Source: Candidatus Thioglobus autotrophicus (GTDB taxonomy: Bacteria; Pseudomonadota; Gammaproteobacteria; PS1; Pseudothioglobaceae). From it: 64,000 nt of DNA. Shown here in pieces: positions 1 to 64,000 of the stretch. Below the pieces are notes generated by a model that ran no database searches, was not told the DNA's origin, and was given only the letters and a program-made list of their open reading frames with translations. The DNA lies in assembly GCF_001293165.1 (NCBI RefSeq), contig NZ_CP010552.1, forward strand, positions 1,426,001 through 1,490,000, read 5' to 3'. The translations under genes were made by a program, and so were the position numbers. The stretch's first letter is position 1. Every line of letters starts with the position of its first letter.

Positions 1-690
1 AGTGTCCATCAACCACCTCATTGTAAATTCTATTTCTTCTAAGTACGTTGAAGCGCCACCATACCCTGATTGGTGGCTTGCCGTTAATCCTAGATGAAAG
101 GGCGCTAATTGACCATTAAAAAATTGGTTACTCCCCCACAAATAAGCCGATTTACTGCCTTTATCAATACGCACCCACACTGGATTTTCAATGTTAGTGT
201 GAATGGCAACCCACTCACCAAAATCAACAAACGCTTTAATGTCGCGCTTACTCTTGGTACAACTAAAATTCAAAGATACTGGCTTACCTATACTATTTTT
301 ATTGGTTGCCTCTAAAGATGCGGTTATCTTTACAGAGTCGTCCATCCTTGAAACACTTCTATCAATTTTCCATTTGCCCATTGAATTGGCATTCTCCTTG
401 GGAATACCAGGTTCAACAACGTCAGTAGTCCATCTATCAACAATTGGTTTTTGGTTAACCTTGCCGCCACCTTCTGCAACTAAAGCATCTCTTTCTGCGT
501 CAGTAGGTGGACCTTTAGCTTGACCTAACCACCCAGGTACTTCCGCTTCAACAACGTCAGCAGCCCATCTATCGGTAATTGGCATTCGGTTAGGTTCGGC
601 ATTCCCCTCAGGAAGCATTAGGTCATCGCTGTAACAACCAACTATAAAAAATGACAGTAAAAAAAGGACTAATGTTGTTCTTAATTTCAT
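1..690 (-). CDS. Putative lipoprotein, 3' end beyond the window
   Basis: An uninterrupted minus-strand frame starts at ATG 688-690 and runs off the left edge after 230 codons. The N-terminus is basic (MKLR), followed by a hydrophobic stretch ending in the lipobox-like IVGC at about residues 17-20, so the product is probably exported and lipid-anchored. Residues about 36-100 hold an imperfect internal duplication: a P-I-x-D-R-W-x-x-D-V-V-E block occurs twice, about 45 residues apart. The C-terminal part seen (FSCTKSKRDIKAFVDF and on) looks like a beta-rich globular domain. I do not recognise the family. It lies in the accessory region, divergent from the clpA remnant. Coding is supported by the open frame reaching the edge and the good signal sequence; function is unknown. 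Confidence 0.7.
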   Translation of the reverse strand, partial: MKLRTTLVLFLLSFFIVGCYSDDLMLPEGNAEPNRMPITDRWAADVVEAEVPGWLGQAKGPPTDAERDALVAEGGGKVNQKPIVDRWTTDVVEPGIPKENANSMGKWKIDRSVSRMDDSVKITASLEATNKNSIGKPVSLNFSCTKSKRDIKAFVDFGEWVAIHTNIENPVWVRIDKGSKSAYLWGSNQFFNGQLAPFHLGLTASHQSGYGGASTYLEEIEFTMRWLMDT

Positions 691-822
691 AATTTATCCG
701 ACATATTCAATAATCATTTAGTGATTTTAGTTTCATAATATTGCTAGAATTATTGTGTATTAATTTAAGTTCAATTATAGCTCAATCCTATATTCATATC
801 AAAATGAGGATAAAATAAATCT

Positions 823-918
823 ATGATAGACAGCGGATTACAACAAGAAATTAACTTTGTTATGACACAGGCGCGTAACAACCATTTAGAGTTTGTGACG
901 GTTGAACATTTATTTTAA
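823..918 (+). pseudogene. clpA: Remnant of clpA: N-terminal 31 codons only
   Basis: The frame from ATG 823 to TAA 918 encodes 31 residues matching the start of the ClpA N-domain: the pattern L-Q-x-x-I-N-x-x-x-x-x-A-R-x-N followed by EFVTVEHL is the one seen in E. coli ClpA (ARxxxHEFMTVEHLL). The match stops abruptly at VEHLF and a stop codon, so the other 700 or so residues, including both AAA modules, are missing. A possible ribosome site (AGGA, 807-810) precedes it. The stop overlaps by four bases the end of the convergent Sel1-repeat gene, so the break point may mark a junction where foreign DNA replaced the rest of clpA. A functional clpA, if any, must lie elsewhere. It might still be translated as a short peptide. 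Confidence 0.75.
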
Positions 919-2171
919 TACTTCCATAATTCATATTCATTCCAATTATCTTTAGCTAGCTTACTCGCTTCAATATCACTTCCATTTAAAGCTTCTTCAA
1001 TTAAAAGTTTTGCCTTAACTATATCTTTCTTGACACCTTCTGCTTCAAGATACATTACTGCCAAATTGTTTTTAGCCATAAAATCACCACCTTCTGCTGC
1101 TTTTTTATACCATTTAACAGCTTTTTTGTTGTTTTTATCAGTCCCATTTCCTTTGTGATACATCCAACCTAGATTAGTTTGCGCATTAATATGACCTTGA
1201 TTTGCCGCCTTTTGATACCACTTTATTGCTAATTTATAATCATGTTGTATATCGTTGTTAAAAGTATACAATATGCCTAAATTATATTGTGCTTTTGCAA
1301 ACCCTTGCTCTGCCGATTTGACATACCATTTAATGGCTTCAGTGTAATCCTTACCTATGCCCAAGCCTTTTTCATAAACGAGAGCCAAGTTATGTTGAGC
1401 GTTAGGGTATCCAAGTTCAGATGCTCTTAATAGCCATTTAACTGCTTCCTTATAATTCACTTGTGTTCCTTGGCCATCAATATACATCAGAGCCAAGTTA
1501 TGTTGAGCTTTAGGGTCTCCAAGTTCAGATGCTCTTAATAGCCATCTAACTGCCTCCTTATAATTCACTTGTGTTCCTTGGCCATCAATATACATCAAAG
1601 CCAAGTTATATTGAGCTTTAGGGTTTTCTTGTTCAGCTGATTTTTGATACCAGTATATAGCTCGAGAATAATCTTGTGACACGCCTAAGGCATGATAATA
1701 CATTGCCGCCAAATTAAATTGAACTGTAGCATCGTTTCCAAGTTTGGCTTGTATCCATGTCTTATAAAATAATGTCTCAAACCTTTTATTTACTTCAATT
1801 TCTTGCACGCTCTCCTTAACCATAAGATTCTCTGCTACCCATACAACAGAACTGCCAACAATAAACACAAAGCCCATAGACTTAAATGTATTAGATAAAC
1901 CCTTCTTAAATCCAAAGCGTCTAAAAAAGTAAATTAGAATCCCTAAAGGCCCTAAGAGTATTATTGATAAAGTAAGTGGTGGCTCAACATTATGATATTT
2001 GGCATGCTCTACACACCAAGCAAAGAATAAAAAATTAAATACTAAAGCTGCAGCTAAATTGTATCCATAAAATTGGTTGCTATTAAGACTGCTCTCGAGT
2101 TTTGCATCCAAAATAAAAGATATAGACATGACTGCCGCAATTAACAATAAGTAAATATTTTTCTTTGCCAT
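915..2171 (-). CDS. Membrane-anchored Sel1-repeat (TPR-like) protein
   Basis: The 418-residue product begins with about four hydrophobic segments within residues 5-120, followed from about residue 150 to 400 by roughly seven Sel1-like repeats of 36 residues. These have the usual pattern A-x-x-x-L-(A/G)-x-x-Y-x-x-G-x-G plus an A-(I/V)-x-W-(Y/L) helix. Sel1 repeats form an alpha-alpha solenoid used for protein contacts; in bacteria such proteins are often scaffolds or effectors. The layout suggests an inner-membrane protein with a soluble solenoid. Two adjacent repeats are nearly identical at DNA level (108-base units near 1381-1596), a sign of recent duplication. It is followed closely in transcription by nothing on the same strand and overlaps the clpA remnant at its 3' end. 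The partner is unknown. Confidence 0.8.
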   Translation of the reverse strand: MAKKNIYLLLIAAVMSISFILDAKLESSLNSNQFYGYNLAAALVFNFLFFAWCVEHAKYHNVEPPLTLSIILLGPLGILIYFFRRFGFKKGLSNTFKSMGFVFIVGSSVVWVAENLMVKESVQEIEVNKRFETLFYKTWIQAKLGNDATVQFNLAAMYYHALGVSQDYSRAIYWYQKSAEQENPKAQYNLALMYIDGQGTQVNYKEAVRWLLRASELGDPKAQHNLALMYIDGQGTQVNYKEAVKWLLRASELGYPNAQHNLALVYEKGLGIGKDYTEAIKWYVKSAEQGFAKAQYNLGILYTFNNDIQHDYKLAIKWYQKAANQGHINAQTNLGWMYHKGNGTDKNNKKAVKWYKKAAEGGDFMAKNNLAVMYLEAEGVKKDIVKAKLLIEEALNGSDIEASKLAKDNWNEYELWKY

Positions 2172-2204
2172 TTTAAATACCCTGGTGGTTTATTTCTTTG
2201 GTCA

Positions 2205-2819
2205 TTATTTTTTACAGCCTGAATTGTCCAAACCCCACGGTGTTTTTGTATTACAGAAGATAGCTCCTTTAATTTCTGCATTTTTTAATTTGGTTTCTGT
2301 AAGGTCTGCATCTGTAAGGTTTGCTCGATGAAGTATTGCTTCCTTAAGGTCTGCTCCTGTAAGGTATGCTCCTGTAAGGTCTGCTCCTGTAAGGTTTGCT
2401 TCTCTAAGGAATGCTCCTGAAAGGTGTGCTCCTGTAAGGTCTGCTTCTGTAAGATTTGCTTTTCCAAGGTTTGCTCGATGAAGTGTTGCGTATTTTAGGT
2501 TTGCTTTTGAAAGGTCTGCTCCTGTAAGGTTTGCTTCTCTAAGGAATGCTCCTGAAAGGTTTGCTCCTGTAAGGAATGCTCCTGAAAGGTTTGCTCCTGT
2601 AAGGTCTGCTTCTGTAAGATTTGCTTCTATAAGGTCTGCTCTTGTAAGGTTTGCTTTTGTAAGGTTTACTCTTGATAAATCACATCCTACGCAGGCGTTT
2701 AATGCGTTAAATTTTAAAAGATTTTGTGCTATCTTAGCGTCTTCACTCTCTACTGCGAATACAGGTTGTGAGAATACAAATACAAAAAATAAAGCTGTTA
2801 GTAGTGTTTTCAATATCAT
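2205..2819 (-). CDS. Exported pentapeptide-repeat protein
   Basis: The product has 204 residues. Residues 1-22 form a signal peptide (hydrophobic core ending near VFA-VE). From about residue 45 to 185 nearly every fifth residue is L or F in A-(N/D/H)-L-x-x pentapeptides, the hallmark of the right-handed quadrilateral beta-helix (RFR) fold. A Cys pair (CVGCDLS) sits just before the helix and another pair near the C-terminus (FCNTK, SGCKK), possibly capping disulfides in the periplasm. The DNA is correspondingly repetitive, built of 15-base units. Pentapeptide proteins range from gyrase-protecting Qnr types to structural exported proteins; the signal peptide argues against a gyrase role. It lies upstream of the Sel1 gene on the same strand with a 33-base gap, so the two may be cotranscribed. 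Confidence 0.85.
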   Translation of the reverse strand: MILKTLLTALFFVFVFSQPVFAVESEDAKIAQNLLKFNALNACVGCDLSRVNLTKANLTRADLIEANLTEADLTGANLSGAFLTGANLSGAFLREANLTGADLSKANLKYATLHRANLGKANLTEADLTGAHLSGAFLREANLTGADLTGAYLTGADLKEAILHRANLTDADLTETKLKNAEIKGAIFCNTKTPWGLDNSGCKK

Positions 2820-2871
2820 GACACTGAACTATACACCTTGTTTTTACAGCGGACAAGAGGGTGGTTTCAAT

Positions 2872-3174
2872 TTAATCCAATACCTTATCTTCGCCATAAG
2901 CCACAATTTCAATTTTAATAGGAGCCGCCTCTTCCATAGATGTAACACGAAGTTCTTGTGATTTGAACTTAGGGTAGGTGTATTGTGCGATTGTTTTGTA
3001 ACAGTTAATTTTTTGGTCAATAGGTGTTAAGTCAGACTCAGCAATTTCAATAAGCCTCTGAATCGGATTGACGTTTAATTCAAGTAGTAAATCATCAGCC
3101 TTGATTAATGTCTTTTTATTAGGCGTCCCTTTTTGCCTTCCACCTAATTTTTCATGTCCATTTTCAAATGCCAT
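2872..3174 (-). CDS. Small phage-like protein with GGRQKGTPNK motif
   Basis: The 100-residue product opens with a basic motif, KLGGRQKGTPNKKT (residues about 9-22), that resembles the N-terminus of phage small-terminase-like and DUF5681-type proteins, followed by two predicted amphipathic helices and an acidic C-terminus. Residues 23-75 would form a small helical domain. No large terminase or other phage gene is adjacent, so if it is a prophage remnant it is an isolated one. It lies 125 bases from the tRNA-Ser-like repeat at 3299, as expected for cargo at the end of an integrated element. The family assignment rests on the short motif only, so function is uncertain; that it is a real coding sequence is more likely. 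Confidence 0.55.
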   Translation of the reverse strand: MAFENGHEKLGGRQKGTPNKKTLIKADDLLLELNVNPIQRLIEIAESDLTPIDQKINCYKTIAQYTYPKFKSQELRVTSMEEAAPIKIEIVAYGEDKVLD

Positions 3175-3298
3175 AGATAGTGAGTATTTAGTATAAAATT
3201 AGTAAAAAGTAACAAGATATGAGTAGAGAATTGAGTAGAAATTATAAACTTATCTTTAATTTTAATTAAAAAACAAGTAGTTATAAGTTTAGTTCTAT

Positions 3299-3342
3299 TC
3301 CCTCTCTCTCCACCATATTTTTACTTAAAAATCAATGACTTA
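3299..3342 (+). repeat. tRNA-Ser 3'-end-like attachment repeat, copy 1
   Basis: Forty-four bases here are identical to 9945-9988. The first part, ending in CTCTCTCCACCA, is the acceptor end of a tRNA-Ser gene including the encoded CCA; the remainder is flanking sequence. No anticodon or D arm and no complementary GGAGAG acceptor strand precedes it, so it is a fragment and not a tRNA gene. Tyrosine-recombinase islands that integrate in tRNA 3' ends leave such duplicated ends. I infer that this marks the boundary between two integrated segments. Confidence 0.75.
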
Positions 3343-3367
3343 TAAATGTTTACAAGTCATTGACACT

Positions 3368-3388
3368 ACATTTTTCACGTGAAAATGT
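3368..3388. repeat. CACGTG-centred palindrome, copy 1
   Basis: Left arm ACATTTTTCAC and right arm GTGAAAATGT pair except for one extra T. The 14-base core TTTTCACGTGAAAA also occurs in the palindrome at 10011-10038, and both lie 22-26 bases beyond a copy of the 44-base repeat. It may be a recombinase or regulator site belonging to the attachment region, or the terminator of the ancestral tRNA gene. Confidence 0.5.
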
Positions 3389-3433
3389 ACTTAAGTTTTT
3401 TCCTAGAATTGCCACTGTTACTGTATTTTTTGA

Positions 3434-3458
3434 ATAAAAATGAGGGATTCTTGCCCTC
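3434..3458 (-). terminator. Possible terminator of the sulfur operon
   Basis: On the minus strand a five-pair GC-rich stem (GAGGG / CCCTC, loop of seven) is followed by ATTTTTATT. It lies about 125 bases past the last gene of the leftward sulfur cluster. The short stem makes this tentative. Confidence 0.4.
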
Positions 3459-3584
3459 TACCAATTATCAAAGCAAGGAGTAAATTGGCTGGACATTTTC
3501 AATGGGTCTTTTAGGTAATAAGTGTTAGCCCTTATGTGTCAGCCAAGGACTTTTAATCACTTTTATTTAAACAGGCGACCCACC

Positions 3585-3782
3585 TTATAAAATAATATTT
3601 TTTTCAGAATCAATGATGTGATTTAAAACTTGATCCCAATCCTGATCAGCCATTTTATTGATAGAAAAATTAGCTATTATTGAGGTTTCGTTTTGCGTTT
3701 CAATGAATTTTAATTCATTTTTTAGGTGGCTAGAATCTGGGAAGTAGCCTACATCTAGAACAAAATATTTTAAGTTAGTCAT
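3585..3782 (-). CDS. Small protein of unknown function, last gene of sulfur cluster
   Basis: The 65-residue product has no signal peptide, no membrane segment and no cysteine. A beta-alpha-beta-like order of hydrophobic residues (LKYFVLDVG at the start, TSIIANFSI in the middle) suggests a small alpha/beta fold. It follows the two DsrE-like genes by 17 bases on the same strand, the position where dsrH/tusB would stand after dsrE and dsrF. It lacks the length (about 95 residues) and any obvious DsrH sequence likeness, so I do not assign it. Its tight placement in a ten-gene run is the main support for its being real. Confidence 0.6.
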   Translation of the reverse strand: MTNLKYFVLDVGYFPDSSHLKNELKFIETQNETSIIANFSINKMADQDWDQVLNHIIDSEKNIIL

Positions 3783-3799
3783 GTTGTATGTTTTATCGG

Positions 3800-4084
3800 T
3801 TAAATGGTAAGTATGTGATTAGATTTGTCTAATTCTGCACGAAATTGAACTTGGTCTATTTGTTGCATGTTGGCATCGTCAAGTATTGATAAAGGCTCAA
3901 TTTCACACAATTCCAATAGCTCTGCATTTTCAATAGTCTCTGCATTTTCTTCAATATGCCTATCAACAAAAATACAGCTGACACGGTGTCCAAATATTGT
4001 CAATCCAGCTGCCACTCTCATTGCTTCCGCATGATCACTTATTGCAAATACTAGAATATCTTTTTTAGTGTTAGATATTGTCAT
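3800..4084 (-). CDS. DsrE/DsrF-like sulfur relay protein
   Basis: The 94-residue cytosolic product has the DsrE/F-type Rossmann-like start (DILVFAISDHAEAMRVAAGL) in which a beta strand leads into an amphipathic helix with the AAGLTIFGHRV pattern. Two cysteines are present (about residues 36 and 59); the second, in ELCEIEP, could be the persulfide carrier but is not in a canonical context. DsrE-family proteins pass sulfane sulfur between TusA and other acceptors in sulfur oxidisers. The start overlaps the end of the neighbouring DsrE-like gene by four bases (ATGA), so the two are translationally coupled and probably form a heteromer, like DsrE and DsrF. The family call is from fold pattern and context. 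Confidence 0.65.
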   Translation of the reverse strand: MTISNTKKDILVFAISDHAEAMRVAAGLTIFGHRVSCIFVDRHIEENAETIENAELLELCEIEPLSILDDANMQQIDQVQFRAELDKSNHILTI

Positions 4085-4371
4085 ATTGATACCACCTTAT
4101 CATGGTTGGCAATCATTTCACTTAGGTTTGTTTGACTACCCATAGTAGCAATTGAAGTTGTATTGGGAAGATATCGATCCCAAGAGTGGTGGCATGCTAC
4201 AGAGTTTTCTATTATGTTTAGATTTTGCTTAATTTTTGCATCTTCTAAAGTCTTTATGCCTGCACCTGTAAAAAAGCAGCTGTATTGATATTTTTTCCTT
4301 ATACATGCATCGCTTAGTGGAAGTAATAGGTCTGCACCACGCTCTTGGCTAATAATAAATAATAAGCTCAT
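4081..4371 (-). CDS. DsrE-like protein with conserved cysteine
   Basis: The 96-residue product starts SLLFIISQERGADLLLPLSDAC, a DsrE-family strand-helix pattern. Cys60 in SVACHHSWDRY occupies the place of the persulfide-carrying cysteine of DsrE proteins, and a GSQTNLSEMI segment follows, as in DsrE-like peroxiredoxin-fold homologues. It likely accepts sulfane sulfur from the TusA-like protein encoded upstream in the same run and hands it on. It precedes and overlaps the second DsrE-like gene by four bases. Three further cysteines are present. The exact subfamily is uncertain, but a sulfur-relay role is supported by sequence and neighbours. Confidence 0.7.
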   Translation of the reverse strand: MSLLFIISQERGADLLLPLSDACIRKKYQYSCFFTGAGIKTLEDAKIKQNLNIIENSVACHHSWDRYLPNTTSIATMGSQTNLSEMIANHDKVVSI

Positions 4372-4382
4372 TTTTTAACTCC

Positions 4383-5027
4383 TTAATCAATAATTATTTT
4401 TACATTTGTGTAATCTAAAGCTACAAGGTTGGCAAAAACTGCAAGTGATGTAGAAATATCTTTTGATTGAATGATGATCTTTTCATGTTTTGACTGGGTT
4501 TTAGGGTTATCGACAAACCTCCAGTTTTGATCTTTCATTTTTTGAATTTGACTTTTTAGTACTAGAAAATTTTCTCTCATTCTTCCTAGATAGGCGCTAG
4601 AGCGGAACAGTTGCCTCTTACTTCCACTAGCTTTACCTGTTGCCTCAACTAATTGTTTAATATTGTTATTTGACCAAATCCATATTTTTTTTTGCCCAGC
4701 AAGAAAAAATAAAGCTGCCAACGCTTGGCTTTCTTTTTGACTTTCTCCATAAATCAATAATTCATCGGTATGGACTATGTTGGATGTGGAAAAAGCCCAA
4801 AAAATATCCCTAAAACTAGCCAGTTCTCCTTTAGATTCAAAGTCGTTAAAGGGCATGCATTTAGTTTTTTTAGCACTATAAAGTGTACATTCCTGGAGTT
4901 TACTGGAATTTACAGGGACTATATTTTCTAAGAATTCTTTGCTTAAATTATTTGTATAACTAATATCGGTATTGGCTATCGACTCACCAAGATGTAGAAA
5001 AATACTTATCCCAATAATGTAGAGCAT
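4383..5027 (-). CDS. Exported rhodanese-like protein lacking the catalytic cysteine
   Basis: The 214-residue product begins with a short hydrophobic signal sequence (LYIIGISIFLHLGESIA). The centre, about residues 88-125 (ELLIYGES, then ALAALFFLAGQKKIWIW), has the strand-loop-helix-strand pattern of a rhodanese domain around the active-site loop, but the position where active rhodaneses have Cys carries Gly in IYGES. Inactive rhodanese domains often bind or position a sulfur substrate. Two cysteines near residues 47 and 57 (ECTLYSAKKTKC) could form a disulfide. The C-terminal 90 residues are unassigned. The gene is packed between the small membrane protein (three bases upstream) and the DsrE-like genes. 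Rhodanese assignment is moderate; periplasmic location is likely. Confidence 0.55.
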   Translation of the reverse strand: MLYIIGISIFLHLGESIANTDISYTNNLSKEFLENIVPVNSSKLQECTLYSAKKTKCMPFNDFESKGELASFRDIFWAFSTSNIVHTDELLIYGESQKESQALAALFFLAGQKKIWIWSNNNIKQLVEATGKASGSKRQLFRSSAYLGRMRENFLVLKSQIQKMKDQNWRFVDNPKTQSKHEKIIIQSKDISTSLAVFANLVALDYTNVKIIID

Positions 5028-5030
5028 TAA

Positions 5031-5315
5031 TTAACAGCCTCCGAATTGGCGCTCAGGTATTTTTAAGAGTGTATTGTTATTAGTTGTAGGGGGGTTCTCC
5101 ATATAGTGATCCATTAATTCAACAACTGGAAGAAATCCATAGTCGTCCCCCATATTTATATTTAGATCAAAATTTTCAATATTTTGTGGTGTATTCATAT
5201 GCTTAATTTCTTCTGGCGATAGCTTGGCAAATGGGAAAATAAGAAGCAGTACAATTAAACTAATTGTTAATGCAGATGAGCAAAAAATTAAACCTAGTTT
5301 TGTTTGGTATTTCAT
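5031..5315 (-). CDS. Small single-pass membrane protein ending in Gly-Gly-Cys
   Basis: The 94-residue product has one membrane segment at residues 8-30 and a soluble C-terminal part of about 60 residues, probably periplasmic. It ends in RQFGGC, with the only C-terminal cysteine as the last residue. Terminal or near-terminal cysteines on flexible arms are used as sulfur carriers in DsrC and related proteins, so a sulfur-carrying arm is an attractive inference. A good ribosome site (AAAAGG) precedes ATG 5313-5315. The product resembles the one encoded at 5406-5624: one membrane pass, then a F-x-P segment, then a L-(V/M)-x-H-(F/Y) motif. The family is not known to me. Confidence 0.65.
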   Translation of the reverse strand: MKYQTKLGLIFCSSALTISLIVLLLIFPFAKLSPEEIKHMNTPQNIENFDLNINMGDDYGFLPVVELMDHYMENPPTTNNNTLLKIPERQFGGC

Positions 5316-5327
5316 ATGGCCTTTTGG

Positions 5328-5402
5328 TTAAGTAAGACTAATGTACATTAAGTAAAATGCAGTCGCAAAAGCAATTAACTGAGCAGTAGTTTCATAATCC
5401 AT
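5328..5402 (-). CDS. 24-residue membrane micropeptide
   Basis: A minus-strand frame from ATG 5400-5402 to TAA 5328-5330 encodes 24 residues: an acidic start (MDYETT) and a hydrophobic segment, AQLIAFATAFYLMYISL, long enough for one membrane pass. Its start lies three bases after the stop of the preceding gene (5406) and its stop 12 bases before the start of the next (5315), so it exactly fills the gap. AAAGG about 12 bases upstream could serve as a ribosome site, and coupling to the upstream stop is likely. The fit suggests a subunit-like peptide similar in size to CcoQ- or KdpF-type peptides. It is too short for homology claims. Confidence 0.5.
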   Translation of the reverse strand: MDYETTAQLIAFATAFYLMYISLT

Positions 5403-5405
5403 TAT

Positions 5406-5624
5406 CTAATTACCTTTAAAATGTTTAACAAGTGTTTCTATTGACAGTATTTCACCTGATTCTGGATGAATCGCAGCTGGCGTAAAGAAAGGTACGCCAT
5501 TTCTAGAAGTTTTCAAAGATTCAGGCGTTTTAGCGAACATGTAGAAAAAAATCACGACTGTCATTATCATGATTAGTACTGATATTACTAAAAGCTGCTT
5601 ATCTTTTGCTTTGTTAAAAGTCAT
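5406..5624 (-). CDS. Small single-pass membrane protein, sulfur cluster
   Basis: The 72-residue product has a basic cytosolic start (KAKDKQ), one membrane segment at about residues 11-31 and a short outer part containing NGVPFFTPAAIHPESGE and ending LVKHFKGN. It contains no cysteine. The layout and the F-F-x-P and L-V-x-H-F elements resemble the Gly-Gly-Cys protein encoded downstream at 5031-5315, so the pair may be paralogous subunits. The gene starts three bases after the TusA-like gene ends and is followed three bases later by the micropeptide. I know no family for it; association with the YeeE permeases is inferred from order. Confidence 0.65.
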   Translation of the reverse strand: MTFNKAKDKQLLVISVLIMIMTVVIFFYMFAKTPESLKTSRNGVPFFTPAAIHPESGEILSIETLVKHFKGN

Positions 5625-5627
5625 GAG

Positions 5628-5942
5628 TTAATTTTTTTGTAAAAGAACTTTCCAGCTCTGATCAGAAAAAACTGTTCCTAAATGTGTACTACTTAACTCC
5701 GACTGCATTGATGCTAAAGATTCCATTGAAGTGGGATTATCAATGACTATCTTGACAATATCACCACTCTTGGCATCATTCATTGCGCCTTTGGTCATTA
5801 ACTGCGGTCTAGGGCATGAGAATCCAAGGCAATCGATAGTTTTTGTAACATTTATCACGTCTCCGTTATCAAGGGTTATTGTGGGATCATTGTCGCTGAT
5901 GTTAGTCACTTTTTCAGTCACTTTTTTTGTAAATAAACCCAT
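5628..5942 (-). CDS. TusA-family sulfur carrier protein
   Basis: The 104-residue product carries the TusA signature CLGFSCPRPQLMT with the persulfide-bearing Cys43 in C-P-x-P, followed by the usual G-D-I-V-K-I-V-I-D strand and the second helix. TusA-type proteins take sulfane sulfur and pass it on by persulfide exchange. This one has an N-terminal extension of about 30 residues compared with the 80-residue TusA of E. coli, so the carrier domain starts near residue 34. Its start codon overlaps the stop of the upstream YeeE gene by one base, the classical YeeE-TusA pairing in which the permease delivers sulfur to its carrier. Assignment is firm; the exact acceptor is inferred to be the DsrE-like pair downstream. 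Confidence 0.92.
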   Translation of the reverse strand: MGLFTKKVTEKVTNISDNDPTITLDNGDVINVTKTIDCLGFSCPRPQLMTKGAMNDAKSGDIVKIVIDNPTSMESLASMQSELSSTHLGTVFSDQSWKVLLQKN

Positions 5943-6535
5943 TACTTATCTCCTGTTGTTTGTAAAGATTTTTTTGCTTGAATTTTTAAATATATGAAAA
6001 GTAAAACTGCAAACTGTATTAGTCCAAAGAATATTGCTGGGATTCCAGTTTTTTCTTGGAGTGTTTCTGCATTTGCAAATCCTAGCTGAAGGGTTTCTAG
6101 ATTAGGCTCACCAGTCATCGCAATAGGAGCGGGCGGCCAGTAATCAAATGACCAAAGTAATGAGAATAAAAACATACCTATAAAGGTAAATATTAATGCC
6201 CAGATTGCACCAACATTACCTTCACCAGACTTAACCCATGTCGATACGGTGCACGCACCTGCAAGAACCATACCTATTCCAAATATAAATAAGCCGATAA
6301 CCTGATTAAGGCCAACATCAAATTTCATGGTATGGCCTAGACCAAAGGTAATAAATGTTGTAAATCCTATGGTCAAAACCATCATAGCAAGCAATAAAGC
6401 TTCAGTATTTCGATAGGTTTTAAACAATATTGCATCTCTTAGAGCTGCTGTATTGCAAAATCTAGAGCGTTGTACTAGTAATCCAACTATAGATCCAAAT
6501 AAAAATGCGACTAAAATTTCACCAATTACTGACAT
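5942..6535 (-). CDS. YeeE/YedE-family sulfur-compound permease subunit
   Basis: The 197-residue membrane protein has five or six hydrophobic segments and two YeeE signatures: VQRSRFCNTAALRD near residue 22 and GMVLAGACTVSTWVKSGEG near residue 92. In TsuA, the structurally known YeeE protein, cysteines in such motifs line the path that conducts thiosulfate. Here Cys27 and Cys95 occupy these places. The length is about half that of full YeeE (about 350 residues), so it works as a half-transporter with the second subunit encoded 12 bases upstream, as in PmpA/PmpB pairs. A long polar loop (residues about 138-165) is presumably periplasmic. Confidence 0.88.
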   Translation of the reverse strand: MSVIGEILVAFLFGSIVGLLVQRSRFCNTAALRDAILFKTYRNTEALLLAMMVLTIGFTTFITFGLGHTMKFDVGLNQVIGLFIFGIGMVLAGACTVSTWVKSGEGNVGAIWALIFTFIGMFLFSLLWSFDYWPPAPIAMTGEPNLETLQLGFANAETLQEKTGIPAIFFGLIQFAVLLFIYLKIQAKKSLQTTGDK

Positions 6536-6547
6536 ATCATTCCTTTT

Positions 6548-7039
6548 TTAAAATCCTAAAACTTTTTTATAAATATGAGAACCGACCCAGGCGCCTGCAA
6601 TAATCCCGGTCATTGATAGATAGCCTCCAAGGTTTAGTTGTGGCGTCAAACCAAAGAATGTTGAGACGTTGCAAACAAAAGCCAGGCGTATTCCAATACC
6701 CATCATAAGGCCACCTATAGTAATCATTACCCATTCAGATAAACTACCTGGAAAGCGCCAAAAGAATTCATTGCTTAACTTTGCCCCAACAAATGCGCCA
6801 AAAAGCATGCCAAGAGAAATGTAAATTTTCCAATAACCGAAATCAGGTGGAAATACTATTTGCCAGAAAGGTATTTCATTAATTTTATCTCCTATAATTA
6901 ACTCAGCGGCTAAGCCAGTCATCATTGTTTCGCCACCTCCAACTGTCCATGCACCTAAAATCAAAAAAAGAAAAATATCAAAAAAAGCAATAGCCACTAA
7001 TGCAATTCTTGGATCAAGTGATTTTTTAAAAAAGTCCAT
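6548..7039 (-). CDS. YeeE/YedE-family permease subunit, first gene of sulfur operon
   Basis: The 163-residue membrane protein has about four hydrophobic segments and the YeeE half-signature GGLMMGIGIRLAFVCNVSTF (about residues 109-128), in which Cys123 is the likely thiol of the conduction path. An amphipathic loop rich in aromatic residues (FPPDFGYWKIY) separates the first two segments. Together with the following YeeE gene it would make one complete permease for thiosulfate or another sulfur anion. It is the promoter-proximal gene of the leftward cluster; the AT-rich region before it contains two repeated operator-like dyads. The family call is strong, the substrate is inferred. Confidence 0.85.
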   Translation of the reverse strand: MDFFKKSLDPRIALVAIAFFDIFLFLILGAWTVGGGETMMTGLAAELIIGDKINEIPFWQIVFPPDFGYWKIYISLGMLFGAFVGAKLSNEFFWRFPGSLSEWVMITIGGLMMGIGIRLAFVCNVSTFFGLTPQLNLGGYLSMTGIIAGAWVGSHIYKKVLGF

Positions 7040-7413
7040 GTTGGTTATTTATTTTTATAGAAGTTGTGAGCACTATATTTGTTATTTTGAATTCATGGGT
7101 AGTATTATTGTATTAGTTTTTAAAATGATATTTTTCAACTATATAAATACAGCCCTTGTAACTAAAAAATTACACAAGTATTTTTTTATAGTAGTTGTTA
7201 ATACTATTTTTTGTCATGTAAGTTTATAAGCAATATTAATCAATACATTTTTATTATTAATAATTGATGGGTTTATATAGAACACTTTCCGATTTAAAAA
7301 AAATGTATAGCAAATGCTACTACCTTTTAATATATTCTTTAGTGCATAATCAAATTCGAAACAATAAAAGAGGCTGTAGTATGAAAGTAAAAACACAAAA
7401 AAACGGAGAAGCA
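7040..7413. promoter_or_regulatory. Divergent promoter region with repeated dyad
   Basis: This 374-base AT-rich region separates the leftward YeeE operon from the rightward rhodanese gene and has no credible gene. Two direct repeats of 25 bases, 7052-7076 and 7183-7207, agree at 21 positions. Each contains an outward dyad, clearest in copy 2 (ATAGTA, eight bases, TACTAT at 7188-7207) and weaker in copy 1 (ATAG, CTAT at 7057-7076). Their spacing of 131 bases and position in a divergent promoter suggest paired operators for one regulator acting on both arms. No -10/-35 boxes can be assigned safely in this base composition. Confidence 0.5.
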
Positions 7414-8337
7414 ATGATGTTAAAAAACAAACTATTAATATTTACAACAATGTTATTTGCAATGGTATTACAAGCAAATGCATCAATAACTATTGGTACA
7501 CCATTAGTAAGCACCTATTGGTTATCAGATCATAAAGACAAAGTAATTGTGCTCGATGTACAAAAAAAGATAAAAAAAGATATGAAGACAATAGCTGGGG
7601 CGGTTTTGGTTGACTGGTCTAAAGTTAGAGCCAAAAAAACAGAAGAAGGAATGGGGTTAATTAAAATGCTTCCCACCAAAGTAGAGTTTAATAAGCACAT
7701 GCAAAGTTTAGGTGTGAATAATAATAGTGCAATAGTAATTACAACATCAGGAGATGGTGCTTCTAATATATTTTTAGGAACAAGGTTGTATTGGCAGCTA
7801 AAATACTATGGTCACGATAATGTAGCAATGTTAGATGGTGGTAATGCAAAATGGAATAACGAGAAGAAAGCAATGGGTCATGGCGCAACACTTTCTAAAG
7901 GTAGTTTTGTTTCAACAACTGAAAGAAAGGAGCTTCTGGCTACAACATCAGATGTAGAAAAAGCTGTAGAAAGTGGAGATACTGTGTTGGTTGATAGTAG
8001 AGAAGAGGACCAATATTTAGGATTGTTTTATAAGAAAAAGTATGTTTATAAAGCAGGACATATCCCTGGTGGTAAATCGGCTTTTGGTGGAACATTCTTA
8101 AAGCATAAAGGAAAGACCTTTCAAACAAAGAAAAACATAGCGGATATTTTTAAGGCTAAAGGAATAACGACTACAGGAAAGGGCATAGCTTATTGTAATA
8201 GTGGTCATTGGGGAAGTGGAACATGGTTTATACAACATGAGATTTTAGGCAATAAAAACTTCAAGCTATATGATGGTTCAATGCATGCTTGGACAAAAGG
8301 AAACAAGAGACTTGTAAATAAAATTATTTACGAATAA
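7414..8337 (+). CDS. Exported two-domain rhodanese (thiosulfate sulfurtransferase type)
   Basis: I start the gene at ATG 7414 because GGAG (7405-7408) lies five bases upstream and the product then opens with a signal peptide (KNKLLIFTTMLFAMVLQANA). The frame is open further upstream, but that part lacks these features. The 307-residue product has two rhodanese domains: about 25-150, with the inactive loop VITTSGDGASN and the VAMLDGG strand, and about 175-300, with the active-site loop CNSGHWGSG carrying Cys261. This is the SseA/TST architecture, transferring sulfane sulfur from thiosulfate or a persulfide to an acceptor. Being exported, it could supply the YeeE permease encoded divergently or act with the cytochrome c downstream. 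A terminator follows. Confidence 0.88.
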   Translation: MMLKNKLLIFTTMLFAMVLQANASITIGTPLVSTYWLSDHKDKVIVLDVQKKIKKDMKTIAGAVLVDWSKVRAKKTEEGMGLIKMLPTKVEFNKHMQSLGVNNNSAIVITTSGDGASNIFLGTRLYWQLKYYGHDNVAMLDGGNAKWNNEKKAMGHGATLSKGSFVSTTERKELLATTSDVEKAVESGDTVLVDSREEDQYLGLFYKKKYVYKAGHIPGGKSAFGGTFLKHKGKTFQTKKNIADIFKAKGITTTGKGIAYCNSGHWGSGTWFIQHEILGNKNFKLYDGSMHAWTKGNKRLVNKIIYE

Positions 8338-8343
8338 TCACTT

Positions 8344-8381
8344 ACATTCAAACCATTTAATAGATGGTTTGAATGTTTTTA
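8344..8381 (+). terminator. Rho-independent terminator after rhodanese gene
   Basis: A perfect 13-base stem (ACATTCAAACCAT at 8344-8356 and its complement at 8364-8376) with a seven-base loop is followed by a T run. It begins seven bases after the rhodanese stop codon, so it should end that transcript and separate it from the cytochrome gene. Confidence 0.88.
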
Positions 8382-8424
8382 TATTTATATTTAGGTTTAA
8401 TTTAAATTTAAATATAAAAACATT
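8372..8424. repeat. Inverted repeat overlapping the terminator
   Basis: AATGTTTTTATATTTA (8372-8387) recurs as its exact complement at 8409-8424, with a 21-base spacer. The left arm shares bases with the right arm of the preceding terminator stem, so the two hairpins are mutually exclusive in RNA. It lies in the leader of the cytochrome c gene and might act as an antiterminator or simply be a second terminator. Confidence 0.55.
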
Positions 8425-8462
8425 CTAATTAGGGCGGCAATATTTCAACTAGAAAAATTATA

Positions 8463-9095
8463 TTGGTCTTTATGGTACTTATCTTTTTAGGTGGTCCCAT
8501 AAAGGCCAATTCTATTATTGGTATAAAACAAGTGTCTTTAATTGAATATGATGAGCAACTATGTAGTTCAGAGCTGGTTATTATTAGAGGCGATCTTGCA
8601 AAGCTAACCAAAATAACAACGCCTGAATTATATAAAAAAGGGTTAAAAATCCGAATAGATGGAGCTTTTAGAACACTTAACTGGATTTGCAGAGGGGTTA
8701 TTGATAATAACCTCAATGTTTCATATTTATTTAAAGAGTTAGAGCAATTGTTTATAGCAAAAAAGTTTCAAGAGTTGTATTTGAAGCTTGATTTTTTAAT
8801 AAAAAAATATCCACTAAATCTTGATCAATACTTACCAGGTAGCGCATCAAAAAAAGATACAAAGGTTGGGATGAAAATTTATCAGCATTATTGCCACGGC
8901 TGTCATTTGAGCCATAACGACCAAATAAAGATGCCAGCATTATCATTAGAGATAATGGCTAAAAATCTTTCATCTGAAGAGTTTATTGCGCGTATGATTG
9001 CCGGAGTTAAGGGTAATGGTGTAATTGCGCTAAGAAACCCTTTGAGTCGTAAAGATATTTCCAGTATTTATAGCTATTTACTGTATAAAGAATAA
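8463..9095 (+). CDS. Exported c-type cytochrome, monoheme
   Basis: From TTG 8463 the product has 210 residues. A C-H-G-C-H heme-binding motif (Cys144, Cys147, His148) defines a class I cytochrome c domain in the C-terminal 75 residues, ending in the usual helix (DISSIYSYLL); M-P-A-L just after the heme site offers a candidate methionine ligand. The N-terminal 125 residues are unassigned and include two cysteines. The start is unclear: TTG 8463 or ATG 8472 gives a hydrophobic leader with no basic n-region, whereas ATT 8442, seven bases after AGGG, would add STRKIIL and complete a signal peptide. The gene follows the exported rhodanese and probably takes electrons from sulfur oxidation in the periplasm. 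Confidence 0.85.
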   Translation: MVFMVLIFLGGPIKANSIIGIKQVSLIEYDEQLCSSELVIIRGDLAKLTKITTPELYKKGLKIRIDGAFRTLNWICRGVIDNNLNVSYLFKELEQLFIAKKFQELYLKLDFLIKKYPLNLDQYLPGSASKKDTKVGMKIYQHYCHGCHLSHNDQIKMPALSLEIMAKNLSSEEFIARMIAGVKGNGVIALRNPLSRKDISSIYSYLLYKE

Positions 9096-9107
9096 ATTAC
9101 AACAGCA

Positions 9108-9132
9108 TGATGTCCTGTCATCACATTTTTTT
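9108..9132 (+). terminator. Weak hairpin terminator after cytochrome c
   Basis: TGATG (9108-9112) pairs with CATCA (9119-9123) across a six-base loop and is followed by CATTTTTTT. The short stem makes this tentative; it lies 12 bases after the cytochrome stop. Confidence 0.35.
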
Positions 9133-9144
9133 AGGTAGTTAAAT

Positions 9145-9438
9145 ATGTCCACATTATTTTCTGATCGTAAACTTAAGCACTTGTTTAACGTTTGCTCAAC
9201 TGAACAAGTAAAAGAGTTCGTCCCACTTAAGAGAAGTATTCGCATACATGGGCATGGTACGACCATTAGACTGGAAGAAGCTTATTGGACAGTTTTAGAG
9301 CAAATGGCGGAAGATGAAGAGTTGTCATTGGCAAAATTGCTGGAGCTGATTAGCGACACCTGTTTAGTGGCAAATGATAAAAACCTTGCCTCTTGTTTGC
9401 GAGTATTATGTTTAAAGTATATTAATATTTATTATTAG
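9145..9438 (+). CDS. Ribbon-helix-helix domain protein
   Basis: The 97-residue product holds a ribbon-helix-helix domain of the RHH_4 type at residues about 29-70: the strand KRSIRIHGHGTTIRLE followed by helices YWTVLEQMAEDE and SLAKLLELI. Such proteins bind DNA as dimers through the strand. The N-terminal 28 residues and the C-terminal tail rich in Leu and Tyr are unassigned. It follows the cytochrome c gene by 49 bases and is the only regulator-like gene in the sulfur segment, which makes it a candidate for the dyad repeats between the divergent operons. AGG at 9133-9135 supports the ATG start. Confidence 0.75.
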   Translation: MSTLFSDRKLKHLFNVCSTEQVKEFVPLKRSIRIHGHGTTIRLEEAYWTVLEQMAEDEELSLAKLLELISDTCLVANDKNLASCLRVLCLKYINIYY

Positions 9439-9491
9439 CACACTTTAGCAACTCCTCTTGTGCCTTTATTGCATTTCCCAGACATATGTAG

Positions 9492-9713
9492 AGGGCTATT
9501 CTCACTACTTTAGTAATTTTAGATTGTTGTCTTAATTTATTGGGGTGTTATAGTGTTAGTAATTTGGACGCTTTAAGCTCGAATGGTGAGATCTTTAGAG
9601 GCGTGATTAAGCTACAAAGAATGTCAGCTGATTTTCCCTACTTAGTTTTAAAAGATACAAGTTGTAGTGGTCTGACAAACTGTAGTGGTCCGTTAATCTT
9701 GGACTTATTTTAA
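9492..9713 (+). other. Open frame without a normal start, possible gene remnant
   Basis: After TAG 9489-9491 the frame is open to TAA 9711-9713. It reads like a lipoprotein start: a hydrophobic stretch ending in NLLGCYS, then about 50 polar residues with two S-G motifs. There is no ATG or GTG early in the frame; only ATT 9498 or TTG at about 9540 could start it. It may be a degraded gene or chance. The last 39 bases belong to the island-end repeat. Confidence 0.25.
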
Positions 9714-9960
9714 GTTGCTTTTACCGGTTTAGGGGTGCCCGTCATTGCATATAAAATTGGTATTTAGGATGTTGTATTTACAATCGATGTTATTTAATAT
9801 CAGTTTTTTATTTTTAAACAAAAGTTTAACCACATTTTCACTACATCTGCCATATGTGCACCTATGCACAGGTTGTTACACCTCGTTAAAACCTTGTTGT
9901 ATAGCGATATTTAACTATATAATACATTTAAAAGGGGATTCGAATCCCTCTCTCTCCACC
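9675..9960. repeat. Island-end repeat, copy A
   Basis: Blocks ACAAACTGTAGTGGT (from 9675), AAGTTTAACCACATTTTCACTACATCTG (from about 9823), ACTATATAAT and GGATTCGAATCCCTCTCT occur here and, in the same order, at 14688-14895. Copy A is about 80 bases longer between the first two blocks. The unit ends at the tRNA-Ser 3' end, so it looks like the conserved right end of a family of integrative elements. Confidence 0.65.
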
Positions 9961-9988
9961 ATATTTTTACTTAAAAATCAATGACTTA
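9945..9988 (+). repeat. tRNA-Ser 3'-end-like attachment repeat, copy 2
   Basis: These 44 bases are identical to 3299-3342. Here the preceding bases GGATTCGAA extend the likeness to the tRNA T-arm (TTCGAAT loop). The upstream sequence does not fold into the rest of a tRNA. Direct repeats at 3299 and 9945 bracket the whole sulfur segment. Confidence 0.75.
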
Positions 9989-10010
9989 CATTTATTTTTG
10001 ATTTTGTTTT

Positions 10011-10038
10011 AACCAAATTTTCACGTGAAAATTTGGTT
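10011..10038. repeat. Perfect 28-base palindrome, CACGTG centre
   Basis: AACCAAATTTTCAC is followed directly by its exact complement. It shares the core TTTTCACGTGAAAA with the palindrome at 3368-3388 and stands at the same distance from the 44-base repeat. Lacking a loop, it is more like a protein-binding site than a terminator. Confidence 0.65.
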
Positions 10039-10070
10039 GCATTTAATTAATTTAACAAATATCCAAAAAA

Positions 10071-10772
10071 TTATTGAACAAAATCTAAAGTCAACAGCAA
10101 ACGATTTTCTTCACTAAAAATTTCCGGTGAACGGTGAACCAGGCCTAAATCTCCATTTTCTTGCCAAAGTGTGCCTTTGAGTAATGCCACATCTCCATAA
10201 TTAAGCTTTTGAATATCGCTATGATTTTTATATAGTCCAGATATATTATCAGGTAGGCCATTGCTCCCTCTGCCTAATTTAGTATGATTAATAGCTTCAT
10301 GTGGCAACCATTCTGTGGCTACACCTTGGTATGTAGTAACAAGGCGACAAGGAACTCTGTCAACATGGAATCTTGGACACATAACACTATCAAGAGATTG
10401 CAACCGCAAGCCCACTTGCTCAATCTCAAACAAACAACAAAACATATCGGCAAGTTCAGCAATATCTCTTTTTAATTTTGTTAAATTATTAACACCACTA
10501 ACACCATCAAGAGATTCGCTAACGCGTGAAAATATATTTTGTGGTGTTACGATCATTTCTGATTGAAATTTAGGGTTTAAAGCTAAAAACTTTTTCACCG
10601 AGCCTTGAGTTTCTGAAGGTAGATTGCGCTTCCAAATAGCGATATTGACACCTTCTTGGTAAATATCTGTAAAGATAGTTGGGCTTTCTCCTTGTGATGC
10701 GTGTTGCGATACCAAAGGTATGCTATGAATAAATTCGGGTTTAGTGGTATGAATAGGGTTGGTAGATAACAT
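10071..10772 (-). CDS. DUF1826 family protein, zinc-linked
   Basis: The 233-residue product matches the DUF1826 family: the early IAIWKRNLP segment, the central ELADMFCCLFEIEQVGLRLQ helix, the C-P-R-F-H-V-D motif near residue 133 followed by a CRLVTTYQG strand, and the late GDVALLKG and LVHRSPE motifs. The H-x-D and later His are compatible with a metal-binding double-stranded beta-helix. The biochemical role of the family is unknown, but its genes often occur near Zur-controlled genes. Here it is divergent from the zinc transport operon, with an operator-like palindrome 42 bases upstream of its start. The start ATG is preceded by AGAGAG. Confidence 0.8.
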   Translation of the reverse strand: MLSTNPIHTTKPEFIHSIPLVSQHASQGESPTIFTDIYQEGVNIAIWKRNLPSETQGSVKKFLALNPKFQSEMIVTPQNIFSRVSESLDGVSGVNNLTKLKRDIAELADMFCCLFEIEQVGLRLQSLDSVMCPRFHVDRVPCRLVTTYQGVATEWLPHEAINHTKLGRGSNGLPDNISGLYKNHSDIQKLNYGDVALLKGTLWQENGDLGLVHRSPEIFSEENRLLLTLDFVQ

Positions 10773-10813
10773 AACTCTCTCTTATTAAATATATATAAAA
10801 ATGGTATAACAAG

Positions 10814-10854
10814 TATTATATATAATTGCAATATTATTGCAATTATATATAATA
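10814..10854. promoter_or_regulatory. Candidate Zur operator 1
   Basis: Two perfect 18-base arms (10814-10831 and 10837-10854) flank the five bases TATTA, with a TTGCAA-containing centre. The 16 bases ATATTATTGCAATTAT (10831-10846) recur in front of zrgA at 11084-11099. AT-rich dyads of this size are typical of Fur-family operators, and a Fur/Zur-type gene ends the facing operon. Control of the DUF1826 gene is inferred. Confidence 0.6.
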
Positions 10855-10866
10855 TATTTTTTGGAT

Positions 10867-10971
10867 ATGAAAGTGATATTTTCTCCACTGAGAGTAGATG
10901 TGTCGTCTCGTATAGTGCTAGTTAATATCACCATTACAGTGGGTGTCGATGCAAATTATGCAAATCTATAA
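10867..10971 (+). CDS. Possible 34-residue small ORF in zinc island
   Basis: ATG 10867 to TAA 10971 encodes a short, beta-like peptide starting MKVIFSPLRVDVSS. It begins 12 bases after candidate operator 1, on the opposite side from the DUF1826 gene. There is only a weak ribosome site (GGA). It may be a leader peptide, a gene remnant or chance. I list it because the 347 bases between the DUF1826 gene and zrgA otherwise hold only the two operators. Confidence 0.2.
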   Translation: MKVIFSPLRVDVSSRIVLVNITITVGVDANYANL

Positions 10972-11083
10972 AGCAATATTAAGCTTTGACAATCCAGCCT
11001 TGATGCAGTCAGCATTTAGTCGTACATCGCATTAATTTTATCCAAATTTATTTAATTATTTGATATTTTATTTTATACATGGT

Positions 11084-11099
11084 ATATTATTGCAATTAT
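11084..11099. promoter_or_regulatory. Candidate Zur operator 2, upstream of zrgA
   Basis: ATATTATTGCAATTAT is identical to part of operator 1 and lies 20 bases before the chosen zrgA start, where a repressor would block transcription or the early transcript. The flanks (GGTATATTATTGCAATTATTATTAC) extend the partial dyad. Confidence 0.55.
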
Positions 11100-11119
11100 T
11101 ATTACAACAGGCAACTATT

Positions 11120-11785
11120 ATGAATAAATCAATCGTAGCATCATTATTAATAGCAACAAGTGTATCGGTCGATGCGAATGAAAAAAGGCATGCGAGCGCC
11201 CATGTGCATGGGTTAAATAATGTGGAAATGCTTCTTAGTCAAAATCAATTGAATGTGATGTATCAAATGCCAATGGTGCAGATTAATGCTGAACACGATC
11301 ATGATGATCACGAAGAAGGTGGACTGATTGCTTTTATAGAAGAGTTATTTGGCCATGGCCACGATGATCATCATGACCATGAGGAGGAAGAGGGTCATGA
11401 TAACGAGCATGAGCACAAAGAATCACACAAAGATGAGCATGGACATGAAGATCATGATGAGGACAAGATAGTAGTACCGGAGAACCTATCAGAAAAATTA
11501 GCTGAATTTAAAGACAACACTGAGTTGTTTAAATTAGCATCTGCTGCAAAGTGTTCTATTGTAGATTATGATTCTGAACTTCATCAGGTTTCAAGTGAAT
11601 CTAAGCATAAAGATATTGAATTGTCTTATCAGTTTAAGTGTAGCAATCCTGAGAGGCTTGATAGCATTGAGTTTACTGCCTTTAAACATTTTCCAGGGCT
11701 AAATGTAATTGTTTTAGATGCACTTATTAATAACAAGGCGATTTCTAAAAAAATAGACTCGGATGATGGTAAAGTTGTTTGGTGA
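11120..11785 (+). CDS. zrgA: ZrgA-like (DUF2796) histidine-rich periplasmic zinc protein
   Basis: I choose ATG 11120: AGG lies upstream and the product then begins with a signal peptide (NKSIVASLLIATSVSVDA). The 221-residue protein starts its mature part with HASAHVHGLNNVEM, the DUF2796 opening, and has a loop at about residues 55-115 with more than 20 His alternating with Asp and Glu, a zinc-capturing segment. The C-terminal half (YQFKCSNPERLDSIEFTAFKHFP) is the conserved DUF2796 end. In Vibrio cholerae ZrgA, the first gene of a Zur-regulated zinc ABC system, belongs to this family. Here the same order follows: ATPase, permease, DUF3299, then Zur. The candidate Zur operator ends 20 bases upstream. 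Confidence 0.85.
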   Translation: MNKSIVASLLIATSVSVDANEKRHASAHVHGLNNVEMLLSQNQLNVMYQMPMVQINAEHDHDDHEEGGLIAFIEELFGHGHDDHHDHEEEEGHDNEHEHKESHKDEHGHEDHDEDKIVVPENLSEKLAEFKDNTELFKLASAAKCSIVDYDSELHQVSSESKHKDIELSYQFKCSNPERLDSIEFTAFKHFPGLNVIVLDALINNKAISKKIDSDDGKVVW

Positions 11786-12444
11786 TTTTAAATACCAATA
11801 GTCTTCAATATACTTATCAAAATGGGAAAGTTATTAGCTTTCCCGATATTGAGATTAAAGCTGGTCAAAAGGTCCTCATCATTGGATTTTCTGGATCTGG
11901 AAAAACAACCTTATTAAATTTAATTGCCGGTGCTTTAAAGATCCAATCTGGAGAGGTAAGCTTACTTGGAAATAGCTATTCATCCATGTCTTCTACCGAG
12001 CTAGATAGACTTAGGGCAGATCATATTGGTTATATTTTTCAAACACTTAATTTGATTCCGTTTTTATCTGTTGCTGAAAACATCTCATTAGGCGTTAAGT
12101 TTTCGCATAGCAGGGGTTTGCTTGTTAGTAACTTGACAGTGGAAATTGAAAGACTGCTTAAGTCGCTTGGGCTAGATAAAGAAGTGCTAGATAATCCTGT
12201 TGATAATCTTAGTATTGGCCAACAACAGCGAGTTGCTGTTGCTAGGGCGCTACTTGGAAGTCCTAATTTGATTCTTGCAGATGAGCCCACTTCTGCACTT
12301 GATCAAGACTCAACCAATAATTTCTTAAATGAGGTGATGCAAACATTCAATCCGGAGAGTCAAGCGATACTTATGGTTAGCCACGACTTATCGCTTGCGC
12401 CACACTTTGATACAGTGATTGATTTTAATAAAGCCAATGTTTAA
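11782..12444 (+). CDS. ABC transporter ATP-binding protein (MacB/LolD type)
   Basis: The product (about 220 residues) has all ABC motifs: Walker A GFSGSGKTT at about 36-44, Q-loop FQTLNL, signature LSIGQQQR near 143, Walker B LILADEPTSALD near 163 and the switch His in VSHDL. The subgroup is that of LolD/MacB ATPases, which drive FtsX-like permeases. GTG 11782 overlaps the stop of zrgA (GTGA), so it is the likely start, translationally coupled. With the downstream permease and ZrgA it should form the zinc-uptake ABC system of this island, although LolD-like machines can also act by mechanotransmission instead of transport. Family firm, substrate from context. Confidence 0.88.
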   Translation: MILNTNSLQYTYQNGKVISFPDIEIKAGQKVLIIGFSGSGKTTLLNLIAGALKIQSGEVSLLGNSYSSMSSTELDRLRADHIGYIFQTLNLIPFLSVAENISLGVKFSHSRGLLVSNLTVEIERLLKSLGLDKEVLDNPVDNLSIGQQQRVAVARALLGSPNLILADEPTSALDQDSTNNFLNEVMQTFNPESQAILMVSHDLSLAPHFDTVIDFNKANV

Positions 12445-13684
12445 GTTGTTATTCAAATCAATTCGCTCAAGAATACTGCCAGTGTCTTTAGTGACAATAA
12501 CATTGATGGCATCAATGGTTTTGTTGTTAAGTATTGAGCGTATACAGAAGGCTACAGAAGAGGGTTTTAATCAAAGTATATCAGGCGTTGATGCAATTAT
12601 TGGTCCACGATCAAGCTCTCTTGAGCTTGTGCTTTATACGGTGTTTCATATTGGTCGACCTACTAATAATATCACCATGCAAACGGTTGATGATATTAAA
12701 CAAAGAAAAGACATAGATTGGCTTGTACCGATTGCTTTAGGGGATAGTCATCAAGGTTTTAGAGTGATAGCCACTGAAAAAAACTACTTTCAACATATTA
12801 AGTATGCGGGAGATAGGTCACTTTCCATGTCTAGTGGTTCGGCCTTTAATCAGATTTCTGAGGCGGTAATTGGCGCAGATGTTGCAAAAAAATTAAATTA
12901 CAAGATAGGCTCAAGTTTACAAATTAGCCATGGATCTGGTGAATCTATTGGTATGAAGCATGATGACTTTTCATTTAAAGTTTCTGGCATACTAAATAAA
13001 ACAGGTACTCCAATAGACCAAGCTATTTTTGTAGATTTAAAAGGATATGAGTTGATTCATATTGGTTGGCAAAGTGGCAAAAAACTCTTCAGTCTTGATA
13101 GATTCGATATGTCTTCAATAACAAATGATGAGCTAACTCCTAAAACGGTCACCGCTGCTTTTGTGGGTTTAAAATCAAAGCTAACATTATTCAAGTTTGC
13201 TAAAAGTATACAAAAATATTCAGATGAAGCCATTTCTGCAGTGATTCCAGGAATTGCACTATCTCAATTGTGGTCAGTTATTGGTCTTGTTGATAAAGGA
13301 TTTGAATTGTTAAGTTGGATAATTATTGTGATTAGTTTAATCGCTATGGTCACACTTATTATTTCTAGTATTGAAAATAGAAAACGTGAAATGACTATAT
13401 ATAGGGCTAATGGCGCTAGCGCATTCTTTTTATCTAAACTGGTGGTATTTGAGGCGCTATTAATAGGTGTAACTGCAATTATTGGCGCTATTGTATTTGT
13501 TACAATTGTTAGTTATCTTGCGACTGATCAAATAAATGTAGCTCTGGGCATCACCCCTAAGTTTGAGTGGGTTAGTTTAGAGGAAGTAAAGATATTTGGT
13601 ATTATTTTGTTAGCTGGTGTATTAAGTAGTCTTGTGCCAGCGATAATGGTCTTTAGAAAAAACATACATCATGGTTTGAGTTAA
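12437..13684 (+). CDS. FtsX-like ABC permease of zinc system
   Basis: ATG 12437 overlaps the ATPase stop by eight bases. The 415-residue product has the MacB/FtsX layout: one membrane helix near residues 13-33, a periplasmic domain of about 230 residues (40-270), then three helices (about 285-310, 335-365, 385-410). The FtsX-type ENRKREMTIYRANGAS coupling segment precedes the third helix. It pairs with the ATPase encoded just before. In Zrg-type systems such a permease works with the histidine-rich ZrgA. It could move zinc, or extract zinc or a lipoprotein by mechanotransmission. The family is clear and the role is inferred from the neighbours. Confidence 0.85.
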   Translation: MFKLLFKSIRSRILPVSLVTITLMASMVLLLSIERIQKATEEGFNQSISGVDAIIGPRSSSLELVLYTVFHIGRPTNNITMQTVDDIKQRKDIDWLVPIALGDSHQGFRVIATEKNYFQHIKYAGDRSLSMSSGSAFNQISEAVIGADVAKKLNYKIGSSLQISHGSGESIGMKHDDFSFKVSGILNKTGTPIDQAIFVDLKGYELIHIGWQSGKKLFSLDRFDMSSITNDELTPKTVTAAFVGLKSKLTLFKFAKSIQKYSDEAISAVIPGIALSQLWSVIGLVDKGFELLSWIIIVISLIAMVTLIISSIENRKREMTIYRANGASAFFLSKLVVFEALLIGVTAIIGAIVFVTIVSYLATDQINVALGITPKFEWVSLEEVKIFGIILLAGVLSSLVPAIMVFRKNIHHGLS

Positions 13685-13690
13685 ATAAAA

Positions 13691-14221
13691 ATGGTTAATA
13701 AATTTATTGTTGTTATATTGTTATTTTTCTCATCTGTTTCTTTTGCTAAAGAGGTTTCAGATGAGTATCTAAGTCAGTTGGTCGACGGCTGGAATTTATT
13801 GGCGCCGTCTGAATTATATGACTTCATTCCAGAAAATATTGATTATAAAACCATGAATAGTCCTGAATTTCAAAAAAAAATTGATAATGCCGGCAATCAA
13901 ATTAATAGCTTAATGGATGGAAAGGTTATTGAAATTGCTGGATTTATGGTGCCATTAAAAACTAAAGGTTCTAGTGTTACACAGTTTTTATTAGTGCCAG
14001 AAGCCGGGCAATGTATTCATGTTCCACCACCACCTTTAAATCAAACGCTGTTGGTTGAAATGCCTGAAAACCCTACGAATATTAGAGACATCTATATCCC
14101 TATTATTGTTACTGGAAAAGTTTCAGTTGGCTCTCAAAGCTTTGATATAGCAGACAGCGGTTATTCATTGACTGATGTAACTGTTGAAAATCTAACTTTT
14201 AAGTATGAGGATGATCTTTAA
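13691..14221 (+). CDS. Exported DUF3299 protein of zinc operon
   Basis: The 176-residue product has a signal peptide (NKFIVVILLFFSSVSFA) and the DUF3299 core at about residues 75-150: the strand KVIEIAGFMVPLK, followed by FLLVPEAGQCIHVPPPPLNQ with a single cysteine and a histidine in a proline-rich loop, and the late strand IPIIVTGKVSV. The family has an OB-like barrel of unknown biochemistry and often occurs in zinc-linked operons with DUF2796 and MacB-like transporters. The C-H-x-P-P loop could bind metal. It lies six bases after the permease gene, and its stop overlaps the start of zur (TAATG). Confidence 0.82.
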   Translation: MVNKFIVVILLFFSSVSFAKEVSDEYLSQLVDGWNLLAPSELYDFIPENIDYKTMNSPEFQKKIDNAGNQINSLMDGKVIEIAGFMVPLKTKGSSVTQFLLVPEAGQCIHVPPPPLNQTLLVEMPENPTNIRDIYIPIIVTGKVSVGSQSFDIADSGYSLTDVTVENLTFKYEDDL

Positions 14222-14643
14222 TGATTGATAAAAGTGAATTGTTAAACAGGTGCACAAAGGCAGGAAAAAGTGTCACACCCCAAAGAATGGCTATTATTAA
14301 ACAATTATCAAAATCAAGTCATGGTGTTTCAGCCTATGATTTGTTAGAGCAAGTGAACGCTGCTGGTCATGAATTTAATATTAGCACCATCTATAGAGTT
14401 CTTGATTTTTGGACTGAAATGGGGGTTGTGCACAAAATTGAATCTAATAATACATATCTAGTTTGTAACGATTCGCATGACAACCATCTACATATTTTGT
14501 TTCATTGCACTAAATGCCATGAAATTGAAGAGTCCTGTCAATTTTCAAAACAAATATCTATCCCTGATAATAAAAAGTTTATAGCTAAAAAAAACCAAGT
14601 AGTAGAATTGCAAGGGTTGTGTAGTGGTTGTAAAATTGCCTAA
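14221..14643 (+). CDS. zur: Fur-family repressor, probably Zur
   Basis: The 140-residue product has the Fur-type winged helix (residues about 10-85: TPQRMAIIKQL, then the recognition helix STIYRVLDFWTEMGVVHKI) and a C-terminal dimerisation half with two structural CxxC zinc motifs (HCTKC near residue 100, CSGC near 136) and HLHILFHC as the regulatory metal region. Its position at the end of a zinc-uptake operon makes Zur more likely than Fur or PerR. It would repress this operon and the divergent DUF1826 gene through the matching palindromes at 10814 and 11084, giving autoregulation. The start overlaps the preceding stop by one base. Confidence 0.85.
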   Translation: MIDKSELLNRCTKAGKSVTPQRMAIIKQLSKSSHGVSAYDLLEQVNAAGHEFNISTIYRVLDFWTEMGVVHKIESNNTYLVCNDSHDNHLHILFHCTKCHEIEESCQFSKQISIPDNKKFIAKKNQVVELQGLCSGCKIA

Positions 14644-15017
14644 TTGATGATTTTTTTTAATTATTAGGCTTGCCTTGTATTGAGCTAACAAACTGTAGTG
14701 GTTTGTTAATTCTAGGCGCACTTTTTAGTTTCTTTTGAATGATAATTTGATTAATATAAGTTTAACCACATTTTCACTACATCTGTCATAAATGCAGCTA
14801 AATACAGCTAGTGATAATTTTAAAAAACCCTTTTACAGCGCTATATTTAGCTATATAATGCTTTTTTAAACGGATTCGAATCCCTCTCTCCACCAAATTT
14901 TTATCTTCTACTGTGTTAATTGTATAAAAATATTCAATCACATAGTTTTAACTATACTCAATCAAATTTTTCTACAATATGCCTTGTAGAAAGAAAAAAA
15001 CCATAACCATTCTTATT
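14644..15017. other. Right boundary of accessory region
   Basis: This 374-base gap between zur and prlC has no gene. It holds the island-end repeat copy B (14688-14895), ending in the third tRNA-Ser 3'-end-like sequence. After it the sequence is an AT-rich leader of prlC, with no copy of the CACGTG palindrome. Core-genome genes start here. Confidence 0.6.
14688..14895 (+). repeat. Island-end repeat, copy B, with third tRNA-Ser 3' end
   Basis: The order of blocks matches 9675-9960 (ACAAACTGTAGTGGT, TTTAACCACATTTTCACTAC, CTATATAATG, GGATTCGAATCCCTCTC). The tRNA-like end at 14872-14895 has two bases fewer in the CTCTCTC run than the other copies. No tRNA body precedes it. It is the outer end of the stacked islands. 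Confidence 0.65.
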
Positions 15018-16937
15018 ATGAATCTCACACCAAACTTCAAACCTGAAAATATTGTTAAAACGATTGATGGTCTTACTAAAAAAGGCCTTGAAATTGTAAC
15101 CCAAGCTGAGCAGGGTAATGACTGGGATAGTGTTGTCACCATTACTGATAATTTTGAATGTGAATTAGGTAGAGTGACTAGTGTTAATTCACATTTAAAC
15201 GCCACGATGTTTAATGATGACTTTAACGCTGAGTATGAAAAAACATTACCCATTATTACCAATTTTTATTCAGATATCTCTAGCAACAAAGCGCTTTATA
15301 CAGCGTACAAGAATCTTAAAAACACTAAGTTAAATAAACAACAACAGCATATATTACAAGAAGCGATTGATGGTTTTGAGTTGTCTGGTGTCGGGCTAGA
15401 GGGTGAAGACTCTAAGCGCTTTAAAGCTATTAAAGAGCGATTAAGCTTGCTCAGTAATCAGTTTTCTAAAAACTCCCTTAAAGCTACCAATGAATGGACA
15501 AAGTCTGTTGAATTAGACGAGTTAAAGGGTTATGGTGAAACTGAGCTGGCCAAGATTAAAACAGATAAAGGCTATGAGCTCAGCTTGCAAATGCCTGTGT
15601 ATATGGACGTCATGACTTATCTGGATAATCGTCAGCTTAGAGAAGAGGTTTACAGGGCTTATGTATCTCGTGCTTCTGAGGTGGGAATCACTTCAAGTGA
15701 ATATGACAATCAAGCCATTATGGATGAGATTCTTGCACTAAGACATGAAATGGCAATCATTCTTGATTTTGATAACTATGCTCAGTTGTCTATTGAGTCA
15801 AAAATGGTTGAAAGTGTTGATCAAATCCTAGATTTTTTAATGAATTTAGTGGATAAATCAAAGTATCAAGCGCAGACAGAATTAGACGAATTAGCTCAGT
15901 TTGCAGGTATAACGCTACAACCTTGGGATTTAGGTTTTTATAGTGAACAGCTAAAAGAGCAAAAGTTTGGATTTAAAAAATCAGACCTAACGCCTTATTT
16001 TCCAGAACACAAGGTATTGGAGGGGTTGTTTTCTACCATTGAAACTTTGTACCAAGTTAAGATTGAACAAATTAATGAGTCGAGCTACCACCCAAATGTA
16101 CGAGTGCTGCAAATAACTAGTCAAGATGAGTTGGTGGGTAAAATTTACTTGGATTTGTATGCTAGAAAAGATAAGCGTGGCGGCGCTTGGATGGCGGATT
16201 ATCAGCCTTTAATCAAGAGTGACAAGCCTGTTGCTTTTGTCGTGTGCAATCTTAACTCGCCTAGTGAAGGTAAGCCGGCACTGTTCGAGCATGATGAAAT
16301 TGTGACTATTTTTCATGAATTTGGCCATGCATTACACCATGTTTTAACCAAAGTTGAGTATCCTTGTGCAGCGGGTATTGCCGGTGTTCCGTGGGACGGC
16401 GTTGAGTTGCCCAGTCAATACATGGAGTTTTTCTGCTATGAGCGAGATGTGGTTATGCAAATGTCTGAGCACTACCAAACTAAGCAAAATCTGCCGGATG
16501 AATTATATGAAAAATTAATCGCTGCTAAGAATTTCCAATCTGCTATGGGTATGTTGCGTCAGTGTGAATTTTCGATTTGGGATTTAAAGACTCACTTAGG
16601 CTTGGTTGATGCCTACCAAGTGTTGGCCGAGGTTCGAAAAGAGACCGCTTTAATGCCAAGTATTGATGAAAATCGTTTTTTAAATACCTTTGGGCATATT
16701 TTTGCGGGTGGCTATGCGGCTGGTTACTTTAGCTACAAATGGGCAGAGGTTCTCGCAGCAGACGCTTATTATTATGTGCAAGAAAATGGCGGTATTGGCT
16801 CAGGGGCATCCCTTGATTTCTTGCATCATATTTTGGAAACGGGCGGCTCTGAGGATTTTATGGTGAGTTATGAAGCCTTTAGGGGTAAAAAACCTGAGAT
16901 TGATGCTTTGTTACAGGCCAATGGGATTGTGAATTAG
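15018..16937 (+). CDS. prlC: Oligopeptidase A (M3 family zinc metallopeptidase)
   Basis: The 639-residue product has the M3 zinc motif HEFGHALHH at about residues 432-440, with a Glu ligand about 25 residues on (ELPSQYMEFF). The N-terminus (TPNFKPENI) and the FELSGVGL segment match PrlC/OpdA of E. coli (680 residues). The enzyme cleaves short peptides, including degraded signal peptides, in the cytosol. ATG 15018 fits the family start; an ATG 39 bases earlier would add 13 basic residues not found in homologues I recall. It is the first core gene after the island array and is followed 32 bases later by a small membrane protein. Confidence 0.93.
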   Translation: MNLTPNFKPENIVKTIDGLTKKGLEIVTQAEQGNDWDSVVTITDNFECELGRVTSVNSHLNATMFNDDFNAEYEKTLPIITNFYSDISSNKALYTAYKNLKNTKLNKQQQHILQEAIDGFELSGVGLEGEDSKRFKAIKERLSLLSNQFSKNSLKATNEWTKSVELDELKGYGETELAKIKTDKGYELSLQMPVYMDVMTYLDNRQLREEVYRAYVSRASEVGITSSEYDNQAIMDEILALRHEMAIILDFDNYAQLSIESKMVESVDQILDFLMNLVDKSKYQAQTELDELAQFAGITLQPWDLGFYSEQLKEQKFGFKKSDLTPYFPEHKVLEGLFSTIETLYQVKIEQINESSYHPNVRVLQITSQDELVGKIYLDLYARKDKRGGAWMADYQPLIKSDKPVAFVVCNLNSPSEGKPALFEHDEIVTIFHEFGHALHHVLTKVEYPCAAGIAGVPWDGVELPSQYMEFFCYERDVVMQMSEHYQTKQNLPDELYEKLIAAKNFQSAMGMLRQCEFSIWDLKTHLGLVDAYQVLAEVRKETALMPSIDENRFLNTFGHIFAGGYAAGYFSYKWAEVLAADAYYYVQENGGIGSGASLDFLHHILETGGSEDFMVSYEAFRGKKPEIDALLQANGIVN

Positions 16938-16969
16938 GTACAATGCTTTTTATTTTTTAGGAAAAGACG

Positions 16970-17185
16970 ATGATTAAATTTATCTTAAGCGTTATTATTA
17001 TTTTGGCCTTGATTGGCGGTGCAGTTCAATTTGTTTCTACACCAGAAAGTTGGGCGCTAGTGGTTAACAAGGAAGTGGCATTAAACAGTATTCAAAATGG
17101 CGCTATGATTGTTTTTGAATTTTTTGAAGGTTTGATTGCTGATGCAGACCAGATTAAAGGTGTAGATCTTACGGTTGAAAAGTAG
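16970..17185 (+). CDS. Small membrane protein of unknown function
   Basis: The 71-residue product has one hydrophobic segment (residues 3-22) and a soluble part with a conserved-looking SWALVVNKEVALNSIQNGAM helix; it may be anchored to or exported through the inner membrane. AGGA lies 10 bases before ATG. It follows prlC and is closed by a strong terminator, so it is probably cotranscribed with prlC. No family is recognised. Confidence 0.6.
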   Translation: MIKFILSVIIILALIGGAVQFVSTPESWALVVNKEVALNSIQNGAMIVFEFFEGLIADADQIKGVDLTVEK

Positions 17186-17207
17186 CTTTTAGCTCTGATT
17201 TATAACA

Positions 17208-17237
17208 ATGCCTAGCTCTATGCTAGGCATTTTTTTT
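17208..17237 (+). terminator. Rho-independent terminator after prlC operon
   Basis: ATGCCTAGC (17208-17216) pairs with GCTAGGCAT (17222-17230) across a five-base loop, followed by seven T. It sits between the rightward small membrane gene and the leftward fabF, and overlaps the fabF stop by two bases. Confidence 0.9.
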
Positions 17238-18474
17238 ACACTTTAGACAGTAAGATGCTGCCGTTAGTGCCACCAAAGCCGAATGAATTGGAAATGGCAT
17301 GATCTATTTTCATTTGACGCGCTTCATTGGCACAATAGTCTAAGTCGCAATCTGGGTCTTGATTGAAAATATTAATGGTAGGTGGCACTACCTGGTCTTT
17401 GATGGCGAGCGCTGTAAAGATCGCTTCAATGCCACCTGCAGCACCCAATAAATGACCTGTCATAGATTTGGTAGAGCTCATGACTAAGTTGTAAGCGTGA
17501 TTACCCAATGCTAGTTTAGCAGCATCAGTTTCCGCTTGATCACCTGCAGGTGTAGACGTGCCGTGTGCATTGATATAATCAATTTGATCGGTGTTGATGC
17601 TAGCATTACGCATGGCATTTTTCATACAGCGCGCTGCACCTTCGCCACCTTTTGAAGGTAGGGTCATGTGATAAGCATCACCACTCATGCCGTAGCCTGA
17701 TACTTCAGCGTATATTTTTGCACCTCGCGCTTTGGCGTGTTCGTATTCTTCAAGCACTACCACACCTGCGCCATCACCCAAAACAAAGCCGTCACGGTCT
17801 TTGTCCCAAGGGCGAGAGGCTGTTGCTGGGTCGTCATTGCGAGTAGAGAGGGCACGCGCCGCTGCAAATCCGCCTAAGCCACAATTAGTGGTTGACATTT
17901 CAGCACCACCTGCAATCATAACATCAGCATCACCATATTCGATTAAACGTGAAGCATCGCCAATGTTGTGTGTACCGGTTGTACAAGCGGTCACAATGGC
18001 AAAATTTGGCCCTTTAAGGCCGTATTTGATAGATAAGTTTCCAGAGATCATGTTAATGATCGAAGAGGGAACAAAGAAAGGAGAGATGCGCTTGGCGCCT
18101 TTCTCTCTAAATAAGTCAGCTGTTTTTTCAATTGTGCCTAAGCCGCCAATGCCAGCGCCAATAGCCACGCCAATACGCTCGGAATTTTCATCAGTTACTT
18201 CTATACCAGAGTCTTCAAAGGCTTGAATGCCAGCCGCCATACCGTAATGAATAAAGGTATCCATTTTTTTGGCGTCTTTAGGTTTTAAATAATCAGTGAT
18301 TTCAAAATTTTTAACTGAGCCGCCAAAAGTTACTGACTGACCCTCAGTTTCAATATTGGTTAGAGCGTTGATGCCAGATTTTCCTGCTAGGATATTACTC
18401 CAAGATTCTTCAACCGTATTGCCAACGGGTGAAACAATACCCATACCAGTAATTACAACTCTTCTTTTGCTCAT
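17236..18474 (-). CDS. fabF: 3-oxoacyl-[acyl-carrier-protein] synthase II
   Basis: The 412-residue product is a thiolase-fold condensing enzyme with the KAS II triad: Cys164 in [10 protein letters not shown], His in the HGTSTPAGD motif near residue 304, and His in [10 protein letters not shown] near 341, with GFGGTNGS near the C-terminus. It elongates acyl-ACP with malonyl-ACP, including the temperature-sensitive step to cis-vaccenate. It follows acpP as in most gammaproteobacteria, but a terminator-like hairpin lies between them, so fabF is probably expressed at a lower level than acpP. No fabD or fabG is adjacent. Confidence 0.96.
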
Positions 18475-18489
18475 AATATCACTTTTTTT

Positions 18490-18530
18490 AAAAATAAAAA
18501 AGGCGCTTAATTCTGTGAAGAAAGCGCCTT
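18490..18530 (-). terminator. Terminator or attenuator between acpP and fabF
   Basis: On the minus strand AAGGCGCTT and AAGCGCCTT (18522-18530 and 18500-18508) form a nine-pair stem with a 13-base loop, followed by T5-A-T4. It lies 24 bases after acpP. It should end most acpP transcripts, with read-through into fabF. Confidence 0.8.
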
Positions 18531-18554
18531 ATTGCTTAGCAAGCTAAACGGAAA

Positions 18555-18782
18555 TTACAAATTGTTGTTGACGTAGTCAATGGCTTGTTGAACCGTTGTA
18601 ATGTTTTCTGCTTGATCGTCAGGGATTTCACAGTCAAACTCTTCTTCAAGAGACATAACCAATTCAACAGTGTCTAGAGAATCTGCACCTAAGTCATCAA
18701 TAAATGAAGCGTTATTATCAATATCACCACTTACGTCTAATTGCTCAGATACAACTTTTTTAACTCTTTCCTCAATGCTCAT
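18555..18782 (-). CDS. acpP: Acyl carrier protein
   Basis: The 75-residue acidic helical protein carries the phosphopantetheine attachment Ser35 in [12 protein letters not shown]. It shuttles acyl chains in fatty-acid, lipid A and lipoate synthesis, all of whose genes (fabZ, lpxA, lpxD, lipB) occur in this window. Length is three residues short of E. coli AcpP at the C-terminus. It lies upstream of fabF on the same strand; an AT-rich 84-base gap to queC may hold its promoter. Confidence 0.97.
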
Positions 18783-18866
18783 TTGCTACTTCCTGTTTAG
18801 TATAATAAAGTTATTATTTTATCGATTATTGACTACAAAGCAAGACTAAATTGCAAAAAAACTAGA

Positions 18867-19553
18867 TTAGTTTTGATAACGAGTTGGATCTGTGATTTTT
18901 GCCTCATAAAAGCCTATTTTTCGATATTCGCAAGCATCGCAAACCCCGCAAGCTTGCCCTTGTTCGTTGGCTTGATAACAGGTAGTGGTGTGTGCATAGT
19001 CAACACCAAGCGCTATGCCTTTTTGAATAATTTGAGCTTTGTTGAGATTTATTAATGGGGTTTGTATGTGGATTTTTTGTCCTTCAACGCTTTGTTTGGT
19101 GGCTAGATTTGCCATGGTTTCAAACGCATCAATATAGACTTGTCGGCAATCAGGATAGCCGGAATAATCCAGTGCATTAACACCGATAAAAATGTTTTGA
19201 CAATCAAGCACCTCAGCCCAAGCTAGTGCATAGGACAAGAAAATGGTGTTCCTAGCGGGAACATAGGTAATAGGAATTTTGTCACTTTCTACAAAGTCAG
19301 GTACGTCAATATTTTCATCTGTGAGAGCAGATCCACCAATATCTGAGAGTGAAATTTTCATCACTCGATGTTCGGCCGCCTTAAAATGCTTGGCAATGTT
19401 ACTGGCAGCTTTTAGCTCTGATTTTTGTTTTTGCCCGTAGTCAAAGCTTAGTGCATAACACTCAAATCCTTGTGATTGTGCTATGGCTAGTGTGGTGGTT
19501 GAGTCAAGCCCACCAGACAGCAAGACCACTGCCTTTTTTTTAATATTAGACAT
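18867..19553 (-). CDS. queC: 7-cyano-7-deazaguanine synthase
   Basis: The 228-residue product has the PP-loop SGGLDSTT near residue 14 for ATP binding and the C-terminal zinc site [17 protein letters not shown] with four cysteines. QueC converts 7-carboxy-7-deazaguanine to preQ0 in queuosine synthesis, using ATP and ammonia. Other motifs ([27 protein letters not shown]) are the family's substrate-binding parts. The start overlaps the end of parE by eight bases, so the two are translationally coupled. No other queuosine gene is nearby. Confidence 0.96.
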
Positions 19554-21429
19554 TGGCTAAATTGCCTTTTTCTTCTAGCCATTTTTTACGATCGGGTGCT
19601 CGCTTTTTACTCAAAAGCATATCCATGGTTTGTTCTACTTGTAATGGATTATCAAGGGTTAGCTGAATAAGTCTTCTGGTATCAGGCAGCATAGTGGTTT
19701 CGCGCAATTGTGCTGGATTCATCTCTCCCAGCCCTTTAAAGCGCTGTACTTGGATTTTAACGCGTTTATTTTCACTTTCAATTTTTCTAATAATACTATC
19801 ACGCTCACCATCATCCAAAGCATAATGCACTTGCTTGCCTGCATCGATTCGGTACAAAGGTGGCATGGCAACATAAATATGCCCCTCTTTGACCAATTTT
19901 GGAAAATGCTTAACAAATAAGGTGCAGATAAGTGTGGCGATATGTGCGCCGTCAGAGTCAGCATCCGCCAAGATGCAAATTTTTCCATATCTTAAATTGG
20001 AGAGGTCTTCGCAGTTGGGTTCCAGTCCAATAGCAACGCTAATATCATGAATTTCATTACTCGCTAGAACCTGTTCTGAATCTACCTCCCAAGTGTTTAG
20101 GATTTTTCCTCTCAGGGGTAAGATAGCTTGATATTCTTTGTCTCGTGCTTGTTTGGCAGAGCCGCCCGCAGAGTCTCCTTCAACTAAAAATACTTCAGTT
20201 TGAGTTAAGTCGGTGCTCGTACAATCAGAGAGTTTTCCAGGTAGGGCGGGGCCACTTACAATCTTTTTACGAATTATCTTTTTATTGGTTTTAAGGCGTG
20301 CCTGGGCATTGCTAATAGCTAATTGGGCAATTTGCTCAGCAATATCTGTATGTTGATTAAGCCACAAACTAAAAGCATCTTTAACAACACTAGAGACAAA
20401 GCTGGCGCATTCTCTAGAGGATAGTCTTTCTTTGGTTTGACCTGAAAACTGCGGATCTAAAATTTTAATAGATAATACGTAGGCGATTCGTTGCCAAACA
20501 TCATCTGGTGTAAGCTTGATATTTTTAGGGATTAAATCTCTAAATTCACAAAATTCCTTCAGGGCATCAGTCAGACCTGAGCGCAATCCATTAACGTGCG
20601 TTCCACCATTGATGGTGGGAATAAGATTAACATAACTTTCAGCGACAACATTGGTGTTGTATTGGGTCCAAGCCAGCGAGCAGTTTAACTGCTGCTCGCT
20701 AGATTCAAAATTAACCACAAAAGGTTTTTCCGGTAGATTATCAAGCCCATCTAATGCCATTGATAGATAATCTTTTAAGCCTTCTTGATACATCCACTTG
20801 TCAGTAGTGTCATCAATTTCATTGTAAAAATTTATCTCTAATCCTGGGCAAAGTACCGCTTTAGAACGTAAATTATGACGTAGTTTGGTGGCTGAAAATT
20901 TAACTGTATCAAAAAATTGAGCATCTGGCGTAAATTTAACCTTGGTACCTGTGTTTAGCTTGCCAACTTTCCCAACAACTTCTAACTCGGTTTTTTTAAA
21001 GCCATTTGTAAAGCTAATGTGATGCTCTTTGGCGTCGCGTTTAATCCAGATTTCTACCAAAGTGGATAGCGCGTTAACCACCGATATTCCTACTCCATGA
21101 AGGCCGCCAGAAAATTGATAAGAATCATTAGAGAATTTACCACCTGCATGGAGCTTAGTCAGAATAACTTCAACACCCGATTGACCTTCGCCCGCATGCA
21201 TATCAACAGGCATACCTCGACCGTTATCTTCGACAGAAAGAGAGCCATCTTTGTACAATATGACACTAATTTTATTCGCATGCCCGGCAACCGCCTCATC
21301 AACACTGTTGTCGATTACTTCTTGTGCAAGGTGGTTTGGACGCTCGGTTTCAGTATACATACCAGGGCGTTTTCTAACAGGCTCTAGCCCAGTTAAAACC
21401 TCAATCGAGGAAGAATCGTAATCACTCAT
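19546..21429 (-). CDS. parE: DNA topoisomerase IV subunit B
   Basis: The 627-residue product has the GHKL ATPase (residues 1-215, [10 protein letters not shown] and DNGRGMPV motifs, GGLHGVG lid), the transducer domain and a TOPRIM domain with [10 protein letters not shown] and DADSDGAHI for metal binding. It ends with the RFKGLGEMN-type tail segment. The length matches ParE and is far below GyrB of gammaproteobacteria (about 800), which has an insert absent here. ParE with ParC decatenates daughter chromosomes; parC is not in this window. It lies 130 bases after groEL, beyond a terminator. Confidence 0.94.
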
Positions 21430-21491
21430 ATTTACCCAAGAATAGTTTCACCTCTCAAGAAGGTGTTAGACAGAATGCCAAGTATCATACC

Positions 21492-21521
21492 AAAAAAAGC
21501 CCCGTAAAAACGAGGCTTTTT
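21492..21521 (-). terminator. Terminator of groESL
   Basis: On the minus strand AAAAAGCCTCGT and ACGGGGCTTTTTTT form a GC-rich stem with one mismatch and a TTTT loop, followed by T. It begins 38 bases after groEL and separates it from parE. Confidence 0.85.
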
Positions 21522-21559
21522 GTCATCAATTGCGCAATAAAAAACGCAGTAGATTTTTA

Positions 21560-23492
<1,933 letters not shown>

Positions 23493-23537
23493 TTTTTCTC
23501 CTAATTAATAAACGATAAATTTAAAACCAATGCTTAA

Positions 23538-24380
23538 CTAAACAGAAGACTCTTCTAAAGTTAATTTAAGCTTTTGCATGGCTTTGTTTTCAAGTTGGCG
23601 AACTCTTTCTGCAGAAACACCGTACTTGTCTGCTAGAGTATGTAGGGTTGTTTTTTCTTCTTTCAAGTATCTAGATTGTAAAATATCCAAACTTCTTTCA
23701 TCTAGTGAAGAAAGCGCTTTGTAAAGTTGCTGTTGTTGGTTTTTTTGAGAGTCGTCAATTAATAATAACTGCTCTGGCGTTTGTGTATTTTCGCCTGTAA
23801 GGTATTGCTCTGGCGCATGCGAATCTTCATCGTCAGAATTTTCAAAAGCGACATCGTTAAACTGCAAGCGCGATTCCATTTCTAATACATCTTTACGTCT
23901 AACACCTAAGTCTTGGGCGATCTGATCAGCTTGATCGCTATTAAGAGACTGGTATATTTTTGACTTGGCTTGCTTTAATTTGAAAAACAATTTGCGTTGG
24001 GCTTTGGTGGTAGCCACTTTGACAATTTTCCAATTTTTGAAAATGAACTCATGAATTTCGGCGCGAATCCAGTACACTGCAAACGAGGCTAAGCGTACGT
24101 TTTTATGTGGATTAAAGCGCTTAACAGCTTTCATTAAACCGATCGTACCTTCTTGTATTAGGTCTGCTTGCTCAAGTCCATAACCTTTATAGCCATGTGC
24201 AATAAAAGCCACAAAACGCATATGTGACAACACTAATTGCCTTGCAGCGCCCAAATCGTGATTTTCGTATAGTTTAATAGCCAACTCGTGTTCTTGCTCG
24301 GGCGTGAGTATGGGCGGGTATTTTTGAACACCTAAAGCACTGGTGGTGTTAGATATTGGTAGGGCGAACTCTGAACTCAT
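23538..24380 (-). CDS. rpoH: RNA polymerase sigma-32 factor
   Basis: The 280-residue product has sigma-70 regions 2 to 4: QADLIQEGTIGLMKAVKRFNP (region 2, about 70-90), the RpoH-typical segment with QRKLFFKLK near 128-136, and the C-terminal helix-turn-helix (TLADKYGVSAERVRQLENKAM, near 250-270). Lack of region 1.1 and the size fit RpoH (E. coli 284). It directs transcription of chaperone and protease genes. Unusually, it lies directly upstream of groES-groEL and 37 bases downstream of gmk, not beside ftsX as in E. coli, so it may be cotranscribed with its own main targets. Confidence 0.93.
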   Translation of the reverse strand: MSSEFALPISNTTSALGVQKYPPILTPEQEHELAIKLYENHDLGAARQLVLSHMRFVAFIAHGYKGYGLEQADLIQEGTIGLMKAVKRFNPHKNVRLASFAVYWIRAEIHEFIFKNWKIVKVATTKAQRKLFFKLKQAKSKIYQSLNSDQADQIAQDLGVRRKDVLEMESRLQFNDVAFENSDDEDSHAPEQYLTGENTQTPEQLLLIDDSQKNQQQQLYKALSSLDERSLDILQSRYLKEEKTTLHTLADKYGVSAERVRQLENKAMQKLKLTLEESSV

Positions 24381-24417
24381 TACAAAAGTTAATATAATTA
24401 AGGATTAATATTATAGG

Positions 24418-25023
24418 TTAAATCAATGAGTTAAGCAAGGATTGATGGCTTAATACTTGCTGAGAGAGTTGTAGTCGTTGGGCGTGAATTATTTGGGATA
24501 AATCCTCTAAAGCCACTTCAAAATCATCATTAATCACCAGGTAGTCAAATTCATTGTAATGCTGCATTTCACTCACTGCATCTTGCATGCGTCTATCAAC
24601 AATCGTTTTGTCATCCTGGCCTCGATCGGTTAAGCGCTCGCGTAGGGCCGCTTCAGAAGGTGGCAAAATAAAAATACCAATTGCATCATCGAAAGTTGCT
24701 TTGACTTGTCTTGCACCTTGCCAATCGATTTCTAAAATTACATCCGTGCCTGAATCTAACAAATCTTTGACGGTTTGCTTGGCACTGCCATAATAATTAT
24801 CAAATACTTGAGCAGACTCAATAAAGCCATCATCTTGGTTGATTTGATCAAATTCTTGTTGAGAAACGAAAAAATAATTTTTACCGTGTTCTTCACCAGG
24901 GCGAGCAGTACGTGTTGTATGAGAAACAGAGACGCATAAATTTTCAGTTTTTTCAATCAGTGCTTTGACTAAAGAAGTTTTTCCACAGCCTGAAGGTGCA
25001 GCAACAATAAATAAATTAGCCAT
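24418..25023 (-). CDS. gmk: Guanylate kinase
   Basis: The 201-residue product has the P-loop APSGCGKTSLVKAL at 8-21, the GMP-binding SHTTRTARPGEEHGKNYFF segment, and the DVILEIDWQGARQV motif near 94-107. It phosphorylates GMP to GDP with ATP, supplying GTP and, in many bacteria, the substrate for ppGpp turnover. Its start overlaps the end of yggX (TAATG). rpoZ and spoT, its neighbours in E. coli, are absent here. Confidence 0.96.
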   Translation of the reverse strand: MANLFIVAAPSGCGKTSLVKALIEKTENLCVSVSHTTRTARPGEEHGKNYFFVSQQEFDQINQDDGFIESAQVFDNYYGSAKQTVKDLLDSGTDVILEIDWQGARQVKATFDDAIGIFILPPSEAALRERLTDRGQDDKTIVDRRMQDAVSEMQHYNEFDYLVINDDFEVALEDLSQIIHAQRLQLSQQVLSHQSLLNSLI

Positions 25024-25292
25024 TACGTCTCAGGGGTGTAGCCTTGTACATCGTCAGCACCTTCTTCGGAAAAGAAAAATTTATCCATCTGTTCTTTGAG
25101 ATATTTTTGCGCATTAGGATCCATCATGCTTAAATTATTCTCATTAATCACCATGGTTTGGTGCTCAAGCCATTGCTGCCAGCCTTGCTTTGACACATTA
25201 GCTAAAATTCTTTGCCCTAGTTCACCTGGATAAGGTGCGCGATCTAGCGCTTCAAGTTCTTGATTGAGTTTGACACAATGTACGGTATTCAT
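25023..25292 (-). CDS. yggX: Probable Fe(2+)-trafficking protein
   Basis: The 89-residue product matches YggX: V-H-C-V-K-L near the start with the conserved Cys6, YPGELGQRI, the WQQWLEHQTMVINENNLSMMD core and the C-terminal QGYTPE. YggX protects iron-sulfur enzymes and helps iron handling under oxidative stress. ATG 25290-25292 is chosen because it fits the family start and overlaps the murJ stop by four bases (ATGA); the longer frame upstream would overlap murJ deeply. In E. coli yggX follows mutY, which is not here. Confidence 0.94.
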   Translation of the reverse strand: MNTVHCVKLNQELEALDRAPYPGELGQRILANVSKQGWQQWLEHQTMVINENNLSMMDPNAQKYLKEQMDKFFFSEEGADDVQGYTPET

Positions 25293-26818
25293 AATTTTTT
25301 CATCCTGACGCCTAATATTCTTAGACTTAAAAAATAAACGAACGCTGATAAGCAAACAGTTGTAATAAGCGCCGTTACTCTAGAAAATGCATCTGCATCA
25401 ATATAGGCACCCAATGTTTGATCAAAGTTCAAAATAAAGAGCACCATTATAAAGCTTGCCATTAAAACTTTAAAAAGCATTTTGACTAATTCTTGAGAAA
25501 AAGTAAAAATTGATTGTTTTTTTAAATAATAATACAAAATTGCGCCATTGATCAGGGCAGAAATAGAGGTGGCAATTGCCAGGCCAACATGATCAAAATA
25601 ATAGCCAAGAATAGCATTTAAAAATACATTGGAAAGCATGGCCACAACACCAGCTTTAACAGGCGTTGTAGTGTCACCTCTAGCGAGAAAAACTGGCGCC
25701 AAAACCTTAACCATAATAAAAGCCATTAAGCCCGATCCATAGGCCATCAAGCTTAAAGAAGATTGGTGTGCAGCAAATACACTAAATTTATCATATTGAA
25801 ATAGAGTAATCATCAAAGACTCTGCCAGCAGAACTAATCCTGCGCAAGCGGGCAGACCCAAAATTAGACCAATTTTCAAAGCATAATCAATAGTTCGAGT
25901 AAATTTCTGAGTGTCTTTGTTGGCATAGTGCTTGCTAAGCTTGGCTAGTGCAACAGTTGCTAGGGCGATGCCAATAAGTGCTAAAGGGAGTTCTAACAAT
26001 CGATCAGAATAATACAACCAAGAAACACTACCACTTATCAGCATTGAGGCAATCATGGTATCAATTAGCAAGTTGATTTGAGAGACAGATACCCCAAATA
26101 AAGCCGGTAACATGCGTTTTTTAAGTTTTTTAACGGCCTGATGATCGCCTTTGGCAAGTTTGGGTAATTTTTGAATTTTAATCAGAAAAGGAATTTGAAA
26201 CAGGAGTTGTAATACGCCACCAATTAGTACACCCCAGGCCAATGCCATAATCGGCTCGGCTAAGTATTGTGACAAGTAAACACTTGATAAGATCATCGAG
26301 ACATTGAGCAGTACTGGGGTAAAGGCAGGCACAGCAAATTGGTCATAGGTGTTGAGAATACTGCCTGAAAAAGCCGTTAGAGAAATCAGCAATAGATAGG
26401 GAAAGGTAATGCGAAGCATATCTGATGCAAGATTAAATTTAGTCAGGTCTGACTCAAAGTAAAAACCCCAGGCAAACATAAAGATAATCACTGGCGCTGC
26501 GATAACAGCCACTAGGGTAATAATGATTAAAACCTTTAGAAATTTTGTACCAATATGGTTAATGATATTTTGAACTTCTGCTTGCGTTTCATTGGCTTTT
26601 GCTTCAGCCAAGATAGGAATAAAAGCTTGAGAAAAGGCGCCTTCACCAAAGAGTCTTCTTAAGAAATTAGGAATACGAAAAGCCACCAAAAAAGCATCGG
26701 TTAGCCCATTGGCACCAAAATATTTAGCAATAAAAAAATCGCGTATAAGACCTAAAATACGCGACAAAAAAGTCATGCCAGTGACGATACTGCTTGACTT
26801 TAAAAAAGATTTATCCAT
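25289..26818 (-). CDS. murJ: Lipid II flippase
   Basis: The 509-residue membrane protein has about 14 hydrophobic segments and the MurJ start (SSIVTGMTFLSRILGLIRD) with the conserved Arg residues of the central cavity, then RIPNFLRRLFGEGAFSQAFIP. MurJ moves lipid II across the inner membrane for peptidoglycan synthesis. It follows lpxA by 17 bases in the leftward envelope run and overlaps yggX. Gene length is normal (E. coli 511). Confidence 0.96.
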   Translation of the reverse strand: MDKSFLKSSSIVTGMTFLSRILGLIRDFFIAKYFGANGLTDAFLVAFRIPNFLRRLFGEGAFSQAFIPILAEAKANETQAEVQNIINHIGTKFLKVLIIITLVAVIAAPVIIFMFAWGFYFESDLTKFNLASDMLRITFPYLLLISLTAFSGSILNTYDQFAVPAFTPVLLNVSMILSSVYLSQYLAEPIMALAWGVLIGGVLQLLFQIPFLIKIQKLPKLAKGDHQAVKKLKKRMLPALFGVSVSQINLLIDTMIASMLISGSVSWLYYSDRLLELPLALIGIALATVALAKLSKHYANKDTQKFTRTIDYALKIGLILGLPACAGLVLLAESLMITLFQYDKFSVFAAHQSSLSLMAYGSGLMAFIMVKVLAPVFLARGDTTTPVKAGVVAMLSNVFLNAILGYYFDHVGLAIATSISALINGAILYYYLKKQSIFTFSQELVKMLFKVLMASFIMVLFILNFDQTLGAYIDADAFSRVTALITTVCLSAFVYFLSLRILGVRMKKL

Positions 26819-26835
26819 TAATAGCAGGAATAGAT

Positions 26836-27633
26836 TTATTCCTCGACAGGGCCACGCATAATACCCACTTTTGAGCCTCGAATACAGTTTACAAACTGCA
26901 TAACTTCAGGGCTGTCAGATTCTGATTCTTCTAACTCTTTGAGCATTTGATCCAGTAATCGACCTGTTGACTCTCGATAAACCACTTTAAAAGCGCGCTT
27001 AATAGAGGCAATTGAGCTAGATGAAAACCCGCGACGACGCATACCTTCAGCATTAATACTACGCACTCGAGTTTGAGTGCCTGAAGCCACCATATAGGCC
27101 GGGATGTCTTTATTAACATGACAACCCATGCCGATATAAGTATGAATGCCAATCATGCAGAATTGCTTAACCAGCGTAAAGCCACCCAAAATTGCCCAAT
27201 CATGAACCCTAACGTGACCTGCTAGCGAGGCATTGTTAGACATAATAACATGGTCGCCAATCTGGCAATCATGAGCAATATGAACATAGGCCATCAGCAT
27301 ATTATTGGAGCCAACTCGGGTCAGTGATTTTTCTTTTTCAGTACCACGATTGATTGTGCAAAATTCACGAATTAAATTTTCATCACCAATGACAAGATTA
27401 GATTCTTGTCCTTCTTCATAGGTAATATCTTGAGGGTCGCCACCAATGGAGGCAAAAGAGTAAATGTGATTATTTTTACCAATTTTGGTAGGGCCTTGAA
27501 TAACGGCGTGAGACTCGACAATAGTACCAGCACCAATCTCTACATTAGCACCAATAACGGCATAAGCGCAAATTTCTGCATCTTTATGAACTTTCGCACT
27601 TGGATCTATAATTGCACTTGGATCTATAGCCAC
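26836..27633 (-). CDS. lpxA: UDP-N-acetylglucosamine acyltransferase
   Basis: The 265-residue product has left-handed beta-helix hexapeptide repeats (residues 1-185) with the catalytic His in MLMAYVHIAHDCQIGDH near residue 125, and a helical C-terminal domain. It transfers 3-hydroxyacyl from ACP to UDP-GlcNAc, the first step of lipid A synthesis. It follows fabZ by 26 bases. lpxB, which normally comes next, is missing; murJ takes its place. Confidence 0.96.
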   Translation of the reverse strand: MAIDPSAIIDPSAKVHKDAEICAYAVIGANVEIGAGTIVESHAVIQGPTKIGKNNHIYSFASIGGDPQDITYEEGQESNLVIGDENLIREFCTINRGTEKEKSLTRVGSNNMLMAYVHIAHDCQIGDHVIMSNNASLAGHVRVHDWAILGGFTLVKQFCMIGIHTYIGMGCHVNKDIPAYMVASGTQTRVRSINAEGMRRRGFSSSSIASIKRAFKVVYRESTGRLLDQMLKELEESESDSPEVMQFVNCIRGSKVGIMRGPVEE

Positions 27634-27659
27634 AGGATTCTCCTCAAGAATTTTGTTTG

Positions 27660-28103
27660 TTAATCAGCTGCCTTTTGCGTACACATGAGTTCAGCGGTTG
27701 TCACAACCTTACCATCAACAGTTGCCTGACATTTAAACTTCCATATACCACGCTTAACAGTTAGCACTTCCACCTCTAGACGCAGTTGATCTCCAGGCTC
27801 AACCATACGCTTAAAGCGTACTTTGTCGATACCCACTAACATATAAATTTGACCATCAATCGGCTTGCCAACTTCTGATTTAAAGGCCAAAATTCCTGTT
27901 GCCTGGGCTAATGCTTCAACAATCATCACACCCGGCATAATAGGTTGAGAAGGGAAGTGGCCTGTAAATTGTGGCTCATTGAAAGTAACATTTTTCAGTG
28001 CAACCAGTGATTTTCCCACTTCAATCTCAAGCACTCGATCAATTAGTAAAAATGGATAGCGATGGGGTAGGTAGTTTTTAACATCTTGAATATTCATTTC
28101 CAT
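27660..28103 (-). CDS. fabZ: 3-hydroxyacyl-[acyl-carrier-protein] dehydratase
   Basis: The 147-residue hot-dog protein has the start [14 protein letters not shown] with the catalytic His, and [22 protein letters not shown], containing the catalytic Glu on the long helix. It dehydrates 3-hydroxyacyl-ACP and shares that substrate with LpxA and LpxD, whose genes flank it. It starts two bases after lpxD ends. Length and motifs are normal. Confidence 0.96.
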
Positions 28104-28105
28104 AA

Positions 28106-29104
28106 TTATTTTCCTTTTAAATGGGTAAGCTTGATATTTAAATATTGAGTGATTTTATCAAGTTTTGTTAACCAAACACCAACAATCTGCCATTTTTTAT
28201 GAGGCATTAGTGGCATAATTCCTGTGTACACGCCAGATATTGTGATATTTTTATCAACCGTACTTTTGGCATTCACAACGACATCGTCACAAATATTCAG
28301 ATGGCCAACAACACCAACCATGCCGCCAATCATACAGCGTTTTCCAATGCGCGTACTGCCAGCGATACCTGTACAAGCCGCAATTGCTGTATCCTCGCCA
28401 ATGGTTACATTGTGAGCAATATGCACTAAGTTATCGAGTCGCACACCCCGATTAATGTATGTATTTTCCAAAGTGCCACGATCAATTGCAGTATTGGCGC
28501 CAATATTTACATCATCTCCAATCACGACATTGCCAAGATGTGCAATTGAATGCCAGCGTTTATACTTATCTCTAGCATTGCCAAAGCCTTCTGAGCCGAT
28601 CACAGCGCCAGATTCGACAACGACATTGTTACCAATAATAGTGCCTTGAAGAATGCTAATATTTGAGCCGATTGTGCAATTAGCGCCAATTGTTGTGTTG
28701 TCTTCAATAACCGTATTAGCGCCAATCGTTGTATCAGTACCAATACTTACTTGTTTTCCAATGCAGCAGTTTGGTGCTACGGTGGCGTTATTTGTATTGG
28801 CACTGGCGTGAATGCCATTAGTGTGTGTGACTTTATGTTTGAATAAATGAGTTATTTGCGCAAAAGCCAAATATACATCGTCAACAATAAGAGCGTTAGT
28901 GTTGCAAAATTTTTGCAAGGATTTGCTAATAATAACCGCACTTGCCTGGGTGCTTGATAATTGTTCTCGATATTTTTCACTGACCACGTAGCTGAGTTGG
29001 TCAGATTTTGCACAATCAATACTGGCCAGACTGGTTATTTTTAGCTCGCCATCGCCAACTAATTCAGCATTAACAAGTTTGGCAATCTCCCCTAGTGTAT
29101 GCAT
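28106..29104 (-). CDS. lpxD: UDP-3-O-acylglucosamine N-acyltransferase
   Basis: The 332-residue product has an N-terminal uridine-binding domain (1-100), a hexapeptide-repeat beta-helix (about 105-310) with [17 protein letters not shown] carrying the catalytic His near 237, and a short C-terminal helix. It adds the second 3-hydroxyacyl chain in lipid A synthesis. It follows bamA by 20 bases; skp, which in E. coli lies between bamA and lpxD, is absent. Confidence 0.96.
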
Positions 29105-29124
29105 ATTATCCTAATACAGTATTT

Positions 29125-31422
29125 TTAAAAGCTGGTACCCAGTGTAAATTCAATGGTCTTAGTTTGGTCAGTAGATTTTTCAATTAATGGCTTGGCAGCG
29201 TAAATACCCAATGGCCCAACAGGTGTAAGCCATGAGAAAGCAACACCCGTTGACATACGCACTTCGTCAAGACTGACATTGGAGGCTTTTTCTTGAACTG
29301 CACCTGCATCAATAAAGGCACTCATGCGCATGTTTTTACTGTCATTGATAAACTTCATTGGCGAGATAACCGAAGTACCTGCCAAAAGTGATAACTCACC
29401 ACCTTTAGCAATTGTAGTTCCCGTATATGTGGCACCTAAAGAGTTAAAATCAAAGCCTCTTACTGAGGATGAGCCACCTCCATAGTAGCGCTTAAAGAAA
29501 GGTAGTTCTTTATCACCATAGCCTTGTGCCAAACCTAAGCTACCATTTACTTTCCAAGTTAAATCATTACCAAGTGGATAATAACTCTTGTGAGAAGCAT
29601 CAAGTTTGTAATATTGGAAATCTGCAATTGGTAAGGTTAGGTCAAAACTTAAGTTATTTTTACTACCTTCAGTTGGGTAGTTAAAATTATCCAGTGTGTT
29701 GTTTGACCAATTAAGATTGGTTTTAACTTCGGTTTTATCATTACTCGCACATTGTGTAGGCTCATAGGTGCTAAGCATAGTAGTGCCACAAGTAATATCA
29801 CGACTTGAAACTCTGACATCAGCGCCAATACGTGTTTCTTTGGTAATTGGAATGCCGTAACCTAGGCTAAAACCATTTTCATCAATTTTGTATGAAGCGA
29901 CATCAAGCGCTGTACCATCCAAAGATTTGGTAAAAATACCATAACTAATCGAATGACCATCTTCGGTAAAGTACGGATCAGAGAAATAAAAACTCATTTC
30001 TTGTACCGCTGTAGAGTTTGAAAAAGCCGCGTTAAGGGTGTTACCTGTCCCTAGGAAGTTATTCTCCTTAACACCCATATTAAATGAGGCGCCTGAGCTG
30101 TTTGAATGGGATAAGCCAATAGAAAAAGTACCGGTTTTAGTCTCTTCAACATTAAAGTGCAGGTTAATCTTATCATTAAATCCTGTTAGCTTTGATACCT
30201 CCATTTTTACATCAGAGAAATAACCTAAGCGCTTAATTTTTTTGATCGATTCGTCCAGCTCAGTATTGGAGTATAGGCCACCTTCATTAATGCCAATTTC
30301 ACGACGAATAACTTCATCTTGAGTTCGGGTGTTACCAACAATGGTGATACGATTAATATAGACTTTTTTATTAAGCGCAATGTTAATCTCTAGGTCGATC
30401 ACGTGAGACTCTGTATTTTCTTTAGTAATGGGATCAACTTTAGCGAAAGCATAGCCTTGATCGGCAAAAATGTCGGTAATCGCCTGGATGCTTTCAATTA
30501 CTTTTTTACGTTTAAACACGTCGTTGGTGTTAATGGTTAGCAACTCTTTTAGCTCTTTAATAGATTGATTGAGTAGGTCACCTGTAAAGCTGATAGTGCC
30601 GAGCTTATATTCAGCACCTTCACTAATTTGAATATCAATATCAATATTTTCTTTATTAGCTGATAGTTCGGTTGCAATTTTGATGACTTTAAAATCAAGA
30701 TAGCCTGCATTGATATAAAGGGACTTCATTGCTTCAATACCCGCATCTAGCGCTACTTTTGAGTAGTGATCTTTTTCAGTGAAATAATTCATAATGAGAA
30801 AATCAGCCTCGCCAATCTCAAATAAATCTAGCAGGTCATCTTCATCATGTACCTTGCCACCACTGATTTTCATGGTGTTGATTCTAGCCACTTCGCCTTC
30901 ATAAACATCCAGTTCGATACCAACACGATTTTGAGCGTCAGTCTCGATTTTTTTACTGATTTTAATGCCGTAATAACCTTTGGAAATATAAGAAGCTTCT
31001 AGTTGGTCAATAAGCTTATCGAGTTGACGTTTGTTAAAAATCTTTCCCTGGGAAAGATCCATATTTTTAAGAATTTGAGTTAATCTTTCTTCATCAATTA
31101 CTTTGTCTGAATAATTTAGAACATCAACATATTTAATATGCGGATTTTCTTGCAGGTTGATTTTTAAGATACTGTCTTGTTGTGAAACTTCAATATCTTT
31201 AAAGAAATTGGTTTTGTATAAATCTCGAATAATTTGACCAGAAACTTGATTGTTGTAGTCGTCACCCGTTTCAACAGGTAAGTAGCTCAAAACGGTTCCT
31301 CTAGAGATGGAGTTTAAGCCAAGTATTTCAATGCTTTTAATGGGTTCAGCAAGTGCAATAGAAGAACTAACAATACTAGTAGAGACTAATAATTTGAGTA
31401 ACGATTTTTTCATAGAATTCAT
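29125..31422 (-). CDS. bamA: Outer membrane protein assembly factor BamA
   Basis: The 765-residue product has a signal peptide, five POTRA domains (about 25-420) and a C-terminal 16-strand beta-barrel (about 425-765) with RYYGGGSSSVRGF, the conserved V-R-G-F loop-6 motif, and a terminal Phe (TLGTSF). BamA inserts beta-barrel proteins such as LptD, encoded elsewhere in this window. It lies four bases after rseP and leads into the LPS genes. Length is close to E. coli (810). Confidence 0.97.
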   Translation of the reverse strand: MNSMKKSLLKLLVSTSIVSSSIALAEPIKSIEILGLNSISRGTVLSYLPVETGDDYNNQVSGQIIRDLYKTNFFKDIEVSQQDSILKINLQENPHIKYVDVLNYSDKVIDEERLTQILKNMDLSQGKIFNKRQLDKLIDQLEASYISKGYYGIKISKKIETDAQNRVGIELDVYEGEVARINTMKISGGKVHDEDDLLDLFEIGEADFLIMNYFTEKDHYSKVALDAGIEAMKSLYINAGYLDFKVIKIATELSANKENIDIDIQISEGAEYKLGTISFTGDLLNQSIKELKELLTINTNDVFKRKKVIESIQAITDIFADQGYAFAKVDPITKENTESHVIDLEINIALNKKVYINRITIVGNTRTQDEVIRREIGINEGGLYSNTELDESIKKIKRLGYFSDVKMEVSKLTGFNDKINLHFNVEETKTGTFSIGLSHSNSSGASFNMGVKENNFLGTGNTLNAAFSNSTAVQEMSFYFSDPYFTEDGHSISYGIFTKSLDGTALDVASYKIDENGFSLGYGIPITKETRIGADVRVSSRDITCGTTMLSTYEPTQCASNDKTEVKTNLNWSNNTLDNFNYPTEGSKNNLSFDLTLPIADFQYYKLDASHKSYYPLGNDLTWKVNGSLGLAQGYGDKELPFFKRYYGGGSSSVRGFDFNSLGATYTGTTIAKGGELSLLAGTSVISPMKFINDSKNMRMSAFIDAGAVQEKASNVSLDEVRMSTGVAFSWLTPVGPLGIYAAKPLIEKSTDQTKTIEFTLGTSF

Positions 31423-31426
31423 AAGA

Positions 31427-32764
31427 TTATAATAAACGTATCAGGTCATTATACAGCGCAACAAACGTTAATGACAAAATAACAAACAGACCTAATTTAG
31501 CAAAAGTTTGCTGCACCCATTCACTCACAGGTGAGCCTTTGATAATTTCAACCACATAGAAGAACAAATGTCCGCCGTCAAGTAGAGGAATGGGTAGTAA
31601 ATTTAACAGGCCAAGGCCAATGCTAATAAGTGCTAAAAAAGATAAAAACGGCACTAAGCCAACTTCTGCACTTTTTCCTGCGTAGCTGGCAATGCTAACT
31701 GGACCACTAATTTGATCAATTGAAGCTTCTCCAATAATCATTTTTTTGATCATTTTTAGATTGAGTAGTGTCAATTGATAAACCTTTTCTCCTGCAGAGA
31801 CAAAGGCATCAATAGGCTGCTTCTTAATCAATACTTGCCAGTCTTTTAGGTGGTCTTTAGGTATCGCTACACTTACCCCGACCTTGGGTGTATCGCCTAC
31901 TAATTCTGGTATTAAGGTGAGCGTTAAAGTGGTATTGTTGCGCTTAATTAATAGCTTAATCGGCCTAATCGGCTTGGCTTGTATCTGCACAACAAACTCT
32001 TGCCAAGAGTTGATGACTTGGTCATCAACACTAAGCACTTTATCATTTGGCTGTAGGCCAGCTTTGCTAGCAGCAGAGCCAGGCATAACTGTTTCAATAG
32101 TGGCAGACAGCTTAGGCATGGCAAACTTAAACCCTAAATATTGGTCTAATCCTTGTTCAGGATTGGCTAAAAAATCACCGGTTAAATTAAGAGTGGTTGT
32201 TTTAAGATTTGCATGTTTAGAGCGCACTTGAAGTGTTAAAGGTTGAGCTTCATCTGCTTGAATAAACTGATTAGAAAACTCACTGATACTTGGTGTGGGA
32301 TTGTTATTAATACTAAGTAATTCATCACCAGCTTGTAAGCCTGCTTGTGCAAAAAATCCTGATTTTGTAACTGAGTCAACTACCGGTTTAATGCCGTTAA
32401 CACCAATAATAAAGATAACAGCATAAAGAATAATGGCCAACATGAAATTAGAAATTGGACCTGCCGCCACAATGGCAAAACGCTTATAGACAGACTGCCT
32501 GTTAAAAGCTCGGTGTTTTTCTTTATCAGCAACCTGTGCTTCGCCTTCATCCAACATTTTGACGTAGCCGCCCAAAGGAATGGCGCACAGGGTAAATTCT
32601 GTTTCACCTCGTTTGAAAGATTTAATCACTTTTCCAAAACCAACAGAAAATCTTAAAATTTTGACATTGAATTTTTTGGCTACCCAGTAATGACCATATT
32701 CATGGATGGTAACCAAAATACCAATGGTTACAGCGAACGATAAAAGGGCGGTTAAAAAACCCAT
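31427..32764 (-). CDS. rseP: Site-2 protease RseP
   Basis: The 445-residue membrane protein has the S2P zinc motif HEYGHYW near residue 21, two PDZ domains (about 110-200 and 205-290) and the LLDGGHLFFY motif near residue 394 that supplies the third ligand. RseP cuts anti-sigma factor RseA after DegS and clears signal peptides. Being first of the bamA-lpx run it matches the gammaproteobacterial order, although dxr, cdsA and uppS, normally upstream, are missing here. Confidence 0.95.
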   Translation of the reverse strand: MGFLTALLSFAVTIGILVTIHEYGHYWVAKKFNVKILRFSVGFGKVIKSFKRGETEFTLCAIPLGGYVKMLDEGEAQVADKEKHRAFNRQSVYKRFAIVAAGPISNFMLAIILYAVIFIIGVNGIKPVVDSVTKSGFFAQAGLQAGDELLSINNNPTPSISEFSNQFIQADEAQPLTLQVRSKHANLKTTTLNLTGDFLANPEQGLDQYLGFKFAMPKLSATIETVMPGSAASKAGLQPNDKVLSVDDQVINSWQEFVVQIQAKPIRPIKLLIKRNNTTLTLTLIPELVGDTPKVGVSVAIPKDHLKDWQVLIKKQPIDAFVSAGEKVYQLTLLNLKMIKKMIIGEASIDQISGPVSIASYAGKSAEVGLVPFLSFLALISIGLGLLNLLPIPLLDGGHLFFYVVEIIKGSPVSEWVQQTFAKLGLFVILSLTFVALYNDLIRLL

Positions 32765-32769
32765 ATAAA

Positions 32770-33123
32770 TTACAGTTGTGAGTGCGCGTGCCCTGCATCT
32801 TTAAGGCGATTTAAGTAAGTTGCCCATAAAGATTTTTGATCAGTTGCGAGTTTATGTAAATGTGTCCATGAATAAATACCACTATCGTGTCCGTCACTAA
32901 AAAACAAGATGATTGCATAATTGCCAGTAGGCTCAATGCGCTCAATGGTGACATTTTCCTTGTCAAGTTGCAAGGTTTCCTGGCCAGGGCCGTGGCCAAC
33001 CACTTCTGCTGAAGGCGAATAAACTCTTAAAAATTCAGTGCTTAATGGATATTCAACACCATCAAAAGTCAGGGTTAAAAGATTCTTGTCTTTATTTAAA
33101 GTGATATTGCTTGGTGGCTGCAT
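32770..33123 (-). CDS. DUF971 (gamma-BBH-like N-terminal fold) protein
   Basis: I start at ATG 33121-33123, giving 117 residues beginning MQPPSNITL; a longer frame adds a basic, hydrophobic stretch not usual in the family. The pattern LTLTFDGVEYPLSTEFLRVYSPSAEV and ILFFSDGHDSGIYSWTHLH is that of DUF971, a small zinc-ribbon-like domain also found at the N-terminus of gamma-butyrobetaine hydroxylase; it has been linked to iron-sulfur or protein-interaction roles, unproven. It lies five bases upstream of rseP and so heads the long leftward envelope run. Confidence 0.85.
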   Translation of the reverse strand: MQPPSNITLNKDKNLLTLTFDGVEYPLSTEFLRVYSPSAEVVGHGPGQETLQLDKENVTIERIEPTGNYAIILFFSDGHDSGIYSWTHLHKLATDQKSLWATYLNRLKDAGHAHSQL

Positions 33124-33288
33124 GATTTTCCTTGTGGCTAAATATAGGCGATATTTTAGCAGAACTATCAATTTTATTAACCTTTAGCTTAAAAAGGCCT
33201 TTTGGTAGATTTTTAAATAAGCACGATCACACTGTTAATCATTTATATTTATACAAAAACCCCTTAATAAGTGGATAAAATAAAACCT

Positions 33289-34104
33289 ATGTTAATAAAT
33301 TTTACAAAAATGCACGGGCTTGGCAACGACTTTATGGTGGTTGACAATACCAGTGGCAATATAAATTTTAGGGCTGAGCAAATCACCCGCCTAGCTGATC
33401 GGCATTTTGGCGTGGGCTTCGATCAGTTACTTGTTGTGGAGTCAAGCACCTCTCCCGGCGTTGATTTTCGCTATATTATTTATAATGCAGACGGCTCTGA
33501 AGTATCTCAGTGTGGCAATGGTGCTCGTTGTTTTGCTCGTTTCGTTACTCAAAAAGGCCTAACGAATCGTAATCCTATTGTTGTAGAAACCCACTCTAGT
33601 GTTATCACTTTGCAAATTAATACAGATAAGACAGTGCGAGTGGATATGGGTAAGCCGAGCTTTGAGCTGGCCAGTATTCCATTGGTTGCACCTGAGGTTC
33701 AGCCTAGTTATGATATCGAGGGTTTTGAGATGGGCGTTTTATCGATGGGCAATCCTCATTGCGTTTTGCTCGTTAAAGATTTTTCAACAGTGAATGTTGA
33801 GCGTATTGCAACACAAGTGCAAAATAGCAAGGTCTTGCCAGACCAAGCCAATATTGGCTTTATGCAAATTATTAATCGCCATGAGATTAATTTACGCGTT
33901 TATGAGCGCGGCTCTGGTGAAACCCTAGCTTGCGGAAGTGGTGCGTGCGCTGCTGTTGTATACGGAGTTGAGCAAGGCTTATTAGATGAAAACGTTTGCG
34001 TACATCTCACTGGAGGCGATGCAAACATTGAATATCAAAAAGGTGGTGCGGTATTTTTATCCGGTCCTGCTGAATTTGTCTTTGAAGCTCAAGTGAGTCT
34101 CTAG
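33289..34104 (+). CDS. dapF: Diaminopimelate epimerase
   Basis: From ATG 33289 the 271-residue product opens [19 protein letters not shown], the family start. The two catalytic cysteines lie in QCGNGARC (near 75) and LACGSGACA (near 215), acting as general acid and base to convert LL- to meso-diaminopimelate for lysine and peptidoglycan. A GTG 18 bases upstream is possible but less likely. The gene converges on apaH with a four-base overlap of stop regions. lysA or xerC neighbours are absent. Confidence 0.95.
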
Positions 34105-34898
34105 CAGTCTACAGAAAATATTTTTTGGTCTGATTGTCTAATAGCGCTTAAACGTCCGCCCCAGATACAACCGTGATCCATTGGAAAAATATGCTCTTGC
34201 TCAACATTGGCGAGTGTAGACCAGTGGCCAAAAAAGATATCTGTGTCTTTTAATAATCGATTTTCATGCATAAACCATGCTTTGTAGCCACTAGGTGCTT
34301 GATCAAAATTTAGCTTATGGGCAAATTCTAACTGACCATTGGCCTTGCAAAAGCGCATTCGCATCAAAGCGTTAATGGTATATCGACATTGCTCAAGTTC
34401 GCTCAAATTAGCATGCCAAGTATCTGGTTGATTGTGGTACATTTTTGTTAAAAAATCGCCTAAATTTTCACTTTGTAAATGTTTTTGAACTAAAGATGAT
34501 CGCTCTAATACAGTCTTCTTATCCCAATTTGGCGGAATACCTGCATGAACCATTAGGGCGTCATTCTCATTAATAACAAGCGGCTGTTGGGCTAAAAATT
34601 CTAACAAATGTTTAGCATTTTTTGCACCCAGGACATCTGTAAAAGTATCCTTATTATTAGCCTTAACTTTACCAAAGGCACAAGCTAATAAATGAAAATC
34701 ATGATTGCCTAAAACCATAGAAGTGTTGTCAGTATGAGCTTTAATAAAGGCTAGAGTTTCTAAAGACTTATTGCCGCGATTAACAACATCGCCTAGAAAA
34801 AAAATTCGATCCTTGTCTAAGGAGAAGTTAACTTTTTTTAACAAGTGTTGTAGTGAATCGTAACAACCTTGAACATCGCCAATTAGGTAGTTAGCCAT
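34101..34898 (-). CDS. apaH: Bis(5'-nucleosyl)-tetraphosphatase, symmetrical
   Basis: The 265-residue metallophosphoesterase has the motifs [33 protein letters not shown] and MVHAGIPP in order. It splits Ap4A to two ADP and can remove Np4 caps from RNA. Its start overlaps the stop of apaG by one base; pdxA, rsmA, apaG and apaH form the classical operon. Confidence 0.96.
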
Positions 34899-35269
34899 TA
34901 ATGTAGAGTGTAAGGCTCACTTAAAATAAATTCAGGAATTTCTGCCTCGAAACGCTCTCCTTCATCGCTTACCATACCATAAGCACCTTTCATGGTTCCT
35001 GTGGCGGTTTTGATCACTGAGCCTGATGAATATTGATAAGACTCTCCAGGCATTAAATGAGGCTGTTGACCGATTACACCCTCACCAATCACATCTTCAA
35101 CATGACCTGTTTCATCTTGAATGCGCCAATGTCGAGTAAGTAGCTGGGCGCCAACTAAACCTTGATTGACAATGGTAATGGTATAGGCAAATGTATACTG
35201 ATTAACAGCAGCACTTGACTGCTCTTCAATAAAGCTTACTTGAACGTCAATTTTGATCTTGTTTTTCAT
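34898..35269 (-). CDS. apaG: ApaG domain protein
   Basis: The 123-residue product has the fibronectin-III-like ApaG fold with YTITIVNQGLVGAQLLTRHW, GEGVIGQQPHLMPGESYQYSSG and the G-x-M-x-G-x-Y end of the family. Its role in bacteria is unclear, but it may bind pyrophosphate-containing ligands. It overlaps rsmA by 23 bases and apaH by one base, so it is translationally coupled to both. Confidence 0.95.
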   Translation of the reverse strand: MKNKIKIDVQVSFIEEQSSAAVNQYTFAYTITIVNQGLVGAQLLTRHWRIQDETGHVEDVIGEGVIGQQPHLMPGESYQYSSGSVIKTATGTMKGAYGMVSDEGERFEAEIPEFILSEPYTLH

Positions 35270-36035
35270 AATCTTGAGTTAAGGTGATAAAGGCATTAAT
35301 ATCAAGCATTTCAGCACGCTGAGAAAGGTCAATGCTGGTCTGTTCTTGGGTTATTAATGATTTTAAACAATTTCTAAGTGTTTTTCTACGATGAGCGAAA
35401 GCTGCTTTTACAACTTTTTCAAATAGCTTGATATTATCCACCTTGCAAGTTTTAAGAGGGGTTAAGTAAACAATGGCGGAGTCCACTTTTGGCGCTGGAT
35501 CAAATGATTCTGGCGGTACAACAAAAATTAACTCCACCTCAAAAAATGCTTGCATCATCACACTTAAGCGCCCGTAAATCTTAGAGCCATGAGTGGCTGA
35601 CATTCTTTCTACTACTTCTTTTTGCAGCATGAAGGTCATGTCAATAACCTTGTCTCGATGCTCCAGCAGATGAAACAAAATAGGTGAGGAGATGTTGTAA
35701 GGTAGATTGCCCACCACTCTAATCGGTGGGTGAAATAAATCAAGATCAAAGTTAAGCGCATCACCTTGATGAATAACCAGATTAGGCTTGTTGTAACTAT
35801 TTAATATTTCGATTAAATCCCGGTCGATTTCAATCACGTTAAGTTGGTCCACTCGATCTAGCAGGGGTAGTGTCATAGCGCCTTGTCCAGGGCCAATTTC
35901 TAGTAAATTGTCCTCTCGCTTAGGCGCAATGGTGGCAACAATTTGATCAATAATTTTCTGATCAGTCAAAAAGTTTTGACCAAAACGTTTGCGCGCTTTA
36001 TGCTTTTTAGATGTGTCTGTGCGTTTCTCAGCCAT
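35247..36035 (-). CDS. rsmA: 16S rRNA dimethyladenosine transferase
   Basis: The 262-residue product has ARKRFGQNFL (SAM-binding start), LEIGPGQGAMTLPLL (motif I) and VGNLPYNISSPILF (the N-L-P-Y catalytic motif). It dimethylates A1518 and A1519 of 16S rRNA in late 30S assembly. ATG 36033-36035 overlaps the pdxA end by eight bases; an ATG 27 bases further upstream is also possible. Confidence 0.95.
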   Translation of the reverse strand: MAEKRTDTSKKHKARKRFGQNFLTDQKIIDQIVATIAPKREDNLLEIGPGQGAMTLPLLDRVDQLNVIEIDRDLIEILNSYNKPNLVIHQGDALNFDLDLFHPPIRVVGNLPYNISSPILFHLLEHRDKVIDMTFMLQKEVVERMSATHGSKIYGRLSVMMQAFFEVELIFVVPPESFDPAPKVDSAIVYLTPLKTCKVDNIKLFEKVVKAAFAHRRKTLRNCLKSLITQEQTSIDLSQRAEMLDINAFITLTQDYEKQDQN

Positions 36036-36990
36036 GCTTTTTATCAATAAAATCTTGTGCATATTCTAACGCAGTATTCAAACTTCCTAGGCTAATATTG
36101 CCACTACCCGCTAATGATAAAGCCGTGCCATGATCAACCGAGGTACGAATAAACGGCAAGCCCAGGGTGATATTGACCGCCTTCTTAAAGCCCAATGTTT
36201 TAAGCACTGGTAAACCTTGATCATGATACATACTAAGCACACAATCAACCCCTTTAAGCGCGTCAACGGTAAAAGCAGTATCGGCAGGCACGCTGCCCAC
36301 TAGGTTAAAACCCTGTTGATTAAGTTGTCGAATAAGTGGGTTAATAATTTCAATCTCTTCCATACCTAGACAACCATCTTCACCCGCATGAGGGTTAAGT
36401 CCGCAAACAACAATTCGTGGATTGCTAATACCGTAACCTTCTAATGATTGATGAATAATGCGAATGGTCTTTTCTAAAGAGGCTGGTTTAATATTTTGAG
36501 CAACCTGAGAAAGAGGTAGGTGGGTTGTTGCAAGCGCGACACGCAAGCCTTTGGTGGCTAACATCATCACTGTTTGATCTGTATTTGATAATGAGGCCAG
36601 ATATTCTGTATGCCCAGTAAAAGTAGGGTCAATAGTATTAATAATACCTTTGTGAATAGGGCCTGTAACCAGCGCTTCGCATTGATTTGTTAGGCAAAAG
36701 TCAGTCGCCTTATCCAAAGTGTTAAGTACATATTGAGCGTTCCCAGCATTTAAAGCGCCAACCTCAACCGAGCCATTTGCTTTAATAGGGTAAACACATA
36801 GCTGGCTTTTGCCTAAAATTTTGTCAGACTCAACAATTTTGAGTGGTAAATTTAGTATTTTTGCACGTTTTAATAAAATGTCAGGATCTGAAAAAACCAA
36901 TAGATTTTTGACTGGTTTTTTTTGGGCATGAATAATAGCCAAGTCTGGCCCAATTCCACCAGGTTCTCCTGGGGTGAATGCAATCGTCAT
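36028..36990 (-). CDS. pdxA: 4-hydroxythreonine-4-phosphate dehydrogenase
   Basis: The 320-residue product has the PdxA start FTPGEPGGIGPDLA, the metal-binding His residues in VTGPIHKG, GHTEYLA and CGLNPHAGEDG, and the MYHDQGLPVLK motif. It oxidises 4-phosphohydroxy-threonine in pyridoxal phosphate synthesis. It is the first gene of the pdxA-rsmA-apaG-apaH operon. surA and lptD, usually upstream, have moved to 48.9-52.0 kb. An AT-rich gap of 231 bases, with an inverted repeat cttatatta/taatatataag near 37018, separates it from the divergent efflux genes. Confidence 0.95.
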   Translation of the reverse strand: MTIAFTPGEPGGIGPDLAIIHAQKKPVKNLLVFSDPDILLKRAKILNLPLKIVESDKILGKSQLCVYPIKANGSVEVGALNAGNAQYVLNTLDKATDFCLTNQCEALVTGPIHKGIINTIDPTFTGHTEYLASLSNTDQTVMMLATKGLRVALATTHLPLSQVAQNIKPASLEKTIRIIHQSLEGYGISNPRIVVCGLNPHAGEDGCLGMEEIEIINPLIRQLNQQGFNLVGSVPADTAFTVDALKGVDCVLSMYHDQGLPVLKTLGFKKAVNITLGLPFIRTSVDHGTALSLAGSGNISLGSLNTALEYAQDFIDKKHG

Positions 36991-37221
36991 TTATAACATA
37001 AATTAGTGAAATTAATAACTTATATTATAGTGTTAATATATAAGAAAAATTTTATATACTGGAATATTTTTCTATCTATATAAAATAATTAAAAATCAAT
37101 TAGTTATGATAATTTAAAAGAGTTTCTTAGTTATTTAAATTAAATAATAAACACAAGCAAAATGATTCCTATAAAATTCGGATTAATAATAATAATATTC
37201 ATACTAAAAAACAGGTTAACT

Positions 37222-38370
37222 ATGCGCTTCACAATTACACCTTTAGTCACATCAGTTTTACTCATATTTTCACTACCTTCGCACGCTCAAATTATTAATC
37301 AAAATGCCAGTAGTTTTGATTCGGTTTACAACATTCAAACAGTTAGCGGCATGTCGTTAGATAAAAGAGCGCTTTTAGGTGGTGCGGTAGTTTCTTCATC
37401 TCAGGTTAATTTATCTGCACAAGTATCTGGCGATGTGTTGAATGTTAACGGCCGTGAAGGCGATATGTTTTCAAAAGGCTCAACCATCGTAATTCTAGAG
37501 CAAGAGTCTATTCAAGCGCAGCGTGATTCTGCCTATGCTGAAATCGCCTCGGCTAATGAAGCTTTGAGAAATGCAGGCGTTCAATATTCTCAATCTATTG
37601 TTTCTCCTAATAGTGGCGGTATGCTAGGTGGTGTACCAGGTATGTTTTCTATGTTTACCGATCCAATGTTAAAAATGAGTGGACAAGGCAATCCTGAATT
37701 TGATAAATTTGCCAATAGAACCTCGAGATACACTACTTATCAGCAAGCTAAAAACAAATTAACTCAAGCAGAAAACAACCTAAAACAAATTGAGTCGCGT
37801 CTAAAAGATGCGAATGTTAGTGCGCCATTTGACGGTGTTATTGTTGCTAAATCGATTAATGAAGGTGATGTGGTTCAACCGGGTCAAACCTTGCTAAAAT
37901 TTGCCAATATTAAAGAGCTTCAGGTGGAGGTTAACATTCCATCAAGATTGGTCAGAAGCTTAAAGCTTAATAAAAACTATCGAGTAAAACTAGATATTGC
38001 CAATATTGTTGTTGATGCTAAATTAGCACAAATCTACCCAATTGCTGATAATGCCAAACACAGTGTCAAGGTTAAACTTGATTTGCCTGCCAACGTTCCA
38101 GTCTTGCCCGGCGCTTATGCTGAAGTTGAAATTTTCGAGACAGATTCGGGTGTGTTAACCCCTGTAGTGCCAGAAGTAGCCATTATGTGGCGCTCATCAT
38201 TACCAAGTGTTTTTGTTATTAATCCACTCACTAATAAAACCGAACTGCGCTTTATTCGCTTAGGTGAACAAGTGGGCAAAGACAAGAAAAGTATTTTATC
38301 AGGTTTGAAAATTGGCGAAAAGATCGTCGCCAATCCAAATATTCTAATGGTTTCAGGAATGAGTATTTAA
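37222..38370 (+). CDS. RND efflux periplasmic adaptor
   Basis: From ATG 37222 (AGG seven bases upstream) the 382-residue product has a signal peptide (RFTITPLVTSVLLIFSLPSHA), a biotinyl-lipoyl-like split domain (VSGDVLNVNGREGDMFSKG and the matching VSAPFDGVIVAKSINEGDVV), and an alpha-hairpin of about 115 residues with an unusual Met/Gly/Phe-rich tip (MLGGVPGMFSMF). Beta-barrel and membrane-proximal parts follow. This is the HlyD/AcrA-type adaptor that bridges pump and outer-membrane channel. The pump gene follows after 10 bases; no TolC-type gene is nearby. Met-rich tips can bind metals, but drug export is equally possible. Confidence 0.9.
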   Translation: MRFTITPLVTSVLLIFSLPSHAQIINQNASSFDSVYNIQTVSGMSLDKRALLGGAVVSSSQVNLSAQVSGDVLNVNGREGDMFSKGSTIVILEQESIQAQRDSAYAEIASANEALRNAGVQYSQSIVSPNSGGMLGGVPGMFSMFTDPMLKMSGQGNPEFDKFANRTSRYTTYQQAKNKLTQAENNLKQIESRLKDANVSAPFDGVIVAKSINEGDVVQPGQTLLKFANIKELQVEVNIPSRLVRSLKLNKNYRVKLDIANIVVDAKLAQIYPIADNAKHSVKVKLDLPANVPVLPGAYAEVEIFETDSGVLTPVVPEVAIMWRSSLPSVFVINPLTNKTELRFIRLGEQVGKDKKSILSGLKIGEKIVANPNILMVSGMSI

Positions 38371-38380
38371 TTTAACACTT

Positions 38381-41300
38381 ATGTCAAACAACAATACAAA
38401 CAATAACGATGAGATAGATTTAGGTATTGCTGGAAAGCTAACCAAAGCCTTTATTACCTCTCCACTATCAATCATTATCTTTTTCGCCATGTTGGGTGCG
38501 GGTATTATTGGTCTGATTTCGACACCTCGACAAGAAGATCCGCAAATTTCAGTTCCTTTAATTGATCTATTTGTTGAATACCCGGGCGCCTCTTCAGAAG
38601 AGGTTTCTAATATTGTCGTAAAGCCACTAGAGCGCCTAATGTCACAAATTTTAGGTGCTAAACACGTCTACTCGGTGAGTGACAAAGGACAAGGTATTAT
38701 CACGGTTGAGTTTGATGTCGGTCAAGACATGAACGCATCAATTATCAAGGTTCGCGACAAAATGCTGGCCAACCTTGACTTTATGCCACCTGGGGCAAGA
38801 AAGCCACTTATCAAGCCTAAAGAAATTGATGACGTGCCCATTATTAATCTAACCCTATGGTCTAAATCGTTAGATGATGGACAACTACGCTCACTGGGTT
38901 TGGAGCTGATTCAACAATTAGAAAAAGTAAAAGATACGAATAACGGCTTTATTGTCGGTGGTCGTAAGGAAATTTTTCATATTGATGCTTACCCAGGTCG
39001 CTTAGCCGGCTACGGTGTTTCCATTCAACAAATAGCAGGTACTGTTGGTAATGCCAATGTTCGCGAGCATACGGGAAATATTGAGCTAAATGGCTACAAC
39101 ATGGAAGTTTACTCAGGTGACTTCTTTACCAAGGTTGAAGATATTGAAAACTTAGTGGTCGCTATTAACGATGGAAAGCCTATCTATATTAGAGATGTTG
39201 CTGATGTTTATTATGCGCCAGAAGACACTGAGCATATGGTCAGCTATTACACAGGAAAGGCCAATAAAACTGGACAAAAAGCAACTGGTGAGCAAGCAGT
39301 AACCATTGCCATTGCCAAGAAATTTGGCTCGAATGGTGTTGCTGTTGCTGAAAACATTTTAGCCAAAGTGGAAGAGTTAAAAGGGCGATTGATTCCCGAT
39401 AACGTGGAAGTAGTCGTTACTCGAAATTATGGTAAATCTGCAAAGGATAAGGTTAATGCCTTAATTAAGAAGTTGTTTATTGCAACTGGCGCGGTCACTG
39501 TGTTAGTTTGGTTTGCACTAGGTGTTCGTCCAGCTATCGTCGTGACTTTGGTTATTCCAGTGGTGTTATTAATGACAATTTTCTCCGCTTGGATCCTGGG
39601 TATGACCATCGACCGAGTTAGTTTATTTGCGCTTATTTTCTCTATTGGTATCTTGGTAGATGACGCTATTGTGGTCACTGAAAATATTTATAGACGCTGG
39701 CTAATTGATAATAAAATTACCATTGGCACAGCGATTGATGCAGTGCGTGAAGTGGGTAATCCTACGATTTTAGCAACCTTTACCGTTGTTGCAGCATTGG
39801 TGCCAATGGCAGCAGTGAGTGGTATGATGGGGCCTTACATGGCGCCAATTCCTGTATTAGGCTCAGTAGCAATGATGTTCTCATTATTTGCCGCCTTTGT
39901 ATTTACGCCATACTTCATTATGAAGTTTGTTCCACCTTTAAATGTCTTGCATAAGATGCATGAAAAGGAGGAAAAAGAAGCCAAAGTCATGTACGCTTTT
40001 TATCATTCAACCATTTCTAAATTGTTCAATAAAGCCACTTACGGCTGGAGCTTTTTATTGGGGCTGGTGGTTACATTCTTTTTAGCCATGTCGATGTTTT
40101 ACACAACAGCCGTCCCCGTTAAAATGCTACCACTCGACAATAAATCAGAATTTGGTGTGGTGCTAGATATGCCAGATGGTACTTCTTTATCGGATACTGC
40201 TTCAACGTTGCACTTGATGGCTCAAGAGCTTCGTAGTGTGCCTGAGGTTATTGATATTCAAGCTTATTCAGGAACAGCCAAACCTTTTGATTTTAATGGC
40301 TTGGTTAGGCACTCGTATTTACGCCAATCTTCATCTGTTGGCGAACTTCAAATCCAACTGGCAGAAAAAGCAGATCGTTCGCGCTCTAGCCATGAAATCG
40401 CCCTTGAAGCTCGCGGACTATTAAAAGCAATAGCAGAAAGAGCTGGTGCAGATTACGCTGTGGTTGAAATGCCACCCGGCCCGCCAGTTCTTAGACCGGT
40501 AGTAGCTGAAGTTTATGGTCCAGACAAAGAGACGCGTCGAAAACTGGCTAACGATCTAACAGAATTATTTATTGAATCTGGCACTATGGCGGATATTGAT
40601 AACTTAATACGTGACGAATACCCAGTGATTGATTTTCAAGTGGATACAGCTAAAGCGTCAAGATTTGGTGTTAGTGTTATGACTATTAAAGAAACACTAG
40701 CTATGGCTATGAGTAGTTTTAATGTCGGTACGATTCGTTTGAAAAATGCCTTAGAGCCTTCGCGTATTTGTTTGCAAGTTCCTCTAACAAAACGCTCTCA
40801 GCTTTCTTATTTAACACAACTTCCTGTGCCGTCTCAGCATGGTAGCATGATTCCTATCTCTGAGTTGGGATCGTTTAGTTATAAAAAACAAGATGATCTT
40901 ATTTACCATAAAGATTTGTCAGACGTTGAGTATGTATTAGGTGAGCCTATTGGTCGCTTAAGTGCGCCAATTTACGCTATGTTTGCAGTTGATGATTTAC
41001 TACTTAAATATCAGACATTAGACGGTACACAGCTCCAAGGTGAATATCTAGGTCCACCAAAAAATCAAAATATTCCGGGTTTTGAATGGGCTGGCGAATG
41101 GACGGTAACCTTCGAAACATTCCGTGACATGGGTATGGCGTTTGGCGTTGCCTTAGTGGTAATCTACATGCTGGTTGTCTGGCAGTTTGGTAACTTTATT
41201 ATTCCAGCGGTTATCATGGCGCCAATCCCCTTAACACTTTTAGGTATTGTGCCTGGACATTGGTTATTAGGTGCGGAGTTTACCGCAACCTCTATGATTG

Positions 41301-41830
41301 GCTGGATTGCTCTAGCTGGTATTATTGTACGTAATTCTATTCTTTTGGTTGATTTCACTGTGCAAGAATACGCCAAAGGTACGCCGTTTTTTGATGCTGT
41401 TATTAATTCATGTGCATCAAGAACTAGACCAATCATGATTACTGCATTTGCATTAGTGGGCGGTTCAAGTGTTATCTTGTCAGATCCTATTTTCCAGGGA
41501 ATGGCTATTTCACTGTTGTTTGGCGTGCTAGTTTCAACCATCCTAACACTGATTGTAATTCCACTAGGAACTTTGTCAGCTGGCGAAGAGTCTTGTCGAA
41601 ATATTGCAGTGAACATGGGCTTGTTGCCAGGAGATGCGGATTCAGACGCCAAGTACAATGTCCATAAAGAGGAAAAGTCTAAAAGTAGTCGAAAGACTAC
41701 TGATCCTAAAAATTGGATTAAGACTGCGTTAGCCAAAAAATCCAAGAAGTCAGATGCTGCCAAAGGGTCTGAGGATGAAAAGATTGATACTAACGGTTTG
41801 CTTAAAAAAGAAGATAAAAACGACTTGTAA
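38381..41830 (+). CDS. RND-family efflux permease
   Basis: The 1149-residue product is an AcrB-fold trimeric transporter, with TM helices at about 25-45, 360-540, 555-580 and 890-1060 and two large periplasmic loops. TM4 carries GILVDDAIVVTENIY, with the paired Asp residues of the proton relay. The C-terminal 80 residues are a highly charged cytosolic tail rich in Lys, Ser and Asp that most RND pumps lack. The sequence groups with heavy-metal or unassigned RND pumps rather than classic AcrB: TAVPVKMLPLDNKSEF opens the second periplasmic domain, as in multidrug-like HAE3 forms. A double hairpin and terminator follow. Confidence 0.9.
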   Translation: MSNNNTNNNDEIDLGIAGKLTKAFITSPLSIIIFFAMLGAGIIGLISTPRQEDPQISVPLIDLFVEYPGASSEEVSNIVVKPLERLMSQILGAKHVYSVSDKGQGIITVEFDVGQDMNASIIKVRDKMLANLDFMPPGARKPLIKPKEIDDVPIINLTLWSKSLDDGQLRSLGLELIQQLEKVKDTNNGFIVGGRKEIFHIDAYPGRLAGYGVSIQQIAGTVGNANVREHTGNIELNGYNMEVYSGDFFTKVEDIENLVVAINDGKPIYIRDVADVYYAPEDTEHMVSYYTGKANKTGQKATGEQAVTIAIAKKFGSNGVAVAENILAKVEELKGRLIPDNVEVVVTRNYGKSAKDKVNALIKKLFIATGAVTVLVWFALGVRPAIVVTLVIPVVLLMTIFSAWILGMTIDRVSLFALIFSIGILVDDAIVVTENIYRRWLIDNKITIGTAIDAVREVGNPTILATFTVVAALVPMAAVSGMMGPYMAPIPVLGSVAMMFSLFAAFVFTPYFIMKFVPPLNVLHKMHEKEEKEAKVMYAFYHSTISKLFNKATYGWSFLLGLVVTFFLAMSMFYTTAVPVKMLPLDNKSEFGVVLDMPDGTSLSDTASTLHLMAQELRSVPEVIDIQAYSGTAKPFDFNGLVRHSYLRQSSSVGELQIQLAEKADRSRSSHEIALEARGLLKAIAERAGADYAVVEMPPGPPVLRPVVAEVYGPDKETRRKLANDLTELFIESGTMADIDNLIRDEYPVIDFQVDTAKASRFGVSVMTIKETLAMAMSSFNVGTIRLKNALEPSRICLQVPLTKRSQLSYLTQLPVPSQHGSMIPISELGSFSYKKQDDLIYHKDLSDVEYVLGEPIGRLSAPIYAMFAVDDLLLKYQTLDGTQLQGEYLGPPKNQNIPGFEWAGEWTVTFETFRDMGMAFGVALVVIYMLVVWQFGNFIIPAVIMAPIPLTLLGIVPGHWLLGAEFTATSMIGWIALAGIIVRNSILLVDFTVQEYAKGTPFFDAVINSCASRTRPIMITAFALVGGSSVILSDPIFQGMAISLLFGVLVSTILTLIVIPLGTLSAGEESCRNIAVNMGLLPGDADSDAKYNVHKEEKSKSSRKTTDPKNWIKTALAKKSKKSDAAKGSEDEKIDTNGLLKKEDKNDL

Positions 41831-41870
41831 TCAATCAACTAGACTTGTTTAAGCGCAAGTCTTACATACA

Positions 41871-41900
41871 AAAATACCGACGTAAGTCGGTATTTTTTTT
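41871..41900 (+). terminator. Rho-independent terminator after RND operon
   Basis: AAAATACCGAC (41871-41881) and GTCGGTATTTT (41886-41896) form an 11-pair stem with a GTAA loop, then T run. A second hairpin, AGACTTG/CAAGTCT at about 41841-41862, precedes it. The A run on the left would let the structure also end leftward lipA-side transcription. Confidence 0.9.
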
Positions 41901-41920
41901 GTCATTTAAATAGGGTTTGG

Positions 41921-42886
41921 TTAGCGAATGGTTTCGCCTGCTGCTTGCAAATCTGCATGATAGGAAGAGCGCACCATAGGCCCACTGGCAACCTGTGAAA
42001 AGCCAAGCTCGGTAGCAATAACTTTATACTTTTCAAATTGGTCGGGATGAATATACGCTTCGACAGCTAAATGATGTTTGCTGGGCTGTAGGTATTGACC
42101 TAACGTTAGCATATCAACCTGATGTGCACGTAAATCTTTGAGCACGTCAATGACTTGTTTTTCACTCTCACCAACGCCGAGCATTAGCCCTGATTTGGTG
42201 GTCACGTTAGGGTGTTGCTGCTTAAAGGCTTTTAATAATTCAAGCGAGCACTCATAACTTGCGCCAGGACGGACTTTTGGATACAAACTTGGCACTGTCT
42301 CAAGATTATGATTAAACACGTCAGGAGGGCAAGATTCAAACACTTCTAGCGCTTTATCCACTCGTCCTCTAAAGTCTGGTGTTAATATTTCAATCTTAAC
42401 ATTGGGTGTACACTTTCTAACTGCATCAATACATTGTTTAAAATGAGTCGCACCGCCATCACGCAGATCATCGCGATCAACTGAAGTGATAACCACATAT
42501 TTAAGCTGCATTTTCTCAATGGTCTCAGCTAAATGCTCAGGTTCGTCAGTATCAAGTGCTTTAGGTTTGCCGTGTGCAACATCACAAAAAGGGCATCGGC
42601 GTGTGCAAATCTGGCCCATAATCATAAAGGTTGCAGTACCGTGGTTAAAGCATTCGCCCAAATTTGGACATTGCGCCTCTTCGCAAACCGTAAACAATCG
42701 CTGGTCTCTTAATGTATTTTTCAGTTGCTCTACTTTCGAGCCTCCCGGATGCTTAATGCGAATCCAGCTAGGCTTACGTAGAGCAGGGCGCTGTGAATCA
42801 GGTTTAATTCTTAAGCGCGATACTTTGGATTCACCCTTAAGGTGTTTGATATCAATGTCTTGTTTTAAGGCGGTATTATTGGGCAC
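41921..42886 (-). CDS. lipA: Lipoyl synthase
   Basis: The 321-residue radical-SAM enzyme has the cluster motif [13 protein letters not shown] near residue 92 and the auxiliary cluster ligands [12 protein letters not shown] near 68, plus the C-terminal [10 protein letters not shown] with its serine ligand. It inserts two sulfurs into protein-bound octanoyl groups. The start overlaps the end of lipB by 11 bases. The gene order ybeD-lipB-lipA matches E. coli. Confidence 0.97.
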
Positions 42887-43487
42887 GAGTAATATGATGA
42901 ATGAGCAGCTGGGTCAGCTGCTTAGCAACCTTGGAAAAATTAATCTTATTATCCGCTAAGTCTTGCATTTGTGTTACTTTCAATCCTTGATATCCACAAG
43001 GGTTAATTTGAGAGAATAATGCCAGGTCCATATCTATATTCAAACTTAAACCATGATAGGTTTTACCGTGTTTAACTTTGAGTCCTAGAGCTGCAATTTT
43101 GGCATGATTTACATAAACGCCAGGTGCGCCTTCTTCTAAGTGCGCTTGAATTTGATACAAGTCTAGCAACTCAATAATAGCAGACTCAATAATAGCGACC
43201 ATTTTTTTAACCCCAATTCCTAAGCGCTTTAAATCAATCAAACAATAGATTACCAGTTGCCCAGGGCCATGATAGGTAATTTGCCCGCCGCGATCAGTTT
43301 TAACAATAGGCATGCTCTCAATGTTTAGCTCATGCTCTGGTTTGCCTGCAATTCCTTGGGTAAAAACACCGGGGTGCTCTACAATCCATAATTCATCTTC
43401 AGTGTCTGTGGCGCGAGCATTAGTAAAGTCTTTCATGGCCTGCCAAGTGGGTAAATACGCTTGGACGCCTAGTTCAACTATTTTCAT
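42876..43487 (-). CDS. lipB: Octanoyl-ACP:protein octanoyltransferase
   Basis: The 203-residue product has the motifs [28 protein letters not shown] and [18 protein letters not shown], with the active Cys replaced region CGYQG near residue 168 where LipB uses Cys169 and Lys. It moves octanoyl from ACP to lipoyl domains for LipA. It lies six bases after the DUF493 gene. Confidence 0.96.
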
Positions 43488-43493
43488 CTCAGT

Positions 43494-43772
43494 TTATAAA
43501 ACGTAGGCTACCAATTCGCAATCTTGCAATTCCTGATTCATTGCGTCTAGTTGCACTCGACTGGTGGCAATAATTTTAAGTGTAATGGAGACATAGCCGC
43601 CCTTAGAGCTGCTTTTAGAGCTAATATTATTAGGATGAATCTTATCCGCATGGCGCTCGACAATCGTACGCACAGTTAGGTGTAATTCGTCACAAGTTTT
43701 ACCAAAAACTTTAACAGAATAATCGCAAGGAAAATTCCATAATTCTTCAGAGCTTAAATTAGGTGTAGTCAT
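43494..43772 (-). CDS. ybeD: DUF493 (YbeD) family protein
   Basis: The 92-residue product has the ferredoxin-like DUF493 fold: ELWNFPCDYSVKVFG near the start, the SSKGGYVSITLKI strand and the L-x-C-E-L-V-x-Y-V-L end. The role of YbeD is not settled; it may regulate lipoate synthesis or bind an allosteric ligand. It heads the lipB-lipA run. The gap to the divergent MoxR gene is 62 bases and must hold both promoters. Confidence 0.92.
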   Translation of the reverse strand: MTTPNLSSEELWNFPCDYSVKVFGKTCDELHLTVRTIVERHADKIHPNNISSKSSSKGGYVSITLKIIATSRVQLDAMNQELQDCELVAYVL

Positions 43773-43834
43773 ATTAAGGGATTTTATCTTCTATTACGGT
43801 AGAATATGGCCAGTTTTCATTTTTTCAAGTTATT

Positions 43835-44875
43835 ATGCGTCCAGAGCAAGTTAGCAAAATCCTTACCCAAGAGTTTGAATCCGTCTTTGATGGTCACCAC
43901 ACGCCTGTTATGTTGTGGGGTGCGCCCGGTATCGGCAAGTCTCAAATCATCGCCCAAGTTGCACAAACGCACGAGGTTGAGATTATTGATATTCGCTTAT
44001 CACAAATGGAACCCAGCGATCTTCGCGGCATTCCTTTTAAAAATGATAAGCTGGTAGATTGGTCTATTCCATCACTACTGCCAGACGAAAAACGTCATGG
44101 CAAGCAAGGAATTTTGTTTTTAGATGAAATCACCTCTGCACCACCAACCGTATCTGCCGCTGCTTATCAGCTGATTTTAGACAGGCGTTTGGGCGATTAT
44201 AAAGTACCCGATGGCTGGGTTATTTTTGCAGCGGGTAATCGCCAAGGCGATCGCGGTGTTACCTATTCCATGCCTGCACCATTAGCCAATCGATTTTCTC
44301 ATTATGAGCTAGACGTTAATCTAGATGATTGGGCGGCTTGGGCTTATAAAAATAAGATTGATGAGCGTATTATTGGCTTCTTGCGCTATCGTCCTGAGCA
44401 TTTGTTTGAATTTGATCCTGCACACAATCCGGTGGCTTTTCCTTCGCCAAGAACTTGGGAGTTTGTACACCGCGCGCTCAAAAAATTCGACCAAGATTTG
44501 GCTTTATTTAGACAAGCAGCTAGCGCCTGTGTGGGAGAAGTGGCTGGTGTAGAAATTACCACTTTTGTGGAGCATATGGCAGATCTACCAAATTTAGATG
44601 CTATTATCCAAGGTGAGCAAGTCAGCATACCCAAAGAGCTAGATCTTCAATACGCGATTTGTGCTGCCTTAGCAGGACGAGCAATCGCCGCAAAAGATAG
44701 TGATCAAGCACAGCAAATCTGGGGAAATATCCTTAATTTTGCACGTGATTTTCCACAAAAAGAGCTGGGCGTTATGCTAGTATCCGATATGCAAAGAGCC
44801 ATTGGCGGTGATATTTTTGCAGTGCCTGAGTTTGCCAATTGGGCGGGTAAAATAGCAGAGACTCTATTTGACTAA
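43835..44875 (+). CDS. MoxR-family AAA+ ATPase
   Basis: The 346-residue product has Walker A WGAPGIGKSQII at about 28-39, Walker B GILFLDEITSAPP near 92-104, sensor 1 VIFAAGNR near 132, and the MoxR-type arginine finger region APLANRFSHYELD. MoxR ATPases act with von Willebrand A (VWA) proteins to insert metals or remodel enzyme complexes, as NorQ-NorD and CbbQ-CbbO do. The partner is almost certainly the metallopeptidase-like/VWA protein three genes downstream. It is the first gene of a five-gene coupled operon that includes NnrS and a hemerythrin. Confidence 0.9.
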   Translation: MRPEQVSKILTQEFESVFDGHHTPVMLWGAPGIGKSQIIAQVAQTHEVEIIDIRLSQMEPSDLRGIPFKNDKLVDWSIPSLLPDEKRHGKQGILFLDEITSAPPTVSAAAYQLILDRRLGDYKVPDGWVIFAAGNRQGDRGVTYSMPAPLANRFSHYELDVNLDDWAAWAYKNKIDERIIGFLRYRPEHLFEFDPAHNPVAFPSPRTWEFVHRALKKFDQDLALFRQAASACVGEVAGVEITTFVEHMADLPNLDAIIQGEQVSIPKELDLQYAICAALAGRAIAAKDSDQAQQIWGNILNFARDFPQKELGVMLVSDMQRAIGGDIFAVPEFANWAGKIAETLFD

Positions 44876-44883
44876 AAACCTAC

Positions 44884-46065
44884 ATGATTAATTTAAATCA
44901 ACACCAGGAATACACAACCAAACCTATACTACGACTAGGGTTTAGGCCTTTTTTCTTTGCCTCTGGCGTTATTGCTGTTATTTCCATGCTCATGTGGATG
45001 ATATTCTATCCAGCACTTATCCTTGTTAACAATGCCAATCCAATTGATTGGCATGCGCACGAGATGATTTTTGCCTACGGATCAGCAGTTACTATTGGTT
45101 TTTTACTAACTGCTAGTAAAAACTGGACAGGCGTACAAACTCTTTACAAAAAACCTTTGTTAGCTTTAACCTTATTATGGCTTGGTGGACGCTTTTTGCC
45201 TTTTGTTGCGCATGATTTTTTAATTTACCAAGCGGTGATTGATAGTAGCTTTTTAGTACTATCAACACTGGCTATTGCTTGGCCTATTATTAAGGCTAAA
45301 AACTGGAACAATGTCAGTATTGTGGCAAAGCTAGTCCTATTGAGTGCAGCGCATATTTTGTTTTATTTAGGTCTATTAGGTGTTGTTTCTCAAGGAGTCT
45401 ATCTAGGTATTTATCTAGGGTTTTATTTGATTATCAGCTTGTTGTTTATGATGTCAAGACGCTTGCTGCCGTTTTTTATCGAGCGTGGATTAGGCTTAAA
45501 CACTGAATTAAAAAATTCAAAATTTCTAGACTTGGCTTCATTGTTTTTGTTTTTAGCCTTTATAGTGTTTGAGCTTTTCTTTCAAACTATTGCATCCACG
45601 ATATTAGCCGGATTGTTGTTTATCGTTCACAGCATTAGGCTGGTTAATTGGCATCACCATGGTTTATGGAAAAAGCCACTGCTTTGGAGTATTTATCTAG
45701 CCTACGGCTTACTAACTCTAGGCTTTGGACTGCATGCAGTATCTTACTTTGTAAGCATGATGCCCAATATTAGCACGCATAGTTTTGCTTTTGGTTTTGC
45801 TTTAATGACGCTGAGTATGATGGCTCGTGTATCGCTAGGACATACAGGGCGTAATGTATTTCAACCACCTAAGCAAATCAACCTCATGTTTATTTTGCTA
45901 ACGCTGGCATTTATTACTCGTGTCGTCCTAGTTTCAATATTTCCTGAATATTACACCAACCTTATTTTTATCTCTCAATTGTTGTGGATTTTATCTTTCT
46001 CTGGGTTTGTTATTATTTACACACCCATGTTTTTTCAAGCGCGTCTTGATGGGCAGTTTGGCTGA
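44884..46065 (+). CDS. nnrS: NnrS family heme-copper membrane protein
   Basis: The 393-residue protein has about 12 hydrophobic segments and the NnrS start GFRPFFFASG followed by IDWHAHEMIFAYGSA with conserved metal or heme His residues near 57-59. NnrS proteins protect bacteria from nitric oxide, in part by preventing dinitrosyl-iron formation. The gene follows MoxR by eight bases and its stop overlaps the start of the hemerythrin gene. No NO reductase lies in the window. Confidence 0.93.
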   Translation: MINLNQHQEYTTKPILRLGFRPFFFASGVIAVISMLMWMIFYPALILVNNANPIDWHAHEMIFAYGSAVTIGFLLTASKNWTGVQTLYKKPLLALTLLWLGGRFLPFVAHDFLIYQAVIDSSFLVLSTLAIAWPIIKAKNWNNVSIVAKLVLLSAAHILFYLGLLGVVSQGVYLGIYLGFYLIISLLFMMSRRLLPFFIERGLGLNTELKNSKFLDLASLFLFLAFIVFELFFQTIASTILAGLLFIVHSIRLVNWHHHGLWKKPLLWSIYLAYGLLTLGFGLHAVSYFVSMMPNISTHSFAFGFALMTLSMMARVSLGHTGRNVFQPPKQINLMFILLTLAFITRVVLVSIFPEYYTNLIFISQLLWILSFSGFVIIYTPMFFQARLDGQFG

Positions 46066-46511
46066 TGAAAGTTGCTGGCGAATTACTCATTTTAACGCGA
46101 GAGCATCACAGTGCATTGTCGCTAGCCAACAAGTGTCTCAATGCAGTTAAGGCAAATAATGAGGTGGAAATTCAAACCTTGTGCGCAAAAATATCGCAAA
46201 ATTTCAAAATGGACTATTCTGAGCATTTTGACACCGAAGAATCCACTATTTTTACCTTTTTAAGCGAAAAATCAGACGATTTAGCACAATTATGCGCCCA
46301 ATTAACCCTAGAGCACCAGCAATTGTACAAAATTTCATCAGAATTGGCTAATCAGCCAGAATCTTTAGAAAAATTTGGCAAATTATTAAAATCACATGCT
46401 AGATTAGAAAACAGAGAATTATTCCCAAATATTGACTTACTCTCTGCGCCACAGCGCCGACAAATTCTTAACTCTAGCGCTAAACACGGCTCTGCCACAA
46501 TTTATGAGTGA
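46065..46511 (+). CDS. Hemerythrin-like domain protein
   Basis: The 148-residue helical protein has His residues placed for a diiron four-helix bundle: REHHSALSLA (near 13-16), DYSEHFDTEE (near 51-58), TLEHQQLYKI (near 85), and SHARLENRELFP (near 111-121), as in the HHE family. It could bind oxygen or nitric oxide, or repair iron centres as RIC/YtfE does, although the N-terminal ScdA domain of RIC is absent. The start and stop are both coupled: the upstream NnrS stop overlaps, and the next gene begins within its last eight bases. Confidence 0.85.
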   Translation: MKVAGELLILTREHHSALSLANKCLNAVKANNEVEIQTLCAKISQNFKMDYSEHFDTEESTIFTFLSEKSDDLAQLCAQLTLEHQQLYKISSELANQPESLEKFGKLLKSHARLENRELFPNIDLLSAPQRRQILNSSAKHGSATIYE

Positions 46512-47853
46512 TTCTGGCTATCCTTATTGGCGTAGTGATAAGCTGAAATCTACGCCTGAGCCAAAGGTAGAAGTGATTGGCGAAGATGTTATCTTTGAAA
46601 ACAATATTGATGATATTGATTTAGAAATGGTTGAAGCAAAGCTTACCAAAGCGCGTACACAGCTTATCTTAGATAAACCTTTTTTGGGAAATTTGGTTCT
46701 GCGTTTGCCGTTAAAGGCAGCTGGGTCTTGGTGTAAAACCAGTGCCACAGATGCCAAAAGTTTTTACTACAATCCTAGTTTTATCGACAAACTTAACAAC
46801 CATCAAACAAAATTTGTACTCATTCATGAGGCGCTTCATTGTGCGCTAACGCACTTCTCTCGACGTGGCAATCGCGACAAACACAAATGGGATTTGGCTT
46901 GTGATTTTGCCATTAATCCTTTACTGGTTAAAGAAGGGTTTCGCCCGCCTTTAGATGTGCCCATCTTTAGCAAATATGAAAGCATGATTGCCGAAGAGAT
47001 TTATCCGATGATTGATGACAGTATTGATACCGAACCCATGGATCAGCACTTGTACGATGATGATCCAAAGGATGATGCTGACGAGTCAGATGGCGGTATG
47101 CGCGAAGATAGTCTTGAAGGTGAAAAAGACAACACATCTGGCAAGGGGCAAGATAACAAACCATCATCAGCCAATGCAAATTCTGAGGGTTTGGCTAAGC
47201 AACCACCACCACTAACGCCTGATGAAATGCAAACACTCAGTGGGCAATGGCAAAAAAATCTAGCCTCGTCAGCACAACTCGCACAACAAGCGGGCAAACT
47301 AGAGGGTGAATTTGCCAAATTGATTGATTTTTTCTTGCAGCCTCAACTCTCTTGGCAATCACTTTTGGCGCAATATATGTCTACACTTGCCCGCGATGAT
47401 TTTTCATACGCGAGAGCCTCAAGAAGAAGTGGTGACGCAATTTTGCCATCGCTTAGGTCGAGTCAAATAGATGTCAGTGTTGCTATTGATACCTCTGGAT
47501 CAATCTCTCAAGAAGAAATCAACGAATTTGTCTCTGAAATTAATGCTATTAAAAGCAATATGCGCGCCTCGATAACACTTATTGCTTGTGATGAAAAGCT
47601 CGATTCAAAACTAATTTGGCGTTTTGAAGCTTGGGATGAATTGCAATTTCCCGTTTCGTTGGGCGGCGGTAAAGGGACTAATTTTAACCCTGTATTTGAC
47701 TATATAGAGCAACAGGATGCCCATCCTAGTGTTCTTGTTTATTTCACCGATGCCAAAGGAAAATTTCCAGAATTTGAACCTAGCTATCCAGTAATGTGGC
47801 TGGTTAAAGGCAAAGAGCCAATTCCTTGGGGATCTAGGATTCAACTTAATTAA
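46504..47853 (+). CDS. DUF2201 metallopeptidase-like and VWA protein
   Basis: From ATG 46504 (overlapping the hemerythrin stop) the product has 449 residues. The N-terminal half is the DUF2201 putative metallopeptidase, with IHEALHCALTHFSRRG (residues about 107-122) containing HEALH. A very acidic linker follows (about 175-250). The C-terminal third is a VWA-like domain with the metal site AIDTSGSIS near 327-335. Such proteins pair with MoxR ATPases; here the MoxR gene opens the operon. The linker and peptidase motif suggest metal-dependent processing or insertion. The frame extends upstream to 46432, but the coupled ATG is preferred. Confidence 0.88.
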   Translation: MSDSGYPYWRSDKLKSTPEPKVEVIGEDVIFENNIDDIDLEMVEAKLTKARTQLILDKPFLGNLVLRLPLKAAGSWCKTSATDAKSFYYNPSFIDKLNNHQTKFVLIHEALHCALTHFSRRGNRDKHKWDLACDFAINPLLVKEGFRPPLDVPIFSKYESMIAEEIYPMIDDSIDTEPMDQHLYDDDPKDDADESDGGMREDSLEGEKDNTSGKGQDNKPSSANANSEGLAKQPPPLTPDEMQTLSGQWQKNLASSAQLAQQAGKLEGEFAKLIDFFLQPQLSWQSLLAQYMSTLARDDFSYARASRRSGDAILPSLRSSQIDVSVAIDTSGSISQEEINEFVSEINAIKSNMRASITLIACDEKLDSKLIWRFEAWDELQFPVSLGGGKGTNFNPVFDYIEQQDAHPSVLVYFTDAKGKFPEFEPSYPVMWLVKGKEPIPWGSRIQLN

Positions 47854-47854
47854 T

Positions 47855-48169
47855 ATGCAAGATTTAACGCCTAAAGCCTTAGAAGAATATTTAGAGCTTA
47901 ATAAGCCTTTGTTACTCGATGTTAGAGAGCAGTGGGAGTGGGATAAATGTCATTTTGATACAGCAAGGCTGTTGCCAATGGGGCAAATTATGGACAATAT
48001 CGATAGCCTTGATAAAGCAGCAGAAATAGTGATTATTTGTCACCACGGTATTCGCTCTATGCAAGTAGCACGCTATTTTGAATCGATTGGCTTTGAGCGC
48101 GTTATTAATCTAAAAGGTGGTATTGACGCCTGGGCTAAAACCATAGATAGCTCGATGGCCTTATACTAA
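47855..48169 (+). CDS. Single-domain rhodanese
   Basis: The 104-residue cytosolic product has LLDVREQWEW at about 20-29, the catalytic loop CHHGIRSM with Cys62, and VINLKGGIDAWA. The five-residue-plus loop (CxxGxRS) fits GlpE-type single-domain rhodaneses that move sulfane sulfur from thiosulfate to thiol or cyanide. It starts one base after the VWA gene and ends the operon, overlapping convergent rlmB by nine bases. A sulfur donor for cluster repair would fit the other operon members. Confidence 0.92.
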   Translation: MQDLTPKALEEYLELNKPLLLDVREQWEWDKCHFDTARLLPMGQIMDNIDSLDKAAEIVIICHHGIRSMQVARYFESIGFERVINLKGGIDAWAKTIDSSMALY

Positions 48170-48904
48170 GCGCTGTCTAGATGCCTCAAATAAGCTAATA
48201 CCCGTTGCCACGGAGACATTCAAACTCTCAACATTACCTTGCATTGGAATAAGGGCTAATTGGTCACAGGATTGTTTAGTGAGTTGTCTTAAGCCTTTGC
48301 CTTCAGTGCCCATAATTAAAGCTGTTGGTGTGGTTAGGTCAATCTGATAGATCGAAGTATCGGTAGAGCCGTCAAGACCCACCACCCAAATATTTTCTTG
48401 CTGCAGTGCCTTAATGGTTCTAGCTAGGTTGGTTACTTGGAAAATTTTGAGTTGATTCAATGCGCCCGCAGAGGTTTTATGGACGAGTGCGTTAATTGGC
48501 GCAGAGCCGTCTTTATTAATCACCACACAATCCACGCCAGCAGCATTTGCACTACGCAGACAAGCACCAAGATTTCTTGGGTCTTGAATAGAGTCTAGGA
48601 TTAAAATCAAAGGCGGCGTCTCTAATCGAGAGACAAAGCCAATTAATTCATCTTGATTGGGTAGAGTGGGTAGTAAAATTTCAGCCACCACCCCTTGATG
48701 GGTTTGATTTTTACTAAGCTTATCAAGCTGTTGCTTGGTTGATTTATGCGTTTGAATACCGAGCTGATGGAGTTGAGAGGTGATTTGATTTACACGCTTA
48801 TCGTTGCGATTATCCAGAGTTAATACTTTAACAAAGCCTTCTGGCGTCGAATCAAGTTGTGCCTGAATAGCGTGAAAACCAAAAATAACAATTGTTTTAG
48901 ACAT
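48161..48904 (-). CDS. rlmB: 23S rRNA (guanosine-2'-O-)-methyltransferase
   Basis: The 247-residue SPOUT protein has the knotted C-terminal domain with ALIMGTEGKGL (about 190-200) and ESLNVSVATGI (about 225-235), the SAM-binding trefoil, and an N-terminal L30e-like RNA-binding part. It methylates G2251 of 23S rRNA. In E. coli it follows rnr; here rnr is at 56.5-58.7 kb. Confidence 0.94.
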   Translation of the reverse strand: MSKTIVIFGFHAIQAQLDSTPEGFVKVLTLDNRNDKRVNQITSQLHQLGIQTHKSTKQQLDKLSKNQTHQGVVAEILLPTLPNQDELIGFVSRLETPPLILILDSIQDPRNLGACLRSANAAGVDCVVINKDGSAPINALVHKTSAGALNQLKIFQVTNLARTIKALQQENIWVVGLDGSTDTSIYQIDLTTPTALIMGTEGKGLRQLTKQSCDQLALIPMQGNVESLNVSVATGISLFEASRQRLV

Positions 48905-48915
48905 AAGTAAATAGC

Positions 48916-49800
48916 TTAAAGTTTGTGATCAAAAATTTCAATATAAGCATCTTTTCTAAGTTTTTTAGTCCAGTTGCGAAAATATAAACCTTTCTTTTGG
49001 CGCATTAAAGCGGCTTTAACAGTCTTTAAATGTCTATCAATTTGACGTTTGTCAATAACTTTGACCAATCTCCAACCGCCTCCTACTTTAAAAGGTTTTG
49101 ACAGCTCCTGAAGCTCGAGAGATTTTACTACTTGAATGAAATCTTTAGGTAGACGCTCTTGCACCAGCCAGCCTGATTCACCACCATCCTTGTAAGAAGG
49201 GTCTTGAGAATGTAGTTTTGCCAATGCAGTAAAAGATTTTCCTTGCTGAATCTGAGTAGATAAATCTATTAACAAGGCTTGGATCAAGTCATCCTGAGAT
49301 TGCAATAATGAGTCAGTTTGATCGATCGAGCTAATAGCAATTTGAGCAATGCGTATCTGCACTTCTAGCTGATCACTACCGGGCGGGTTGTTGGCCAAAG
49401 CTTGGTCAATTTCCGCTTGGCTAATAGAGAATTTAGCCTTGCTGCTAATCAATTCTTTTAAGCCATTCAAAGATAGTTTTTGTTGAATACTATCCATAAT
49501 ATCCCCAAATTCTGGTCTTTTTTGCAGTTGTTCAAGGGTTAAAGCATTTTGCTTGGCAACCTGTTTCAGCATGTTATTAATGGCAGTTTGCTTAGGCTTA
49601 ACTCCTAATTGTGCCACTTTATCCATTTGCAAAAGAATATCAATTTGCTGATTAACGGCGTCTAATTTGTTTTTGACCAGATCTTGGCCACTGAGCGCAT
49701 CTTGAGTGATTAAATGATCGTTCACAATGGCGATAATACTATTAGGTGCGGCACTAACGCTGAGTGAAATAATCAGCGCTAATAAGGGAAGTTTATTCAT
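48916..49800 (-). CDS. surA: SurA-like periplasmic chaperone, single parvulin domain
   Basis: I start at ATG 49798-49800, giving 294 residues with a signal peptide (NKLPLLALIISLSVSAA); an ATG 12 bases upstream also works. SurA N-domain (about 20-140, IIAIVNDHLITQDAL) is followed by one parvulin domain (about 150-262: IRIAQIAIS, HSQDPSYKDGGESGWLV). E. coli SurA (428) has two parvulin domains. It escorts outer-membrane proteins to BamA. It lies after lptD, as in E. coli, but pdxA does not follow. Confidence 0.9.
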   Translation of the reverse strand: MNKLPLLALIISLSVSAAPNSIIAIVNDHLITQDALSGQDLVKNKLDAVNQQIDILLQMDKVAQLGVKPKQTAINNMLKQVAKQNALTLEQLQKRPEFGDIMDSIQQKLSLNGLKELISSKAKFSISQAEIDQALANNPPGSDQLEVQIRIAQIAISSIDQTDSLLQSQDDLIQALLIDLSTQIQQGKSFTALAKLHSQDPSYKDGGESGWLVQERLPKDFIQVVKSLELQELSKPFKVGGGWRLVKVIDKRQIDRHLKTVKAALMRQKKGLYFRNWTKKLRKDAYIEIFDHKL

Positions 49801-49801
49801 A

Positions 49802-52012
49802 TTAAAAATCATCCAGATTGGCTAGGTAATTTGGCACTTCATCTTCAAGGCGTTTATACAAGCTTGGTGAAGTAGAGGCAAGCCCTTTAAGCACTAGCTC
49901 AAAGTTAGTGACATAGTCGTAACCAGTGCCACCCATGTGCTTTTTAAAATGCGCTAGACGCAATGCCCAGCAACAAGACTCGTAAGCAATACCGGTAGTT
50001 TCTTTACTCGTGGTCCAGGCGCTGGTTGCTTGGTTTTGCGATCTATTAATACCTGCAAAAACATGCACTTTCTGGGTTAATGGATAGGCACCATACAACT
50101 CAATTGATTTAGGATCGCTGTTAGCTCTGTCATAATGGTGTGCTAAAGTTAGGAATTTTCTTGGGTTAAGAATATAGCTTGCCGAACTATCGCGTTTGTC
50201 GATTTTGTTGGTTTCTGGGTCGTACTGCAGGGCGTTGTTAAAGCTAAAATCACTTAAACTCATATCAGCTGATAAAGCGATATCTGAGTATTTTCTTCGA
50301 CTTACCAATACACCCGAGCTATCCATATCCGTGTCATCAAGGTGGCGTGTTTGTGCTGCTTTTAAACTTAAATAAGTATCGCCTGTTTCCTCATCTATAA
50401 AATCAGACTCAAGACCTAAAGTGAAGTTGTTGGCATTGCTGATTCTATCAATACCGGTAAATTTCTGCCCTGAAAATAAACCCTCGTAAGAGTCATTTTT
50501 ATCGGCAGAGTCAAAGCTTGGCAGGGCACTTTGATCTTTTTTAGGGGTGTGGTTATAGGCCAGTCTTGGGGTTAGGGTTTGAACAAGATCTGTACCAAAC
50601 AAACTAGTTTCTCTCTCTAAGAAAAGTTTTGAATCTAGGCCAAAACTATAGATAGATCTATTCTCATCCGTAGCATTATCCAGTGCATAATCTGTACTAG
50701 AAAGACTGAGTTTTGGCGTTAAAGAGTAGGCATTGGTTGTGATTGGGCGAGAGAGGTTTGCTTGTGCATGAGTACGAAGCCCTGTATCAGTTGATGTTTG
50801 ATGTTGAAACTTAGCACTCACTAAAGATAAATCTATCTGGCGATTATCCATACCTGTAAATGTTTTAGAGATTGAAATCTCTGGTGCGCGTGTGTAAGCA
50901 GCCGTACCACTATTAACCAATTGCTCATTTTCAGCAAATAAAGCGATGTTTAAATTTTGATCTTTATCTGCATAAACCAGGTCAACATGGGAATATAAGG
51001 CGGTAGCACTAGTATTGTTATGTGCAATTTCTTCAAAATATTTAGTATCAGAAACACGATTGGCAGTTAAGCTAAGCTCGGTTTTTTCATTAATCGATAA
51101 ATCAATACTTGAATTTAACAACCAACGTGCATTGTTGGTAATATCGTCTTCATTAAGATACTGACCCTCAAGCTCTAAACGACCTTTATCCATATAATCA
51201 TTGCCAGCAATTAATTGGCGATATTTACCCTCAACAACGCTACCACGACTGGAAAGCTGATTTAAAGTTAATAAAAAATCACGATCTGGGGCGATATTAA
51301 AGTAATAAGGGATTCTAACTTGATAGTTGTTATCTTCATTCGCAGTAGACTCATCATAGCTACCAAAGGCTGGCGCTAAAAAGCCCGAGCCTCGACCTTC
51401 TAAAACCCACTCATGATGTGGCGAATAAAACACCGGGACACCTAAAAACTCAACCACAACATCACTTGCAACACCGCGATTGGTTTTTGAATTCAGTGTG
51501 ATTTGATCAGCTTTCATTTGCCAATCCGTGTTGCCCAGCGGACACAAAGAATAGCTAACTTCATCAAAAACCTGTTGCGTGCCATCATTTTTCACTTGTT
51601 GCGCCTGACCATTTATCTTGGCGTCTGGATAGTGAAATTGAACTTGATTAAGTGTTGTATAAATAGTGTCATCTTGTTTTTTAACAACAGCCTTGTCACC
51701 CACAAACATCAACTCATCATCTTGAAACTTAACCTGACCTTTAGCAGTTGAAGTTTTGCTAGATTTTTTAATCTGAATTTCATCGGCACTTAAGTAGTAG
51801 GCGCTTGAATTAAGCGATACATTGCCTGTTAATAGATAGGTATCGCCCTTGGTAATTTCACTACGATCGGCAATCGCATCTAGGTTTTCGTCGTTTGATA
51901 AGGTCTGTTTTGGAAAAAGTAGGCGGCCATCCGCACAGTTTAACGCATAACCTTGTGCGCTGACCAAGCCGGAGAATAGGGCGAATGAACAAAAAGCAAG
52001 TGACTTTTTCAT
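49802..52012 (-). CDS. lptD: LPS assembly protein LptD
   Basis: The 736-residue product has a signal peptide, an LptA-like jellyroll (about 35-200, LSADEIQI), the conserved FYSPHHEWVLEGRGSGFLAP region and a large C-terminal beta-barrel. Cysteines near residues 25, 157 and a CC pair near 685 could form the interdomain disulfides of LptD. It inserts LPS into the outer membrane with LptE. It precedes surA by one base. LptD is itself a BamA and SurA client. Confidence 0.95.
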   Translation of the reverse strand: MKKSLAFCSFALFSGLVSAQGYALNCADGRLLFPKQTLSNDENLDAIADRSEITKGDTYLLTGNVSLNSSAYYLSADEIQIKKSSKTSTAKGQVKFQDDELMFVGDKAVVKKQDDTIYTTLNQVQFHYPDAKINGQAQQVKNDGTQQVFDEVSYSLCPLGNTDWQMKADQITLNSKTNRGVASDVVVEFLGVPVFYSPHHEWVLEGRGSGFLAPAFGSYDESTANEDNNYQVRIPYYFNIAPDRDFLLTLNQLSSRGSVVEGKYRQLIAGNDYMDKGRLELEGQYLNEDDITNNARWLLNSSIDLSINEKTELSLTANRVSDTKYFEEIAHNNTSATALYSHVDLVYADKDQNLNIALFAENEQLVNSGTAAYTRAPEISISKTFTGMDNRQIDLSLVSAKFQHQTSTDTGLRTHAQANLSRPITTNAYSLTPKLSLSSTDYALDNATDENRSIYSFGLDSKLFLERETSLFGTDLVQTLTPRLAYNHTPKKDQSALPSFDSADKNDSYEGLFSGQKFTGIDRISNANNFTLGLESDFIDEETGDTYLSLKAAQTRHLDDTDMDSSGVLVSRRKYSDIALSADMSLSDFSFNNALQYDPETNKIDKRDSSASYILNPRKFLTLAHHYDRANSDPKSIELYGAYPLTQKVHVFAGINRSQNQATSAWTTSKETTGIAYESCCWALRLAHFKKHMGGTGYDYVTNFELVLKGLASTSPSLYKRLEDEVPNYLANLDDF

Positions 52013-52148
52013 GATGGTTCTATATTTTTAAAAATTCATTTATTTTAACACCAACTAAATAGCAAATAGCCTGCATATATTAGTTACATAGACATGACTT
52101 TATTTGGGTAAAATAACTCAGGTTTTTAACAATAATGGAAGCATTTAA

Positions 52149-53315
52149 ATGGCTTGGAATGATAACAACAATAATCAAAACCCTTGGGGTGGCAACAACC
52201 AAACACCACCAGAGTTAGATGAAGTAATTAAAGAATTTAAAAATAAATTTAATGGATTATTTGGTTCGAACAAATCAACTAACTCATCAGCAACACCAAC
52301 ACCCCCGCAAGGCAGTGTGAAATTTATCGTCATTATTGCTGCACTGGTTTGGATGTTATCAGGCATCTATATTATTGATCCTGCTGAGAAAGGTGTTGTT
52401 TTACGTTTTGGCGCCTTCCAAGAGGAAACCTCTCAAGGTCCTCACTGGCACTTACCATTCCCTATTGAAACTTTAAGCAGGGTTAATGTAGAACAAATCA
52501 GAACTTCTGAAATCGGCTATCGTAATGTCGTTAAAGGCGGTCGTAATTTCGGTGGCAACGTTTCTTCTGAATCACTTATGTTGACTAAAGATGAAAACAT
52601 GATTGACGCTAAGTTTGCGGTTCAATACAAAATCAATGATGTGCAGGCTTACTTATTTAATGTTGCTAGTCCAGATACAACACTACGTCAAGTGTCTGAA
52701 AGTGCCATTCGTCAGGTGGTTGGCCAAAACACGATGGATTACATCTTGACTGAAGGTCGAGTAAGTATCGCTGATGACATTAAAGAAAGATCTCAAGAAT
52801 TGCTAGATTTATACAAGACAGGCTTGCAAATTACCACGGTTAACATGCAAGACGCTCAACCCCCTGAGCAGGTTCAAGCAGCTTTTTCTGATGCAGTAAA
52901 AGCGCGTGAAGACAAGCAGCGTTTAATCAATGAAGCGCAAACCTATGCGAATGATATTTTGCCAAAATCTCGTGGTCTTGCTGCTCGTCTCTTGGAAGAA
53001 TCTAAAGCTTATAAGTCTGAAGTAACCTCTAAGTCTGAAGGTGAAGCATCTCGATTTAAGCAAATTCTAGCAGAATACGAGAAAGCGCCAGCTGTTACCA
53101 AAGAGCGTCTTTATCGTGAAACTATGGAAGGCGTGCTAGCAGCGACTAGCAAAGTTGTGGTTGATTCAAAAGCCAACTCAATGATGTACTTACCGATTGA
53201 TAAATTAATTAGCACTAAGCAAACTAGCACTCAAACCACCCCTCAAACTACTCAAGAGCAAGCCGAGGCAGCCAATGATGCTAGAAATATTTTCCGTAAC
53301 AGAGGAGTAAGATAA
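52149..53315 (+). CDS. hflK: FtsH modulator HflK
   Basis: The 388-residue product has an Asn/Gly/Trp-rich N-terminus (WNDNNNNQNPWGGNNQ), one membrane anchor near 55-75, and a band-7/SPFH domain, ending in a Gln/Thr-rich tail. With HflC it forms a large cage around FtsH in the inner membrane. It starts 136 bases from the divergent lptD and overlaps hflC by one base. Confidence 0.96.
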   Translation: MAWNDNNNNQNPWGGNNQTPPELDEVIKEFKNKFNGLFGSNKSTNSSATPTPPQGSVKFIVIIAALVWMLSGIYIIDPAEKGVVLRFGAFQEETSQGPHWHLPFPIETLSRVNVEQIRTSEIGYRNVVKGGRNFGGNVSSESLMLTKDENMIDAKFAVQYKINDVQAYLFNVASPDTTLRQVSESAIRQVVGQNTMDYILTEGRVSIADDIKERSQELLDLYKTGLQITTVNMQDAQPPEQVQAAFSDAVKAREDKQRLINEAQTYANDILPKSRGLAARLLEESKAYKSEVTSKSEGEASRFKQILAEYEKAPAVTKERLYRETMEGVLAATSKVVVDSKANSMMYLPIDKLISTKQTSTQTTPQTTQEQAEAANDARNIFRNRGVR

Positions 53316-54172
53316 TGAAAAAGCTAGGATTAATTATCATTGCAGCGGTATTTTTTGTACTAAGTTCGGCGCTTTATACGGTTAACGAAACTCAAACCGC
53401 TATCAAACTACGTTTAGGTGAAATTGTCAGTGTTGAAAAAGAGCCTGGACTTAAATTAAAAATGCCATTTGTTAACAATGTGGTGAAATTTGACGACCGA
53501 GTACAAACACTCGATGCACCATCTGAGCGTTTTTTAACTGGTGAAAAGAAAAATGTGATTGTAGATTCGTATGTTAAATGGCGAATTAACGATGCAGAGC
53601 AATTTTACAAGTCAACAGGCGGTAATTTAGCGCGTACCGATAATCGTCTTGCGCAGATTATCAAAACAGGTCTTAAGAGTGAATTCTCAAAGCGTACGAT
53701 TGCTGATGTAGTTTCTGGTGAGCGTGGTGAAATTATGTCCAATATTGTTAAACTTGCTAAAAAAGATATCAGTGAATTTGGCATTGAGATTGTTGATGTA
53801 CGTATTAAGCGTATCGATCTATCGCAAGAGGTATCAAACTCGGTCTATCGTCGAATGCAAGCAGAGCGTCAACGTGTTGCGAAAGAATTTAGATCTAAGG
53901 GTGCTGAAGAAGCGGAAATTATTCGCGCAGCAGCGGACAAAGAAAGAACTATTATCTTAGCAAATGCCTACCGTGATTCAGAGATGATACGAGGTGAGGG
54001 TGATGCAATTTCAGCAGGAAACTATGCACAAGCCTACAATGAAAATGTAGATTTTTACTCATTCTATCGCTCACTAGAATCTTATAAGAAATCATTTTCT
54101 GGTCAAAATGACATTATGGTATTAAATCCAAATACTGAATTCTTCCGTCACTTTAACCCTGAGGTTAAATAA
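53315..54172 (+). CDS. hflC: FtsH modulator HflC
   Basis: The 285-residue product has an N-terminal membrane anchor (LIIIAAVFFVLSSALYTV), an SPFH domain (about 22-190), a helical coiled part (RMQAERQRVAKEFRSKG) and the C-terminal YRSLESYKKSF segment seen in HflC. It is the partner of HflK, encoded just before with a one-base overlap. hisZ follows after seven bases. Confidence 0.97.
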   Translation: MKKLGLIIIAAVFFVLSSALYTVNETQTAIKLRLGEIVSVEKEPGLKLKMPFVNNVVKFDDRVQTLDAPSERFLTGEKKNVIVDSYVKWRINDAEQFYKSTGGNLARTDNRLAQIIKTGLKSEFSKRTIADVVSGERGEIMSNIVKLAKKDISEFGIEIVDVRIKRIDLSQEVSNSVYRRMQAERQRVAKEFRSKGAEEAEIIRAAADKERTIILANAYRDSEMIRGEGDAISAGNYAQAYNENVDFYSFYRSLESYKKSFSGQNDIMVLNPNTEFFRHFNPEVK

Positions 54173-54179
54173 ACACCAT

Positions 54180-55133
54180 ATGAAGACTTGGCAGCTACCC
54201 GAAGGTATTGACGAATTAAGCGGCAATCAGGCGCTTAATTTTGAAATGCTTCGACGTCAACTAATAGACCTTTACACTGATAAAGGCTTTGGCTTAGTCA
54301 TCCCGCCAATGGTGGAACATGTGGATTCACTCTTGTTAACCAGTGATTCGGTTAACGAAAAAACCTTTAAATTTTTAGATCCTGTTAGTGGCAAAATGCT
54401 CGGTGTACATGCAGATATTACGCCGCAAATTGCGCGTATTGACGCTCGACGTGCGAGTAATAATATTGAAAAATATTGCTATATTAATTCAATTTTGCAA
54501 ACTCGTGCTGATGACTTCTACGATTCACGATCCCCGATTCAGGCGGGTGCGGAGTTGTATGGTTCTAATGATATTTCAGCAGATGTTGAAGTCATTGAGC
54601 TTATGCTAGATAGTTTAAAGATTTTATCAATTGAGTCTGTTGTTATTAGCCTTGGAAACGTGGCAATTTTTGATGCATTGATCGCACAAGAAAACCTAGA
54701 CTCAGATCAAACAACTGAACTGCGTCATATCTTTGCACATCGTTCATCCCCAGATCTGGTTACTTTTACCCAGCAACACTCGCTTGTTAATACAGCCTTG
54801 TTCGAGGCCTTGATTAAACTAGAAGGTGAGCGCGTCGTACTTGATCAGGCGATAGCACTTTTTGCAGACTTTCCTGATGCGTTAAAAGCCATTCAAGACT
54901 TACAAGCTATTGATCAGGCACTTAAGGGTAAAAATATACAAGTAAGCTATGATTTGGCTGAGTTGCAAACCTATGAGTATCATACGGGTATTGTCTTTTC
55001 AGCCTATAATCAAAACTACTCTAAAGCCTTAGCTCAAGGCGGGCGCTATAATGGTATTGGCGAGTCATTTGGGCAGTCACGAGCAGCCACAGGATTTTCG
55101 TTTGATTTGAAATTTTTATCTCAATCAAGTTAA
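54180..55133 (+). CDS. hisZ: ATP phosphoribosyltransferase regulatory subunit
   Basis: The 317-residue product resembles the catalytic core of histidyl-tRNA synthetase (LDPVSGKMLGVHADITPQIARI, then YNGIGESFGQ) but lacks the C-terminal anticodon-binding domain and the second synthetase motif. HisZ binds the short form of HisG to start histidine synthesis, so this genome should encode a short hisG. The hflC-hisZ-purA order is common in gammaproteobacteria. Confidence 0.94.
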   Translation: MKTWQLPEGIDELSGNQALNFEMLRRQLIDLYTDKGFGLVIPPMVEHVDSLLLTSDSVNEKTFKFLDPVSGKMLGVHADITPQIARIDARRASNNIEKYCYINSILQTRADDFYDSRSPIQAGAELYGSNDISADVEVIELMLDSLKILSIESVVISLGNVAIFDALIAQENLDSDQTTELRHIFAHRSSPDLVTFTQQHSLVNTALFEALIKLEGERVVLDQAIALFADFPDALKAIQDLQAIDQALKGKNIQVSYDLAELQTYEYHTGIVFSAYNQNYSKALAQGGRYNGIGESFGQSRAATGFSFDLKFLSQSS

Positions 55134-55161
55134 GCTTTATTAAAAAAAATAAATTAATTAG

Positions 55162-56493
<1,332 letters not shown>

Positions 56494-56496
56494 TTT

Positions 56497-58683
56497 ATGA
56501 GTGATCCGCATCAAAAAAGAGAAGCAAAAAAGTACGACAATCCCATTCCATCAAGAGAGCACATTCTCTCTTTTTTCAAAAAGAAGCCACTTTCAAAATA
56601 CGACCTATTTGACTTACTAGAAGTTGACGGTCAACAAAAGAAACCTTTAACTCACCGTCTTAAAGCTATGGTTCGCGATGAACAGCTAGATTACAACAAA
56701 GACGGTGACTTCGTTATTTTTGATCCAAATGCAGGGATTAAAATTGGTACAGTCGTTGCCAACCCTAAAGGCTTTGGATTTCTTAAGCTAGAAGAGGGTG
56801 GGCGCGATTTACGTCTTAACTCACGTCAAATGCAGTTGGTTTTTCATGGCGATAAAGTCAAGGCACGCTTAATTAGCAAACGCGGCGACGCCAAGATTGT
56901 TGAAGTATTGGAAAGTGTTAAAACTGTTGTTGCACGTCTACATATCGATGAAGAGGGTAATGCCCACGCAGTAGTAGATGATAAGCGCATTCGCAACGAT
57001 ATCAATATTCCTAAAATTAATGACGACAACACCAATGAGCAAATTGTTATTGTTGAGATCACTAAATCACCGACTTTTAAATCTTTAGCAGAAGGCAGAA
57101 TTATTCAAATTCTTGGCTCGTATATGGATGAAGGTGTTGAGACAGACGCAGCATTATATCGCAATGGTATTCCGGTTGATTTCTCAGAAGAGGCCTTAGC
57201 ACAAACGGCCAAAATTCCTGGTGAAGTAACCAAGCAAGACAAACAAGGTCGTGTTGATATTACTGACATGAAGCTGGTCACGATTGATGGCGAAGACTCT
57301 AAAGATTTTGATGATGCAGTATTTGCCGAGGCTACTAACAATGGCTGGAAATTAGTCGTTGCGATTGCTGATGTTTCTCACTATGTTGCAGAAGGTACAG
57401 CACTTGATGCAGATGCCATTGAACGTGGCAATTCTGTTTATTTCCCGCGCCGTGTGGTGCCAATGCTGCCTGAGGCTTTATCCAATGGCCTTTGTTCAAT
57501 CAATCCTGGCGTAGAACGCTTGTGTATGACTTGTGAGATGAACATCGATACAAATGGTAGCTTACTTGATTATAAATTCTACCCAGCGGTAATGTTCTCG
57601 CATGCGCGCTTAACTTACACCAAGGTTAGCGATATCCTTGAGCATGACAATCAAGCACTTAAAGCAGAATTTGAACCTGTTTTGGAAAATCTGAATGATT
57701 TGTATGACTTATACAAAGTGCTAAAAGCTGCGAGAACTAAACGTGGTGTCATGGATTTTGATCGTATTGAATCGCAAATTTTGTTTAATGATAACGGCAA
57801 GATTGATAATATCATTGCCCGCTCAAGAAATGATGCACACAAGTTAATTGAAGAATGCATGCTAATGGCCAACCAAGCCACGGCTAAATTTTTAGGCGAA
57901 AACAAGGAAGACTTCCTATACCGAATTCACCCGAAACCAACGGCTGAAAAAGTCGAGGTAACGCGTCAATTCTTAACTGCAGTAGGCTTAACACTTGAAG
58001 GTGGCGATCAGCCAGATTCTAAACACTTTGCTAAAGTATTAGAAGATGCTAAAGGCAGAGATGATGAAAATATCATTAAAACCGTTGTGCTTCGCACCAT
58101 GAAGCAAGCGGTTTATACACCAGCCAATGAAGGCCACTTCGGCTTAGCATTCGAAGACTACACGCACTTCACCTCACCAATTAGAAGATACCCAGATCTT
58201 CTTGTTCATCGCGCTATTAATCGTGTGTTAAACAAGAAAGATCCATCATTTATGGGTAAATTGGTTAATAAAGTTTTGGGCAATAAAGAGAAAAAACCGT
58301 CTAAAAAAATGATCGAGCTAGGTGCCAATTTATCGGTAACTGAACGTCGTGCTGATGAAGCTTCTCGCGATGTTGAGCAGTGGCTTAAATGTGAATACAT
58401 GCGTGATAAAGTTGGCGAAACATTCAACGGCGTTATCTCTGGTGTTGCTGGTTTTGGTATCTTTATTGAATTAACAGAAGTATTTGTTGAAGGCATGATT
58501 TCTATTCGCGACCTTAAAGATGACTACTATAACTTTGATGATATTCATCATCAGCTAAAAGGTGACCGTACCGGCAAGGTATTCACTCTAGGTGATACCA
58601 TTAAAATCCAAATTGCCTCGGTTAATTTAGATGATAGACAAATGGTCTTCGTTCCTGCACCTGAAGAAGAGGAAGAAGAATAA
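56497..58683 (+). CDS. rnr: Ribonuclease R
   Basis: The 728-residue product has an N-terminal helix-turn-helix part, two cold-shock-like domains, the RNB catalytic domain with GEDSKDFDDAVFAE (Asp cluster near 268-276) and a C-terminal S1 domain (GVISGVAGFGIFIEL, near 645-660). It is a 3'-5' exoribonuclease for structured RNA, including tmRNA-tagged messages. It ends in acidic EEEEEE and lacks the long basic tail of E. coli RNase R (813). A terminator follows; rlmB is displaced. Confidence 0.95.
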   Translation: MSDPHQKREAKKYDNPIPSREHILSFFKKKPLSKYDLFDLLEVDGQQKKPLTHRLKAMVRDEQLDYNKDGDFVIFDPNAGIKIGTVVANPKGFGFLKLEEGGRDLRLNSRQMQLVFHGDKVKARLISKRGDAKIVEVLESVKTVVARLHIDEEGNAHAVVDDKRIRNDINIPKINDDNTNEQIVIVEITKSPTFKSLAEGRIIQILGSYMDEGVETDAALYRNGIPVDFSEEALAQTAKIPGEVTKQDKQGRVDITDMKLVTIDGEDSKDFDDAVFAEATNNGWKLVVAIADVSHYVAEGTALDADAIERGNSVYFPRRVVPMLPEALSNGLCSINPGVERLCMTCEMNIDTNGSLLDYKFYPAVMFSHARLTYTKVSDILEHDNQALKAEFEPVLENLNDLYDLYKVLKAARTKRGVMDFDRIESQILFNDNGKIDNIIARSRNDAHKLIEECMLMANQATAKFLGENKEDFLYRIHPKPTAEKVEVTRQFLTAVGLTLEGGDQPDSKHFAKVLEDAKGRDDENIIKTVVLRTMKQAVYTPANEGHFGLAFEDYTHFTSPIRRYPDLLVHRAINRVLNKKDPSFMGKLVNKVLGNKEKKPSKKMIELGANLSVTERRADEASRDVEQWLKCEYMRDKVGETFNGVISGVAGFGIFIELTEVFVEGMISIRDLKDDYYNFDDIHHQLKGDRTGKVFTLGDTIKIQIASVNLDDRQMVFVPAPEEEEEE

Positions 58684-58704
58684 AACAATAAAAAAAAGAA
58701 ATAA

Positions 58705-58730
58705 AAAAAGGAGGCTTTCGCCTCCTTTTT
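58705..58730 (+). terminator. Bidirectional rho-independent terminator, rnr/ilvD
   Basis: AAAAAGGAGGC (58705-58715) and GCCTCCTTTTT (58720-58730) form an 11-pair stem with a TTTC loop between convergent genes. T and A runs on either side allow termination in both directions. Confidence 0.93.
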
Positions 58731-58752
58731 TAATAACTATCAATAATAGATT

Positions 58753-60417
58753 CTAGCTAGTCACAGCCCCTTTAGAAGCTGACTTAGCCAGCTTGGCAAA
58801 CTTAGCCAAAACACCCTTGGTGTAGTTTGGCTTAGGCTGCACCCAATGCGACAAGCGCTCATCAATAATCACCTGATCAACCAGCAGCTCTAATACGTTG
58901 TTTTCTGCATCGATTAAGATTTCATCACCATCTTCAACTACTGCTAGCACACCACCTTTAAAAGCTTCTGGGGTGATATGACCCACCACAAAGCCGTGCG
59001 TACCGCCCGAAAAGCGTCCATCGGTAATCAGTGCCACTTGACCGCCTAGACCTTTACCCATAACCGCTGAGGTTGGTGCAAGCATTTCACGCATGCCAGG
59101 GCCGCCAGCAGGGCCTTCGTAACGAATCACAATCACATCGCCGGCTTTAATTTCATCATTAAGTACGGCTGCAAGCGCGGCTTCTTCGCGGCCGTAGCAT
59201 TTTGCCACACCTTTAAAGCTCAGGCCTTCTTTACCAGTAATCTTGGCAACAGCACCTTCAAGCGCTAAATTGCCTTTAAGAATCCTAAGATGTGAATCTT
59301 TTTTAATGGGATTGTCTAATGATTTAATAATATCTTGAGATTCTTCATACGGTTTAACATCTGCTAAATTTTCAGCCATGGTTTTGCCGGTAACCGTCAT
59401 ACAATCGCCATGTAGCATACCTGCATCAAGTAACATTTTCATCAGTGGTAGGGTGCCGCCGATTTCAATCAGCTCACTCATTAGGTACTTACCCGATGGC
59501 TTAAGATCAGCAATAACCGGAACGTTAGCACCAATACGAGTAAAGTCATCAATACTTAAATCAACACCGGCAGCATCTGCCATAGCAATTAGATGCAACA
59601 CTGCATTGGTAGAGCCACCCAAAGTAATAATTACAGTAATAGCATTCTCGAACGCTTTCATGGTCATAATATCATTCGGCTTAATATCTTTTTCAAGCAG
59701 GTTAAGTACAGCTTCACCAGCGCGAACACAGTCGTTATTCTTGTCCGCCGAAATAGCGTCTTGAGCGGAAGAATTTGGCAAACTCATACCCAAAGCTTCA
59801 ATGGCTGATGCCATGGTATTAGCAGTATACATACCACCACATGAACCCGGACCAGGAATGGCAGTTTTTTCAATATTTTCTAATTCAATTGCGTCGATGG
59901 TGTTATTGGCGTATTTTCCAACCGCCTCAAAAACACTAACAACATCCGTATGGTTTTCACCAGGTTGAATGGTACCACCATAAACAAAAATACCTGGGCG
60001 ATTAAGTCTAGATAAACCAATAATACAGCCTGGCATGTTTTTATCACAACCACCAATTGCCACCACGCCGTCAAAACCTTGACAACCCACTACCGTTTCA
60101 ATCGAATCAGCAATTACTTCACGAGAAACCAATGAATATTTCATGCCTTCTGAGCCCATGGAAATGCCATCAGAAATAGTGATTGTATTAAAAATAACAG
60201 CCTTGCCGCCCGCAGAATTGACGCCTTTTTCCGCTTGCTCTGCCAATTGGTTAATATGCATATTACAAGGCGTTACCATGGACCAAGTAGAGGCGACACC
60301 AACTTGAGGCTTATTAAAATCTTCTTTTTCAAAACCAACCGGATATAGCATGGCACGTGAAGGTGCTCTTTCATAGCCATCCACCACTTGCGAGGAGTAT
60401 TTTCTTGGATTAGACAT
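58753..60417 (-). CDS. ilvD: Dihydroxy-acid dehydratase
   Basis: I start at ATG 60415-60417, giving 554 residues beginning [14 protein letters not shown]; the frame extends 20 codons further without family likeness. Cluster-binding cysteines lie in [13 protein letters not shown] (near 120) and [13 protein letters not shown] (near 192), with the C-terminal [13 protein letters not shown]. It makes the 2-oxo acids in valine and isoleucine synthesis. It is alone on this strand, divergent from the acetyltransferase. Confidence 0.96.
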
Positions 60418-60476
60418 AATTACTTTGTATTGATATAAAGCATTATATTTTAGATTAAAATAGTGCACTTCTATCA

Positions 60477-60920
60477 ATGTTTTTACACCGTACTTTGGAT
60501 AATTCTGAACAAATTTTGACTTTAATCAAGCCTTTTGTAGAGCAGGGGAAAATCCTTCCTAGAAGCAAGCAAGAGATTGAGAGAAACATCAATGATTTTA
60601 TTTTATTATTTGATGATAATCAGCTGCTTGCCTGTGCAGGACTTAAGGATTGTCAAGAGGGCTCTATGGGTGAGATTTACTCACTCGCTGTGGCGAAAAA
60701 TGCGCAAAATACTGGGCTTTCTAACGAATTACTAAGCAAGATACTAGCCAATGCAAAACAAAGGAAATTTAGCAAAATTTTTGCATTAACTAAGTTTGGT
60801 ACCGATTGGTTTGTTAAAAATGGTTTCATTCAAATGAAAATATCCGATTTACCAGTCAAGCGCCAACGCTACTTTAATCATGATCGAAATTCATCCATAT
60901 TTTTTAAGGAAATTGTTTAA
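60477..60920 (+). CDS. Stand-alone ArgA-type N-acetyltransferase (GNAT)
   Basis: The 147-residue product aligns by pattern with the C-terminal GNAT domain of ArgA: the [20 protein letters not shown] start, the [21 protein letters not shown] acetyl-CoA site, [16 protein letters not shown] and the [18 protein letters not shown] end. ArgA makes N-acetylglutamate for arginine synthesis but has an extra N-terminal kinase-like domain that senses arginine; it is lacking here, as in short NAGS. It may make N-acetylglutamate without arginine feedback. It shares one base with the rnt start. Confidence 0.82.
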
Positions 60921-61525
60921 TGCACATTAAAGAGCGTGTTCGTGGCTACTTACCTGTTGTTATCGACATTGAGACTGCGGGATTCAATCATCAAACCGAT
61001 GCAATGCTGGAGATTTGTGCAGTGATTATTGGTATCGATGAGCAGGGTAAGTTTTATCCAAAAAAGCCTCAGCATTTTCATACGCAGCCATTTAAGGGGG
61101 CTAATCTTGAACCGGCAGCACTCAAATTTAATGGCATTGATGTAGACAATCCGCTACGTGGTGCGATTGATGAAAAACTTGCCCTAAGCGATATGTTTAA
61201 AACCATTCGCACTGAAATGAAAGAAGAAGACTGTACGCGCTCAATTCTAGTCGGGCACAACGCTTTTTTTGACTTAAACTTCCTTTACGCAGCCAGTGAC
61301 AGATCAAAACTTAAAAACCCATTTCATCAATTTTCCACCATTGACACAGTGAGCTTGTCAGCACTTGCCTTTGGGGAAACGGTTTTGGCCAAAGCCATTG
61401 CTAAGGCGGGCATTGAATTTGACAACGCCCAGGCGCACTCTGCTTTATATGATACGGTCAAAACCGCTGAATTATTTTGTCAGATTTTTAACGGCTTTGA
61501 ATTTTCCAGCACGCCAAAAAACTGA
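60920..61525 (+). CDS. rnt: Ribonuclease T
   Basis: The 201-residue DEDDh exonuclease has VVIDIETAGFNHQTDA (Exo I, near 13-28), GHNAFFDLNFL (Exo II, near 113-123) and HSALYDTVKTAEL with the catalytic His and Asp (Exo III, near 173-185). It trims tRNA 3' ends and other stable RNAs. Its 3' end overlaps the convergent pxpC by 46 bases. It follows the acetyltransferase with a one-base overlap. Confidence 0.96.
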   Translation: MHIKERVRGYLPVVIDIETAGFNHQTDAMLEICAVIIGIDEQGKFYPKKPQHFHTQPFKGANLEPAALKFNGIDVDNPLRGAIDEKLALSDMFKTIRTEMKEEDCTRSILVGHNAFFDLNFLYAASDRSKLKNPFHQFSTIDTVSLSALAFGETVLAKAIAKAGIEFDNAQAHSALYDTVKTAELFCQIFNGFEFSSTPKN

Positions 61526-62409
61526 TTAAATGCCAAGCGTTCTTTTTGCGCTTGTTCAATATTCATTAGCTCAAATCTAACTTTTGCGGTTGGTTGTTGT
61601 TGTGCAAGTTGAGCTAGATCTAGCGAAAACACGGTGCCAATTTTGGTGTAGCCACCAATACTTGGTGCATCTTTGAGTAGAATAATTGGTAAGCCATCAG
61701 TGGCAATTTCAACACTGCCATAACTCATTGCCTCGGAAATCATCTTGTCTCTTTTAAACACAATAGGTACGCCTTTTAGCCGACAACCAGACCGATCATT
61801 AGCATTGCTAACGGTGTAAGTTTGGCCAAAAAATAATGTCTTTTGAGCATCACTAAATTCTGAATATTGATAACTAGGCAGCAATCTTAAAACAACATTT
61901 TGATGATAATTAGGTCGATATTGAGGCGCCATAAAACTCTCCAATTGACCGCTTGATGGTGCACATGCCAGTACGCAATCTTGGGTAATTTTCACGCCAA
62001 TATGTTCGCGTAAATTAACCGATCTAGAGCCAAATAATGTTTGAGTTTTAAACCCACCTTGAACTGCTAAATAGCTACGCACACCGTGTTTGGGTAAGCT
62101 CCAGCTTAGTATGTCTGTGGGTTGAACTTGCAGGCTTTTCCAGGTTGGTGCTATTTTTGCATTGATCTTAAAATCTAGGTCTGCACCACATACGCAAACA
62201 ACCACCTCATCGAGTGCTTCTAGCTCAACTCCGCCAAACGTAATTTCCAAAACTGCATCAGTATAATCATTCCCGAGTAAATGATTAGCCCAGCCAAAGG
62301 CGTGCTCATCCATCACCCCAGATTGACTCATTCCGTATATCGCATGCATAAAGCGACCAGCATCTTGTATTGTGGTTAAAAAACCAGGCTTGATGACTTT
62401 AAAACTCAT
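61480..62409 (-). CDS. pxpC: 5-oxoprolinase subunit C
   Basis: The 309-residue product belongs to the KipA/AHS2 family: FKVIKPGFLTTIQDAGR at the start, VMDEHAFGWANHLLGN, and the late LKDAPSIGGYTKIGTV motif. It works with PxpA and PxpB to open 5-oxoproline with ATP to glutamate. It overlaps pxpB by four bases. The three genes are in the order pxpA-pxpB-pxpC. Confidence 0.93.
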   Translation of the reverse strand: MSFKVIKPGFLTTIQDAGRFMHAIYGMSQSGVMDEHAFGWANHLLGNDYTDAVLEITFGGVELEALDEVVVCVCGADLDFKINAKIAPTWKSLQVQPTDILSWSLPKHGVRSYLAVQGGFKTQTLFGSRSVNLREHIGVKITQDCVLACAPSSGQLESFMAPQYRPNYHQNVVLRLLPSYQYSEFSDAQKTLFFGQTYTVSNANDRSGCRLKGVPIVFKRDKMISEAMSYGSVEIATDGLPIILLKDAPSIGGYTKIGTVFSLDLAQLAQQQPTAKVRFELMNIEQAQKERLAFNQFFGVLENSKPLKI

Positions 62410-63089
62410 AGTTTGCCACCATATTTAAGATATTCATCGCGCGTAATCGGATAAAACTCAACCTGATCACCAGTTTTAAATTTATCTAAATTATCAGGAT
62501 TTTTAAGCGATAAATCAAGCATTGTTCTGCCAATAATATTCCAGCCGCCCGAGGAGTCTGTTGGATAAATAGCAGTTTGACGATCGGCAATTCCCACACT
62601 GCCTGCTGGAATTTTAATTCTAGGCGTGGAGAGGCGTGGCGCTTGAATCTGTTGATCAACTTCGCCCAAAAAAGCAAAGACTGGGCTAAAGCCAATAGCG
62701 TAAACCAAATAACTTTGTGAGGTATGAATATAAATAAACTCGTCTAGTGTTAAAGCTTTTTCTGCCAGTAGTCGTTCTAAATCTAAACCCACTTCAAATC
62801 CATAATAAACAGGAATATGTATCACTTTAAACGACTGCTCAACCTCGGCTGGCGTCCATTGTTTTAATAGGGTGCTAACTTGAGATTTAAATATAGGGTA
62901 GCTGGTTTTATTGAGATCATAACTCACTAAAAGTGACGTATAAGACGGGGTTAGATTGATAATTAACTCTGAAAACTCGTTTTTTAGTTGATTTGCAAAA
63001 TTTGCGATATTTTTAGGAAGCTCAGGATCGATCTTATCGCCAAAATAGATTAGCAGTGAGTTTTCCCCTGCGAGTATGATTTTATGCAT
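62406..63089 (-). CDS. pxpB: 5-oxoprolinase subunit B
   Basis: The 227-residue product belongs to the KipI/AHS1 family: IPVYYGFEVGLDLERLA-type motif near 103-118, the YAIGFSPVFAFLGEVD segment and the RTMLDLSLKNPD part near the C-terminus. It forms the phosphorylating complex with PxpC. It overlaps pxpA by eight bases. Confidence 0.92.
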   Translation of the reverse strand: MHKIILAGENSLLIYFGDKIDPELPKNIANFANQLKNEFSELIINLTPSYTSLLVSYDLNKTSYPIFKSQVSTLLKQWTPAEVEQSFKVIHIPVYYGFEVGLDLERLLAEKALTLDEFIYIHTSQSYLVYAIGFSPVFAFLGEVDQQIQAPRLSTPRIKIPAGSVGIADRQTAIYPTDSSGGWNIIGRTMLDLSLKNPDNLDKFKTGDQVEFYPITRDEYLKYGGKL

Positions 63090-63750
63090 TTTTAAGCTGT
63101 TTTAAGGCCTCTACAGAGGCTACATTGTCACTATGAAAGCAAATGGTGTCAATTTTGAAGGATTTTTCCTCTAAAAGCTGCTGATATTGCTTAATAATGG
63201 CTTTCGGATTGGTTAAAACCGCGCCTTGCTCACCTCGAGGAATCATATGCACGCCTTGATAACCACGATCAGCATAGATTTCATGTAAAAAAGTCGCATT
63301 TGCATTTTTTCCAAAATTTTTAAGACCTGCTTGAATCACCAAACTTAAATTTTGATCAATCGCGCTAATAGCATTAATAATGACGTCAAGCACAAAAGGT
63401 TTTTCCATCATGTCATGATACAGGGCGCCATGCGGTTTAACGTATTCGAGTACAGCGCCGTGATCATGACAAAGCTGTTGAAAGTGTGACACTTGGGAAT
63501 ACACCAAATCAAACAACGCATCACCGCTCAACTGCTGACTTATTCGTCCAAAATTAGCTTGGTCATCATAGCTGGGATGCGCCCCGATTTTGACGTCATT
63601 TTTAATCGCAAGTTTAAGGGTTTTAATCATGCTTTCAGCATCGCCCGCATGCCCACCACAAGCAATATTTGCCATATCAATCCGTGGCATAACCTCGGCA
63701 TCAGGATTGGGGATCAAACACTCACCTAAATCACAATTAATCATCAACAT
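63082..63750 (-). CDS. pxpA: 5-oxoprolinase subunit A (LamB/YcsF family)
   Basis: The 222-residue product has the LamB/YcsF start MINCDLGE, then NIACGGHAGD, IGAHPSYDD, VKPHGALYHDM and the late FHSDNV motif, with conserved His and Asp. It delivers 5-oxoproline to PxpBC. It is 20 residues shorter than E. coli PxpA. An AT-rich 100-base gap to the divergent DUF808 gene holds its promoter. Confidence 0.93.
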   Translation of the reverse strand: MLMINCDLGECLIPNPDAEVMPRIDMANIACGGHAGDAESMIKTLKLAIKNDVKIGAHPSYDDQANFGRISQQLSGDALFDLVYSQVSHFQQLCHDHGAVLEYVKPHGALYHDMMEKPFVLDVIINAISAIDQNLSLVIQAGLKNFGKNANATFLHEIYADRGYQGVHMIPRGEQGAVLTNPKAIIKQYQQLLEEKSFKIDTICFHSDNVASVEALKQLKNA

Positions 63751-63850
63751 AGATGTAAATTATAAAGCAATAAAATCTGTTTATTCTTGAGAATAAGCAG
63801 CCATATTTTCAGATAAAATCTAAGCTGATCAAACAATCATTCACACAAAT

Positions 63851-64000
63851 ATGGCAGGACTCATTGGCTACATCGGCGCCCTAGCAGATGACTTATCGGC
63901 GGTTGCCGTGAAAGTGTCCGCAGGCGCGATTGATGATATTACCCAGCAAACCGCTAAATCGCTCAGCAAAACAGCCGGCATCTTAATTGATGACACCGCC
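63851..64000 (+). CDS. DUF808 (YedI-type) membrane protein, 5' part
   Basis: The frame from ATG 63851 is open to the window edge (50 codons). The start (MAGLIGYIGALADDLS, then ITQQTAKSLSKTAGILIDDTA) fits the DUF808 family, which in E. coli begins with a MAG-x-LLxLLDD segment and K-T-A-G-V-x-x-D-D. DUF808 proteins are inner-membrane proteins of unknown function. The rest lies beyond the window. Confidence 0.8.
   Translation, partial: MAGLIGYIGALADDLSAVAVKVSAGAIDDITQQTAKSLSKTAGILIDDTA

Follow-up and report, generated by a model that had tools for sequence, protein, structure and literature searches.

A cluster of ten leftward genes with a divergent arm in Candidatus Thioglobus autotrophicus is, on balance, likely to encode a relay that imports sulfane sulfur and supplies it to the rDsr pathway in the cytoplasm of a sulfur oxidiser, and this is the reading that uses all of the parts. 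The cluster lies in the window, here the whole analysed stretch of 64,000 nucleotides, of a genome that consists of a single contig of 1.51 Mb. Its features are collected in Table 1.

Table 1. Features of the cluster and its borders, in window coordinates.
Feature	Position	Strand	Evidence and remarks
Left direct repeat with truncated tRNA-Ser 3' end	3293..3351	+	44 bp identical to the copy at 9945
65-residue protein, possible DsrH-like third subunit	3585..3782	-	Position conserved in at least 15 loci
94-residue DsrF-like protein	3800..4084	-	AlphaFold pLDDT 90.5; DsrE/DsrF-like chains rank top, Z 11.2
96-residue DsrE-like protein	4081..4371	-	AlphaFold pLDDT 94; DsrE and TusD at Z 11.9; Cys60 invariant in 16
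Exported degenerate tandem rhodanese, 214 residues	4383..5027	-	Alignment; full-length orthologues match Pfam Rhodanese
94-residue membrane-anchored protein, terminal GGC	5031..5315	-	Y71, G93 and C94 invariant in 17
Single-helix membrane microprotein, 24 residues	5328..5402	-	Homologues of 24-33 residues in the same place at 14 loci
Single-helix membrane protein, 72 residues	5406..5624	-	17 homologues; P34, G43, P54 and L65 invariant
TusA-family sulfur carrier	5628..5942	-	PF01206, 6.5e-14; CPRP motif conserved
YeeE N-terminal half	5942..6535	-	PF04143; two conserved cysteines equal C25 and C94 of E. coli YeeE
YeeE C-terminal half	6548..7039	-	PF04143; third conserved cysteine equals C302 of E. 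coli YeeE
Exported rhodanese, active loop CNSGHWGS	7414..8337	+	PF00581, 4.9e-18; alignment
Exported monohaem cytochrome c, start codon putative	8463..9095	+	CxxCH kept in 14 homologues; weak CBB3 match
RHH_4 ribbon-helix-helix protein, likely regulator	9145..9438	+	PF13467, 2e-22; at about eight loci
Right direct repeat with tRNA-Ser 3' end	9939..9997	+	44 bp identical to the left repeat

The ten packed leftward genes at 3585-7039 that the sequence-only reading had listed were all recovered as open reading frames, separated by gaps of at most 17 nt or joined by small overlaps, and its divergent arm of rhodanese, cytochrome c and RHH gene was found at 7414-9438 on the plus strand. Comparison with genomes G007 and G009 shows purifying selection on all ten leftward genes (dN/dS below 0.3), with values of 0.12-0.19 for the gene of the 65-residue protein, 0.27-0.29 for that of the 94-residue membrane protein, 0.10-0.17 for that of the 72-residue protein and at most 0.09 for that of the 24-residue protein, which offers few sites. 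These ratios together with the conserved synteny establish the small reading frames as real genes and rule out chance ORFs. Among the leftward genes, Pfam gave a convincing family for the permease halves and TusA and for none of the others.

The proposed two-part YeeE permease is well supported, because the two halves match Sulf_transp at 3.8e-25 and 1.5e-20 and cover profile positions 1-155 and 172-310. They are encoded by two genes with the C-terminal half first (163 amino acids, against 197 for the N-terminal half), and in the alignment all three E. coli YeeE cysteines are kept across the two halves; the TusA assignment holds as well. The three TsuA-type cysteines, together with matches of the YeeE halves to TsuA models at scores far below the model cut-offs, are what would be expected if the split YeeE imported intact thiosulfate like TsuA and TusA cleaved it like TsuB, with the small membrane proteins merely stabilising the permease. 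This explanation is nevertheless unlikely, since it leaves the exported rhodaneses, the cytochrome and the invariant terminal cysteine of the 94-residue membrane protein unexplained. Furthermore, TusA and DsrEFH type II of cable bacteria are not persulfidated by thiosulfate in vitro (PMC13293266), and Sox, present in most carriers of the cluster, deals with thiosulfate in the periplasm.

Predicted structures bear out the two DsrE-like proteins. The AlphaFold model of the 96-residue protein aligns with DsrE and TusD with a wide gap to unrelated folds, and its sequence profile recovered no DsrE among the solved structures. For the DsrF-like model, Foldseek by itself put general Rossmann-type folds first and a second aligner placed DsrE/DsrF chains at the top, a fold that does not separate DsrE from DsrF; the best PDB profile match of this protein is DsrF, at a weak E-value of 0.51. 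The 65-residue protein occupies the place where DsrH would stand, and by position it probably belongs with the two DsrE-like proteins.

On the exported side, the inactive rhodanese was correctly recognised from the letters of the DNA. The 214-residue protein itself has no Pfam Rhodanese match, and its full-length orthologues in the same position match at about 1e-6 to 5e-30. The active-loop cysteine is missing in the window protein, in the Thioglobus orthologues and in nearly all others, with L041 as a divergent exception. The second exported rhodanese is an active type as proposed, and its start at 7414, after GGAG, is better placed than the longest ORF start at 7264. Its loop reads CNSGHWGS in the window and in G003, and many others, G007 and G009 among them, have CNTGHWAS. 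In G206, a copy in divergent position is similar to the window form. The cytochrome c carries one CxxCH and its Pfam CBB3 match is below the cut-off, and the RHH protein, a likely regulator, was confirmed by its RHH_4 match.

The 94-residue membrane protein has an invariant cysteine as its last residue, usually within GGC. Only three residues are invariant among its 17 aligned sequences and two of these are the final two; the G289 and G235 members, outside that alignment, also end in FGGC. The protein has one helix with positive charges ahead of it and mostly acidic residues behind it, a charge distribution that predicts a periplasmic tail. The layout of the 72-residue protein is similar, with no conserved cysteine. 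Profile searches of solved structures with the 72-residue protein, the 94-residue membrane protein and the 65-residue protein gave nothing meaningful.

Relatives of YeeE1 were found in 11 of the 369 genomes in the class sample, the source genome included, with 61-78% identity outside the genus. Eight named loci also hold relatives, including those of Rhodospirillales, Magnetovibrio and Sulfuricellaceae. When 19 loci were searched with iterated profiles, a near-complete set was recovered in gamma- and alphaproteobacterial genomes, usually in the order YeeE2, YeeE1, TusA, 72-residue protein, 24-residue protein, 94-residue membrane protein, inactive rhodanese, DsrE-like protein, DsrF-like protein, 65-residue protein, rhodanese and cytochrome. 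Three contigs show only the start of the cluster because they end within it, the Sulfuricellaceae contig after TusA. In Magnetovibrio (L031) the rhodanese is reversed, and the profile search of this locus found neither the inactive rhodanese nor the cytochrome. The proposed check, co-occurrence of the small proteins with the permease, came out in favour: the 72-, 24-, 94- and 65-residue proteins are conserved beside the split YeeE pair, as is the degenerate rhodanese in the gamma- and alphaproteobacterial genomes. When the 369 genomes were searched with a profile of the 94-residue membrane protein, the 11 genomes of the permease and one marginal match (E 0.007) came up, giving a Fisher p of 3e-20 for co-occurrence, a count of partly related genomes and so not of independent events.

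The host background points to oxidative sulfur metabolism. Of 21 carriers, 19 have dsrA, with one of these matches partial and the other 18 above the cut-off, and 18 have soxB; G007 is only 66% complete. Within the class sample dsrA occurs in 10 of 11 carriers compared with 107 of 358 non-carriers. The cluster is missing from 107 of the 117 rDsr genomes in this sample and is therefore no general requirement for rDsr. Two further observations count against the import relay: the carrier G343, which is 100% complete, has soxB and no dsrA, and two DsrE-family genes already adjoin the dsrA and dsrB matches in the genome of the window.

The neighbouring regulatory genes bear on another possible role, a signalling module resembling SoxT1B (PMC11582611), in which a small inward flow of sulfur would signal its presence to a regulator, for instance the RHH protein. 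Upstream of locus L034 are a sensor kinase and a sigma-54 activator, locus L036 has an activator upstream, and the RHH gene is present at about eight loci. However, the RHH gene is absent from most loci, a full DsrE/F trio and two rhodaneses exceed the needs of a sensor, and the association with dsrA is strong, which makes a sensing role quite improbable.

The surroundings of the cluster indicate how it may have been acquired. The 44-bp repeat has only two copies in the genome, and both flank the cluster. About 6.6 kb separate the left repeat from an intact tRNA-Ser(GGA) on its left, after which comes a tyrosine integrase, and in G003 the cluster stands directly after the intact tRNA-Ser. The G+C content is 33% in the cassette compared with 40% in the window beyond 16 kb, and the marker gene is present in 4 of 12 genomes of the genus. 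No integrase was found within the cassette. The flanking repeats make the cluster a probable mobile cassette, adjacent to a tRNA-Ser island that bears an integrase, and this suggests gain and loss of the encoded ability among SUP05 bacteria of oxygen-poor seas. A viral origin was considered and rejected because searches of viral contigs with YeeE1 and with the DsrF-like protein found no relative; in phage and plasmid records, the YeeE matches were all distant.

In the proposed import relay, the sulfane sulfur of thiosulfate, polysulfide or a persulfide derived from Sox would be picked up by the exported rhodanese, which the inactive rhodanese would assist as partner or scaffold, and the cytochrome c would remove electrons from the periplasmic step. 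The sulfur might then be loaded onto the C-terminal cysteine of the tethered 94-residue membrane protein, which would act as a swinging arm and present it to the split YeeE pair, where the three conserved cysteines may line the way through the membrane; the contact between the GGC tail and the permease is hypothetical. The 72- and 24-residue proteins could be permease subunits. On the inside, TusA would take over the sulfur and load it onto Cys60 of the DsrE-like protein, which would be part of a DsrE/F/H-like complex that supplies DsrC and rDsrAB.

The direction of flow is not fixed by the parts, because transfer between TusA and DsrE type II runs both ways in vitro (PMC13293266). This reversibility would also allow an outward relay that disposes of surplus cytoplasmic sulfane sulfur, and the periplasm is where Ca. 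Thioglobus autotrophicus stores sulfur (PMC6509183). Such export or detoxification is very improbable, since the characterised members of the YeeE family are importers (PMC11582611, PMC10812762) and periplasmic sulfur is already delivered by Sox. The import relay touches the question of how sulfane sulfur passes the membrane in bacteria whose oxidation of it starts outside and is completed inside. According to PMC11582611, SoxT1A is the one importer that has been demonstrated, and it is not a general solution. The conserved, rDsr-linked cluster is a concrete candidate importer with named cysteines to mutate. More tentatively, the tethered GGC protein might belong to a new class of carriers for periplasmic sulfane sulfur and dock on the split YeeE, and the cluster might be a dedicated import route for some rDsr oxidisers that is spread as a mobile cassette.

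The sequence-only reading described the cluster as an undescribed system for sulfur capture and relay. The role stands as the best reading, as the small proteins travel with the permease, although the order and direction of the flow are a proposal. The word 'undescribed' fits only half of the cluster: the permease-TusA-DsrE/F core resembles the published YTD cluster, whereas the combination of a split three-cysteine permease with three small membrane proteins, a cytochrome and two exported rhodaneses, one inactive and one active, was not found in the literature searched, which included few subscription journals. Three points go beyond that earlier description, namely the invariant C-terminal cysteine, the tie to rDsr and Sox, and the mobile-cassette setting.

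The sulfur carriers SoxYZ and DsrC bind sulfur through a cysteine located at a flexible C-terminus or close to it. By analogy, the candidate sulfur cysteine of the 94-residue membrane protein is at the C-terminus, but this protein is tethered to the membrane and the cysteine is the last residue. No sequence relation to the SoxYZ or DsrC carriers was found. Classification as a SoxYZ carrier was rejected because the tail ends in GGC and not in the GGCGG of SoxY, which pairs with SoxZ, the anchor is a single helix and there is no SoxYZ family match.

Among the known permeases, PmpAB and YedE1E2 also have a two-gene YeeE with a C-terminal and an N-terminal half (PMC11582611, PMC10812762), and the YedE1E2 pair takes up zero-valent sulfur (PMC10812762). 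Membership in this group was rejected since the halves of PmpAB are about 130 amino acids with one cysteine each (PMC11582611), compared with the longer halves and three cysteines found here. The cluster shares the three conserved channel cysteines and a TusA-like partner with TsuA/TsuB and with SoxT1A, which imports sulfur in Hyphomicrobium (PMC11582611). In contrast, TsuA and SoxT are single chains of 330-350 amino acids, and the present cluster is not in a sox regulatory operon.

The cytoplasmic half of the cluster appears to be of a known kind, resembling the YTD cluster and DsrEFH type II as described (PMC13293266, PMC13047784), because the published type II DsrEFH is encoded beside TusA and YeeE and its Cys67 accepts TusA-bound sulfur, which it hands on to DsrC in vitro (PMC13293266). 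In the same way, a YeeE/YedE permease adjoins TusA here and three small proteins stand in a row, two of them with DsrE/DsrF folds: a DsrE-like protein with one conserved cysteine and a DsrF-like subunit. Unlike YTD, the cluster has its permease split in two and adds a cytochrome, three small membrane proteins and two exported rhodaneses, and its hosts are mostly proteobacteria with oxidative sulfur metabolism and not Desulfobacterota.

The tRNA-Ser(GGA) island is split into modules by repeated tRNA 3' ends, of which the third copy in the window is weaker (138 nt at 76%). The next island module lies to the right of the sulfur cluster. In the comparison genome G009, which also carries the cluster, the FtsX-like gene of this module is found to the left of the cluster, accompanied by further genes that match the module in length. 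On the left side of the cluster in the window, a Sel1-repeat protein adjoins a pentapeptide-repeat protein whose DNA repeat has a 15-nt period.

Features in the window and in compared loci
Feature	Location
Sel1-repeat protein	window 915-2171
Pentapeptide-repeat protein	window 2205-2819
tRNA-Ser(GGA) island with tyrosine integrase	window 3293-14903; L048:16624-18063
tRNA 3' end repeat copies in island	window 3293; 9939; about 14753-14903
Mosaic ancestry noted	window 5031-7039
Next island module (DUF1826 gene, ZrgA-like zinc protein, ABC/FtsX pair, DUF3299 gene, Fur-family regulator)	window 10071-14643
Sensor kinase and sigma-54 response regulator	L034:3247-6056
Sigma-54 response regulator	L036:6280-7647
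Phosphonate-binding-type periplasmic proteins	L039:1612-2673; L029:2439-3518

Sequence comparison with two other carriers shows that the genes from the 65-aa gene through the 214-aa gene are identical to those of G003, whereas the 24-aa gene through YeeE1 are near G007. This difference points to recombination inside the sulfur cluster.

The contig L028, labelled Candidatus Thioglobus MED-G172, has a cluster version much nearer to the loci L026 and L027 than to other Thioglobus loci, and misbinning or a distinct lineage is possible. The regulators of L034 and L036 are located immediately upstream of the cluster, and the phosphonate-binding-type proteins are found near it in two genomes.
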